Assembly: GCA_038049695.1 (NCBI GenBank)
Contig: CP142451.1
Span: forward strand, 124,841,501-124,905,500
Reading direction: 5' to 3'
Source of the DNA: Cinnamomum chago
Taxonomy: Eukaryota; Streptophyta; Magnoliopsida; Laurales; Lauraceae
DNA: 64,000 bases
Below, piece after piece: positions 1 through 64,000 of the stretch (position 1 is the stretch's first letter; every line of letters begins with the position of its first letter). The position numbers and the translations under genes are program-made. The notes below the pieces were generated by a model. It was given only the letters and a program-made list of their open reading frames with translations, ran no database searches and was not told the origin of the DNA.

Positions 1-1300
1 TTTACACCAAAATAGCCCGCCGTAACAATCAAATGCATGAAATCATAGAAATCACAATTCATGTCATAGTTATTTAGAGATCCCAAAACAGCACACTACA
101 ATCTGAACTACATGATAAAACCGTTGGGGCAAAAGGTACAGCAGTCCTGTAGCTGCACATCCAACACTCTATATAAACTGTCGACGACAACTATAAAAGG
201 AAAAAAAATTCTGCTGGTGCAAAGCAAACAACTAATTCTACACTCCCATCAAGTTCACCATCAACTTCAACATCCAACATCAAGTTCAACATTCAGTATC
301 AAGGCTTATCTCCAATGCACCCGCTTCAAACATGCTCGTCTCCCATTCAACATAAAGGCTTTCCCCCATGCTCACGGAACATCCAACAGAAAAAATTTAT
401 AACATGATTTGGATTGAGAAGAGGAGGGAATTCAGATAATGGTGTATATGAAGAAATGGGGAATAATTCAAATAATGGTGACTTAACAGTTCTTGGAGAA
501 AAAATATTAATGGTTGGATTAGAAACATAAAGGAAAGAGAGCAGGAAAAAAAATTTGCCTATTAAAAGAACAAACAAAGAGAGATGTGTGGGGGCAAAAA
601 GATGCTACTCTGTCCCACTTCCTTTTTTTTTTGAAAGGTAATGGTAAAATATATTAAAGACTTAAGAAAGGTACAATAAAGATGCAAAGAAAAAACATGC
701 GTAGATATTAGAGTTAAATACCAACACAAAACAACAAATTACAAATGAGAAAGCAAAGCTACCTCTCTGTCCAACTTCTTTATGGCGATTTTTCTTCTCT
801 TTTTAGTAGTTTCACATAGAATCCTTTTGTCATTTTCATTTTGCTAGAGGAAAAGAAATTCATCTATCATCTAAGTGGAGTGAGTTTCATTAGCTACAAT
901 TGACTGTTTGATACTATCATAATAATTAACAAATAGCACATCAAAGCGTTGCATCTTAAGAAAAATGAAGAGAAAAAATAAGAGCAGAGCCTCCACATAC
1001 CTTGTCATCTCATTCCACGTACCCAAAACAAAGAAAGCCAATTCCCAATTCCACACCCACAAAGCTCACTCCCACGAACAAACTGATTAGAATCATATAT
1101 GTCAGTTCCTTTTATTTCTTTTTCCTGTGGTAGCTAGTTTGAAAGACTAGAGCACTATAAAATTCCACACTGCAATCCCCACGGCCAAATGGTTTTTTAT
1201 CCTTTTTATTTTCAAAATGGAACATTATTACAATTGAGGGGCAAAACAGAATTGGGATTGAAAAGGAGTTGCGATGGCAATGCCAATTAGACATATATTT
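1..1300. other. Intergenic, no gene recognised
   Basis: A/T-rich sequence with only short chance open frames on both strands. A stretch near 620-700 (a T-run, then a segment ending in TATTAAAGAC) resembles the antisense 3' end of plant L1 LINEs, but there is no coding support. I see nothing else interpretable. Confidence 0.5.
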
Positions 1301-1309
1301 ATCATTTTT

Positions 1310-1625
1310 TATCGATGCATTCCATTGAGTTTATGTCTTGTATTCCGGATTTACCGGAGTGGTCCATTGGGTTAGCCAATGACCAGATTCATGATCAAGG
1401 GTACTTTGGTCTTTATACCGAGGCTTTCTTGGGAGCTAAGAAAGCATTGATTATATATATACAATGTAATCAGTAATCTTAGAACTAAGTTGGTGGAATA
1501 GTAAAGAGAGTGAGTTCTCTTTGGTCGTAGACATAGGTACTTTACTGAACCAAGTGTGTGACTTGATTGTCAATCACAAGTTTCACGCTTCCGCACACAC
1601 AACACATTCAAACAGCTTGATCAAA
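1310..1625 (+). mobile_element. Probable Ty1/copia LTR 3' part (fragment)
   Basis: The segment has the layout of the 3' half of a plant copia LTR: a TATA-like stretch (TTATATATATAC near 1450), then a leader with the phrase GGTCGTAGACATAGGTACTT followed by GAACCAAG, and an end of the form CGCTTCCGCACACACAACA. This phrase order is common in plant copia LTRs. No primer-binding site, internal region or target duplication could be found, so the boundaries are approximate and it may be a decayed solo LTR. Confidence 0.4.
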
Positions 1626-1659
1626 TAAATCTATTTATTTCATCGAATTAGAGCAAATA

Positions 1660-1850
1660 CATTCAAATGGGGCAGTTCGTTTGTATGAAATTGGATAAAT
1701 GAGAATTTATTGTGAGATCCACATATTCACTTACATGGAATTGGAATACACAATTAATTGTCAAATGAGCCTATTTGTTTGCATGTAATTAGAATAAATA
1801 AGAATTTATTATAAGATGGGCTTCTTTATTTGCATACATGTATTGGCTTG
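1660..1850. repeat. MITE-like remnant with internal direct repeats
   Basis: Two related ~46-bp segments (about 1673-1716 and 1771-1816) share the pattern GTTTG.ATG.AATT followed by AAATGAGAATTTATT or AAATAAGAATTTATT. The same terminal motif reappears at both ends of the element at 61396-61712, suggesting a dispersed MITE family. The ends are not resolved here. Confidence 0.35.
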
Positions 1851-1871
1851 TTAGTTCCACGAAACTAGGAA

Positions 1872-2682
1872 AGTAAGATAGACTGAATGAAATTTCAGAA
1901 GAAAATAGTCATTTCAATTTAAAAGATAACATGAGAGAAGTTAATGATACCATGAGCCATCCATAACTTAACTAATTTATCTTCTACCATCACATGATCT
2001 TTGGGAAACAGTGAAGAAAACGAAAAGCATCGTTGCAAACGAGGTGGCAAATTATAATAGCCCAATAAGAGAGTGGTTTAAATGCCATCGTCCTTGGGTA
2101 TATAGTCCTTATCCCAGTTCCATATTTCACCCAAATGATGAATGTGGTTACCACTTGTAGTCATCGAGTTAAAAATGGAAGCGACTCATATTCATCATTT
2201 GGGCGTTTTATCTTATTCTGATTGTTGGAAAGTGTTTCATTCCAGAGCACTTAAAGGAATGGAAGAAGAAAATTGTCGGGAACTGACAAACATAGGTGAG
2301 AAAATTGTGGAGAGGTGCAAAGGTTTACCTCTTTGTTGTAAAAGCAGTAGGGAGTCTTTTGCATAGTAAAAGAGAAAAGTGGTATTGGGAGCACATCTTA
2401 CAATGCAAAATATGGAACTGGGATATAGTCAAGGATAATATACCCAAGGACGATGGCATTTAAATCTCTCTCTTATTGAGCTATTATAATTTGCCACCCC
2501 ATTTGCAATAATTTTTTTCGTTTTCCTCAGCGTTTCCAAAAGATCATGCGATGGTAAAGGATAAATTAGTCAAGTTATGGATGGCTCATGGTATCATTAA
2601 CTTCTATTGTATTAACTTCTTTTAAATTGAAATGACTATTTTCTTTTGAAATTTCATTTAATCTCTCTCTTACTTTCCTTAT
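1872..2682. repeat. ~255-bp inverted repeat of NB-LRR sequence (potential long hairpin)
   Basis: The left arm (about 1872-2128) is the reverse complement of the right arm (about 2405-2682), at roughly 90% identity by eye. Both arms encode the RNBS-D/MHD-proximal part of an NB-ARC domain, with KLVKLWMAHGII readable on the plus strand in the right arm and on the minus strand in the left. The ~275-bp spacer carries NB-ARC sequence on the plus strand from the RNBS-B-like to the GLPL motif. A transcript through the locus could fold into a long, nearly perfect stem. Comparable NB-LRR inverted duplications are known as sources of small RNAs and as progenitors of miRNA genes; expression here is unknown. 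Confidence 0.8.
2105..2640 (+). pseudogene. NB-ARC fragment of a CC-NB-LRR resistance gene
   Basis: Plus-strand translation in mixed frames gives the NB-ARC motifs in order. They are a degraded RNBS-B (VVTTCSHRV at about 2142), an RNBS-C-like DCWKVFHSRAL near 2220-2250, the GLPL motif (ERCKGLPL near 2312-2335), then a segment with KREKWYWEHIL. The RNBS-D region follows (LSYYNLPPHL near 2476, FPKDHAMVKDKLVKLWMAHGII near 2535-2600). At least two frame changes (about 2165 and 2338) and an in-frame stop disrupt it. No P-loop, MHD or LRR is present nearby. The family is an intracellular immune receptor (STAND NTPase); this copy cannot make one. It forms the spacer and right arm of the inverted repeat. 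Confidence 0.8.
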
Positions 2683-2708
2683 CCTACGTCCAATATCGTG
2701 CCGTAATT

Positions 2709-3041
2709 TCACTTGTTAGAAACATAGACAAGAAAAGAGTGAGAAACAGATGGTAGGATCTTATCAATGTCATCTTCATCTTCATCATACTCTGACGTGA
2801 AAGCATGTGTTCTCCACTCATCGAATATGTCCTTGACCTCGTATGCTACTTCTTTGATCTTCCCAAGCCAATCTCGTACCTCATCCGTGGTATCTTGCTG
2901 CCTTTCGGCGTCCACCAGCAGAGCTTGAATGGCTGAGAATTTGCTGGAAAGAATTTTGAGCACTTTCTTGACACTAGCCAACAAGCCCACCTCATCTTTG
3001 ATTATGGCACCCAACTCTTTTGCAACAAGTGCATCTGTCAT
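2709..3041 (-). pseudogene. CC (Rx-N) domain fragment of a CC-NB-LRR gene
   Basis: The minus-strand frame from an ATG at 3041 to a stop at 2709 encodes an N-terminal coiled-coil (Rx_N) domain of RGA-type resistance proteins. Its start is MTDALVAKELGAII, followed by the IQALLVDAERQ and VRDWLGKIKEVAYEVKDIFDEW motifs that are diagnostic of the family. The open frame continues upstream to 3176, but family starts (MADAL...) favour the ATG at 3041. It stops after about 110 codons, before any P-loop. The NB-ARC fragment next to it (2105-2640) is on the opposite strand, so the parent gene has been broken and inverted. Its upstream flank is shared with the copies near 10.7 and 19.5 kb. Confidence 0.8.
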
Positions 3042-3560
3042 GCTATCTTTCTTGAGCATCACACCCTGAGAGATTTGTATGCAGAGCTGGTTCACTTGGT
3101 CCTGAGTTACAAAGGCAATGAAACATCTATCAGACTGAGAAAAAATATGCAGTAAAACCGTATTATGTACTGGCAACTGACTAATATTTTGCTAAAATAA
3201 GTGGGAAGTGAGATCTCTTCCATTTTCTTTTTTCTTTTCTGTCAAAGCAGGACTCAAGTGGTCTAAAATATGAAATACCATTTTACCAAGAAAAAAAAAA
3301 TGAAATACCATCAGTAGTTTGAAATACTCGAGATTATAAATGCTCATTTTTTTACCCACTAAACGTGAACAATGTCTTATCAATAGAAAAACTGGAACAT
3401 ATTGGGAAAATGAGATTAACATGATATTATCAATATAATAGAATATTCTGGTTTAAATTATATTACATATTTTAGCAGATATCATTCCGATATAGAATTG
3501 TTAAAAGGCCGATACTTTCTCAATCATACGGCCGTATCAGCTGAGAATTGAAGAAATGAG
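3042..3560 (-). repeat. CNL 5' flank, copy A of a three-copy family
   Basis: The upstream (5') flank of the CC-domain fragment. It shares long stretches with 10760-11240 and 19600-20080, including ATGAAATACCA, then TCAGTAGTTT and ATTATAAATGCTCATTTTTT, and further on AAATGAGATTAA. It probably includes the ancestral promoter region, but no element was assigned with confidence. Confidence 0.6.
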
Positions 3561-4199
3561 AGAGAGAATACCTGAGCTACTGCATCTTCCTCCTCTTCCC
3601 TATTCTCTCCTTGTTCTTCTTTTACTTTCTTCTTCCTCACAGCTCTCTTTTTCCTCTTCTTCTTTATGTCAATCAATCATATTCTTAGTGGAAACTTGAT
3701 AAGCTAAGCCACGCCCCCTATCAGGTGTGCCCGGTGCAGTGCAGGCCCCTCCCTAAACACACTCATCCCTCGTGATTTGGTGTCAGGCCCAATTTCACTC
3801 TCATCAAATCTTTACCACCGCCGAATTGAATTTTAAAGATTTCTATGGTTAAAAGACTACTAAGTTTTATAGCTATTAAATCAAAGTCCATGATAATCTG
3901 ACACAATAATTTTTTTTTTTTCTTTTTTCTTTTTTTTAACAAACATAAGGAGACCATTCCATATACCCCACCCCCACTGTTAAGCAGATATCTAAGCGAC
4001 CTGCGAGCTAGACTGCAAATGAAAAGCATGCAGTCTGCTCATGGGAGAATACTACTGGCATTCTAAATTTTATTGGAGAGATAATCATGGAGAGGGATAA
4101 TCATAGAGAGGAATCTCTATGTTAATCAATCATATAAACATAAAAGCTTTACTCATGGGAGAGCATTACTGGAATTCTACCTATTACTTTTTCTTTTCC
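3561..4199. other. Non-coding, pyrimidine-rich then imperfect direct repeat
   Basis: A CT-rich stretch (3575-3670) resembles the CT-rich segments near 14430 and 20330 in the other CNL flank copies. From 4036 to 4380, sequence around ACTCATGGGAGA and TGTTAATCAATCATAT occurs twice, an imperfect duplication. No gene is seen. Confidence 0.4.
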
Positions 4200-4330
4200 C
4201 AATGGCGGAGTTAGAGAAGAGTAAAGCCACCCACCAACCCACCAAGGATCGATCTTTGGTGGGTAGGATGAGAGTGAGAGCCTTTACCACTAGGTCATCC
4301 CTAAAGCCCCGCACCTTTAACTTTGACAGG
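4200..4330 (-). mobile_element. tRNA-derived SINE-like fragment
   Basis: The minus strand contains a pol III A-box-like sequence (TGACCTAGTGGTAAAGGC, about 4295). A B-box-like AGATCGATCC follows about 40 bp downstream, within a GGTGGG-rich arm. This matches the head of plant tRNA-derived SINEs rather than a tRNA gene: there is no foldable acceptor stem. No tail or target duplication was found. Confidence 0.35.
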
Positions 4331-4379
4331 TCACAGAAGGGATAAGAACTGAGAGGAATCTTTCTGTTAATCAATCATA

Positions 4380-4736
4380 TTAAATTGTACGCTTTGCTCT
4401 ATTTAACACAATTTTTTACTTACTAGCAGGCATTTTAACTTTCCTGAGAGGGAAAGGTACAGGGAGAAAGACTTTCATGGGCATTCCGTGGATGATTTTG
4501 ACATTTGTTGATCCCTGCGGATCATCAGTTTATTATCGTCAGTGGGCTCTGTATGTGGGATGATAGACTAATTAGTATGGAAATAGGTCAGGATAAATGG
4601 GTGACTTGACCTGACCAGCTCATATTAGGGGTGGTTCCTTTCTTGCGATCCCGTTCTTTATAACTTAGAATTCCAAATCCTCCAATCAACCCCGCATTTT
4701 GAAATGCTAAAGGGGTTGGAATTACAAGAATTTCAA
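4380..4736. other. Intergenic, nothing recognised
   Basis: No coding frame and no repeat with a match elsewhere in the window. Confidence 0.4.
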
Positions 4737-5066
4737 GGGCCTATTTGGTTGCAAGCATGGATCAAAAAATCGGCCGAGACCGGTTCATCTCGGAGACCGG
4801 TCCGATATCTCGCTGAGATATCGGACTCGGCCCAAATTCGCCAAAATCTCGGCCGAGATGGCCGAGATATTCATTATCTCGGGATTTTTTTCATCTCGGC
4901 CGAGATGAATATAAAGCTTCAAACCCTATTTTTTTTTTTATTCTTCTCTCATCTTCATCTTCTTCTCCTCTCTTCTCAAAGCCCCTACAAGCCATAGCAG
5001 CAGCCACCTTCTCTCTTCCATATTTCCAAATCTAACTTATATTTTTTGAAGAAAATATTATCTAAG

Positions 5067-5098
5067 GTAAGAGGAAATCAACTTAAAGCATATTATGT

Positions 5099-5135
<37 letters not shown>

Positions 5136-6121
5136 TGAAGCATAGAGGTTTGTCACTTACTCACTTGTGTAATTGTGTTGTTTTCTTCATTTAGAAGTTA
5201 GATCTATATACTTTCATGCTAGATCTACTCATACACATGATTTTGAACTTTTTTTTCAATTTTTTTTATTTTCGGATTTTTTAATATTTGAATTATAATA
5301 TATCATTTTTTGGGGATTTCATCATAAATATGTTGTTTTAATGATTCATGATCATTGTATGGTGTGTAAATGATAGATCTACATACTTTTATGTTAGATC
5401 TATATATTTAGGATTTTGAAAATGATTTTATTAATTTTTGTTTTTCAAAAAATAATTTTTGTTACTTGTTAGGATATTTGTGAAACCAAAGGCTTATTAA
5501 TAGTGTGTAGATGATAGATCTACATCTACTCATAGTCATAAACATGATTTAGATTTTTATTTTAATTTTTTTATTTTCGGATTTTTTAATATTTGAATTA
5601 TAATATATCATTTTTTGGGGATTTCATCATAAATATGTTGTTTTAATGATTCATGATCATTGTATGGTGTGTAAATGATAGATCTACATACTTTTATGTT
5701 AGATCTATATATTTAGGATTTTGAAAATGATTTTATTAATTTTTGTTTTTCAAAAATTAATTGTTGTTACTTGTTAGGATATTTGTGAAACCAAAGGCTT
5801 ATTAATAGTGTGTAGATGATAGATCTACATCTACTCATAGTCATAAACATGATTTAGATTTTTATTTTAATTATTTTATTTTCGGATTTTTTAATATTTG
5901 AATTATAATATATCATTTTTTGGGGATTTCATCATAAATATGTTCTTTTAATGATTCATGATCATTGTATGATGTGTAAATGATTGATCTACATACTTTT
6001 ATGCTATATCTATATATTTAGGATTTTTGAAAATGATTTTATTAAATCTTGACTTTTCCTAAAAATAATTGTTCTTAAGAGTATTAGTGTATTACTATTG
6101 CATGAATTTCTTATTTTATAG
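5067..6121 (+). repeat. 5' leader intron of the hAT transposase with ~305-bp tandem repeats
   Basis: A consensus donor (TCTAAG then GTAAGA at 5067) and an acceptor (TTTATAG ending at 6121) bracket an intron just before the transposase ATG. It holds about 2.8 tandem copies of a ~305-bp unit (about 5215-6060); the landmark TTCGGATTTTTTAATATTTG recurs at 5271, 5576 and 5881. Adjacent copies are nearly identical. A T-run of about 32 (5101-5132) lies at the start of the intron. Confidence 0.75.
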
Positions 6122-6128
6122 GAACAAG

Positions 6129-9100
6129 ATGGTGCGTTCAATAGATCCGGCATGGAACCATGGTGAACCAGTTGGAAGCAAAAGTAAAGTGAAATGTAAT
6201 TATTGTGGAAGAGTGTTCAATGGCGGGATTACTCGATTGAAACAACATTTGGGGCATGTAACAGGACAGGTGATAAAATGTCATAAAGTGCCACCAAATG
6301 TAACTGCTGAAATGAAGGAGCTCCTAAATGCATCAACAAAAAAAAAAAGAGTTACAACAAAAAAGAAGAACTGAGGAATTTGATGCATGTAGAGAAGAAG
6401 TATTCGGTTCCTCCGATGATGACGACGATGAAGACCCGGAAATGAGGGCGGCTAGGAGAGAAAGTGTTAGGTCACTTCAGAAGGAGGAAGAGAGAAGAAG
6501 AATGCAATATGAAGCAGCCTCTAGAGGTAGCCAATATGAGCAGGGTGGGTCATCCGAACCTGGGGGAGCAAGTTTGCGTCGGGCATTTAGTCAAAAACAA
6601 CCCCGTCGAGATCCAGACATTGAGGAGATTGAAAGAACTCCTACACGTGCACCTCAGCAAGTGGGGCCAACTGACCCATATTCTTATAGAAAACCAACAT
6701 CAAAGCAGCCCAGCATTATGAAAGCATTAACAGGCAGGCTTGGTAAAGCAAGAGAACATCTAGTGAGAGCCGCTGGGAAGTTTTTTTTGGACGGAGGCAT
6801 TCCTCCCAACAAGGCATCATCTCCTTATTTCACCACCATGTTAGATGCAGCTGCAGAACATGGTCCAGGTATAAAGGCACCTACCCCTTATGAGATTGGG
6901 CATGTATGTGTTGAGAAAGAGTATGAAGAGTTGCAGGCTTGGGTGCAAACTTTCAAATGGGCATGGAAGGAAAGAGGTTGTACACTAATGTGCGATGGGT
7001 GGACGACCATCACACACCGTCATCTCTTGAATTTTCTAGTCTACTCGTCTATGGGCACGGTGTTTATCAAATCAGTTGATGCAACTGATTACATTCAAGA
7101 TGCAAAATATATTAATAAGTTATTGAATGAGGTGATTGAAGAAGTTGGGGCAGATTGTGTAGTTCAGGTTGTTACCGACAATGCTGCAAACATGAAGGCT
7201 GCAGGAACGATGCTTATGAAACAAAGGCCAAGGATTTTCTGGTCTCCATGTGCAGCACATTGCTTGGATTTAATGCTTGAAGATATTGCAAAAGGAAAAG
7301 TCATGAAGTTTGTGATTGGTAAGATAAAGAAGATCACCAATTTTTTTTATCAATCATATAGACTCATTTCCATGATGAAAATGCATACAGACAACCATGA
7401 ATTACTACGGCCTGGCATCACTAGATTTGCCACCCACTTCATTGCTATCGAAAGTGTTTACAAGTATAGAGAAGGACTTCTCCGATTGATAAAATCAAAT
7501 GAATTCATGAATTCAAAATGGGGAAAAAGGCCAAGTCCCATTACTGTTGAAGTATGTAAAACAATTGAGTCCAACAAGTTTTGGCCTCATGTGAAGGGTG
7601 TTTTAAATGTTTTTGAACCCCTAATAAAGGTTCTTCGATTGGTTGATGGCGATGATAAGCCAACAATGGGCTTCTTACATGAGGCCATGGAGAGATCAAA
7701 GCTGGCTATTCAAGGAGATTGTAAATATTACAAAAAGTTTTGGAAGATCATCGACGATCGATGGGGACGACAATTAAAACATGATTTACACATTGCCGGT
7801 AAGTGAAGAATATCCTTTAACACTTGAATTGTTGTATTCAACTCTCCATTCTCTCCTCAGTCCTCAGTCCTCACTACATTAATTTATCAATGACTAAAAT
7901 TCATTGGTTTTACTGTTACAGGATACTTCTTTAATCCCCAATTTACAGATGGACACATATCTAATGAAATCCGTTTGGGACTAAAAAATGTAATTGAAAG
8001 ATTGGCAGAGAATACAGATGAAGCAATTTGGGCTACTAATCAGGTAGGAATGTAGGATAATTAAGGAAAAAAGTATATAACATTGTAATTTCTCTAATTT
8101 ATTTTTCTACGTTAATATCTTCAGATTGACATATACAATGTACGGGCCGGAAGCTTTGGAACGACGACTGCACGGTGAGCTGTGACACAGACCTATCCTG
8201 GTATTGATTGTAATGTCATCTCTATATTATTTAAGGACTTATTATTTTTTTATTGACTCTAATATCATTTCTATTTTTTTCAGCTGAATGGTGGTTGAAT
8301 TATGGAGAGAGTGCTCCTGCACTAAGGACGATTGCTATTAAAGTCCTTAGTCAAACTACATCGTCTTCCAATTGTGAAAGAAACTGGAGCACATTCTCAT
8401 TTATCCACACAAGACCAAGAAATAGATTGACAATGCAAAAGATAAATAAATTGGTCTACATTCACTACAACCTCAAACTCCGGAGTAGAAATAGAAGGAG
8501 AAGACAGTTTGAGGATCACCGGGATTATTTCTGTCCAATTAATTTGGACTATATCTTTTCAGAAGAGGATACTGTGTTAGGTCAATGGTTGGAGGAACAA
8601 GAAGAACCGGTGTTAGACCAAGACCCAGAGTTTGAGCAATTGATAGAGGAATTGACTGGGGAAAGGCCTGAGCCAGTGAGGGCTGCAGAAAGGATAGAAG
8701 AAATAAACTTGACAATGCAGCAGGGGCGTGCACCTAATACAAGTGAGCCAAGGGGAAAGGAGGTGGATGAAGAGAGTGAGTCAAGTATTTCTACTTCTTC
8801 ATCATCAGCAGGAATTCCACCTGACTCTCCCGGGGATGAGGGTCATTACAGAGATGATGAGCCTGTCACTTATGAGACAGTTGAGCATTTTCCTCATGCT
8901 ACTGAGTTAGATCCTCGCCGTGGCTATGTCAGACATGTTGGACAGACTGAGGCAGGGGGTAGTAGTAGCGTCGGCGCCGCTACTCATGGTCATCATGGAA
9001 GTTATGTTGGCCAAGGTGCCATGTATGGACAACATGGGGATTATGTTGGCCAACAAGGTGCCATGTATGGACAGCATGAGGGTTATTCATATGACCCTAA

Positions 9101-9422
9101 TTGGGTACCCTCTTCACCAACACCGATTATTTCTATCGAACAGATGTTAATTGAGTAAGGGAGGCTTCCCCCACCAATTTCTCGACGACCTATTTATGCC
9201 CCTCATAACTATTTCATGCCATATGATTACAACCAGCCATCTCAATCCACAGACACAGGGGATCAAGATAGTTCATCATCTTATCAAGAACAATCTGAAT
9301 ATGGTTATGGATATGGTAGTGCTAGTGCTGCACAGCAGTATGGAGCATATCTTTTTAGCCAATACCGAAGAAATGATGATGAAGATGATATCGAGTCAGG
9401 GCGACACTCCACTTGGTATTAG
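6129..9422 (+). pseudogene. hAT transposase (BED finger, RNase-H-like core, C-terminal dimerisation domain), defective
   Basis: The start at 6129 (MVRSIDPAWNHGE) follows the leader intron. The order is a BED zinc finger (CNYCGRVFNGGITRLKQHL), an acidic DDDDDEDPE linker, the hAT/DUF659 core with MCDGWT and VTDNAANM aspartates and CAAHCLDLML, and the C-terminal block SSNCERNWSTFSFIHT with the likely catalytic glutamate. A Gly/Tyr-rich tail follows, with two YVGQ..GAMYGQH repeats and an end at HSTWY. Exons by consensus splice sites: 6122-7798, 7922-8043, 8125-8200, 8284-9422. Lesions: a one-base frame difference in the A-run at 6338-6348, TGA at 8176-8178, and TAA at 9156-9158 after which the same frame stays open for 87 more codons to TAG at 9420. 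The family cuts and pastes DNA in the nucleus; this copy is probably non-functional. Confidence 0.88.
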
Positions 9423-10306
9423 GCTGTCAATATGTCATACACTCATACTCATCAGTCTCTCTCTAGTCTCTACTAGTACTCTCCAGTCTCCAGTCTCCAC
9501 TAGTCCCCTCTAATTTCAGGTAAACCATGAACATTTTGATGCCCAAGTGCTTTATGATTTATCTATCGCAGTCACTAACTCACTATCTCATTCACTAATC
9601 TTTAGGGTCTTGAATTTCACAACTTTATTTGATGATTAAGTTAGTATTAAATGATGATTGATATGTTATCTTTATCTTCTTATATTTGACACTAATGAAT
9701 TGATCATGAGCAGAGCATCAATAGTGTTTGCATTATATGAAATACTGGAAAAAAGACAGTGAACTGCGAGTCTGCGACACAGACAGGACTCATAACTTAA
9801 GGTAACCGAGATTTTGATTTATTGTTGTTACTAATGGAAACAAATATAGTTTTCCAGCATTTTCTAATATTCTGGATTTTTTGGATATTTTTGCGAATTT
9901 TTTTGGATTAAAAAAAAATTCACACCGCGATGACCGCGACGGACCGATATCCGCGACCGATACCGATATCATATCGGTTTTTCGGCCCGGTCGATACCGC
10001 GACCGAGACCGAGATTTTAAACCATGGTTGCAAGCATCCCGGATATCCTATCCAAGGAATTTGGAGATTCCAAATGCCCACCCCTTCCGAAATAGAATTC
10101 CAAAATGCTAACGACTTAGGAGGATTCTGAATTCCAGCTGGCCAAAAGTGAGTTCTCACTTAGCCAGCTCACAAACCCTCCCTTCAAAAGTCTTAATCAA
10201 ACAGGAATTCATATATCTAAAGGAAAACCCCTACACACCATAGGGTATTCCATTTGCATGACAATGATGAACTCTTGGTAGAAATGCATGCAACCAAACT
10301 GTCTGT

Positions 10307-10704
10307 AAAAGCTATCTGTGATGTCTTAGGTGGGTTGAAAATTAGAATTTCAACTTGAAACAAGGGAAAACCCATTAAATAAATTCTAGGCAGAAATAAT
10401 AAGGGCCCATTTGGTTGAGTCTATTTCTGATAGGAATTCCTCTTATCGGAAAGTCATGACAAAAATGTAAAGGTTGTCCTAGGAAATTCAAATTTTCATA
10501 TTTCTTTAGGTGGTTGGAATTTGTTGAGCTAGGCAAGTGAAAAACCACTTCTCGCCAATTGATTTTCCTGAATTCTAAAACTGAGAATAAACTTTTTAAA
10601 ATTCTACTTCTTGTAAAACATATTTTTTTTTTTGGTAGAAACATCTTGTTGATGTTCTTGGAAAACAACATTTAAAATTCTCCAAATGCTCACCACACCA
10701 TACC
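10307..10704. other. Intergenic, possible MITE end
   Basis: GGGCCCATTTGGTTGAGTC at about 10403 resembles the terminal motif of the MITE at 4737/10306, but no matching right end was found. No gene is seen. Confidence 0.35.
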
Positions 10705-11247
10705 TCCAAATGCTTGGTCCTAAGCTACATAGGCAAGCCAGAGTAACATCTATTAGATCGAGAAGCAGAAAATCTTTCTGACTAGTTGGGAAAGAATAAA
10801 TAGTAAAACGACATTGTGTACAGGCAATTAACCTCATATGTTTTACTAAACTAGAGCAGATGTGAGTCCTCACTCATTACGTTTAAGGATTCTTAAGCTA
10901 TCCACTTGATTAATTTGAAAAAAAACACCTATAATAATCTGTTTAAGTTTTTTCTTATTTTGGTTTGAGCAGGAATGGACAAGTGGTCAAAAATATGAAA
11001 TACCATCAGTAGTTTAAAATAACCAATTATAAATGCTCATTTTTTTTAGACGTTAACATTGTATTATCAATCAACGCTAATTGGGACATACAAGCAAAAT
11101 GAGATTAATTTGGTTCAAAATATCAGAGATAATTTTAGTGCATATAATTTTTGTATTGAATTATCAAAATAATGCTAATTGTCAGTCGTATGACCATACT
11201 CTCAAAATATCGGCATTATCCCGGTATGTATCATTGCATAGAAAAAA

Positions 11248-11278
<31 letters not shown>

Positions 11279-11526
11279 AAAAAGAAAGAAGAAAGAAAAG
11301 AAAGAGTCATACCTGTTAGGGAGTGGGCTCCACCTGACGGGTATAATAAAAAGTAATTATGCTGCCTCGAGATTTTGGTAGGAATAGTAAGGCTGAAAAA
11401 GAATTAATATGGTATTAGAGCAGCGCTGCTAGGTATGAATTACTGAGTGTTGTTTTTCTTTTTTTGGGTAAAACTGAAGGGAAGTGTTGAGGTTAGCTTA
11501 AGAACTTAATAATACCTGACGTACTT

Positions 11527-14425
11527 TGTAAGATCCCGGTCCCACCTATAATATTTTTTATCATATTTTTATTAGATATTATTATTATTTTAATTAAATG
11601 TATTTTAGCTATTTAAGTGGGTAGGATTAAGTGGGGTACACGATAGATTAGAAGCTTGGATCGGTGAGTTGGGTTGATGGGTAGATGACCTGACCCATAG
11701 TTTTGACCCAATGACTTAAGCCCAATAATACTCTTTTAACCTAATCCCTCTTTTAATGAAACCACTTATCTCTCTTTGCAACTCCTCCCGTAACCCTTTC
11801 ATCTTCTTCCTCTTTCAACTTCCCAAGCCATACCGGATTTTGGATCCAGCCATCAGAATCAAGATCAGAGCATACCAGCATTTTTGGCTCAACCTTCTGA
11901 TCTCAGGTAACCCTCTCCTCAAATCATTAGGAGTAGATCTGTACTTTTAGGTTATCTTCATATTCTTTCCAATGCTAGGTTTTGGATAGGAATACCATAG
12001 ATCTGATCACCTGGGTATTTCTTTCTCATCTTTTATATCAGATTGGTATTAGGATTGTGTTTGAGCGTTGTGGGAATCTCGGATTGGATATTGGTGAGGA
12101 TCTGTGCTTTTTTCTTCAACCCCGGTAAAAGGCAAGTACTTAATTATAATCTGCGAATATAATACATGTGTTTCTCTTGATTCCATTGTGATGCATATAG
12201 AAACCCTTGATGCCTTTGGATAATTTTATTAGTTTCTGTAATGAGATCAAATATTGGGGATGATTGCACTGAATTCCTTAATTTTACTATCACTGTTGGT
12301 CACCGCCCACCCCCTATTGAATTTCAAAACCCTTTTATTCAATTCTGTGATTCTTGAGATTTGTGTATGGAGATGGTCAGATTACCATTAGGGAGTGCCT
12401 GATCTCGCAACATGCAACAGTTCCCAAACTCAAAACTGTGAGAAAATTGTATGCGTGTTTTGGACTGTGGGGCCCAGGTGGGCCATCTGATCGGAGATCC
12501 TGTCCATGGATCTACTTGTGGACCTTTGGGCGACCATACTAATGTGGGCTGATTATGGGCACGTGATCAGTGGAGCCCACAATGTTTACAACTGTGAGGC
12601 CGGCGAGGAACTCTCGTTTGTTGCAGGGTTGCGTTGATGAAGAAGGGGACAGGGGTCTGTGGTCTTGAGATACATGGAAAAGTGTGGGATTATGTGAGGG
12701 TATATGAGAGGCAACGATGTTGACATGTGGATAGATAAGAGAGAGAGAATGATGGTAATATGGGAGTGAGGTGAGTGGGATGGTACTGGTACAGCACACA
12801 ACTTATGTATTTTTTATACAGGGTACCATTGGTCATAAGTTTAAAAACGAAAAAGAAGGAAGCATGGATGACTCCTGTACATGTTGTTACAGGAGAAGCC
12901 TTTTGACTTTTAAGACCTTGGGCCATTAGTTATTGAATTTAAAAAGAGGATTATTAGTTTTAATGAATTTAAATTATACCCCTTTACTTATTTTATAAAG
13001 AATTGATTTGAGAGATATCTTAGGTGGGTCCTTAAGTTTTCTAAAATTATAGACTAAGATTATTTTTATTTGTAAATTAATATTAAATGAGATCTTAGTT
13101 TTTAATGTGTTTAAATTATGTTTTTATTAATTGAATCTTTGGACCGAGTAAATACCGTACGGGCAAACGGTATCTTACTAACATGGGGTTTAGTACTTTG
13201 CATGACCTCGGGCAAATCCTAATGAATTCAAGTTCAACCCATCTCTATTGGAAAACCCTTAAGTGGGTCTATGCACCATTGATGGAAAAAAAAAAGGGGG
13301 ATGCGTTGATCTTATATTTATTAGAGATTTCTATGGTTGTGGGGTACGAGACCTTATGTTTGACCTTAGGATCGATTCGTATTTATGTATTAACCTTCGC
13401 ATGCATTTCTATGTTGGTTTAGGATATGTACTCCTTTAGATGCATAACCTATTGTTTATTATGGACTATGAAGTGGCTTGGCAAATTTTGTAATGATTAT
13501 TTGATTATGATATGGGATGTGGAATGGCCAGCACTTTACTTTGACTTAGGATTCTTGTGTCGGAGCTTTATTATTCAGGTCTATTATGCTTATATATTTA
13601 TGTTTATGTGGGTCATTTTTGGACGACTGCAGCTCGATATATGGACGGTTGATCACCGATGTGACCGGATCACTTATAATCCGCTTTGAATGTGAACAGG
13701 TTATCCTGATTTGTTTTTAATTCGATCGGTTTATGACCACCGACGTTATGGACGGGCTCTCCCGATTTATTTAGGGCTGACCACCCAAAACGTGGACACT
13801 TGTCTTCGTGTGAATTATATTGCTCCTTTTGTTTTAGTTGGATTATGCTATACGTTCTTTCGTGTCAGTATTACTGTCACTACTTCTATATGATCATTCT
13901 CGTTTATATTCTTCTCGTTGTTGTATTAAATTTCGAATTATGATTATGTACTTGCTGTTTACGTTGTAATATTTGGTGCATAGGTACCGAGCCCTACTTT
14001 ACCCAGGAGACGGAGGAGGATCAAGCGTTTCAAACGTTTGAGCCAACTGATGAACCCGAGTGGGATGCCGGAGACGGTTTCGGAGCCGTCTGAACCTGCA
14101 TGAGAGTGAACGTCATCTTAGCAACTCTTTAGATGAACTTTCCTTAATAATAAACATTTCCTTAGTAATTGTTTTATTCATTCTGCAATTTTAACATTTA
14201 ATGTTTATTTGATTTTCGTGTTGGATCTTATTTATGATCATTGAATACCAATTGATTAAGCTTCCGTTGCATATAATGAAATATATTTGGACTCACCACA
14301 AGTTGAAATAAGAAATTTTTTGTGGGTCCACTTTTTGGAAGCTTGTGTTGTATTAAACACAGGAAAATTTGAATTTAATTTATTTTTCACGTTTTTCCCC
14401 AATTCTTATTTTGGGGGACGTGACA
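11527..14425. mobile_element. 2.9-kb solo LTR, probably Ty3/gypsy
   Basis: It starts TGTAAGATCCC and ends GGGGGACGTGACA, the TG...CA form of LTRs. It is flanked by a perfect 5-bp duplication TACTT (11522-11526 and 14426-14430). The paralogous copy at 20321-20325 keeps a single TACTT with no insert, an empty site that fixes both boundaries. Length and end sequences resemble the long LTRs of chromoviral (Tekay/Del-like) gypsy elements, but lineage is inferred from ends alone. There is no primer-binding site, polypurine tract or gag-pol, so the internal region was lost by LTR-LTR recombination. Small open frames inside are judged spurious. Confidence 0.85.
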
Positions 14426-15650
14426 TACTTCTTCCTCTTTACTCCTTCTACTTGCTCTTACACTCTTCTTTCCTCACTTCTCTCATTTCTCTTCTTCCCT
14501 CTCCTCTTCTCTTTCCCTTCCTCCCCGCCGGTGATGAAATGAAATGGGTTCGCCTCTTTCTTTTCCTTCAGTCCCACCCTATCTGAAGCAATTACACACA
14601 AAGAAAACATAAAAGCATGATCTTTTGAATTTCCTACGTTGAACTCATGTGATCTCGAGTGCTAAGGAGGACCCAGTGTCCCCTACGTGTGAGACACATG
14701 ACCAGCACCACCGCACCTTCCCCCGTGATTCACATTCATCCAGACACAGTACCTTGACTGGAATTATTTTAACTATTCCGAAAGTGACAAGGATAGATTG
14801 AAGAAGGCTTTGATTGGCATTTGGTACATGACCAAGTAATTGATAATAGCACAAAACTTAAGTGAAAATTGAAATAGATGGAAAATCGCAATACGGACAA
14901 TTGAACTTACGGACAGATGGAAAATGCTTTTAAGTTAATGCACAACACCACTTGTACCTTATACAATTGAACGTACAGACAGATGCAACACCACTTATAT
15001 CATGAGTTTTATTTATATTTTTAGTAATAAATAAATATTATATATATGAGGCGGGGTGGGTTACATTAACAACAACAAAACCCAAATCCACCCGTCAAAA
15101 GAAAATCAATAACAAAACCGCCCCTAATAGGAGTGGGGCGGGGAGGGTCCCATTTAAACCCGACCCATTGCGATCCCTAACTACTATAAAATATTTAGTG
15201 GGAGAGAGTAATCCTACATAAATCCATTTTTATCAATACAGGACCCATCTCATTAAACCTAAATCGATTACAATGACAATTAACACTTGTTCTTATAATT
15301 GGTTAAAATCGATCCAGTCCATGCACAACCCCATATTATTTTGATGAGAATTTTAAATACATTATTAGGCTTTATGTGCATGGGAGAATTTGCAAGAGAC
15401 AACTGGACATGAGATAAAACAATAATATGTTTATAAATAATGACATACTTATCTTTATTTAAGAAATTTAAGGGCAAAGTTGTTACTTTTATTAAAAAAA
15501 AAATCAACACAAATCTTTTGGTGGTTGCTTATTCTCATTATGATTAGTGATTTTGGGGACATTGAAGGTATTAAAATGAAAAGGCAATGGGGTATATGCA
15601 AATATTGAAACAACAAAACCTATTTACAAATTCTATAAACCTTAGGACAG

Positions 15651-15684
15651 TATATATATATATATATATAAATATATATATATA
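15651..15684. repeat. (TA)n microsatellite
   Basis: An interrupted TA run. The paralogous site in copy C (about 21447) has only GTATATATAAAAAAAA, so the array expanded after the duplication. Confidence 0.8.
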
Positions 15685-15905
15685 AAACAATCGTTTTATA
15701 TTTGATGGATGATATCCTCCAACTCAAAAAGAAGATTTTGATTGTTTTCTCTGCCAGATTTTGATTGTTTTCTCTTCCTCCATATGTGAAAAGTTTTCTC
15801 CTACATGGAATGCCATCAGTACCATCCCCAATGGCGGGACCCCTAAATTTCATGGGTCACGCCGTGACGAAGTGGGTGTGCGTAAATCTATGAACGCTCT
15901 GTTTT

Positions 15906-16399
15906 TCTATGTTGATCAATCATAATTTTTATAAAATTATGAGCTTTCCTAAACTTTTAGTGCTTTATATGGTAAATTTTATCCTTACTCTATACCACGT
16001 ATTTATCAAATTTCATGCAGCTAGCCCTTAAATCATCATAGATGTGAGTCTTTTTATTATTATTATAAAATAGGTTGGCCCACTGTGTGGGAACTTACAA
16101 GTGGGCCCCAAGATATGAAAAACTGATGGGTTTCTCGCTTCGGAAAAACTGGGAAAGGAACCTTTTTTTTAGTAGCTACTAGAAAGGAAAGGAACTTCTA
16201 GCATTTTTACAGCAATTGATGTGGAAAAAGAAGAGAGTAGGTGGCGAGTCTCTATCTGGACTCTGGAGTCGCTGCTTTGATGACGAGAAGAGGGCCCTTG
16301 GTGTCAGGAACACACATGGACTGCTCCTTAGCAGTGGAAGCACCATCACTCAACCCAAGTCCATGATGGAGACTCTTTACCAAACCTTAGGTTGTCAAA
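15906..16399. other. Intergenic
   Basis: Sequence between the end of segmental duplication copy B and the truncated copia element. A plus-strand frame at 16216-16413 (65 codons) has no recognisable motif. Confidence 0.4.
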
Positions 16400-16951
16400 T
16401 AATTGAGAACTAGAGATTACATGTTAATTTACGGCAATGATAAGTTGATTCCAGTTGGATACACAAATTCTGACTTCATGTCAGATACGGATTCCAGGAA
16501 ATCCACCTCTAGATGTGTGTTTATGCTTGGCAGCAGAGCTATCAGCTAGAGAAATACAAAACATGAATGTACCACTGATTCCACCTCGGAGGCTGAATAC
16601 GTAGCGGCTTGTGAAGCGGCTAAGAAAACAGTATGGCTCAAAAGATTTCTTATGGAACTTGGAGTGGTACATTTGGCGTGACAGCCGCTCACAGTTCACT
16701 ATGACTGCAGCGGGGCAGTCGCACAATCCAATGAACCAAGAAACCATAAAAGTCAAAAGCACGTACAAAGAAAATATCATCCAGTCAAAGAGATCATGCA
16801 GAGAGCTAACATAGCTATCACCAAAATAGCATCTACGGATAATCTTGCAGAGCCCTTTACTAAGCCTTTGACTACTAAAGTCTTTGAGCGGCATGTAGAT
16901 GGGATGGGCATGAGATGCAACCCTGACTAGCATTGAGTCCAAGTGGGAGAT
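16400..16951 (+). pseudogene. Ty1/copia pol 3' end (RNase H), truncated and broken
   Basis: The plus strand reads, in one main frame, RTRDYMLIYGNDKLIPVGYT, then DFMSDTDSRKSTSRCVFML, the active-site region STSEAEYVAACEAAKKTVWL, then HYDCSGAVAQSNEP and the terminal DNLAEPFTKPLTTKVFERH. This is the C-terminal RNase H of copia polyproteins. Several stops and small shifts break it. Everything upstream (gag, protease, integrase, reverse transcriptase) is missing. It is followed by a polypurine tract (AAGTGGGAGA, 16941-16950) and the 3' LTR. Confidence 0.9.
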
Positions 16952-18522
16952 TGTTAAATTGTATGACCTCAATCCAGTGGATAATACGGATAAATTGATT
17001 TATTTCATTAATTAATTTATACTTTCATGTTCTATTCATGAGATAAATGGCATTTTATTCTATATTTGCACATGACTAATACAAAATGACATGATGGTTT
17101 ATGAGATGAACCGGAGCTTATAAGTATATTAGATGTGATCCATGTGTTTAGATGAGATCCACATACAGAAGACATAGATCACAAATCTTATACTTAAATT
17201 GATTCACAACCAGTGATGAGATTGGGCATTTCGTCTAATAAGGTTGCAGCACTATGATCACTATGAGATAGTATGATATATCTCGATCATCAGAGTATAA
17301 GACTTTGGATCATTGTGCCGGTACATTGGATGTACTGAAGGACCATGAGTAGCACCGTGTACAAATCTATCTTTTGATTAAATAACTGCTCTCATAATTC
17401 CCAAGCAATAGGCTCTTAATCCTGAGAGACTAATGGACTCAACTTTCTACTATACATTTATTTTGAATCATCAATGAGTGAGGCTAATTGTAGGTCAACA
17501 CCTCGATGTCTTGGATACGTGGTAGTGGGGCTGTAGGAACATATAATTCTAAAGATGGAATCTATCCTCATTAATATCCCATTGTGCCAATTAATGGATT
17601 TTATTATTAGTGAGTGTGCACCCATCTCAATTAAAAGCTAATTGGATGGTACTGATGACTCTTGTGATTAATTGGGTCACAAGGATAATAAGAGATAGAT
17701 CTATTTTGGTTGGACAGATTAATTCCAATAGATCCATGGATATATTTCATGGAGGGGCCTACTTGTAGCAATTGGGAGGTTTAGGTTCTCCTTGTAATTA
17801 TTCCTAAGACTGGAGTGCAATTGCATTTAATTAGTAGACTTATTTGCACTTAACTGTGGGTCCGGAGTTCACATGAGATGTGGGATCCAGATTCCTAGTT
17901 GGCGCCGGATTCTAAGAAATCCCTAGTGGTCTCCATGCTAGCCCTAATAAGAGAAGGTTACTAATCTCATTAGAACTCCTAAGGAAAGGAGGAGTGGGAT
18001 ACTTACTAAGAATAGAAGTGAGACTTCTAATCTTGGTCTAAGAGGAGGTATGCCAAAAACTATAAATAAGATGTGAGGGTTAGAGATCTCTACACAATAA
18101 TTATCTCTCAAGTTCCTCTTTCTCTCTTTTCCTTCTCTCTCTCTCCTCTGGTTTCCTACTAGAGATCTAAGGTCTTCTTCTACTTGGAGATCCCACCATT
18201 TTCCTTTAGAAGTTCTCTAAGAGGGTTATGGCGTGAAAGAACAAAAAGGCAAGGGATATTAAAGGTTTTCGTAGAGATCAAATTCTCGATTAGAGCACAA
18301 CCAAGCTCCAAAGGTATAGATCTATTATCTATTTGAATTAGTAGATCTAGTTATGCTTCTTGTTTATTTATCTATCTTCTTGATGGATGTTTGATCTTAA
18401 TGCATGAGATTAAGGTTTTAGATCTTGGGCTTGGGTTCTTGGCCTGATGGATATTTGATCCCTGCATCAAGTGGGTCAAAAAGTTTTTTATATCCATCCA
18501 CGAGGCCCACCTACTTCCAACA
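16952..18522 (+). mobile_element. 3' LTR of the truncated Ty1/copia element
   Basis: It begins TGTTAAATTG directly after the polypurine tract and ends CTACTTCCAACA at 18522, giving TGTT...AACA terminal inverted repeats. The length is 1571 bp. The following GTATA (18523-18527) would be the right target duplication; the left partner is lost with the 5' half of the element. It contains a TATA box and a CT-rich leader near 18061-18150. Confidence 0.8.
18061..18068 (+). promoter_or_regulatory. TATA box of the copia LTR
   Basis: TATAAATA lies 1.1 kb into the LTR, about 30 bp before CTCTACACAATAATT, a plausible start site, and a CT-rich leader. Placement is typical of copia LTRs at the U3/R boundary. 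Confidence 0.55.
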
Positions 18523-19379
18523 GTATACTCCCAAAACATACAATAACATACCTTTTACTACATCATCTTCGTTTTAGACTTTTGATTTCTTATTTTTAAT
18601 TAATATCAACCATCCAAGCACATCCAAAGTAACTTGCTACTCATTTTATTTCAACCCTCAACCCACTTCTCTTTTAAGTTTATGCATGATGTGAGACTTA
18701 AACCAAATTAATATGAACATTTGCCGCCCCCCCCCGCCCCCCCCCAAAATAAAAAAAAATTGCTTAAAAAAGAAAAAACCCATATCAAAGTACTTTAAAA
18801 CCACTATGTGATAAGTAAAGTGGGCCTGACCTATTAAAAGATTTTTGACAAAAGATTGCCCATTGATAGACATAAGAATTCTGAATTTTGGGCAGAGTTA
18901 TTCTTAAATGATTAGGATACGGAAGCAACCCAACCAAGCCCTCTGTTACATCTTCTTCATATTACTTTTGCTGCCAGCTAGTGCAAGTCTGGCAGCAGCT
19001 GTTTGCACAAGACAGAGAGTTTTCACGCCCAGTTTGTTTAGAACACTCAAGTGGGCGTTTCAGTTTTTACAATATCCATAAAATTTAATCATGATCAGGG
19101 ACCAATAAGTTAAACCACAAGTGCTGACCAAGATTAACGGTTCAGATTTTCCATTTGGGCTCTCAAAAATTACTGAAAAAAATTTGAATTACATAATCTC
19201 AGCGTTTTTTTCTCAGATTACTTCAAATCCGTGAGGATCTAAGGGCTGATGCTTCATATGTAAGTAAGCCTTATGCTCCAAACATGATAAATGGTGCAGA
19301 TCAGGCCTTTGATAAGCTGTAAAGCACAGAGACAAGATCTTCTCTATGAATACAAAGAGAAGGGTTAAGGAATACCTCA
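18523..19379. other. Intergenic, with a C-rich tract
   Basis: An interrupted C-run at about 18724-18745 is followed by an A-run. No gene or repeat was otherwise recognised. Confidence 0.45.
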
Positions 19380-19560
19380 ATCATGATCTTCTTTGATCAA
19401 CCTCTTTCTTCACTGCAAACAGCAAGCTGATTCCATCTTTGACTATGGAATACAACTCTTCTACAACAATTGATCACACAAGTGCATCTGTTGCCATGCT
19501 ATCTTTCTTTAGTGTGCACAGAAGATCTTTGTGTGCAAAGCTGCTTCACTTAGTCCTGAG
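19380..19560 (-). pseudogene. CNL CC-domain remnant, copy C
   Basis: The sequence aligns with 2960-3110 of the CC-domain fragment: AGTGCATCTGT(TGC)CATGCTATCTTTCTT and CTTAGTCCTGAGTTACA match AGTGCATCTGTCATGCTATCTTTCTT and CTTGGTCCTGAGTTACA. Frame is lost. It is the 5' part of a CC-NB-LRR gene on the minus strand, leading straight into the shared 5' flank. Confidence 0.65.
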
Positions 19561-21665
19561 TTACATAGGTATAGCAACATTAAGATATTGAAAATCTTTC
19601 TTGGATTGTTGGGAAAGAATTAAGTAGGAGAACAACATTGTGTAAAGGCGATTGACCTTACATGTTGTACTAAACTAAAGCAGATGGGTGTCCTCACTCA
19701 TTATGTTTAAGGATTCTTAAGATATCTACTTGATTAATTAGAAAAAAAACCACCTATAATAATATGTTTAAGCTTTTTCTTATTTTGGTCCGAGCAGGAA
19801 TGGACAAGTGGTCAAAAATACGAAATACCATCAGTAGTTTGGAATACCCAATTATAAATGCTCATTTTTTAATTAAACTTTAACATTGTACTATCAATCC
19901 AGGCTAATTGGGACATACAGGCAAAATGAGATTAATTTGATTTAAAATATCAGAGATAATTTTAGTGCATATAATTTTCGAATTGAATCGTTAAAATATT
20001 GCTAATTAATTGTCGGTCGTATGACCATACTTTCAAAATATCGCCATTATCCCGATACGCATCATTGCATAGAAAAAAAAACAAGAAAAAGAAAAGAAAA
20101 GAAAGAGTCACACCTGTTGAGGAGTGGAATCCACCCGAGGGGATTAATAAAAAGTAATTATGCTGCCTCGAGATTTTGGTTGGAATGGTATGGCTGGAAA
20201 AAATTAATATGGTATTAGAGCAGTGCTGCTAGGTTTGGTTTACTGAGGGAGAGTGTTTATTTTTTTGGTAAAACTGGGGGAGTGTTGAGGTTAGATTAAG
20301 AAACTTAATAATACCAGACGTACTTCTTCCTCTTTAATTATTCTACTTGCTCTTACACGTATTCTTCTTTCTTTCACTTCTCTCATTTCTCTTCTTCTGT
20401 TCTTCCCTTTCCTCCTCTTTCCCTTCCTCCCCGGTGATGAAATGAAATGGGTTCACCTCTTTCTTTCCCTTCAGTCCCGCCCTATCTGAAGCAATTACAC
20501 GAGGAAAACATAAAAGCAAGATCCTTTGAATTTCCTACGTTGAATTCACGTGATCTCGAGTGCTAAGGAGGACCCAGTGTCCCCAACGTGTGACCAGCAT
20601 TGCAGGCACCACCGCACCGTGATTCACATTCATACAGACACAATACCTTGACTGGAATTATTTTAACACAAGGACAGAGTGGGGAAGTATTTGAATAACA
20701 TTTGACACATGACCATGTAATTGATATTAGCATAAAACTCAAGTGAAAATTGAAACAAATGGAAAATCGAAACACGGACAATTGAACATACAGCCAGATG
20801 GAAAATGCTTTTAAGTTAATGCCCAGTACCACTTGTGAGTTGTGAGGCGCGGTGGGTTACATCAGCAACAAAATCCAAATCCACCCGTCCAAAGAAAATC
20901 AATAACAAACCCGTCCCTCATAGGAGTGGGGCAGGGAGGGCGGGTCCCATTTAAACCCGGACCGTTGCGATCCCTAACTACGATAAAATATTTAGTGGGA
21001 CAGAGTAACCCTACATAAATTCATTTTTATCAATACATGGCCCATTTCATTAAATTTAAATCGATCACAATGACAATTAACATTTGTTCTTATAATTGGT
21101 TAAAATTGACTCAGTCCATGCAGAAGCCCTTATTAGTTTGATGAGAGTTTTAAATAGATTAGTAGGCTTTATGTGCAGGGGAGAATTTGCGAGAGACAAC
21201 TGGGACGTGAGATAAAATAATGATATGTTTATAAATAATGACATACTTATCTTTGTTTAAGAAATTTAAGGGCAGAGTTGTCATTTTTATTTTTTTTAAA
21301 TCAACACAAATCTTTTGGTGGTTGCTTATTATTGTTATGAGTAGTGATTTTGGGGATATGGATGATATTAAAATAAAAAAGCAGGCGGTATATGCAAATA
21401 TTGAAACCTCAAAGCCTATTTACAAATTCTATAAATCTTAGGGCGGTATATATAAAAAAAAGGCTCAATCCTTTTATATTTGATGGATGATATCCTCCAA
21501 CTCAAGAAAGAAAGATTTTGATTGTTTTCTCTTCCTCCTTATGTGAAAAGTTTTCTCCTGCATTGAATACCATTTGTACCATCCTCAAAGGTGGGACCCC
21601 CGAATTTTATGGGCCCCGCCGTGACGAAGTGGGTCTGCGTATATCATTGAACGCTCTGTTTGGAT
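19545..21665. repeat. Segmental duplication copy C (empty-site copy)
   Basis: Collinear with 10705-15905 but lacking the 2.9-kb LTR: it reads CCAGACG-TACTT-CTTCCTC at about 20315-20332. It also lacks the TA expansion. The left edge joins the CC-domain remnant and the right edge ends at AACGCTCTGTTT. No intact coding sequence is present. Confidence 0.85.
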
Positions 21666-21959
21666 ATAGAGAAAAGGTTGAGAAATCACGTGGACTTGTT
21701 TGGCTTAATTGGGATTACTATTGAATGATTAAAGGTGGGGATTCAACACAGGCCGATCAAATAACCTTTCTTTGAAACAAAATGATTTCCCGCTTACCAT
21801 TGTCGTGATTACGTCTTTCGAAATGGGAATTCCTTCTTTCTGCTAAGCCCTCCACTTTATACAAACCACCAAAAGTACTGGTTTTTTGGCCTCTTTTTTT
21901 TTTTCTTCTTACCAGCAGGGTGGGTCACTGATAATATAAAATATTACTGTTTTTAAATA
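21666..21959. other. Intergenic
   Basis: No gene is seen. It ends at the A that flanks the first Helitron terminus. Confidence 0.4.
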
Positions 21960-22260
21960 CTAGTGAGAGGTACATGCGTTGCACGTAGTTGTTAGTGAGA
22001 GGCTCAGTGTCATAGTGACATTTAGCGTCATAAAAAAAGATTAAACATATAGTGCCTAGTTCTTATGCCCTGAATTCATAAATGCATAAAAAAATAGAGT
22101 ATGCAGAACATCAAACATGATTGATCAATATAATCTTCAACAAATATCTGACATCAAAATTTTAAGAAGTGTAAGAGTATGAACAGAACTTACAAACAAT
22201 AAAATGAAAACAAAACCTGTTGAAATCATAAAATATATGTCATCTACTTAGTTTTGCAGC
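21960..22260 (-). mobile_element. Helitron 3' terminus, element 1
   Basis: On the minus strand the sequence ends with a short hairpin (TACGTGC, loop AAC, GCATGTA; one G-T pair), then CCTCTCA and CTAG, followed by T. A hairpin a few bases before a terminal CTRR, with T as the next host base, is the Helitron 3' signature. The next ~280 bp (subterminal) are homologous to 26604-26960. The element extends rightwards; its 5' TC end was not found, so the extent is unknown. No RepHel protein is seen, so it is probably non-autonomous. Confidence 0.65.
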
Positions 22261-24273
22261 TCAAAAAAGACAAATAATTGTTTTATAAGAAAAAGGAGAA
22301 CTTGTAACTCAAACTACAATGAAGCATGTAGATTATAAAAGAATCTCGGTTAGTAGAACCATTTAACAAAATCCAAATAAAAAACCACGAAAACAGAATA
22401 TAAAAATCCAAACGGGAAACCTAAAATAAAACCCAAAATCCAAAAAAAAAACCTAGATAGAATAATGAAAAAGGATTCTATAATTTTACAAAAACAATGA
22501 AAAATAACCAGAAAAGAGACTTGATTGTAGAGAATTGTAGAAGATTCATAAATTGATTAATAAGTTAACTATGGAAATTCAATCGAAGGGAGATGGAAAT
22601 GAATATGAAAACATCATCGTAATAATTAAAACCATAGGAAAGTGAAGCTCTCCTCTGCACCTCCACCTTTTATTTTTCACCCCACTCTTAAATAATGTTT
22701 TTGTGGAGCTCATTTGACCATGAATTCCTGTGCATTCATGGACATTCTATATAAATGAGCATGCCCTAGATCATTGTGGTTGTGATATCGCTTGTTCTAG
22801 TGTTTGATCCATTCATCAAAGGAATTTCACTTCTCCATCACCATTCATTTCAAAATACAACCCAACCTTCAATGAAAAAAAAATCATAGAAATGCAATTC
22901 ATACCCGAGATGAAGAATCTGAGAAATCCTTCAGTCCCTCCGATTTAGACATGGGTTTGATGAAGAATCTGAGGGGAAAAAAAAGAAAGAGATTGTTATG
23001 ATAATACAATCCAAAAGGTACTACTTTACCGTAATCTAATAGGAGTAAAATGTTTCAGCCCTATAGAGAGAACACCGGGAGTCAAATATGGAAATGGTTG
23101 AAAACAAGACCAAAGAACTAAGGATTCATGAATCGAAATAGCATATAAAAATAAATCTTATTGATCATCAGAGATACTGGTTAACTAAATTCCTGCATTT
23201 AAAAAAAAATCTACAAATGGGTTTTAAACAAGGGATATAGGCTCTTTTTTGTAATAGAAAAAAAAAACCAAAAATACAGAAATGACAGAACTTTATATGA
23301 TAATTTGAGAAAACTGGGATGTGTTTCATTGAGGTATCCTGCAATATTTATATTACCAAGAGATATAAAAAGGAAAGAAACACATTTAAAATAATCTCTT
23401 CATGATTATATCTAATTAGTTCGGCTGTGATTGGGTTGTTATATCCAAAATATGATATACTTATGTCCTAATTATAACAAAAATCATTTTCAAAATATTG
23501 TTCTCCATTGAAGATTTAATAAACCTTTCCAAGCTCAAAGTTGGCGAAGAATTTGGTTGCTGCCCTATTAAACATTGTTGCTTGGATCTGTTTTTCCTGT
23601 ATCTAAGGATGCAATTATTTAATCATTCAACCTCGAATATGTTTAGTGACTTAGTCAGCATGTCCATCATAAGCATCAACTGTTGTCAAACCTATTAACT
23701 AAAGTTACTAAACATAATATACGTCTTTGTTGGTAGATAACAGAGATTATCTTTTTAACATTCACCTAGCAATGAACTATGTTTTTCTAAGAAGCTACAT
23801 TTTTCATGGATGCCCAAGGCTCTTCCCACACTAACTGCTGCCATATATTTTGCTCACAATGCTACTACTCTGGAGTGTCGGCAGCCATTTGATTCGAAGT
23901 ATTATAAAGTCTGGTGAAACCATCGACAATATTGTATGCATCAAAACCCACATGACCATCACCCCTCCATCATCATTACCAACTCCTCCCCACAATCTTA
24001 GCCACAAAACAAACACCACCAATGCTGTTCCAAATGAGAAGGCAGAACTACAACTCATTTGGGGTTGACTTTCTACAAATATTGGAAGATTACACTATCT
24101 GGCTTAGAGATTAGTACAAGCACAACTTACAATAATAACTTTAGTAGCATTTCATCAAACAATTGGTGTTCATGCTAATTAAGAACAAAAAAAAAAAAAA
24201 AAAAAACACATCAATCAAAAACCAAACTCCACGCTTGAACCAACTATACAAGCAACTTTTGGTAGAGACTTAC
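22261..24273. other. Presumed Helitron 1 interior, no assigned gene
   Basis: A/T-rich. A minus-strand exon-like block at 24131-24174 has a T-rich acceptor (TTAATTAG) and a donor GTAAGT, but its peptide (HEHQLFDEMLLK) does not resemble the expected STT3 continuation. A plus-strand stretch near 23800-23920 reads TAAIYFAHNATTLECRQPF and is not recognised. An A-run lies at about 24187-24206. Confidence 0.35.
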
Positions 24274-24394
24274 AATAATTCCAGCTGGAACTAAAAACAC
24301 CAAAACATTGATGTCCATAAAATAAGATGGCCAGGTTGGAGGTTGATGCTCGCTAACACTAGCGATAATGGGTATGTACTTGCTTGGGTAAGTT
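24274..24394 (-). pseudogene. Orphan exon of STT3 (oligosaccharyltransferase catalytic subunit)
   Basis: The 121-nt minus-strand block has an acceptor (TTTCCTGTGGCATTCAAACAG) and donor (GTAAGTC) in perfect position. It encodes [19 protein letters not shown] followed by [31 protein letters not shown] is the highly conserved SVSE motif in external loop 5 of STT3, the ER-membrane enzyme that transfers the N-glycan to Asn; the tail is the start of the next membrane helix. The wording is closest to plant STT3B as I recall it. No other STT3 exon was recognised on either side within the window, and introns are retained, so this is a DNA-level copied fragment rather than a retrocopy or complete gene. 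It sits just inside presumed Helitron 1. Confidence 0.85.
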
Positions 24395-25349
24395 CTGTTT
24401 GAATGCCACAGGAAAGAAGGATCAGAATTAATCTAATAGGAGTACGCACATATAAAATCCATTAGTATATGCAAAATATGTAAATCCTTTTAGTCTGGAC
24501 AAGCTAGAATGTTGACATTCATCATCACTGTAGCCTCGTCGCATCTAACAGGGGTTGGACAACCTATTATGCCTATAATTCCAGTTGATAAAAGTCATAA
24601 TGACCAAATCTCAAATCAAGTCATGATTTCTGAGCCATTATGTCTTAAATACTTCTGATCACAATGGCCCAACTACTGTCAGCATGTTACCACCAGCAGA
24701 GGCTTTATGTAAACACCCCCCCCACCACCCACAACACACAAAAAATAATAATAAATAAATAATAAATAAACAGAAGGTCATTATTTTTTTTTTAAGTATC
24801 ATGAAGACTTTTTTTTACTGAACATGTTATGATGAACATACATAAACTAGCAAAAATTTTCCCTTCCTAGTCCATGTTTATGGTGCTTTTCATAAATCAA
24901 AGCTTATCCACATCTATCTATGGTCAACTTCATGGGTGCTACCTGTCAACTCGTCACTATTAAAAGCAATGTTCTATGTCACTCCACAATCTAACATCTT
25001 TTTCTGACTACTTCATTCCAAGTTTTTCTTAGTTTCTTGTCATCTAATCCTTGTATGTCCACAAAAAATAAACTTGCACTCAATAAAAAAAGGCTATAGA
25101 CTTTTGCTCAGCAAGTATATGGAAAATCATTGTAGTAATCATAACTGTTGATCCTCTCTAGGTTAGCTCTATGAGTGCTACTTCAATCAACACGCATATG
25201 AAACCAGCAAAGGAAAATATAACATAACTTTGCCCTCCATTACAACAACAACATCAAATAATGTAACAACTCCTAAATTATAAGCAAAAAAATGAGGAAA
25301 TTTCTTATTCAACTGATTTAAAATGGGGATTGTGGAAGAACATATGATT
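24395..25349. other. Intergenic / presumed Helitron interior
   Basis: No coding sequence was recognised, including none of the expected upstream STT3 exons (no GRFYSLLD-like or NEGVAI-like reading on the minus strand). Confidence 0.35.
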
Positions 25350-25460
25350 CAACTAAGCTCCTATAGAAGGGTCTCAAGACTTGGAAGAAAGAAGTGTTTG
25401 GAAACCTTAAGCGAAAAATTAAGGAGCTGACTAAGCCATCAAACAAATATGAAAATGTCC
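25350..25460 (+). pseudogene. L1 LINE ORF2 fragment
   Basis: The plus strand reads KGLKTWKKEVFGNLKRKIKELT, matching the linker between endonuclease and reverse transcriptase in plant L1 elements (LKxWNKxVFGNIxxKIKEL). A stop lies just before it and no further LINE sequence follows directly. It is a short relic. Confidence 0.55.
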
Positions 25461-26049
25461 TTGTTGGTAATTCATTCATGGAAAATAATCTATCAACAAT
25501 CACATTCCCATTAACTATATAATCCATCAGATCATTCTTAGGGGCTCCGTTTCATGTTTAATTGATGCATACCCAAAACCCCAAAAACCGGCTATTAAGA
25601 ACATATCTTAGAAAAAATGCTATCATTGTTATTTCAACCAGAATATAGTAGATCCCACTTCTAGAAAGAAAACAAAAGAGAGAGCAAAGCCAGTGAAATT
25701 TTAAGATCACGAGGGGCTCAAAGACTTCTGCAAAATTGAGGATGTGTCAATCCCTGTATATCTAAAAGAAGTTCATTTTTTTGTTAAAAAAAAATCCCTG
25801 GAACTCTCAGATTATTGTCATGCAGAGATCGAACAGTGATACATAATTACATATGATGGTAACCATCAAAGCATGAAAATCAAGTTCACAAGAGTACTAT
25901 TTGGAGACCTTGAACATTAAGACCCAACACACAAATCGAAAGCCCTAAAATTAAAAGCTCTATTGTTTATTTAATGGCACCTAATCTCACACAATTATGG
26001 TTTAGAGACCTGGAACTCCAAAATGCTCCAAAACCCAGAACCCAAAATG

Positions 26050-26560
26050 TAGGGAAGGAAGTAAATCATGCATCTTTCTACTGTTAAAAGAAAAATGAGA
26101 TTGAGAGAGTCAAACAGCCACTACCTCAAGACCAAGGCCTCAGGGAAGAAAGGAAAACATGCATCTTTCTACCATAAAAAAGAAAACGAGATTGAGAGAG
26201 AGTACCTCAATACTGAGGCCTTTGATGGTGTGTGAGCAGCTATCCTCTGTTTCACAACAAAGAAGGGGTTGACGTGTTGGGCTCGGCAGGGATTGAGATG
26301 AGTCACCACTCTTTTTTTTTGGTGATAAAGAAGAGGTTGACGTGTTGGTCTCAGCAGCTGTTGAGATGAAGCACTACCTCTGAGGTGAGAGAGAGGCAGG
26401 AGGAACCAGCTAGGAGAGGAAAGCAGGAGGTCGAACTCTATTTTTTAGATATGGGTACGTAGATAAGGAGGAAGGGAAGCAGGAGGGAAGGAGGAGGAAA
26501 CAAGAAGGAGAAGCTCCCATTTTTTAATATGGGTATAGGAAGCAAGTAGGTGGTAAGCTG
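26050..26560. repeat. Cluster of short tandem duplications
   Basis: Three local duplications follow each other: a ~92-bp unit around CATGCATCTTTCTAC (26067 and 26158), a ~68-bp unit around GGTTGACGTGTTGG (26268 and 26336), and a ~80-bp unit around ATTTTTTA.ATATGGGTA (26440 and 26518). The region is purine-rich on the plus strand and abuts the second Helitron terminus. Confidence 0.55.
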
Positions 26561-26603
26561 CTGGAGACTGGCAGGTGAAACTGTCACTTTTACATTATTA
26601 TTA

Positions 26604-26960
26604 CTAGTGATAGGTACGTGCATTGCACGTAGTTGTTAGTGAAAGCCTCAGTGTCTAGTGACATGTTTACTACCATAACAAAGGTTAGACATACAGGTGT
26701 CTAGTTCTTATTATGCTTGTTCGAGATCATTAATGCATAAAACAAAACTTTCATTCTACTGTGATCAAATAACGTATTTCAACTACGAAAACACATTGTA
26801 AGATGCCAATATATGCTTCAATATAATCTTCTACAGATATTTTATATTTAACATCAAAACCCTAAAGAATGTGAAAACCTAATCAAAACTTACAAGGAAT
26901 AAGATGGAAACAAAAAGTTCCTGAAATCATTGGACTGTTATCTGGTTAATTTTATAGGCC
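26604..26960 (-). mobile_element. Helitron 3' terminus, element 2
   Basis: The minus-strand end is a perfect 7-bp-stem hairpin (TACGTGC, AAT, GCACGTA), then CCTATCA, CTAG and host T. The ~300-bp subterminal region matches element 1 (for example GTTGTTAGTGA, CTAGTTCTTAT, AATATAATCTTC, and ACTTACAA.AATAA.ATG). Same family and same orientation as element 1, 4.64 kb away. The 5' end was not found; gene-like fragments at 27.0-27.5 kb and possibly 30.6-31.25 kb may lie inside it. Confidence 0.65.
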
Positions 26961-27046
26961 AAAAAAGACTAAAGTAGCACATTTTGCGCATGTTATACAG
27001 AAACATCAAGACAAATATCAAGAATGAAAACAATGCATTGACTTAC

Positions 27047-27545
27047 CCTCTCTTGAATCGTTGATAACAATACATCCAAGAATCTTTGCAGAATTGATGT
27101 AGAGAGTATGGTTTTCATTCCTTTTCCATGGAATAAATACTCTCTTGGTATTCAAAACCTATTTATGAATCCTCCTTGGAAATACTGCATTGATAACTTG
27201 CTGCAAGAAAGAACAATCATTTGTTCAATTATCTTAGAAGATTCAAAAAAGGCATGCTCTACAATCAATGTTCCAGAGAAAGTTTAGTAGAAAATTACCA
27301 CAAAAAAGCTCTATCCTTTGCAATCTTAAAGAGATCATTTGTCAAAGGATCCATGGGAAGGCATTTTTTTAGGAAAGCATTTTTGTTGAGGCAGCTATTG
27401 ATATGCAAAAAATGCATATGAGTTCTCTGGATTCCCACGTAAGATGGTATTTACAAGCACTTGGAATTTCAAGTAGACTTACATCATCACCGCACATAGT
27501 TAAAGAGCATACCATGTTCTTCATTACTGGAATTTGGATCTGAAG
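27047..27545 (-). pseudogene. Two consecutive exon-like blocks of an unidentified gene
   Basis: Block 1 (27545-27483, 63 nt) has an acceptor at TTAGCACAG and a donor GTAAGT, reading LQIQIPVMKNMVCSLTMCGDD. Block 2 (27200-27047, 154 nt) has a strong acceptor (TTGTTCTTTCTTGCAG) and donor (GGTAAGT), and in the frame set by block 1 reads QVINAVFPRRIHK, a TAG stop, then [18 protein letters not shown] and [19 protein letters not shown]. The phases match and the remainder is open, so it looks like real coding sequence with one nonsense change. I do not recognise the protein. A competing frame of block 2 ([18 protein letters not shown]) is also open over its last part, so the reading is tentative. Confidence 0.4.
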
Positions 27546-27933
27546 CTGTGCTAACAGTAAATCCCATCCCATGGAGTTTTAAAGAGGACTTCCAATTTCA
27601 TCCTCATGATTTAATCAAACACATGGAAGCCTTCGACTGACAAGAGTTCAAAGCTCCTTTTCTTCTATATTTTACTATCTATGTGAAAAACTATCCCAAA
27701 CTATTCTTAGAAATTACAATCTTATTAAGACACTTAAGCTTTACATATGTTGGTATTAGTGCAAGTTAACATAATTTGTAAGGTTTTTGGATGGCATCTG
27801 AAATTTCTTTTAGTGATATCAGAGCAATTTAGGTAATGGGAGTTCCTTCGTGCCTATAGTCTTGGGGGTCCACACTTAGGGCCACTTGTAGTTTTAGAAC
27901 CCAAGTAAAGCATCTAGTGAACAAATACACATC

Positions 27934-28047
27934 TTAACAAGGCACTTTGAAGTGGTTTTCCAGTATACAATAAGGAAGGCCAACAGAATTACCGATTCCT
28001 TGGCTAAAGAGGGAGTTTATGGGCCTTACATTCCACTGTCCGTCATT
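27934..28047 (+). pseudogene. L1 LINE RNase H C-terminal fragment
   Basis: The plus strand reads HFEVVFQYTIRKANRITDSL followed by AKEGVYGPYIP and a stop. The pattern (R.AN..AD.LAKEG) is the C-terminal end of the RNase H domain in plant L1 ORF2. Upstream reverse transcriptase is absent nearby. It may be the 3' end of the same LINE as 25350-25460 after deletions and insertion of Helitron 2, but that is speculative. Confidence 0.5.
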
Positions 28048-28159
28048 TAATGCCTCTGCATGTTTTCTTTCTAAATGTGTGTTTTTGTTTTTTCTTCCAA
28101 CAAAATATATATTGTTCAAGGCAGTAAAGGCTCCCCTGTCTTGCTCTTTCTCTATTGCC

Positions 28160-28430
28160 TTGACATTTTCTTTTAATGGTAACTTTCATTAAAGCAGGTA
28201 GTATAAGAGAAGTAAACTGACAAGCTTTCAACAAAATCAGAAAAATAGAAACCAGCCAAAACCAGGGCACCAGCAAAAACAGAAAGAGACAAAAAAACAA
28301 ACAGAAAAAGTCGCTAGTAAATACCAGCCACTTCCCTCCAAGTCCTCGTAATTTGATCAACAAAGTAATGCTTGAAAGCTTGATTCTGTCCAACAAAGTA
28401 CTCAAATCAACTGCGACCTCCTTAAAACAT
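28160..28430 (-). mobile_element. Possible LINE 3' end, antisense
   Basis: A T-rich start followed by GGTAACTTTCATTAAAGCAGG resembles the antisense 3' untranslated end of plant L1 elements. The minus strand is rich in stops. No target duplication was found. Confidence 0.3.
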
Positions 28431-30620
28431 TACTGCCTTCACAAATTTTACCGTCAGTTTAAAAAAAATTAAAAAAGATATATTAAAGACTTGTTCCTGC
28501 ACACATGGCACACATGTAAAACATTCCAGGTGCTCGTTTGGCAAGTCTTTGGACCTAAAAGACACAGAAGTGAAACAATTCTAATTAATTGATTGGATGA
28601 ATTCTAACAAAAGAAGAACAATGTTGACTAACTTCATATTCCCTGAAGATGAACTATATAATATCATCTTGCTATATTTCCATTTAAATTCATTTGATTT
28701 GTGCGGTTTGCTGCAAATTTTTCAAAAAGATAAAGATAACTACATAAATAATATTACTAATATAAAAACCATGTTCTTTTGTTAGATATATAAAGCATAA
28801 GCAATGGATAACCCATGTCAGTCAATCTAAAGGTTGATGTTGCAAACCTGATGCATAAACCAAACGGCTATTCCTGCAAACTCAACAATGACAATGTATC
28901 TGTCAATCCAAGCTAACATCTTAAGGTGCTTCAACATTCCGTGTAGGTGCAATTGGGATTTTGCATTTGGATAATATTTGGAAGGGCTGAACCATGCTGG
29001 AATCTGAATTTATCTCAATTACTGGATTGGTCTCAGAGGAAAAAAAGGATGTCTGTGTCAAGTTTGTCTGACTTGAGTTAATGCCTTTTTAGTCTGATTT
29101 GAAAAAAATGACACAGATAATGAATATGAATATCAGCAAGAGCCAAATCTCTCTCTTAGCCTATCACCGGCGAATGAAGAAGGGCAAGGAGAATAAATCG
29201 GAAACACATACAAAGCCAATGAACAATTTAAGTCCCCATTTGGATGCTTATTATCTGCAATTGGTCATTGCAAAGAATGAAAGGACTTTAGAGTTAGGTG
29301 TAACTGAGTTTATCAAAACAGAAGAAGTGAAAGGTTACACCACTTGAGTGTCACACATCCAATGGGTTTTAAACGTGTATTTAGATGAACCACATATTGA
29401 AAGGTCCAAATTGTGTAACAGGCATTTGGCGTCGTGCAAAAATGAAATATCTGCATTGCATTAGTGAGAATGGTATTTCCTCTCTGACTTTACTACAGGA
29501 GATATTGTCATCTTCCTTTTCTTTTTTTGAACTGTTTTTTGCCAGGAAATTTTCACCTTAGGATATTCGGAAAACAAAAAAAATATAGACTTAAATATAT
29601 CCATAAGGTCATGGATGCTGAATGTTTCCATTAAACTATGTCTTTAGTTTATGCCAAGTGTACCCACCAACTTTTAGAAAAGCCCAAGAAGTCACAATTC
29701 AAAAGAAGGGAAAAGCAAAGAAGCGATTGTGCTCTATGAATGCTATTGGCAGAATCAAGATGGTAAGATATTAACCTCACACAAAGTAAAGCATCTTTAT
29801 CATATGAAAAGTATGCCTAAAAAACAACTGTCTTAAAGGTCAACCGATACTTAGTACAGACCGAGTTAATTCCTTATCCAAGTCTTCCAACATAAACATC
29901 AATGGATTTGGAATCAAGCTAAGTGTTTGAAATTAAAACTTTAGTTGCAGTTGCATTTGTATCCTATTAAAACCACGTAAAACACATATTTTCCTTTTTT
30001 TTTCTTGTTCATTGTTATTTTATTTTATCTTTTGAAGACTATCAGCAATGGCAGTGGTGAGGCCGGTATGTATAATCTCAGAATCATCTGATTTCCCCCA
30101 CAGCTGAGGGGCCATGCCCTGAAAATTTCCAAATTAGATGATCCTAGCCATCTGATTGTTGGCTTGCAAATGGATGATAACAGCCAATGTTCCATGGTTA
30201 AAAAGGGCGCCATAGGCTTATCTTCCACCAATAACAAGGTCATCATATAAATGTTCTGAATCATCCAAAGATGGACCACCCATATAAGAAACTGGAGGAG
30301 TAGAACCTCACTTTTTAGCACTTTGTTATGGCATTCATGTAGAAACAGGTGACAAACACAAGAGAAGGAATAAAGAAACAAAGGAATCAACAGGTTGAAA
30401 CTTGAACAAGATGTTGGTATCATTTGTGTTAAGAGAAAAGGAAACCCCTCAGATTTTTGTAGAAGAAAGAAGAGTTCAAAGCTTCAAAAAAGCTCCCACT
30501 CATAGACACCAAAAAAAAAAAGAAAAAGGTTGTTTGAATAGTACTATCAGGCAAATAAATCGGTTCACAAGACGCTTAAAACAGGAAAAAGGTAATGGGA
30601 TTAATAGCATAATAAATGTG
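28431..30620. other. Intergenic or intronic, nothing assigned
   Basis: No recognisable coding sequence. Short frames at 29099-29347 (plus) and 30025-30423 (minus) have no motifs and low-complexity composition. If the minus-strand gene candidate at 31.2 kb is real, this would be intronic. Confidence 0.35.
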
Positions 30621-30627
30621 TACATAC

Positions 30628-31253
30628 AGCTGCTGATTGCAGGGCTTGTGACTGAGGCCTATAATCCTTTTTCTTTGCCTAAAAAGATACATTCAAATGA
30701 AAAATAAGGGTGGTGAAATTTTCAAATACTAACTTATTATCAACTATGAAAGCTAAAAACAGATCATACTATCTTCTCCCAGCCAATTTGTTGATAATTA
30801 CTTACATTCTGGTTGGCTAGCAAGAAGTCCAAAACTGGAGCAGGAGTTGAAAATTTCATATGATTTTATTACATCACAAACTCAAATTTCAATTAAAAAA
30901 ACCTAATTAAACCCTAAACAAATGTAAACAGACAATATCTAATCACAACACAAAGCACTGGAAAATGAAAAAATGCAAAACCCCAACACTTTACAACCTA
31001 AAGATGATTCATAATATTCAATCTATAAGCAGTAGTCACAAATACACTATATGAGTGGGGAAATGACACAGGAAAGAAAACAGAGACAAGAAAAGGAGAG
31101 GACAGAGGAGGTGGAGGAAGGAGAAGAAGAGAAAAAAGAGGGAAGAAGAAGAAGAATCACCTGCGGCTGAGAGAGGAGACGGCTCCGGCGATCGATGGCT
31201 CGAGCACCAGCGGTGGATCGACGAGAGAGGGAGAGTAGCAAGAAGGGTTTCAT
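30628..31253 (-). CDS. Candidate 5' end of an unidentified spliced gene
   Basis: The ATG at 31253 opens a 93-nt exon (31253-31161) reading MKPFLLLSLSRRSTAG and then ARAIDRRSRLLSQPQ, ending CCGCAG with a GTGATT donor. The block is G+C- and CpG-rich compared with its surroundings. Its Ser/Arg-rich, acid-poor N-terminus resembles a mitochondrial or plastid targeting peptide. A second block (30678-30628) with acceptor TTTTTAG and donor GTATGT keeps phase 0 and reads AKKKDYRPQSQALQSAA. Further exons were not found with confidence; the phase-0 blocks at 27.5 and 27.2 kb could belong to it. It could be a real gene, a captured first exon, or chance. The family is not recognised. Confidence 0.3.
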
Positions 31254-31269
31254 GGTCGTGGAACAACGA

Positions 31270-31849
31270 GGGTTTCTTGTTGCGGCTCTTTAAATTCTTT
31301 TGTTATGGATTTTCTATGTATTTCCATTTCTATTTTGTATTTTTTAATGTTTTTATGGATTTATTGCCTTGAATTGTGAGATAATTTTATTATTGATTCT
31401 CTCACTTCCATTGGGTTTTATGAGTTTCTTGTTGATGGGTTTCTTTGGACATGTATTTCTTTATTTTCTTTTTTTGCTTAAATTTTTGGTTTTTGGGTAA
31501 TGAAATCTTCTGGGTTTTATTTGTTCCTTCTAAATTACCTTTACCAATGTATTGTTTATGGATCTTCATTTTTATATATTTTTGGTTTATGAACTTTTAT
31601 TTTCATGTTGTATTTTTATGGTGTTTTATCAGTTTTATTTCTTTAGTTAATTCTTCTAATGTCAAAAGAATGCTTGAAGTAAAATACTCAACTAATTTTA
31701 AACAAATTAAAGTTCTCTCATTTTAAAATTAACCAATTATATACTTTCTTTATTATTATATATTTTTTATGGCAATTTTTATCATCTCGATATAATCTAA
31801 TCTAAATATTATTTTAAAAAATATTTTTTTAATATTATAAATTACATTG
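31270..31849. other. A/T-rich DNA between gene candidate and tandem array
   Basis: Very A/T-rich, with no coding support (a 93-codon plus frame at 31445-31726 is a Phe/Trp-rich artefact). It ends abruptly where the array begins. Confidence 0.4.
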
Positions 31850-33474
31850 CTCTCCCTTTTACGTTGTTAGTGTCGTTTAGAAAAAAAAAAACCCCAAGAG
31901 GAAAAGAAGCAAGTTTATTGATTATTCTTCACTTGGGGTCCACACCTTGTTAACTTTCGGTCACTTTCTTCTTTCTTCTTAATTGCTGTTTTTTCTGAGT
32001 CATCGAGCACATAAGGAAACGAGGCAACCGTAGCTAGTTCCTTTGTAGGCAATATTGGGCATATCTTTAGAGTGGTAGTGGACCCCCACCGGACGTACGT
32101 GGGGCAACAGCCACACTGTTGGTGTCGTTAACGTGTGGGTCAAATCCCTCTAAATGCGGTATCGTTAATCTAACAATGTTAGTATCTTTTGAGTCAAATT
32201 AAGATCGACAGATGGACTCAATTGATCCGCTAAATTTTTGACATCCCGGATCGTGGAGATTATTGGATACTCAAATTTGGAAATCCGGTTTTGCATCCAC
32301 CGTGGCCCCTTCATTCCATGTTTTGATCGAAATGTGTTGTTCTTTCTCGGACATGGATGTTGAAATCTTTTGATTGAAAAGGGCGATCCGGATTTTCGCC
32401 TGTTAGATCTTTCTTGTATCTCTGCATCGTCATATTTCATTCCAAATTTTTAACAATGTGTCTATGTCGTCCTAATGTGGAGGCTGACATCTTTCGATGC
32501 ATATAGACGATTGGGAGGATCGTTTAATGGACCCGTCATGTATCCCAATTGGGACGGATCATATCATAACCCTTAGTGAACTTCACGATATTAATATGAT
32601 CTTAATGGCTAGGTACCGAGGCGAAAAATCCAAACAGGGGAGTCGCTTTGGCGTTGATAGTAAACATTTGAAAAAAAAAAAAAAAAGAAGAGAAGAAGCT
32701 AGCACATCTTTTATTCTTCATTCAGGGTCCACGCTTTGTTGACGTTCGATCCCTTGCTTTTTTCTTCTTAATTGCCCGTTTTTCTGTGTCTTCAAGTACA
32801 AAAGTAAACTATGCAATTGTAACTACTTCCTCTATTGCCAGTATTGCACATATCTGTGGAGTGGTAGTGGACCCCCACCGGCTGTACTTGGAGCATCAAT
32901 TAAATTGTTGCTTTTTTTAAATTGGTTTGGGGCTTGTTTTAGGCTCCATTTGGGATGCGAACAAGTGGGTCTGATCCCTCACAGTGCAGTCTTCATAATC
33001 TTTAAATGTTTGGATCTTTTGAGGATATTTGGGATTGATGGCCAGGCTCACCTGATTCAGCAAATTTATAACGTGGAACCAAAATCGTGTATAATAGTTT
33101 TGATTTGAGTTTGGGAATCAAGTTTTGCATCCACCTTGGCCCCTTCATTCCATGTTTTGACCGAAATGTGTTCCTTTTTCCCGAACATGAATGTTAAGAT
33201 TTTTTGATGCAAAAACACGATCTAGAAGACCGTGGGCTCGATCTATCACGTATCCCTATAGCAACAAATTTAATTTCAAAATTTATCGTACTTGAGTACA
33301 TGTTGTCCTAATCTGGAGTTTGGATTCTTTGGATAAATAATGACGATCGAGCGGATCGTGTGCTAGACCTGTCATGTATCCTAATTGTGATGAATCCGAC
33401 GATAATCCTTAAGAACTTCAAGATATTCATGTAATCAGAATCGCTAGGTACCGAGGAGGGATGTCTAATTATGG
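31850..33474. repeat. Array unit 1
   Basis: The first unit starts abruptly just before its A-monomer A-run. The A half has GATTGAAAAGGGCGATCC. The B half has GGCGTTGATAGTAAACATTTG and GGGGCTTGTTTTAGGCTCCA, variants otherwise seen in unit 8. Confidence 0.85.
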
Positions 33475-35105
33475 CTCTCCCTTTTACGTTGTTAGTGTCG
33501 TTTTGAAAAAAAAAAAACCCCAAGAGGAAAAGAAGCAAGTTTATTGATTATTCTTCACTTGGGGTCCACACCTTGTTAACTTTCGGTCACTTTCTTCTTT
33601 CTTCTTAATTGCCGTTTTTTCTGAGTCATCGAGCACATAAGGAAACGAGGCAACCGTAGCTAGTTCCTCTGTAGGCAATATTGGGCATATCTTTAGAGTG
33701 GTAGTGGACCCCCACCAGACGTACGTGGGGCAACAGCCACACTGTTGGTGTCATTAACGTGTGGGTCAAATCCCTCTAAATGCGGTATCGTTAATCTAAC
33801 AATGTTAGTATCTTTTGAGTCAAATTAAGACCGACGGATGGACTCATTTGATCCGTTAAATTTCTGACATCCGGGATCGTGGAGATTATTGGAGACTCGA
33901 ATTTGGAAATCCGGTTTTGCATCCACCGTGGCCCCTTCATTCCATGTTTTGATCGAAATTTGTTGTTCTGTCCCGGACATGGATGCTGAAATCTTTTGAT
34001 GCAAAGGGACGTTCCGGATTTTCGCCAGTTAGATATTTCTAGTATCTCTGTAGCGTCATATTTCATTCGAAAATTTTAACAATGTGTCTATGTGACTATG
34101 TCGTCCTAATGTGGAGGCTGACAACTTTCGATGCTTATAGACGATTGAGAGGATCGTTTAATGGAACCGTCATGTATCCCAATTGGGACGGTTCATATCA
34201 TTACCCTTAGTGAACTTCACGATATTAATGTGATCATAATGGCTAGGTACCGAGGCGAAATATCCAAACAGGGGAGTGGCTTTGGGGTTGATAGTAAACA
34301 TTTAAAAAAAAAAACAAGAAGAGAAGAAGCAAGCACATCTTTTATTCTTCATTCGGGGTCCACGCTTTGTTGACGTTCGGTTCCTTGCTTCTTTCTTCTT
34401 AATTGCCCGTTTTTCTGAGCCTTCAAGTACAAAAGTAAACTGTGCAATTGTAACTACTTGCTCTATTGGCAGTATTGCACATATTTGTGGTGTTGTAGTG
34501 GACCCCCACCGGCTGTACTTGGAGCATCAATTAAATTGTTGGTTTTGTGAAATTGGTTTGGGACTTGTTTTAGGCTCGATTTGGGACACGAACAGGTGGG
34601 TCTGATCCCTCACAGTGCGGTCCTCATAATCTTTGAATGTTTGGATCTTTTGAGTCTATTTGAGACTGATGGCTGGCTCAAATGATTCAGCAAATTTATA
34701 ACGTGGAACCAAAATCGTGTATAATAATTTAGACTTGAATTTTGGAATCAAGTTTTGCATCCACCTTGGCCCCTTCATTCCATGTTTTGACCGAAATGTG
34801 TTCCTTTTTCCCTAACATGGATGTTAAGATTTTTTGATGCAAAAACATGATCTAGAAGACTGTGGGCTAGATCTATCACGTATCCCTACAACAATAAATT
34901 TCCTTTCAAAATTTATCGTACTTGAGTACATGTTGTGCTAATCTGGAGTTTGGAATCTTTGGATAAATAATGACGATCGAGCGGATCGTGTGCTAGACCT
35001 GTCATGTTTCCCAATTGTGACGGATCCGACGATAATCCTTAACGAACTTCGAGATATTCATGTAATCAGAATTGCTAGGTACCGAGGAGGGATTTCTAAT
35101 TATGG
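33475..35105. repeat. Array unit 2
   Basis: The A half carries the CCCTCTAAATGCGGTATCG form and GATGCAAAGGGACGTTCC, shared with unit 4. The B half ends GTAAACATTTAAAAA, as in units 3 and 4. Confidence 0.85.
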
Positions 35106-36734
35106 CTCTCCCTTTTACGTTGTTAGTGTCATTTTGAAAAAAAAAAAAAAAAAAACCCCGAAGAGGAAAAGAAACAAGATTATTGATTATTCTTCACTTG
35201 GGGTCCACACCTTGTTTACTTTCGGTGACTTTCTTCTTTCTTCTTAATTGCCGTTTTTTCTGAGTCATCGAGCACATAAGGAAACGAGGCAACCGTAGCT
35301 AGTTCCTTTGTAGGCAATATTGGGCATATCTTTAGAGTGGTGGTGGACCCCCATCAGCCGTACGTGGGGCAACAGCCACACTGTTGGTGTCGTTAACGTG
35401 TGGTTCAAATGCCTCACATTCCGGTATCCGTAATCTTACAATGTTGGTGTCTTTTGAGTCAAATTAAGACCGACGGGCGGACTCAATTGATCTGCTAAAT
35501 TTCTGACATCCTGGATCGTGGAGATAATTGGATACTCGAATTTGGAAATCCGGTTTTGCATCCCCTGTGGCCCTTTCATTCCATGTTTTGATCGAAATGT
35601 GTTGTTCTTTCCCGGACATGGATGTCAAAATCTTTTGATTGAAAAGGGGGATCCGGATTTTCGCCAGTTAGATCTTTCTTGTATCTCTGCATTGTCATAT
35701 TTCATTCCAAATTTTTAACAATGTGTCTATGTCGTCCTAATGTGGAGGCGGACAACTTTCTATGCTTATAGACGATTGAGAGGATCGTTTAATGGAACCT
35801 TCATGTATCCCAATTCGGACGGTTCATATCATAACCCTTAGGGAACTTCACGATATTAATGTGATCATAATGGCTAGGTACCGAGGCGAAATATCCAAAT
35901 AGGGGAGTCGCTTTGGGGTTGATAGTAAACATTTAAAAAAAAAACAAGAAGAGAAGAAGCAAGCACATCTTTTATTCTTCATTCGGGGTCCACGCTTTGT
36001 TGACATTCAGTTGCTTGCTTCTTTCTTCTTAATTGCCCGTTTTTCTGAGCCTTCAAGTACAAAAGTAAACTATGCAATTGTAACTACTTGCTCTATTTGC
36101 AGTATTGTACATATCTGTGGAGTGGTAGTGGACCCCACCTTCTGTACTTGGAGCATCAATTAAATTGTTGGTTTTGTGAAATTGGTTTGTGACTTGTTTT
36201 AGGCTCGATATGGGACGCGAACAGGTGGGTCTGATCCCTCACAGTGCAGTCCTCATAATCTTTGAATGTTTGGATCTTTTGAGTCTATTTGAGATTGATG
36301 GCTAGGCTCAATTGATTCAGCAAATTTAAAACGTGGAACCAAAATCGTGTATAACAGTTTAGACTTGAATTTGGGAATCAAGTTTTGCATCCACCTTGGC
36401 CCCTTCATTCCATGTTTTGACCGAAATGTGTTCCTTTTTCCCTAACAAGGATGTTAAGATTTTTTGATGCAAAAACCCGATCTATAAGACCGTGGGCTGG
36501 ATCTATCACGTATCCCTATCGCAACAAATTTCATTTCAAAATTTATCGTACTTGAGTACATGTTGTCCTAATCTGGAGTTTGGAATCTTTGGATAAATAA
36601 TGACGATCGAGCGGATCGTGTGCTAGACCTGTCATGTATCTCAATTGTGACGGATCCGACGATAATCCTTAAGGAACTTCAAGATTTTCATGTAATCAGA
36701 ATCGCTAGGTACCGAGGAGGGATGTCTAACTATG
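35106..36734. repeat. Array unit 3
   Basis: The A half carries the GCCTCACATTCCGGTATCC form and GATTGAAAAGGGGGATCC, shared with unit 5. The B half is of the unit 2/4 type. A-run of about 19. Confidence 0.85.
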
Positions 36735-38366
36735 GCTCTCCCTTTTACGTTGTTAGTGTCGTTTTGAAAAAAAAAAAAACCCGAAGAGGAAACGAAGCAA
36801 GTTTATTGATTATTCTTCACTTGGGGTCCACACCTTGTTAACTTTTGGTCACTTTCTTCTTTCTTCTTAATTACCGTTATTTCTGAGTCATCGAGAACAT
36901 AAGGAAACGAGGCAACCGTAGCTAGTTCCTCTGTAGGCAATATTGGGCATATGTTTAGAGTGATAGTGGACCCCCACTGTCCATACGTGGGGCAACACCG
37001 CAGCAGCCACACCGTTGGTGTCGTTAACGTGTGGGTCAAATCCCTCTAAATGCGGTATCGTTAATCTAACAATGTTAGTAACTTTTGAGTCAAATTAAGA
37101 CCGACGGATGGACTCATTTGATCCGTTAAATTTCTGACATCTCGGATCGTGGAGATTATTGGAGACACGAATTTTGAAATCCGTTTTTTCATCCACCATG
37201 GCCCCTTCATTCCATGTTTTGATCGAAATTTGTTGTTCTTTCCCGGACATGGATGCTTCAATCTTTTGATGCAAAGGGACGTTCCGAATTTTCGCCGGTT
37301 AGATCTTTCTAGTATCTCTGTAGCGTCATATTTGATTCCAAATTTTTAACAATGTGTCTATGTCGTCCTAATGTGGAGGCTGACAACTTTCGATGCTTAT
37401 AGACGATTGAGAGGATCGTTTAATGAAACCGTCATGTATCCCAATTGGGACGGTTCATATCATAACCCTTAGTGAACTTCACGATATTAATGTGATCATA
37501 ATGGCTAGGTACCGAGGCGAAATATCCAAACAGGGGAGTGGCTTTGGGGTTGATAGTAAACATTTAAAAAAAAAACAAGAAGAGAAGAAGCAAGCACATC
37601 TTTTATTCTTCATTCGGGGTCCACACTTTGTTGACGTTCGGTTCCTTGCTTCTTTCTTCTTAGTTGCCCGTTTTTCTGAGTCTTCAAGTACAAAAGTAAA
37701 CTATGCAATTGTAACTACTTGCTCTATTGGCAGTATCGCACATATCTGTGGAGTGGTAGTGGACCCCCACCTTCTGTACTTGGTGCATCAATTAAATTGT
37801 TGGTTTTGTGAAATTGGTTTGGGACTTGTTTTAGGCTCGATTTGGGACGCGAACAGGTGGGTCTGATCCCTCACAGTGCGGTCTTCATAATCTTTGAATG
37901 TTTGGATCTTTTGAGTCTATTTGTGACTGATGGCTGGCTCAAATGATTCAGCAAATTTATAACGTGGAACCAAAATCGTGTATAATAATTTAGACTTGAA
38001 TTTTGGAATCAAGTTTTGCATCCACCTTGGCCCCTTCATTCCATGTTTTGACCGAAATGTGTTCCTTTTTCCCTAACATGGATGTTAAGATTTTTTGATG
38101 CAAAAACACGATCTAGAAGACCGTGGGCTAGATCTATCACGTATCCTTACAGCAACAAATTTCATTTCAAAATTTATCATACTTGAGTACATGTTGTCCT
38201 AATCTGGAGTTTGGAATCTTTGGATAAATAATGATGATCGAGTGGATCTTGTGCTAGACCTGTCATGTATCATAATTGTGACGGATCCGACGATAATCCT
38301 TAACGAAGTTCGAGTTTTTCATATAATCAGAATTGCTAGGTACCGAGGAGGGATGTCTAATTATGG
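36735..38366. repeat. Array unit 4
   Basis: The A half is as unit 2 (GATGCAAAGGGACGTTCC), with a short insertion ACACCGCAGCAG shared in part with units 6 and 7. The B half is as units 2 and 3. Confidence 0.85.
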
Positions 38367-39998
38367 CTCTCCCTTTTACGTTGTTAGTGTCGTTTTGAAA
38401 AAAAAACTAAAAAACCCGAAGAGGAAAAGAAGCAAGATTATTGATTATTCTTCACTTGGGGGTCCACACCTTGTTAACTTTCGGTCACTTTCTTCTTTCT
38501 TCTTAATTGCCATTTTTTCTGAGTCATCGAGCACATAAGGAAACGAGGCAACCGTAGGTAGTTCCTCTGTAGGCAATATTGGGCATATCTTTAGAGTGGT
38601 GGTGGACCCCCACCGGTCGTACGTGGGGCAACAGCCACACTGTTGGTGTCGTTAATGTGTGGTTCAAACGCCTCACATTCCGGTGTCCGTAATCTTACAA
38701 TGTTAGTGTCTTTTGAGTCAAATTAAGACCGACGGGCGGACTCAATTGATCCGCTAAATTTCTGACATCCCGAATCGTGGAGATTATTGGATACTCGAAT
38801 TTGGAAATCCGGTTTTGCATCCACCGTGGCCCCTTCATTCCATGTTTTGATCGAAATTTGTTGTTCTTTCCCGGACATGGATGCTGAACTCTTTTGATTG
38901 AAAAGGGGAATTCGGATTTTCGCCGGTTAGATCTTTCTTGTTTCTCTGCGTTGTCATATTTCATTCCAAATTTTTAATAATGTGTCTATGTCATCCTAAT
39001 GTGGAGGCTGACAACTTTCGATGCTTATTGACGATTGAGAGGATCGTTTAATGGAACCGTCATGTATCCCAATTGGGACGGATCATATCATAACCCTTAG
39101 TGAGCTTCACGATATTAATATGATCTTAACGGCTAGGTACCGAGGCGAAAAATCCAAACAGGAGAGTTGCTTTGGGGTTGATAGTAAAAATTTCAAAAAA
39201 AAAAACTAGAAGAGAAGAAGCAAGCACATCTTTTATTCTTCATTCGGGGTCCACGCTTTGTTGACGTTCGGTCCCTTACTTCTTTCTTCTTAATTGCCCG
39301 TTTTTCTGTGCCTTCAAGTACAAAAGTAAACTATGCAATTGTAACTACTTCCTCTATTGCTAGTATTGCACATATCTGTGGAGTGGTAGTGGACCCCCAC
39401 CGGCTGTACTTGGAGCATCAATTAAATTGTTGGTTTTTTGAAATTGGTTTGGGACTTGTTTTAGGCTCGATTTGGGACGCGAACAGGTGGGTCTAATCCC
39501 TCACAGTGCGGTCCTCATAATCTTTGAATGTTTGGATCTTTTGAGTCTATTTGAGATTGATGGCCAGGCTCAACTGATTCAGCAAATTTATAATGTGGAA
39601 CCAAAATCGTGTATAATAGTTTAGACTTGAATTTTGGAATCAAGTTTTGCATCCACCTTGGCCCCTTCATTCCATGTTTTGACCGAAATGTGTTCCTTTT
39701 TCCTTAACGTGGATGTTAAGATTTTTTGATGCAAAAACACGATCTAGAAGACCGTGGGCTAGATCTTTCACATATCCCTATAGCAACAAATTACATTTCA
39801 AAATTTATCGTACTTGAGTACATGTTGTCCTAATCTGGAGTTTGGAATCTTTGGATAAATAATGACGATTGAGCGGATCGTGTGTTAGACCTGTCATGTA
39901 TCCCAATTGTGACGGATCCGACGATAATTCTTAATGAACTTCGAGTTATTCATGTAATCAGAATCGCTAGGTATCGAAGAGGGATGTCTAATTATGGC
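38367..39998. repeat. Array unit 5
   Basis: The A half is as unit 3 (GCCTCACATTCCGG, GATTGAAAAGGGG). The B half switches to the GTAAAAATTTCAAAA type shared with units 6 and 7. Confidence 0.85.
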
Positions 39999-41644
39999 GC
40001 TCGCTTTTACGTTGGTAGTGTCGTTTTGAAAAAAAAAAAAAAAAAAAACCCGAAGAGGAAACGAAGCAAGTTTATTGATTATTCTTCACTTGGGGTCCAC
40101 ACCTTGTTAACTTTTGGTCACTTTCTTCTTTCTTCTTAATTGCCGTTTTTTCTGAGTCATTTAGAACATAAGGAAACGAGGCAACCGTAGCTAGTTCCTC
40201 TGTAAGCAATATTGGGCATATGTTTAGACTTTAGAGTGATAGTGGACCCCCACCGTCCGTACATGGGTAACACCGCAACAGCCACACTGTTGGTGTCGTT
40301 AACGTGTGGGTCAAATCCCTCTAAATGGAGTATCGTTAATCTAGCAATGTTAGTATCTTTTGAGTCAAATTATGACCGACGGATGGACTCAATTGATCCG
40401 TTAAATTTCTGACATCCTGGATCATGGAGAGTATTGGAGACTCGAATTTGGAAATCTGGTTTTGCATCCATCGTGGGTCCTTCATTCCATATTTTGATCT
40501 AAATTTGTTGTTCTTTCTCGGACATGGATGCTGAATTCTTTTGATGCAAAAGGACAATCCGGATTTTCGCCGGTTTGATCTTTCTAGTATCTCTGCAGCG
40601 TCATATTTTATTCCAAATTTTTAACAATGTCTCTATGTCGTCCTAATGTGGAGGCTGACAACTTTCGATGCTTATAGACGATTGAGAGGATCGTTTAATG
40701 GAACCGTCATGTATCCCAATTGGGACGGATCATATCATAACCCTTAGTGAACTGCAAGATATTAATATGATCTTAATGGCTAGATACCGAGGCAAAAAAT
40801 CCAAACAGGGGGGTTGCTTTGGGGTTGATAGTAAAAATTTCAAAAAAAAAACAAGAAGAGAAGAAACAAGCACATCTTTTATTCTTCATTCGGGGTCCAC
40901 ACTTTGTTGATGTTCGGTCCCTTGCTTCTTTCTTCTTAATTGCCCGTTTTTCTGTGTCTTCAAGTACAAAAGTAAACTATGCAATTGTAACTACTTCCTC
41001 TATTGGCAGTGTTGCACATATCTGTGGAGTGGTAGTGGACCCCCACCGGCTGTACTTGGAGCATCCATTAAATTGTTGGTTTTTTGAAATTGGTTTGGGA
41101 CTTGTTTTAGGCTCGATTTGGGACGCGAACAGGTGGGTCTGATCCCTCACAGTGCGGTCCTCATAATCTTTGAATGTTTGGATCTTTTGTGTCTATTTGA
41201 GATTGATGGCCATGCTCAACTGATTCAGCAAATTTATAATGTGGAACCAAAATCGTGTATAATAGTTTTGACTTGAATTTGGGAATCAAGTTTTGCATCC
41301 ACCTTGGCCCCTCCATTACATGTTTTGGCCGAAATGTGTTCCTTTTTCCCTAACATGGATGTTAAGATTTTTTGATGCAAAAACACGATCTAGAAGACCG
41401 TGGGCTAGATCTATCACGTATTCCTATAGCAACAAATTACTTTTCAAAATTTATCGTACTTGAGTACATGTTGTCCTAATCTGGAGTTTGGAATCTTTGG
41501 ATAAATAATGATGATCGAGCGGATCGTGTGCTAGACCTGTAATGTTTCCCAATTGTGACGGATCCGACGATAATCCTTAACGAACTTCGAGATATTCATG
41601 TAATCAGAGTCGCTAGGTACCGAGGAGGGATGTCTAATTATGGC
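39999..41644. repeat. Array unit 6
   Basis: The A half has GGGTAACACCGCAACAGCC and AAATGGAGTATCG, nearly matching unit 7. The B half is of the GTAAAAATTTC type. Confidence 0.85.
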
Positions 41645-43283
41645 TTTCCCTTTTACGTTGGTAGTGTCGTTTTAAAAAAAAAAAAAAAAACCCGAAGAGG
41701 AAACGAAGCAAGCTTATTGATTATTCTTCACTTGGGGTCCACACCTTGTTAACTTTTGGTAACTTTCTTCTTTCTTCTTAATTGCCGTTTTTTCTGAGTC
41801 ATCGAGAACATAAGGAAATGAGACAACCGTAGCTAGTTCCTCTGTAGGCAATATTGGGCATATGTTTAGAGTGATAGTGGACCCCCACCGTCCGTACGTG
41901 GGTAACACCGCAACAGCCACACTGTTAATGTCGTTAACGTGTGGGTCAAATCCCTCTAAATGGGGTATCGTTAATCTAGCAATGTTAGTATCTTTTGAGT
42001 CAAATTATGACCGACGGATGGACTCAATTGATCCGTTAAATTTCTGTCATCCCGGATCTTGGAGAGTATTGGAGACTCGAATTTGGAAATCTGGTTTTGC
42101 ATCCACCGTGGGCTCTTCATTCCATATTTTGATCGAAATTTGTTGTTCTTTCTCGGACATGGATGCTGAAATCTTTTCATGCAAATGGACGAGCCGGATT
42201 TTCGCCGGTTAGATCTTTCTAGTATCTCTACAGCGTCATATTTCATTCCAAATTTTTAACAATGTGTCTATGTCGTCCTAATGTGGAGGCTGACAACTTT
42301 CGATGCTTATAGACGATTGAGAGGATCGTTTAATGTAACCGTCATGTATCCCAATTGGGACGGATCATATCATAACCCTTAGTGAACTTCACGATATTAA
42401 TGTGATCTTAATGGCTAGATACCGAGGCGAAAAATCCAAAAAGGGGAGTTTCTTTGGGGTTGATAGTAAAAATTTCAAAAAAAAAAAAAAAAAACAAGAG
42501 AAGAAGCTAGCACATCTTTTATTCTTCATTCGGGGTCCACGCTTTGTTGACGTTTGGTCCCTTGCTTCTTTCTTCTTAATTGCCTGTTTTTCTGTGTCTT
42601 CAAGTACAAAAGTAAACTATGCAATTGTAACTACTTCCTCTATTTGCAGTATTGCACATATCTGTGGAGTGGTAGTGGACCCCCACCGACTGTACTTGGA
42701 GCATCTATTAAATTGTTGGTTTTTTGAAATTGGTTTGGGACTTCTTTTAGGCTCGATTTGGGACGTGAACCGGTGGGTCTGATCCCTCACAGTGCGGTCC
42801 TCATAATTTTTGAATGTTTGGATCTTTTGAGTCTATTTGAGATTGATGGCCAGGCTCAACTGATTTAACAAATTTATAACGTGGAACCAAAATCGTGTAT
42901 AATAGTTTAGACTTGAATTTGGGAATCAAGTTTTGCATCCACCTTAGCCCCTTGATTCCATGTTTTGGCCGAAATGTGTTCTTTTTTCCCTAACATGGAT
43001 GTTAAGATTTTTTGATGCAAAAACACGATCTAGAAGACCGTAGGCTAGATCTATCACGTATCCCTATAGCAAAAAATTACATTTAAAAATTTATCGTACT
43101 TGAGTACATGTTGTCCTAATCTGGAGTTTGGAATCTTTGGATAAATAATGACGATCGAGCGGATCGTGTGCTAGACCTGTCATGTATCCCAATTGTGACG
43201 GATTTGACGATAACCCTTAAGGAACTTCGAGATATTCATGTAATCAGAATCGCTAGGTACTGAGGAGGGATGTCTAATTATGG
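41645..43283. repeat. Array unit 7
   Basis: The A half is as unit 6 (GGGTAACACCGCAACAGCC). The B half is of the GTAAAAATTTC type with an expanded A-run. Confidence 0.85.
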
Positions 43284-44916
43284 CTCTCCCTTTTACGTTG
43301 TTAGTGTCATTTTGAAAAAAAAAAAAAAAACCCCAAAGAGGAAACGAAGCAAGTTTATCGATTATTCTTCACTTGGGGTCCACACCTTGTTAACTTTCGG
43401 TCACTTTCTTATTTCTTCTTAATTGCCGTTTTTTCTGAGTCATCGAGCACATAAGGAAACAAGGCAACCATAGCTAGTTCCTCTGTAGGCAATATTGGGC
43501 ATATCTTTAGAGTGGTAGTGGACCCCCACCGGCCGTACGTGGGGCAACTGCCGCACTGTTGGTGTCGTTAACGTGTGGGTCAAATGCCTCACATTCCGGT
43601 ATCCTTAATCTTACAATGTTGGTATCTTTTGAGTCAAATTGAGACCGACGGGCAGAGTCATTTGATCCGCTAAATTTCTGACATCTCGGATTGTGGAGAT
43701 TATTGGAGACTCGAATTTGGAAATCCGGTTTTGCATCCACCATGGCCCCTTGATTCCATGTTTTGATCGAAATTTGTTGTTCTTTCCCGAACATGGATGC
43801 TGAAATCTTTTGATGCAAAAGGGAAGTGCGATCCGGATTTTCACCGGTTAGATCTTTCTAGTATCTCTGCAGCGTCATATTTCATTCCAAATTTTTAACA
43901 ATATGTCTATGTCGTCCGAATGTGGAGGTTGCATCTTTCGATGCATATAGACGATTAAGAGGATCGTTTAATGGAACCGTCATGTATCCCAATTGGGACG
44001 GATCATATCATAACCCTTAGTGAACTTCACGATATTAATGTGATCATAATGGCTAGGTACCGAGGCGAAAAATCCAAACAGGGGAGTCGCTTTGGCGTTG
44101 ATAGTAAACATTTGAAAAAAAAAAAAAGAAGAGAAGAAGCTAGTACATCTTTTATTCTTCATTCAGGGTCCACGCTTTGTTGACGTTCGGTCCCTTGCTT
44201 TTTTCTTCTTAATTGCCCGTTTTTCTGTGTCTTCAAGTACAAAAGTAAACTATGCAATTGTAACTACTTCCTCTATTGCCAGTATTGCACATATCTGTGG
44301 AATGGTAGTGAACCCCCACCGGCTGTACTTGGAGCATCAATTAAATTGTTGCTTTTTTTAAATTGGTTTGGGGCTTGTTTTAGGCTCCATTTGGGATGCG
44401 AACAAGTGGGTCTGATCCCTCACAGTGCGGTCTTCATAATCTTTGAATGTTTGGATCTTTTGAGTCTATTTGGGATTGATGGCCAGGCTCACCTGATTCA
44501 GCAAATTTATATCGTGGAACCAAAATCGTGTATAATAGTTTTGATTTGAGTTTGGGAATCAAGTTTTGCATCCACCTTGGCCCCTTCATTCCATGTTTTG
44601 ACCGAAATGTGTTCCTTTTTCCCGAACATGAATGTTAAGATTTTTTGATGCAAAAATACGATCTAGAAGACCGTGGGCTCGATCTATCACGTATCCCTAT
44701 AGCAACAAATTTAATTTCAAAATTTATCGTACTTGAGTACATGTTGTCCTAATTTGGAGTTTGGATTCTTTGGATAAATAATGACGATCGAGCGGATCGT
44801 GTGCTAGACCTGTCATGTATCCCAATTGTGATGGATCCTACGATAATCCTTAACGAACTTCGAGATATTCATGTAATCAGAATCGCTAGGTAGCGAGGAG
44901 GGATGTCTAATTATGG
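43284..44916. repeat. Array unit 8
   Basis: The A half is of the GCCTCACATTCCGGTATCC type. The B half is closest to unit 1 (GGCGTTGATAGTAAACATTTG; GGGGCTTGTTTTAGGCTCCA; GATTTGAGTTTGGG). Confidence 0.85.
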
Positions 44917-46534
44917 CTCTCCCTTTTACGTTGTTAGTGTCGTTTTGAAAAAAAAACCCGAAGAGGAAAAGAAGCAAGTTTATTGATTATTCTTCACTTG
45001 GGGTCCACACCTTGTTAACTTTTGGTCACTTTCTTCTTTCTTCTTAGTTGCCGTTTTTTCTAAGGCACCGAGCACAAGGAAACGTGGCAACCATAGCTAG
45101 TTCCTTTGTAGGCTATGTTAGGCATTTCTTTAGAGTGGTAGTGGGCCCCCACCGGCAGTACGTGGGGCAACAACGACACTGTTGGTGTCGTTAACGTGTG
45201 GGTCTAATGCCTCACATTCCAGTATCCTTTATCTTACAATGTTGGTATCCTTTGAGTCAAATTAAGACCGACGGGCGGACTCAATTGATCTGCTAAATTT
45301 TTGACATTTCGGATCGTGGAGATAATTGGAGACTCGAATTTGGAAATTCGGTTTTGCATCCACCGTGGCCCCTTCATTCCATGTTTTGATCGAAATGTGT
45401 TGTTCTTTCCCGGACATGGATGCTGAAATCTTTTGATGCAAAAGGGCGATCCGGATTTTTGCCGATTAGATCTTTCTTGTATCTCTGCATCGTCATATTT
45501 CATTCCAAATTTTTAACATGTGTCTATGTCGTCCTAATGTGGAGGCTGACATCTTTTGATGCATATTGACGATTGAGAGGATCGTTTAATGGACCCGTCA
45601 TGTATCCCAATTGGGACGGATCATATTATAAGCCTTAGTGAACTTCACGATGTTAATGAGATCATAATGGCTAGGTACCGAGGCGAAAAATCCAAACAGG
45701 GGAGTCGCTTTGGCGGTGATGGTAAACGTTTAAAAAAAAACAAGAAGATAAGAAGCAAGCACATCTTTTTTTCTTTATTCGGGGTCCACGCTTTGTTGAC
45801 GTTCGGTCCCTTGCTTCTTTCTTCTTAGTTGCTCGTTTTTCTGAGTCTTCAAGTACGGAAGTAAACTATGCAATTGTAACTGCTTCCTCTATTGGCATTA
45901 TTGCACATATCTGTGGAGTGGTAGTGGAGCCCCACCGGCTGTACTTGGAGCATCAATTAAATTGTTGGTTTTGTGAAATTGGTTTGGGACTTGTTTTAGG
46001 CTCGATTGGGGACGCAAACATGTGTGTCCGATTCCTCACAGTGCGGTCTTTATAACCTTTTGTGGTATGGATCTTTTGAGTCTATTTGAGATTGATGGCC
46101 AGGCTCAACTGATTCACTAAGTTTATTACATGGACCCAAAATCGTGTAGAATATTAGACTGGAATTTGGGAATTGAGTATTGCATCCACCTTGGCCCCTT
46201 TATTTCATGTTTTGATCGAAATGTGTTCCTTTTTCCCTAAGTTGGATGTTAAGATTTTTTGATGCAAAAGCACGATCTAGAAGACCGTGGGCTAGATCTA
46301 TCACGTATCCCTATAATGACAAATTTCATTTTAGATTTTATCCTACGTGAGTACATGTTGTCCTTATCTGGAGTTTGGAATCTTTGGATAAATATTGTCG
46401 ATCAAGCGGATCGTGTGCTAGATTTGTCATGTATCCCCTTTGTGACGGATCCTAAGATAAACCTTAACGAACTTCGCGATATTCATGTAATAAAAATCGT
46501 TAGGTACCGAGGAGGGATGTCTAATTAAGGGAGT
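44917..46534. repeat. Array unit 9, beginning to diverge
   Basis: The A half is of the GCCTCACATTCCAGTATCC type. The B half has many private changes (GGCGGTGATGGTAAACG, GGGGACGCAAACATGTGTG), marking the start of right-edge decay. Confidence 0.85.
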
Positions 46535-47793
46535 CCCTTTTACGTTGTTAGTGACATTTTGAAAGAAAAAAAAATGAATAGGAAAAGAAGCAAGTTTATT
46601 GCTTATTCTTCACTTGGGCTCCACACTTTGTTAACTTTCTGTCACTTGCTTCTTTCTTCTTAATTGGCCTTTTTTCTTAGTCTTCGAGTACAGAAGGGAA
46701 CTATGCTGCTGTAGCTTGTTCCTCTGTGGGCAATATTGGGCATATCTTTTGAGTGGTAGTGGATCCCCATTGGCCGTACTTGGAGCAGCAACCACACTAT
46801 CGGTGTTGTTAAACGGGCTTGGGAGCATTTTTTAGACTTGCTTGATGTCGTGAACATGTGGGTGAAATCCCTCGGATTACGGTCTGCTTAATCTTAAAAT
46901 GCTCGGATCTTTTGAGTCAAATTATGACCGTTGGATGGACTCAATTGGTCTGCTAAATTTCTAACATAGATCCCGGATCATGGAGAATATTGTAGACTTG
47001 AACTTCAAAATCCAGTTTTGCATCCATTGTGTCCCCTTTCTTTCAATGTTTTGCCCGAAATGTGTTGTTGTTTCCCTATGCAAAAGGATGATTCGGATTT
47101 TCACTGGCTAGATCTTTCACGTATCCCTGTAATGACAGATTTCAGTCCATATTTTACTGAAATGTTTTGTGTTGTCCTAGTGTGGAGGTTGACATCTTTG
47201 GATGCATAAAGACGATCGAGATGATCGTTTAATAGACCTGTCATGTATCCCTTTTGTGACGGATCATTTCATAGCCCTTAATGTGCTTGACGATATTCAT
47301 GTAATCATAATCTCTAGGTACCGAGCAGAAAAATCTAATTAAGGGAGTCCCTTTGATGTTGATAGTGAACATTTAAAAAAAAAAAGAAAAAAAGAAGCAG
47401 GTTGTGCGATTATTCTTCACTTGGGACCCACACTTGGTTCACATCCCTTGCTTCTCTGTTCTGAATTGCTTATTTTTCCGAGTCTCCGAGGAAATTATGC
47501 ACCTGTACCTACTTCCCTTGCAAGCAATATCGGGCATATCTTTGGTGTGGCGGTGGATCCCCGCCAGCTGTACTTGAGCAGCAACCACATTGTTGGTTTT
47601 GTAAAACTGATTTAGGGTGATGTTTTATGCTTGGTTGGAGTAGTGAACATGTGGGTCAATTCTGCTACATCGCAGTCTGTTGAATCTTTCAATGTTGTTA
47701 TCTTTTGAGTCAAATTGGGACTAATGTATGGTTTCAATTGTTCCTCTTAATTTCTGACATGGACCACTGATCTTGGATGATATTTTAGGCGGA
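46535..47793. repeat. Array right end, two strongly diverged monomers
   Basis: Landmarks are still recognisable (ACTTGGGCTCCACACTTTG at 46611, ACTTGGGACCCACACTTGG at 47417, spacing about 805 bp). Identity is much lower than inside the array, and the homology fades near GACATGGACCACTGATCTTGG at about 47757-47780. Confidence 0.75.
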
Positions 47794-48459
47794 GTTAGTG
47801 GGGCCACAACTTACATTAATTATGATGCGAAAACAAAGGATTTTCTGGCCTCGGATAGAAAACGTCAAAGAACAAAAGTTTCTCGAAATTAAATCTAATT
47901 TCTAACAAGCACAAGCATGACATGATTAGAGGTCTCGGGAAAAATCTTGAATTTTTTGAAATGAGCCATTTACCCCTGAACATACTAGAATCATTAGATA
48001 TGAGGTTTTGGGGCTCCGAATGGCCATGGCATGAACATGAAGCTTGTTAGGAATGTTGTCCTCTTGTCAAATGAGCTCAATAATGGGATTTTCCAAAATT
48101 TGCGAATAACACCCCAATCTTTCCTAAAATTACAAATAAGACCCTATAGGCCTCAAACTAGGTTCAATGGCTCTCAAAACTTTCCAAAGTTATTGAAAAT
48201 CTATTCTAACCCACAAACTTAAATTAATTAACACATAATCCCACTTAGAGAGCTAACAACACATTTAATTAGTTCGAATGACGCGATTAACGGCCCGGGG
48301 TCTTAACGGAATCCTCCCGGATCGCAAACAAAACATTCCTCCACACTACCAATAAGGATCCTATGAAAAATTTCAGAAATATGGGCTACATGTTCCTTGT
48401 CAAATTGTGAAGGAATGACCGCCATTTAAATCTCATCCTCTCTTAGCATTGAATCTTTG
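47794..48459. other. Degraded retroelement DNA or intergenic
   Basis: No coding sequence was recognised. GGCCCGGGGTCTTAACGG near 48292 gives a short G+C-rich patch. It may belong to the gypsy element whose gag remnant follows on the minus strand. Confidence 0.3.
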
Positions 48460-49830
48460 AACCCTATAAGAAGAGATAGCAGCACAAAATTGAGCGGTCC
48501 ATGGTCCTCCTATGCCAACAATTGCATATAATAGACTTTTCTATTTCCTTCCGGCATGGGTCCAGTCCATGCACTGCCAATGTCACCATTTGAATTTGGT
48601 AATGTTGCCATGCATGTTTCAAATGGTTCAGACTCGGAAGTCTGAGGAAGGCCATTTTCCTCAAAATTTTCATTTGAATCTATCATGGGGGGCTCACAAT
48701 GTGCAGTTACCATTTCCTTCAAAATTGGATTATCGAATTCTTGGAACTCATCAATGCATGATTCCATAATCTTAGAAGAATCGGAATCGGAATATGAGAG
48801 GGATTCTTCGATGATGGTCTCAAGATGATTATCCTATTCTTGAGTGTCCAGAGTTGCCTGGTGGGACTAGCTCTATCATTGGGGAAAAGGGGCCACGTGC
48901 TTGTATGGTTCCAACTTCGACTCTTCTTGTATCATACCACTAGCAAAATACTCATTGTCACCCTTAGAGATTGACTCTGTGTTTGTGTGATCCGATGGTG
49001 TATGTTGTTCATTGAATTCTGGATCCTTCATTTCAATTTTTGTTTAACTTCTAAGGGTGGTATTCCCTTGCAGTAGCTCCTGGGAGCTTGAAGGACTTAG
49101 ATTGGTCTTCTTGCATTTCTCTTTCGGATTAGGTGGAGGGTGGGTAGAAAGATTCTCTGCCTCCCTAATCTGAAGGGCGTTATAGATTTGTCCAACTAAG
49201 CTCCTCATCTCTTTCTCTAGAGTTTGAATGGAATACTGAGTGGTTTGATTGAAGTTATCCTATGTTCGCATGATGGTGGCCAACAACTCCTCCGAAGACT
49301 GCTTCATCGGGGTGGTGGTGGGGGTTCATATGAGCACTCGGATGTTAGTGTTTCATATGACCACTCAAATGGTGGGGGCGCATGTCATATCTTCGGAAAG
49401 ATGTGCATATGACCCATTTGGAGTAGGTTCTTGGGGAAGTAAGCTAAATCATCAGTGGACCCATTTTCTCAAGTGAAGTCGTGATGACCACTCCAATTTG
49501 GACTGTACATGTTACCTTTTTCCTTAGAACAAGGCCATTGATATACATTTGCCTCTTTGGCTTGTTCACGCAACACCTCTATGAAACAATCAGACCTTGT
49601 TGGGTAAGTCTTTGAAGATTGGGTGTCGCATCCATATCCTCCCCACATTCATAGATGAAGAAGTGTTCGCATGTGTGGGGTATAGGTAATCAAATAGAGT
49701 CTTTTTCGGTTGATCATCGTCGATTACATTCCTATTTGATCTCAAATAATCCCCAGGGCTCCTTCTCTCATCCGAGGGCTCCCCCATTGACATAAAAAAA
49801 AAAAAAACCATGTTATTATTGGATCCCCAT
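48460..49830 (-). pseudogene. Degraded Ty3/gypsy gag remnant
   Basis: The minus-strand reading begins near 49800 (DDDQPKKTLFDYLYPT, an Athila/Tat-like gag start) and skips most of gag. It resumes with MYSPNWSGHHDFT near 49510, a Pro-rich stretch near 49310, then IQTLEKEMRSLVGQIYNAL near 49210, the leucine-rich region typical before the gag/pol junction. An acidic stretch follows (ESCIDEFQEFDNPIL, 48767-48510). Order and motif style match gag of the non-chromoviral Athila/Tat lineage, with a large internal deletion and many stops. No protease or reverse transcriptase was recognised. Lineage is uncertain. Confidence 0.45.
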
Positions 49831-51567
49831 TTATCAAAGGAGATTAGAGAGTTTGAAATCTACCCTATAGGCCTTGTTTCTTTACATAGAACAGATAGGA
49901 ATTAAATGCGAAGAGGTCAAATGATCCCTGTTTTAGGATTATTAAAGAGGTGAGGGTGAAAGGACATAAAGGGGAGAATGAGATGGGTTCTTTAACTTTC
50001 CAAGAATTTAGAGGACTAGGTGATAGATTGGTTATCATTACTCTCTTCCTTGATTTAGATGGGATGCTGTTTGATGGTTATTTCTGGGTATTTACTTTTG
50101 ATTCTTCGTTTTTGACCGCTTGCAAGTATTCAAAGTTTGCATCGGGTTTTCAAGTAATGAATCCACTTGATGTTGCACTGACGGTAAGGGGTTTGGGTGA
50201 GCGAATAAGTTTTTATCTTTCCAGAGAAAAAAGTCCATATCTTTATTCACACCTGTATTTGAGGCGAGCTATGTGAAATTGGGTTTGAATTGATTTCATT
50301 GTGAGGATTGTAGACCCATAGGTATTAAAGTTCAGAAAGCACTTGTATTTTTGGTCAAGCATTTTTGCCCCACCTTGGGCTCACCAAACAGTGCAGTCCT
50401 TTCAGACTCACTACCACCCTTGCCTCATTCCACCAGTGAGTTCTTGATGAAACAGTTCTAGCCACACAAGCCAAATCTGACCCACTGTCATCCTTACCTG
50501 TACATATCACCCATACTGTCAATATTGGTATCTAAGTGGATATGAGACTATTATTTCATCTTTTTAGTTTAGAAAATACACCATTGTAGTTGATTAATTG
50601 ATAGATCAACTTATCTCTGACTCACACCACCAGTGGTTTTTTTGGCTTGGCCAATACGGGGTTCTTTTTTATTTTTAGGTTGCTTACAAAATTGGAAGGA
50701 GATATCAACTTTTCGATTCACATCATTTTTAGGTTGAATAAAAAGTGGAGAGATAGAGAGGTACGATGAGATAAGTCATACTTACAATTAGCTTGCATGC
50801 TAATGTACCAAGTTTAAAAGATAAAAAAATATGTGTTAATTTTAAAACTAAGCAAAAGGAATAATGATAGGTGCTAATTTCAAAATTAAGCTAGTAAAAT
50901 ACCAAAGTTTAAATTAGAAATTATTTAGAAAGATCAACAACATTTATATAAGTGATCCCAGTTTCTCTTTAGAATGTTCCTAGCTTTTCTGACGGAGGTT
51001 TTGTCAGGAAGTTAAGAAGGGTATGTCCTTTTGCTGCTAGGTCACATGGACACCTCAAGTCTTTGTGATTGACGACAATCAGGCCCAGTTTTAGCATTAA
51101 GATTTCCTTCCATTGATATGATCATATCCCTTTTGATTTGTAAACTGATTATTAAATAATAAAAACTTGAGACACACATTTATGAGGATCAGGATTTCAA
51201 CCCTCTCGTGTATTTGATAAACCAAGATAATATAGATTATTATTGTAAACCATTGATAATCCACACATGATTTGGACCGTTGCCACCTAGATCATGGTTT
51301 GTAGGGTGGTATACAGGTTAGGTTGGTATACCACACAGATTAGGTGGTATGTGTGCAAGAACACACATTTGAAAGATCCATTCGATTGAATTTCAAAACA
51401 GTGTATAGGTCAAAGATTGCTACAAAAATCTTTCTGGAAATGCAGTCTAGCCCTTTGGTGCCACTAGGGCCCACCTTTGATCAGCGGCCCCCACCCGCCC
51501 GTTGTCCACCCCCACCCCACCCACCACAAATATTAGCATCGCACCCATATTTATGCTCATCAAACTT
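49831..51567. other. Intergenic, no assigned gene
   Basis: A 108-codon plus frame at 49950-50276 has no recognised motif and no splice or promoter support. Pyrimidine tracts and the phrase GCCCACC are common plant intergenic sequence. Nothing else was recognised. Confidence 0.35.
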
Positions 51568-51868
51568 GGGGCATGTATGGTTGCAAGCATTTAGGAGATT
51601 CCTACCTGCAACATTTTAGAGAATTCCAAATGCTGCGCCCCAAGCAGTAGAATTCTAGAATGCTAATGGCCACGGAGCATTCTGATATCTATAATCCAGA
51701 GTATATAGCCAGCTAAACATGACTTTTCACATGGCCAACTCAGCTAATTCTCATTCATAAATCGTAATGAAATAGGGGATTCATAAATCCTAGGGACAAC
51801 CAATGCATTTTGTTAGAACTTCCCGACAAGGGGAATTCTTGTCAAAATGCTCATGACCAAATAGGCCC
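51568..51868. mobile_element. MITE, same family as the hAT host element
   Basis: Left end GGGCATGTATGGTTGCAAGCA and right end ACCAAATAGGCCC form imperfect terminal inverted repeats. The interior includes AGGAGATTCCTA and GGGGAATTC. It resembles the interrupted element at 4737/10306. The target duplication is not clear. Confidence 0.55.
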
Positions 51869-52289
51869 TTAAAATGCTCATTACCGAACAGGCTCTTACT
51901 TACAATTGGATTGAATCTGAAAGAAATCTATAGTTAGCATACCATCAAATTTTAATGCTATTAAATAAAGGGTTAGGATAATCTTATAAAGCTGTTTTTT
52001 TTTTTTTTTTTTCTTTTCGTGATTCTTATCCATAAAAATACCTTTTCATCCATCCTGCCCACAATGGTAGAAATGCATCCAAGTGGGCCCCATGAGCTAG
52101 ACAAAAAAAAGAAAGAGTAATTAGTTTACTCACAGGAGAAATTTTCAGTGCATACAAGGTGGATGCATTGTTGAATCAAATGATCTTAATACTCAATTTA
52201 TGAGCCTAAAAAGTGTAATGATTTATTATTAAATCCAATGGTAGAAAATAGTGAAAAGGTGGACAAATACCAATGAATAGGTGTTTTCT
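51869..52289. other. Intergenic
   Basis: It contains a T-run at about 51991-52010; no gene was recognised. Confidence 0.4.
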
Positions 52290-54960
52290 TTTAGGAAAGA
52301 TAAGTATATTATAGAAAAGATACTATTTCAAGAGAGTTTGTAGAAGGATAGTACATAGAAAGATAGAAACAGAAGAGATTATACATTAAAAGACGAGTTG
52401 AGAAAAGTAGCAGAGGAATGTATATATCGTGTAGCCGGTGAATCACTCTCATGGAGCAGTTGGTGAGTCAGGTCTGCAACTGTGTAGTTTAGCTGAACAC
52501 TATGAGACTGTAGCTGGTGAGAATCTTGAATGGAGTTGTGGAGAACCCATTCTTCCCTAGACAAAGTCACCCCCTAAGTTGACAACATTTCATGTTCGAC
52601 TGTTGGTTTTGCTGTTTCTGTGGCATGGTCCTGTAATTGTTGGATATCAATGTGACAGGCTGCAAGAATATGGTGAGGCAAATGAGTATTCAGAATTGTA
52701 ACAATGGGGAAAAATATGGGCTAATAAATGAGCTGCTTGATTTGCTAATCTTCTGCATAAATGAAACTACCACAATTTGTGATGCCTTCGTAAAGTTGTA
52801 ATTCTCTTCCACAGATGCATAAGATTTCAGCATATATTGCCTTGTTAATGAATGATATTAAAAATATTGGAACAGTCACTTTCAATAATCAAATTCTGAG
52901 TATGAAAAGCATCAGCTATATTGAGGCGTTGATGTAGAGCATGAATTTCAACCGCTACAGGAGACGCTGCTATACTTTACCAGCATATGCCAAAAGAGGA
53001 TGACCAATATGATTTCTAAAAATTCCACCAAATGGAGGACAACCATTCTTTCGGTAAGAAAGCCCCATCAAAATTCAGCTTGATATAATCAATTGGGGGA
53101 AGTAGCCAGTGAGAGGATGGAAAATGTATTGGGGAAGAAATTCTGTTTTTAAACCATTGCAATGTTCACCATTGGGTTAAGTGTTTTAAGGATGCGGAGA
53201 TAACATGTGTTTGGTGGAGAGGTTGATAATTAAAAATGTAACTATCTCTGTACTTCCAGATATACCATGTCACCATGATTCCCACTTTTCTATCCCAAGT
53301 AGAAGCCGACCAAAACCATTCTCTATATGTAAGAAAAGAAATAGGTTTATGGCAAGTGGGAGGGAATTTGAACCAAATTTGTCTGGGGAAAGAATAAGTG
53401 GTGAACAAATGATCAGTGGTCTCCATGACCAACCGACAATAAACACACACTGAATTGCTATCTGGTTGGATAGAATGAAGGCAGCTATTGGTGGGCAATT
53501 TTTGTGAAGCAAAGTCTTCCATGTAAACAATTTCAATTTAGACTGAATTGGCAAGGATAATGGGGCCCGATTTGTTGAGGCGCAATGGTTTTGTAAATGG
53601 CTTTTAAAGAGCAAGTACCTGCGAGTTCCTCATTCCAACAAAGTAAACCCTGACCACTGAGTTGGATCTGAAAAATATGAGGAAGCCAAGTGCTCCCTAA
53701 AAGCACTCTGATTCGCTGTTAGTGCCATCTAGGTTCCACATCGGAATTTTCAATAAGATCATTGACTTTAAGTGGTGGATGATTATTAACAGTAATCAAC
53801 AAAGAGAGGTGGAAATTGGGAATCCATTTATCACGGAAAACTTCAATTTGAGACCTATCCCCAACTACCCAAGAAAGATGGCCGCAGATAGCATTGCTGT
53901 ATGTAAGAAGTAATTTCCAGAAAGTTGAATCAGTTGGTTTTGGTGGACAAAGCTGAAATGCTGCGCGGCGAAGATAATTGTGAGCGAGACAGGTTGCCCA
54001 TAACTGATGTGGATAATGTAAAAAAACGCCAGGCCAGATGGAACAAAGATGCCTTAATATGAGATTCAGTATGTCTAAGGCCCAAGCCACCAAATTTGAT
54101 GTTACGAGTGCATTGATCCCAATGATAAAAGTTACCAGGAGAAATCTGTATAGGAAACCAATATGACGAGAAATCTTCTTAGAAGCAAGTTGAATAGGAA
54201 CCCAATAAGCATGAATATTTGCAATCACAGATTGGATTAGAATTTTCCTACCTGCATGAGAAAGAAAATTGGATGGCCAGGTGGAAATTTTTGAAGACAT
54301 GCATTGTTGAAGGGGGTGTTGCCAATGAACAAAGCTTGAAACATTGGTAAGACTCAAAGTAGCATGTTGATAGTGAATAGATTGGGATGAAGTGGAAATA
54401 CCCAAAATGTTCTTGGTATGTTGAATCTCAGTAGGAGTGGCTGTCTTAGAAAAAAGGACCTGACATTTGGATTTATTTACTTTCTGACCAGCTTCGTTTC
54501 CAAAACACTCAAGAATATCAAACAAAGAATTTAGCGATTTCTTTGTTGGATGAACAAAGAAAAGGAGATCATCCGCAAACTGTAATAGGGAAATATAAAT
54601 TCTGTTGGGAGCCACTTCAAGAGCAGCTAATAATTTTTGGTGAGTATAAAGATTGGTCATTTGGAAAAGAGATTCCGTGCAAAGTATGTATAAGTTGAAA
54701 GTAGATCACCCTCTCTGAGGCCACAAATTGGTTGAAAAGAAGTATAAGAGAGGCAAACATGAACATGAGCCATTTTAATTTGGGTTTGAGTCTTCCCAAG
54801 TGCCTGATTATAGGAATGTAAATGACCCGACCTTGACCAGGCATGAGGCCTAGCTTGAATCATGTACCTTAAACTTGATCTCAAGTCCAGCTTGAGAAGC
54901 CCTATTCGAGCCGGGCTTGACAATCTGAGCTAAATTGAGCTTGAGATTGAGTTGATTTTT
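52290..54960 (-). pseudogene. 5'-truncated L1-type LINE (reverse transcriptase to RNase H)
   Basis: In minus-strand order, FQPICGLREGDLLSTYTYF (about 54740-54690) and the catalytic box LLQFADDLLFF (about 54585) mark the reverse transcriptase, followed by the conserved EAGQKVNKSKCQVLFS. The zinc-binding RVT domain follows in shifted frames (KLKLFTWKTLLHK near 53530; CVYCRLVMETTDHLF near 53430). The start of RNase H is PPIDYIKLNFDGAFL near 53075. Downstream sequence to about 52290 is degenerate. The endonuclease and N-terminal part of the RT are missing, and several frame changes and stops are present. LINEs of this clade retrotranspose through target-primed reverse transcription; this copy is dead and looks 5'-truncated. 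Confidence 0.85.
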
Positions 54961-56589
54961 CGTTTTTAAAATATTTTTCTTAATTCATTTGTTACAAATA
55001 TCCTTTCTATGACCTGAGATAGTATCGGGCCATATAGACTAATAATAGAGACCAGTGGACTGCACAGTAAAGCCCAATTGAGTAAATGTATGGCAACATC
55101 CACCAATTCATTTTAACCCCATTGGTAAAGACTACAACTAGAGCCATTATTGGCTTCCTTCTCCTGAAACAAGCCCTTTAACTAAATTAGTTCACAACCT
55201 TGATCTCTTACTAGTCGTCTGCATCCTTTTACTCTCTCTAACTTGCAACTTCCTCTTCCATTATAATTTGATTAAAGTCTCTATGGTGGGATTGCAATCA
55301 ATCATTATTTGAACACGCACGGTATCACACACTCCACCAATGACAACAAAGTAACCAGACGACAGGCAACTTTTTTATATCATCAAGAAAAATTTCACTC
55401 CCCAATGAGAGTTATTCCCTCAACAAATTAATCACACTCATTCGGTATTGTGCGATTTCCAATTGGATAAAGTCTTCCTTGATTACAGATATGCAAAGGT
55501 GATCTGGAGCCTTTGAACTTCAAAGGTGGGACTTTCTCATTGATTTAAATGGGTTTACAGCAATGGTCTCATAGAATCTTGAAGTTCGACCCCTCCTGCA
55601 TCTATCAAGGACTTTCTCACACTATTGTAGTCTTACATTAGATGTCTAGAAAGTAGGTAGAGAAATCAAATAGAGTAAACTAGTCACATTATAAATTTGA
55701 ACTGTAAGCAATTTTCTCCAGACTTTTCTCCAGCTTTCCTCCAGATCCAAAAGGGGACTCAATTGGAGATACTCGAGACACCTCCTGCAAAGTCTTATGA
55801 TTTTGAAGCAGTGAATAGTGATGATACTGTGGGCTAGAGTTGGCATTTGTTGCCTGAGCCTTTCCAGACCTACCAAGTATTGCCTGGACTAACCTGACTT
55901 GGCCAATTTTTATTGACCACTTTGACAGGAACTGAGGCTGCAAATGGGCCTGTTACGGGCCAGATTCAGAGTGTCCTGGGCCTATTTCTCAAGTCCACTC
56001 ATCTGAAGGCCGTTAGTACATTCAGACCCAGATTTTTACTTTAGGACCTGGTGCAACCTCAAAACATGTATGCTGATGTATCCTATGTGTTAATATCATT
56101 TTCCTTAACATGTATATTATGGCATGTAATCTATATAAATATAAAATAGAATAGGCTTAATAAGTGACCATCAGCCTCAATCTGAAGGCCCAGAGATGAC
56201 TTGTTAAAGATTTCAGACCGTAAACATAGAAATCCAGTTTGTCAGACCCAGAAGTATGTCCAGGCCTGCCTAAAAGAACCTGCATCTGGGTTGGACACAG
56301 GTTGGATCAGGCCCATTGACAACCATAAAGGGTACGATCTATATGAACTTTTAAAGCTCATTTTTTCACTTGCCTGAGTCAGAGTGAGTGAAACTGGCTC
56401 AATAGTACGCGGAGTCAAGCAAATCAAATAGATTTGACAATAACTAAACAAGTGAGTCTGACACACCCTGGTTTCTCAACTCAGTGATTTTCTGAGTCAA
56501 GTTTCAGTATTTTAAACACTGGCCAAAATCCAGTCTGCTGCACCTCAGACTGGGACCCGGAAATGGACAATGTTGTACTGCCCATTGGC
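54961..56589. other. Intergenic, possible hAT-MITE relics
   Basis: TAGGAATGTAAATGACCCGACC just before this interval (about 54812, reading rightward) and GACTTGAG/CTCAAG-rich DNA after it look like a decayed non-autonomous hAT element, but no partner end was fixed. No coding sequence. Confidence 0.35.
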
Positions 56590-56597
56590 AGCCTTAC

Positions 56598-58223
56598 TAG
56601 GGTTGCACAAAAAATCTGGTATCACCGCAAAACCGAATCGAATCGGGCAGTTCGGATGGATTTATAGTAGATCGGTTCGGTTAACGGTTTGAAAATTATA
56701 AAAACCGCTTACATTGGTCGGTTATCGGTTTGAGCCCACAGTTAACCGCTTAAACCGAGTCGATCGTATGTAGTAACTTAAGTGTTGCTTTTTTACTATT
56801 TTCCTTAGGGTTTCGCTTATGACTATTTTCAAAGTTACATTTCACAACTCCATTCTCACACGAACCCAACCGTCAACACTGCCTCAGTGCATCTCTTCTA
56901 TTTAGGGATGTCAATGGACCGGGGCGGGGGGCATGGTCTCCATCCCCGTACCCGTTTAAAAAATCTTCGTCCATCCCCGGTCCGCCTCCGCTAACGGGTA
57001 TAATTTTCATCCCCATCCCCGTCCGCGGGTAAATTTATAATCCCCGTCCCCGTCCCCGCTTCCCCCGTACCCACCTAAGCCTAAGCCTTTTTTTTTTCTA
57101 GCTTTCCCCCAGCTTCCTTGCTACAGGAGATCACACCTGAATCAAGGGTATGAGAAATATTATGACGCTTTCAGTACACGAACATCAATAGAGAACTACT
57201 CCTATAAAATCATATACATAACAACGAAATCAAACCAATCATTGCTGCCACGAACACCTGATACATACATTCCTATGAAAAACAACAGCACCTAAATCAC
57301 TAAATGTCATAACACCATAGGTACACTACATATATATTTATTTATTTATTTAGCGGGTAACGGGGACGGGGCGGGGCGGGTACGGGGCGGGGGTAAGGGT
57401 AAGTCCATCCCCACCTCCATCCCCGCACGGGTTTATACGGGTATCCCCGTATACGTCCACCGTCCAATACGTATAGTCCATCCCTGGTCCAAACGGGGCG
57501 GGTTTGGACGAATACCCGTTTTTCCCCGGTCCACTGCCATCCCTACTTCTATTCTCTCAAATGCCTTTTGACACTTCATTGCAGATGGAGAGATTATTGT
57601 ACATGGTGTTTTCCTTCCATCATAATTTCTTCTTCGCTTCAATGAAGTTTTTATAAGAAAGCTATACTCTTGAGAATGCTAGGAAAGCCAATAGAGCCTA
57701 GCCTTTTGATGGTAGGTTTTGGTCTCACATAACCAATGTGTTAAGAAACTTTCATTTCTGAAAAATACAGTAGGTTCTGATACAGATTTCATTTGTGTGT
57801 GACTTTTCTTGACATGAACTATTATTCTATTGTAATTCCAAATGGTATCATGTGGAATAAATATTTCACTGCAAGCTGGGTTTTTTTTCTTTTTTTTTCG
57901 CTTGCGTTAAGTCCAAACTCTTTTTGAGTAGAATTATTTTTTATATGCGTTTAGTCTAGTATGGAATGTTGGGTTTTTATGTTTGCACTAAACATTGGAA
58001 TAAATGCAAAGGATGAGGAATTATCATTTTGAAATTTTCAATGTCTGATTTTCAAAAAAATAAAATAAATAACAACGGTTTAACCGACCAAACCGATTCG
58101 ATTCGGTTTGGTATAAGCCTTTTCCATCAGTCGGATCCGATTGGTTAATTAAGAAACCGACAGGTTTGGTTTGCTTGTTGATTTTAGTGTTAAACCGATC
58201 CGAACTGTCCATGTGCAGCCCTA
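56598..58223. mobile_element. Non-autonomous hAT element, 1.63 kb
   Basis: It starts TAGGGTTGCAC and ends GTGCAGCCCTA, terminal inverted repeats with one mismatch. The flanks are AGCCTTAC (56590-56597) and AGCCTGAC (58224-58231), an 8-bp target duplication with one change. Both subterminal regions are dense in AACCGA.TCG / CGGTTCGGTT motifs. The interior has no transposase. A second hAT element is inserted at 56903. Without it the element is about 975 bp. Confidence 0.8.
56903..57545. mobile_element. hAT MITE nested in the element above, 643 bp
   Basis: It starts TAGGGATGTCAATGGACCGG and ends CCGGTCCACTGCCATCCCTA, long terminal inverted repeats, flanked by a perfect 8-bp duplication CTTCTATT (56895-56902 and 57546-57553). 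The subterminal sequence is very G+C-rich (repeated CCCCGTCCCCG), in sharp contrast to the A/T-rich centre. TAGGGATG..AATGG ends are typical of widespread plant hAT MITEs. A perfect duplication inside an imperfect one gives the insertion order. Confidence 0.9.
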
Positions 58224-58231
58224 AGCCTGAC

Positions 58232-59627
58232 TACGGATCCAGATCCCCTGTTTAGAACACTCAGGGGGTGCCACATGGGATGAGAATTTTTTTTTTAAAA
58301 TGTGAATTTTTTTTTTTAAAGAGATGGGATGTGACATCTCAATCCCATGTGGCACCTCTTGTTGGGACTTGGGAGCCTCTCTATGAGATTCTTTCAATTG
58401 AAATTTAATTATAAACAAACACATGCATTTGGAGAGTATGGTATTTGGTAAGGAATCTTATTGGACTTGGGCCTGTAACATTATTATAACAAATATTTAA
58501 AAAAAAAAACACTCATCATTAATCAAATATATCATATCATCGTTTATCACTCAATTATTCACTTGGATACCATGGTTATTTTGGTACACACCTGATGACC
58601 TAAATCCAGACCCGATTGTCAACTGGGTCTGAAAAAACAAGGAATTTAAACAGATTTTTCCAGTGGGGTCCTCTCGATAAATGGTGAGTTGACGTCTAAT
58701 TTACCCGGTCACTAATAATGAACCAGACCCAAAAAGACCCGATATGGGCCTTCTCTTTTGACCCAAATTATAGTTACATCCGAATATGATTCTTGTTAAG
58801 TTTATACACAATTTTGAATCTGACGGCCTAATTGGGTCCAGCAGTATGAACTAAACTTGATCAGTTATGTTTCCAGTTCCAAAAGAATCCAGCCTGTTTG
58901 CAACCCTGAACTGGAAATGATCTGCTGTCACTGCTCATCAAAAGGAGGAAAGCCCATGTTGAGAGAAGGGCAGGAAAAGCTATGATATATAAAAGGAGGG
59001 GTACTCACATTCTCTTCTCGAGGCTAAATGGCATATTGTGGTCCACAGCCATTTTGACAGGGACCAGACCAAGGGTGTGTCAGATGGGCGAGCTGGATGG
59101 TCGGCCTATCTACCATCCTAGTTTGATAGTGAGCGAGGAGTCCCATGCCTGTCAATGACAATTGCCACTTGCCCTATTCCTTACAAATGGTCCTCTGCTC
59201 CATCAGATCAAAAATTATAAAAAAGCACGTGTAACATCCTTCTAAATTTACACACTTATACTGGATGGGCCTTCTCTTCATTATACTTACCAGTTGCCAG
59301 ATTACTGGAAGACTGAAGAAGAGGAGGCCACAGAAATGTAATTGATTCCAGTACTGCTGCTTCACAGTTCACAGCCTGCTGTCACAGATCATGAGTTATT
59401 GATCAGGTTCTGGGTCTAGGACCACATCTCTGTCCTCTCTCTCTCTATATTTATATCATAAACACATTCATGTGATCATTCTATGCAGCACTGTAGCTTG
59501 GGCCCTTGCTTGGGTTTATGGTACCGACACACAGAAGCCTATTTATAAGGACTAAAGTAACTAATGGATTCCATGTATGGTTCAAAATATCAGCTGATAT
59601 GACAACTCACGGGCATGGATTTTACGT
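58232..59627. other. Intergenic
   Basis: No gene was recognised. TTTGCAACCCTGA near 58898 resembles the right end of a TAGGGTTGC-type hAT relic, but the left end was not found. Confidence 0.35.
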
Positions 59628-60125
59628 TGGAACAACCATCCAATGATCTATCTCAAGGAATAATTTAGCATCTTCCTTTAACTGAGCAATGTTTGCTAAT
59701 AAGCAGTTTTTTTTTTTTTTTTTTTTTGTTCTTGTTGCTGCTGCTGCTGCTACATCCGATTATTAGTAAATGAAGTTACAAGTAATTAGTACTAGGCAAC
59801 TAAGCTTGAGGCAAATCCCATACCTTACATAAGCAGATTTGGCTTAGCAAACTTTAAACTCGCCATGTGTCATGCATTTAGTAGAGGAAGTGTCATTTCG
59901 GTCAGGTTCGGCTCAATCTGTTGGAACAATGTGCCCCCCAATGATCTATCAAAAGGAAGAACTTTGTATGATCCTTTTAACTGAGCGATGTTTGTAAGCT
60001 TATATTTAAGTTGCAGCTGTTCTGTTCTGTTTTTTAACCGAGTACTAGTAACAACGTTATAAGTAATTAGTATTGGGCAACTATGTATTAAGGATGCGAT
60101 CAGAGGCAAATCCCATTACCATACT
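59628..60125. repeat. Local ~290-bp tandem duplication
   Basis: 59628-59830 aligns with 59918-60125: GTTGGAACAA, CCAATGATCTATC, CCTTTTAACTGAGC.ATGTTTG, AAGTAATTAGTA.T.GGCAACTA and GAGGCAAATCCCAT are shared. The first copy contains a T-run (59707-59727) followed by (GCT)5-6 (59736-59751), absent from the second. Confidence 0.7.
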
Positions 60126-61395
60126 ATGAGGTTTCACATCGTTCATGAGGCTGTCCAGAGCCTGATGTGTGGACGCTGTCTATGCTCGGTATAACTCCGT
60201 CATAGGTTGGATCAGGTACGGAAATGAGGAAGTGCCATTGGTTAGGTTTGGATTCGTTGTAAAACTGAATTCTACTCCAACCCATTGCCATCCCTACAAC
60301 TAATTCACAAAATCACATAAAAGCCCAAAAAGAAAACGAGAAAAAAGGAAAAAAATCACAACACCACACGACTGTACTATGAACGTACAAGATTTAGTTG
60401 GATTTAGGACTGAGCGGTGGGAATCTAAATGCAAGGAGTTGTCATGAGAGGTTGATGACAGAATGTGAAAAAGGTAGAAAGGAAGAGAAAGGGATGCTTC
60501 ATTTGATTTGGGCGGTCACCAAAAGCTGCAAGGAAGCATGAGATATGATAGCTGTCTGCTGTGAGGAACCCATCTATGGTTCTACCACCTTTATCCCTTC
60601 ATTCCAACGCTTGTAAGAAACTACCATATACGGACTGAAACTGACTCCCCTCTGTGTGGGATTTTTTTCTCAAAAACACCCTACTTTAAAGACGCACTTT
60701 TTTTTTATGCCCCTCTTCTTTTTAATGTCATGGGGCTCACCTTTTGAGCCAATCTAATCTTTTCACACGCACTACATCTCAATGAATAACTACATGTCCG
60801 ATTTTGATACTTATCCATTTGATTGAAATCATAAAAAAATAATACATTTAAACCATTAAATTTTAGGGCTATGTATCCAAACAGGTAGGATAATCTTATA
60901 GAGTCAAAATCTTTACATATAGGTAGGTTTCATTTCATGTAGATCTTTCCATCCAATGGACTTGCATTGCATGATCATTATGTATTTGAGTGGGCCCAAC
61001 TAGAAGGGTTTTTTTTTTTTTTTTTTTTTTCTGTGTAAAAAAAATGTCCGGGCATGGAAAAAATGGTTACAAATAGAGGGAAATTTATATATGCATGCAT
61101 GCATGCCAAAGCTTGTGGGCTGTTTCTAACGGTGGTGAGTGGGTTCATACTTTTGGGTTAGTCGTCCATCCTCCTTTACCAGACTAGTATTCTTATAAAT
61201 GCAGGCCTCACAGGTTGTCAATGGACCACATATTACATGGCTGGTCCGAAGGCTCCACTTCAAAAGATCAGGTATGCTGGACCGTTTCTGGGCTAGATCA
61301 ATAATTGAGGCAACATCTTGGATCTCATTAATTGGCTGGTTTGAGTTCAGTTGATTCAAAGTCCCAATGCCGGTGAAAATCGATATATACTATAT
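60126..61395. other. Intergenic
   Basis: CATTGCCATCCCTA at about 60282-60295 resembles a right-hand hAT-MITE end without an identified partner. T-run at about 61009-61030; (ATGC)n at about 61091-61107. No coding sequence. Confidence 0.4.
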
Positions 61396-61712
61396 GGTTT
61401 ATTTGCATGAAATTGAATACATCAAAATTCATAGTCAGATGAACTCCATTAAAGAATTAATAGAGAGAACATAAATGAAGGATATATATGGTAGGGATGT
61501 AAATTATAAGACATTGACTTTTCTGGAATTTAAATTACTTGAGTGATCTCCATATATTCATTTTCCATCTCCCCTTATTCATTTTCTATTAAAAAAAAAG
61601 AGAGTATTTGATAGTCAGTTTTGTAAATAGAATTTTGTTTCTTCTCTTTTAATCACCTTTTATAATATAGAGTTTTAGAATTCATTGGAATTCAATTACA
61701 TGAAACAAAGAC
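61396..61712. mobile_element. MITE of about 320 bp
   Basis: The ends GGTTTATTTGCATGAAATTG and, from the right, GTCTTTGTTTCATGTAATTG form imperfect ~22-bp terminal inverted repeats around an A/T-rich interior. The same terminal motif occurs at 1660-1850. Confidence 0.5.
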
Positions 61713-63353
61713 AGCCATAACAAATACATGTACTTTAAAATAATAATATATGCTATGGAAGACCTTCGTGCAGATGGCCTTGTGGGGCCCACCTAGGAAC
61801 CTGTCAATTTTAGGGGAGGTGGGGGATTAAAAGATCTAGATGTGACTTACGTGGGCCCCACATGGCTCTCTGCATGGATGTCCGGTCCCCATGCGGACCA
61901 TCAAGTCCAGGTACATGTACCCATGGATGGAGCTTGTGACATTGTGAGGCCATATAGCTTTTTTGGTTGTTAACCCATTATGTAGGGAAATGTCCATTTT
62001 TTCAAGGAAGAAACCTCCTAAATTAAATGCGCTTATCTTGTAGGCTCTTTAAATTTCTTTCATATAACCGCTAAGAAATGCAAGAGCTTAAAACCATGAC
62101 CAAAACCGAGTTTAAACCCACTGAATAGAACAGTTGACCAGTAACAATCAGCGAGGTTGGCGCCAGAAACTTACAACCATTGACAACTAGTTTAGTAATC
62201 ATATCTCGTGGTACTCACTCCCCTGTGAGGTAGATATAATGATAAAATTGAAAGATCATGCTATAAGACTTTTCTTCTATTCTCAAATGCAGATTCATGT
62301 CAATGGTCCCCATTATAACTAAGGACACGGTTTTGGACCGATACCTTTGCCTACTATCGGCTGTGACAGTGGATACTGCCTTGATATACTGGTTTATATT
62401 TGTGTCATTTTTGTTAAAAAAGAAAAAAAGATTACTCTTGTTTGTTCGATATTTATATTCCTACAAGCTCAAAGGAATGTCTCTTTCATCACACTAGTTA
62501 AAATTGAAGAGACAAAGGTGAACATCCATAAATACTATCCTCCTTTGTTAAAATGATTACCTAGTCATTACTCTAATAAATCAAATCTTTAAGAAAGTGA
62601 GGGTCATCTCTCTTTTAGTGAGAACGGTGGCAGTTCCAGGAATTCGAGTCAGTGGGGTCAACAAAAGACTTATCTTCCACAAATCGAATAAATTTATCTT
62701 CCCCTTTATCAACATTTATCATCTATTTTCGAGAACGTTAGGGTTTTCTCCTTCAAATACGAGGAAAATATTGTATTTAAAAGTTAAGTTAAGGTAAGTG
62801 AAAAGTTACCCACATAATGTCTAAAAAAGGAAATTAAAAAAAAAAAAAAAAAGTTGGGCCCTTTAGTTTTTTTTGGTAGACAGATGGATGGCCCATTAAC
62901 TTAGACATTTAGTCGGAACAAAAGTGTCACATAAGTTCAATTCATAAAAAAAAAATTACTTTTTTCTAAAATTATTTTTCCAAATCTTGACCCCATTGGA
63001 ATCCATGTAGCGCGGCCGCCCATGAGGGAGAACCCACTTTATTATGACCTCTTTGATTTTTCAAAGGAAAGATACAAAAAGGAGACACCGGGTTACAAAA
63101 CGAGAGAAATCCACCGCAGCCAACTTGGAAAATGAATGTTCTAGAAACATAATAAAACTTAACATAATCAAAATGAGCCACTAAATCCACATCGTCCCTG
63201 ACCTCTTAGGATTTCAATACAAAATAGGCAAACGAGCCCCTAGTTTTAATTTCTACAAAATTCTCCAGATACTTTCCTGAAAAAAATAACCCAAAATTGA
63301 AAATATCCTGGACGTTTTCCCAAGTCAGTGCTATATCTTTTCATAAAGTGCTA
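61713..63353. other. Intergenic
   Basis: No coding sequence or recognisable repeat apart from A-runs (about 62837-62852 and 62946-62955) and a possible small hairpin around the NotI-like GCGGCCGC at 63012. Confidence 0.4.
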
Positions 63354-63373
63354 ATCTCTCTCTCTCTCTCTCT
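63354..63373. repeat. (TC)n microsatellite
   Basis: About ten TC dinucleotides. Confidence 0.8.
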
Positions 63374-63484
63374 AAATGATTACTTTATTTTCAGCAAACT
63401 CCAAAACACAAATATAAACATCTGATTAAAAAAGCACTTGTTTCCCGTAATTTGGTTTTGGTTCATATCCTAATCTGCTTTATT

Positions 63485-63575
63485 TTTTAAGAGACCAATG
63501 GTTGGCTGCTAATTCCCTGAACATGAGACTTTGATGTTCCTTTACCAGCTGAGCTACCACAGGCACTGAGACATT
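63485..63575 (-). mobile_element. tRNA-derived SINE fragment
   Basis: The minus strand has an excellent pol III A box (TAGCTCAGCTGGTAAAGG), and about 30 bp later ATGTTCAGGGA, a weak B box. No tRNA cloverleaf can be drawn. No tail or target duplication is seen. Confidence 0.4.
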
Positions 63576-63689
63576 TTCTTGTAATTATGCAGGTACATTT
63601 ACCAGCTGACCATATTGTACAAAACAAATTGGGGTGTTCAAAACTCAATTATATCAAACTAAGCTCTATAACAATGCACCAATGGGCTC

Positions 63690-63886
63690 TTTTACCCAAA
63701 AAAAAGGCAATTTTTTTATGGCTATCGGAGGGTTTTCAATCCTTTGGGATGGACTAATCCCTCCGGGCCTAGAGGGAAGTCGGATAAACTCCCCCTGTAG
63801 CCCCTGCCTGGTAGTGCATTTTAGAACCTACAACCTTCGGATATAAACCATGAGAATAAGCCAACTGGGCTACCCCTTGCTCTAAT
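63690..63886 (-). mobile_element. tRNA-derived SINE, near full-length
   Basis: Minus-strand head GGGGTAGCCCAGTTGGCTTA (A box), B-box-like GTAGGTTCTAAAATGC, then a core containing GGGGGAGTTTATCCGACTTC and CTAGGCCCGGAGGGATTAGT. It ends in an A-rich stretch and GCC plus T-run. The layout matches Au-like plant SINEs. It lies about 120 bp from the other SINE piece. Confidence 0.6.
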
Positions 63887-64000
63887 TATCTAAGATTGGG
63901 TGTGGTACCTGTTATACGGTTCTAAAACTTGATTGAGTCTAAATTGATTTTTGGCTGAGTCGTATTAGGCTCAACACCTATCGAATCGTTTGGACTAATG

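What the first reader, a model, noticed from the sequence alone, without database searches (positions are those of the whole stretch)
31850..47793. 16-kb dimeric higher-order tandem array, about nine 1.63-kb units
Two homologous ~0.8-kb monomers (A and B) alternate regularly for 16 kb. Units this long, with an organised dimer structure and no transposon coding capacity, are unusual: plant satellites are usually 150-400 bp. It could be a chromosome-specific macrosatellite, a centromere or heterochromatin repeat, or a tandemly amplified non-coding transcription unit. Seen: periodicity, A/B homology, A-run at the same place in every monomer. Inferred: any function.
Basis: seen in the sequence. 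Interest (0 to 1): 0.8.

Follow-up and report, generated by a model that had tools for sequence, protein, structure and literature searches.

The report
Long-monomer satellite array in plant chromosome
A 16-kb stretch of non-coding DNA made of two alternating 0.8-kb repeats is real; it is one of about ten local arrays of a small satellite family in the outer parts of this plant's chromosomes, an ordinary kind of repeat with unusually clear growth layers.

Summary
In detail: window 31848-47788 is nine head-to-tail A-B dimers (A about 0.80 kb, B about 0.83 kb; copies 88-98% alike within a class, A versus B about 71%), followed by one older monomer and a truncated one. It is non-coding, and no rDNA is near. 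Genome searches put the family at ten array loci or more (about 230 kb, 0.02% of 1.06 Gb); the ten found lie in the outer sixth of five contigs, mostly with repeat classes of their own. So it is neither chromosome-specific nor centromere-like. The monomer consensus holds a 126-bp internal duplication; one locus has a 10-monomer unit (8,176 bp). At eight other loci the arrays lie beside, or on C2 inside, arrays or remnants of a second, unrelated repeat, in opposite orientation in 8 of 8; the window array shows no such repeat. Within-array mutations carry a CG and CHG methylation mark, and apparent conserved blocks vanish once methylation-prone sites are masked, so I find no sign of selected function. 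Best reading: a silenced long-monomer satellite grown by unequal crossing-over and conversion. Long-monomer satellites and A-B higher-order repeats are already known in plants: new member of a known kind.

The parts
31848..33472 (+). unit 1: monomers A1 31848-32636 and B1 32637-33472
33473..35103 (+). unit 2: A2 33473-34270, B2 34271-35103 (the query unit)
35104..36733 (+). unit 3: A3, B3
36734..38364 (+). unit 4: A4, B4
38365..39995 (+). unit 5: A5, B5
39996..41641 (+). unit 6: A6, B6
41642..43281 (+). unit 7: A7, B7
43282..44914 (+). unit 8: A8, B8; B8 is 98.1% identical to B1, seven units away
44915..46528 (+). unit 9: A9, B9; the most divergent dimer (88.8-90.5% to the other units)
46529..47341 (+). 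older monomer A' (79-81% to A, 72-73% to B), not part of the homogenised dimers
   Evidence: CpG o/e 0.63 against 0.85-0.95 in units 1-9
47342..47788 (+). truncated old monomer B' (71-73% to A, 69-72% to B), right edge of the array
   Evidence: CpG o/e 0.39

Best explanation
It is a silenced, non-coding long-monomer satellite array. Growth came in layers. A 126-bp stretch was duplicated inside an ancestral monomer of about 0.8 kb (shown in the consensus). Monomers became tandem. In this locus two diverged monomers, A and B, were amplified together as a 1.63-kb dimer by unequal crossing-over and conversion (inferred from the pattern), leaving old monomers stranded at the right edge. The array is methylated in CG and CHG (inferred from the mutation spectrum) and shows no detectable constraint, so it is most likely a by-product of recombination and not a functional unit. 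Elsewhere the family lies beside or inside arrays of a second repeat that also occurs without it; the window array has lost, or moved away from, that context (inferred).
For: Dimer structure and stranded edge monomers. In a tree of 97 monomers of at least 600 bp from seven loci, monomers group largely by locus, so amplification is mostly local; exceptions are one C1:110.58 monomer and the related C8, C1:6.76 and C3 loci, which are partly interleaved. Internal 126-bp duplication, 80% identical, E 7e-29. A 10-monomer unit at C1:6.79-6.81 Mb: three marked variants each occur three times at 8,176-bp spacing. Transitions per site within nine monomer groups (91 of the 97 monomers): CG 0.49, CHG 0.51, CHH 0.19, A/T 0.10. 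CHG o/e is lower in arrays than in flanks in 7 of 7 regions. Homogenised cores have higher CpG o/e than edges in 6 of the 6 loci measured. Conservation blocks (variance above all 1000 shuffles) are no longer unusual when CG/CHG-prone columns are masked (157 of 1000 shuffles reach it). No coding signal. B1/B8 exchange across seven units.
Against: No methylation, RNA, small-RNA, read-depth or FISH data were available. CpG o/e of arrays (0.64-0.91) exceeds that of their flanks (0.37-0.50) in 7 of 7 regions, which long-term methylation alone does not predict; repeated homogenisation is my unproven explanation, and the core-edge difference is tiny at two of six loci. The CG excess over CHH is weaker in the arrays (2.6-fold) than in the non-array control flank (5.7-fold), and weakest in the C1:6.76 group; the signature is thus not special to the array, and the count (each variant once per column) saturates in deep groups. 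The assembly could misstate copy number, although divergence between units makes collapse of the listed units unlikely.
Confidence: 0.75

Rival explanations
1. The array is the expanded repeat region of a transposable element (as satellites that arise from tandem repeats of LTR retrotransposons), and moved with it.
For: Loci share kilobases of flank at 90-95% (C1:6.76, C3:129.57, C8:0.07). A second repeat (type II) is seen at eight of the nine other array loci (the ninth, C4:16.14, was not examined) and at dispersed places, 4 of 4 of which lack type I where fetched. These four share about 4-8 kb at 84-94% in the pairs I could see.
Against: All six frames of window 24-31.8 kb gave no Pfam match at E 0.01. 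To the right only ORFs of at least 100 aa were scanned, 4 of 5; they gave LINE-type domains at 53-55 kb. Direct repeats that bracket the array are only about 230 bp at 68%, no LTR pair. Dispersed type II copies lie next to a 5' region that looks genic, and C2 and C1:110.58 share a flank with gene-like ORFs, which fits segmental duplication better. Element ends were not found. Flanks of the other loci were not scanned with Pfam apart from four ORFs, which gave nothing above cut-off.
Confidence: 0.15
2. The array is a functional non-coding locus, for example a repeated enhancer or lncRNA unit like the maize b1 tandem repeats (recalled).
For: Repeat unit near 0.8 kb, A-run at a fixed place, high CpG; the best 30-column stretch is 95.6% conserved between locus consensuses.
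Against: Conservation clustering is explained by methylation-prone sites. No Rfam match. No protein domain was found in 24-31.8 kb to the left, so no target gene was seen there.
Confidence: 0.07
3. It is a centromeric or major heterochromatic satellite.
For: Head-to-tail array with a dimeric higher-order unit, as in many centromeric satellites.
Against: Ten loci found, 7-67 kb each, about 0.02% of the genome, in the outer 16.4% of contigs.
Confidence: 0.03

Closest known systems
Long-monomer plant satellites (Vicia faba, 687-2033-bp monomers; PMC5895790, passages)
   Same: Non-coding head-to-tail arrays with monomers of 0.7-2 kb in a plant
   Different: Vicia long-monomer satellites are mostly pericentric, some centromeric; satellites there make 0.008-2.7% of the genome each. 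This family is distal, about 0.02%, with classes largely specific to each locus
Dimeric higher-order repeats of candidate centromere satellites (PMC4053949, passages)
   Same: A and B variants form one dimer that is repeated in tandem, with higher identity between dimers than between monomers
   Different: Monomer is several times longer, arrays are tens of kb and not at centromere-like positions
Satellites derived from LTR-retrotransposon tandem repeats, Lathyrus sativus (PMC7004042, passages)
   Same: Short arrays at dispersed places, occasionally expanded
   Different: No retrotransposon LTR pair found around the window array; other loci not fully examined
Human macrosatellites D4Z4, DXZ4 (PMC3018141 and PMC3218863, abstract starts in the listing only)
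   Same: kb-scale units, few loci
   Different: Longer units (3 kb for DXZ4 in the listing); sequence was not compared

Membership tests
Satellite DNA (long-monomer) | Head-to-tail tandem repeats in long arrays | tested here: met
Satellite DNA (long-monomer) | Non-coding | tested here: met
Satellite DNA (long-monomer) | Within-array homogenisation (concerted evolution) | tested here: met
   monomers group largely by locus, with interleaving among C8, C1:6.76 and C3
Satellite DNA (long-monomer) | Silent, methylated chromatin | tested here: inconclusive
   CG and CHG transition excess points to it; no methylation data; CpG is not depleted
Higher-order repeat | Multi-monomer unit more alike between units than its monomers are to each other | tested here: met
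   units 88.8-95.9% against A-B about 71%
Centromeric satellite | Large block at one central place per chromosome | tested here: not met
   ten small distal loci on five contigs; the list is a lower bound
Centromeric satellite | CENH3 association | not testable with these tools
   no ChIP data
rDNA intergenic spacer repeat | Adjacent rRNA genes | tested here: not met
   no Rfam rRNA in the 64-kb window; other loci not scanned
LTR-retrotransposon-derived satellite | Array inside or homologous to an LTR element | tested here: inconclusive
   no LTR-like pair around the window array, no domain in 24-31.8 kb; right flank scanned only in part, other loci hardly at all
Macrosatellite with a gene in each unit (D4Z4 type, recalled) | Protein-coding unit | tested here: not met

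The most novel reading that the evidence does not exclude
A satellite nested in a satellite: one repeat family was born inside arrays of an older, unrelated repeat that travels with duplicated gene-flanking segments, then grew its own dimer, pentamer and decamer hierarchies at different places, and in the window persists alone. GC-biased repair during homogenisation keeps CpG high in a methylated array while its unhomogenised edges decay, so the core-edge CpG difference would measure how recently an array was homogenised.
Probability: 0.25. Interest if true: 0.45.

Novelty: new member of a known kind. Interest (0 to 1): 0.27.

Why it matters
Ten arrays of one family in one assembly, with different higher-order structures and old edges, form a natural series for how satellites start and grow outside centromeres. 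The CpG core-edge contrast set against a CG/CHG mutation signature is a simple, testable clock of homogenisation. The single array itself is ordinary.

Tried and rejected
Protein-coding tandem genes: rejected; longest open stretch is at chance, no Pfam match above cut-off in nine array ORFs. Structured RNA, tRNA or rDNA spacer: no Rfam match at gathering score and no tRNA in the window. Functional blocks: seemed present but vanish under the methylation control. Homology of the type I monomer to the type II repeat: none by nhmmer in either direction, best E 2.9. Type I monomers in dispersed type II loci: none in 4 of 4 fetched loci, best E 0.47. Termini of the larger dispersed segment: not found; the left boundary differs between copies and the right end lies beyond the letters I could fetch. 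The gene beside the dispersed copies was not identified (a resemblance to plastid-division PDV2 in L033 and to GH5 hydrolases near C2/C1:110.58 is recalled only). The species was not identified. Literature: four searches, listings of 12-15 papers each, named no family that I could tie to this one; sequence cannot be searched there.

Full report
Observation. The window is part of contig C1 (124,841,501-124,905,500) of a 1.06-Gb assembly in 14 contigs. Domains nearby (Rx_N, hAT, LINE-type) suggest a plant, an inference. A unit query gives nine tandem units from 31849 to 46527; the following 46529-47788 matches A or B at 67-75%. Units are 1614-1646 bp and 88.8-95.9% alike. Each is one A and one B monomer, about 71% alike; A copies are 89.2-95.7% alike, B copies 88.3-98.1%. 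The last monomers are outside both classes: A' is 79-81% to A and 72-73% to B; B' is cut after about 450 bp. Thus the right edge preserves an older state, and dimer amplification came later. B1 and B8, seven units apart, are 98.1% alike, so exchange spans the array.

It is not coding and not a known RNA. Stops number 18-39 per frame in each unit; the longest open stretch is matched in 37 of 100 shuffles. Eight of the 11 array ORFs of at least 100 aa, and one shorter, gave no Pfam match above cut-off. Rfam and ARAGORN found nothing in the window.

The family. Searches of the whole assembly found ten array loci: C1 at 1.96, 6.76-6.83, 110.58, 112.20, 113.87 and 124.87 Mb (the window), C2 101.37, C3 129.57, C4 16.14 and C8 0.06 Mb. 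Spans, taken as outer limits of the hits with insertions included, run from 7 to 67 kb, about 230 kb in all, 0.02% of the assembly; each lies in the outer 16.4% of its contig. The tool scores only its best candidates (22 of 65, 25 of 81), so ten is a lower bound and the distal position holds for those ten. Several loci are duplicates of each other, so they are not ten independent cases. A 32-base core with up to 3 mismatches occurs 193 times, and 0 times when the pattern is read backwards; the places listed (0 mismatches and part of those with 1) fall in six of the loci, the rest were not shown.

Local growth. In a tree of 97 monomers of at least 600 bp from seven loci, monomers group largely by locus. 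Exceptions: one C1:110.58 monomer sits with C1:112.20, and the C8, C1:6.76 and C3 loci, which share flanks, are partly interleaved; the joining of window A with window B is weakly supported. Organisation differs: a dimer in the window; near-identical monomers about 4,081-4,087 bp (five monomers) apart at C1:6.77 Mb; a decamer at C1:6.79-6.81 Mb, where three marked variants each occur three times at 8,176 bp; about 0.72-kb units on C2; about 0.41-kb units at C1:1.97 Mb. The family consensus itself has a 126-bp tandem duplication, 80% identical, E 7e-29. So duplications are layered from 126 bp to 8 kb.

Context. Three loci (C1:6.76, C3:129.57, C8:0.07) share flank at 90-95% beyond the array's right edge; C2 matches them at about 80% in part of it. 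Next to the array is a second repeat, type II, unrelated to type I by nhmmer both ways. Type II, or at C1:112.20 a short remnant, is found at eight of the nine other array loci and in 8 of 8 in the opposite orientation to type I; C4:16.14 was not fetched, though a piece of the shared flank lies 10 kb from it. On C2 type II lies on both sides of the array. Type II also occurs at dispersed places; the four fetched hold type II but no type I (4 of 4). In array orientation the order is a shared segment, type II, type I, type II on C2; elsewhere it is partial, and on C8 the shared segment is followed directly by type I. I read this as type I arrays arising inside type II arrays; insertion, or loss of type I elsewhere, is not excluded.

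The window array shows no type II at E 1e-6. Its flanks do give weak matches to the shared flanks of other loci: about 100-330 bp at 66-74%, at 50.0-50.1, 51.6-52.0 and 63.7-63.9 kb. Those at 51.6-52.0 kb recur elsewhere in the window, so I take them as dispersed repeats; the other two are unexplained. That the window array lost its old context is therefore likely, not shown.

Chromatin and constraint. Transitions per site within nine monomer groups (91 of 97 monomers) are 0.49 at CG, 0.51 at CHG, 0.19 at CHH, 0.10 at A/T; in non-array shared flank 0.255, 0.152, 0.045 and 0.037. Both point to CG and CHG methylation, the pattern of silenced plant repeats (general knowledge), and the CG contrast is stronger in the flank (5.7-fold over CHH against 2.6-fold); it is weak in the C1:6.76 group. 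CHG o/e is lower in arrays than in flanks in 7 of 7 regions, but CpG o/e is higher, 0.64-0.91 against 0.37-0.50, in 7 of 7. CpG o/e is also higher in homogenised cores than in edges in 6 of 6 loci measured (C1:110.58 was not), strongly in the window (0.85-0.95 per unit against 0.54) and C3 (0.97 against 0.54), barely in C1:6.76 (0.78/0.76) and C1:112.20 (0.80/0.79); core and edge limits were set by me. Homogenisation that resets decayed sites, perhaps with GC-biased repair, would give this; greater age of edges, without such repair, is the simpler alternative. Conservation between 12 class consensuses is clustered (observed variance above all 1000 shuffles), but after masking CG/CHG-prone columns 157 of 1000 shuffles reach the value. 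This removes my only sign of selected function.

Literature. Passages of PMC5895790 report 17 of 26 putative Vicia faba satellites with 687-2033-bp monomers and name other long-monomer plant satellites. Passages of PMC4053949 describe A-B dimers as a prevalent higher-order form in animals and plants. Passages of PMC7004042 describe satellites from LTR-retrotransposon repeats; passages of PMC10048060 describe dispersed euchromatic satellites.

Verdict. The array is real and ordinary in kind: a long-monomer satellite with dimeric higher-order structure, probably silenced, without evidence of function. Its family is a good series for studying satellite growth.

Noticed in passing
window 4890-10029: hAT-like element with BED finger, DUF659 and hAT dimerisation ORFs and a 305-bp x 2.8 tandem repeat at 5229-6077; a relative (79-94% in pieces) interrupts the type II array at C8, about 75.2-84.3 kb.
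   Followed up: partly
window 53169-54705, strand -: LINE-like remnants: RVT_1 (below cut-off) and zf-RVT.
   Followed up: no
window 2712-3191, strand -: Rx_N domain as in NB-LRR resistance genes, a fragment or first exon.
   Followed up: no
window 14422-15904 and 20317-21661; 10713-11526 and 19549-20325: Direct repeats of 1.3-1.5 kb (79%) and 0.8 kb (83%) in the left flank, outside the array.
   Followed up: no
window 50019-50107 and 63711-63879: Weak matches (104 and 170 bp, 72-74%) to dispersed type II locus L032 and to the C2 flank, unexplained.
   Followed up: no
G000 C1:6.77-6.83 Mb: Largest array of the family, about 65 kb, with pentamer and then decamer (8,176 bp) units.
   Followed up: partly
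L030-L033 and C3:54.31, C12:44.41, C5:64.28 Mb: A 5' gene-like region next to dispersed type II arrays; three further copies match about 620 bp of it at 95-96%. Gene not identified.
   Followed up: partly
C1:110.59 Mb and C2:101.36 Mb flanks: Array flanks share segments at 79-84% with ORFs that resemble glycosyl hydrolase family 5 (recalled; not scanned), suggesting duplicated loci.
   Followed up: no
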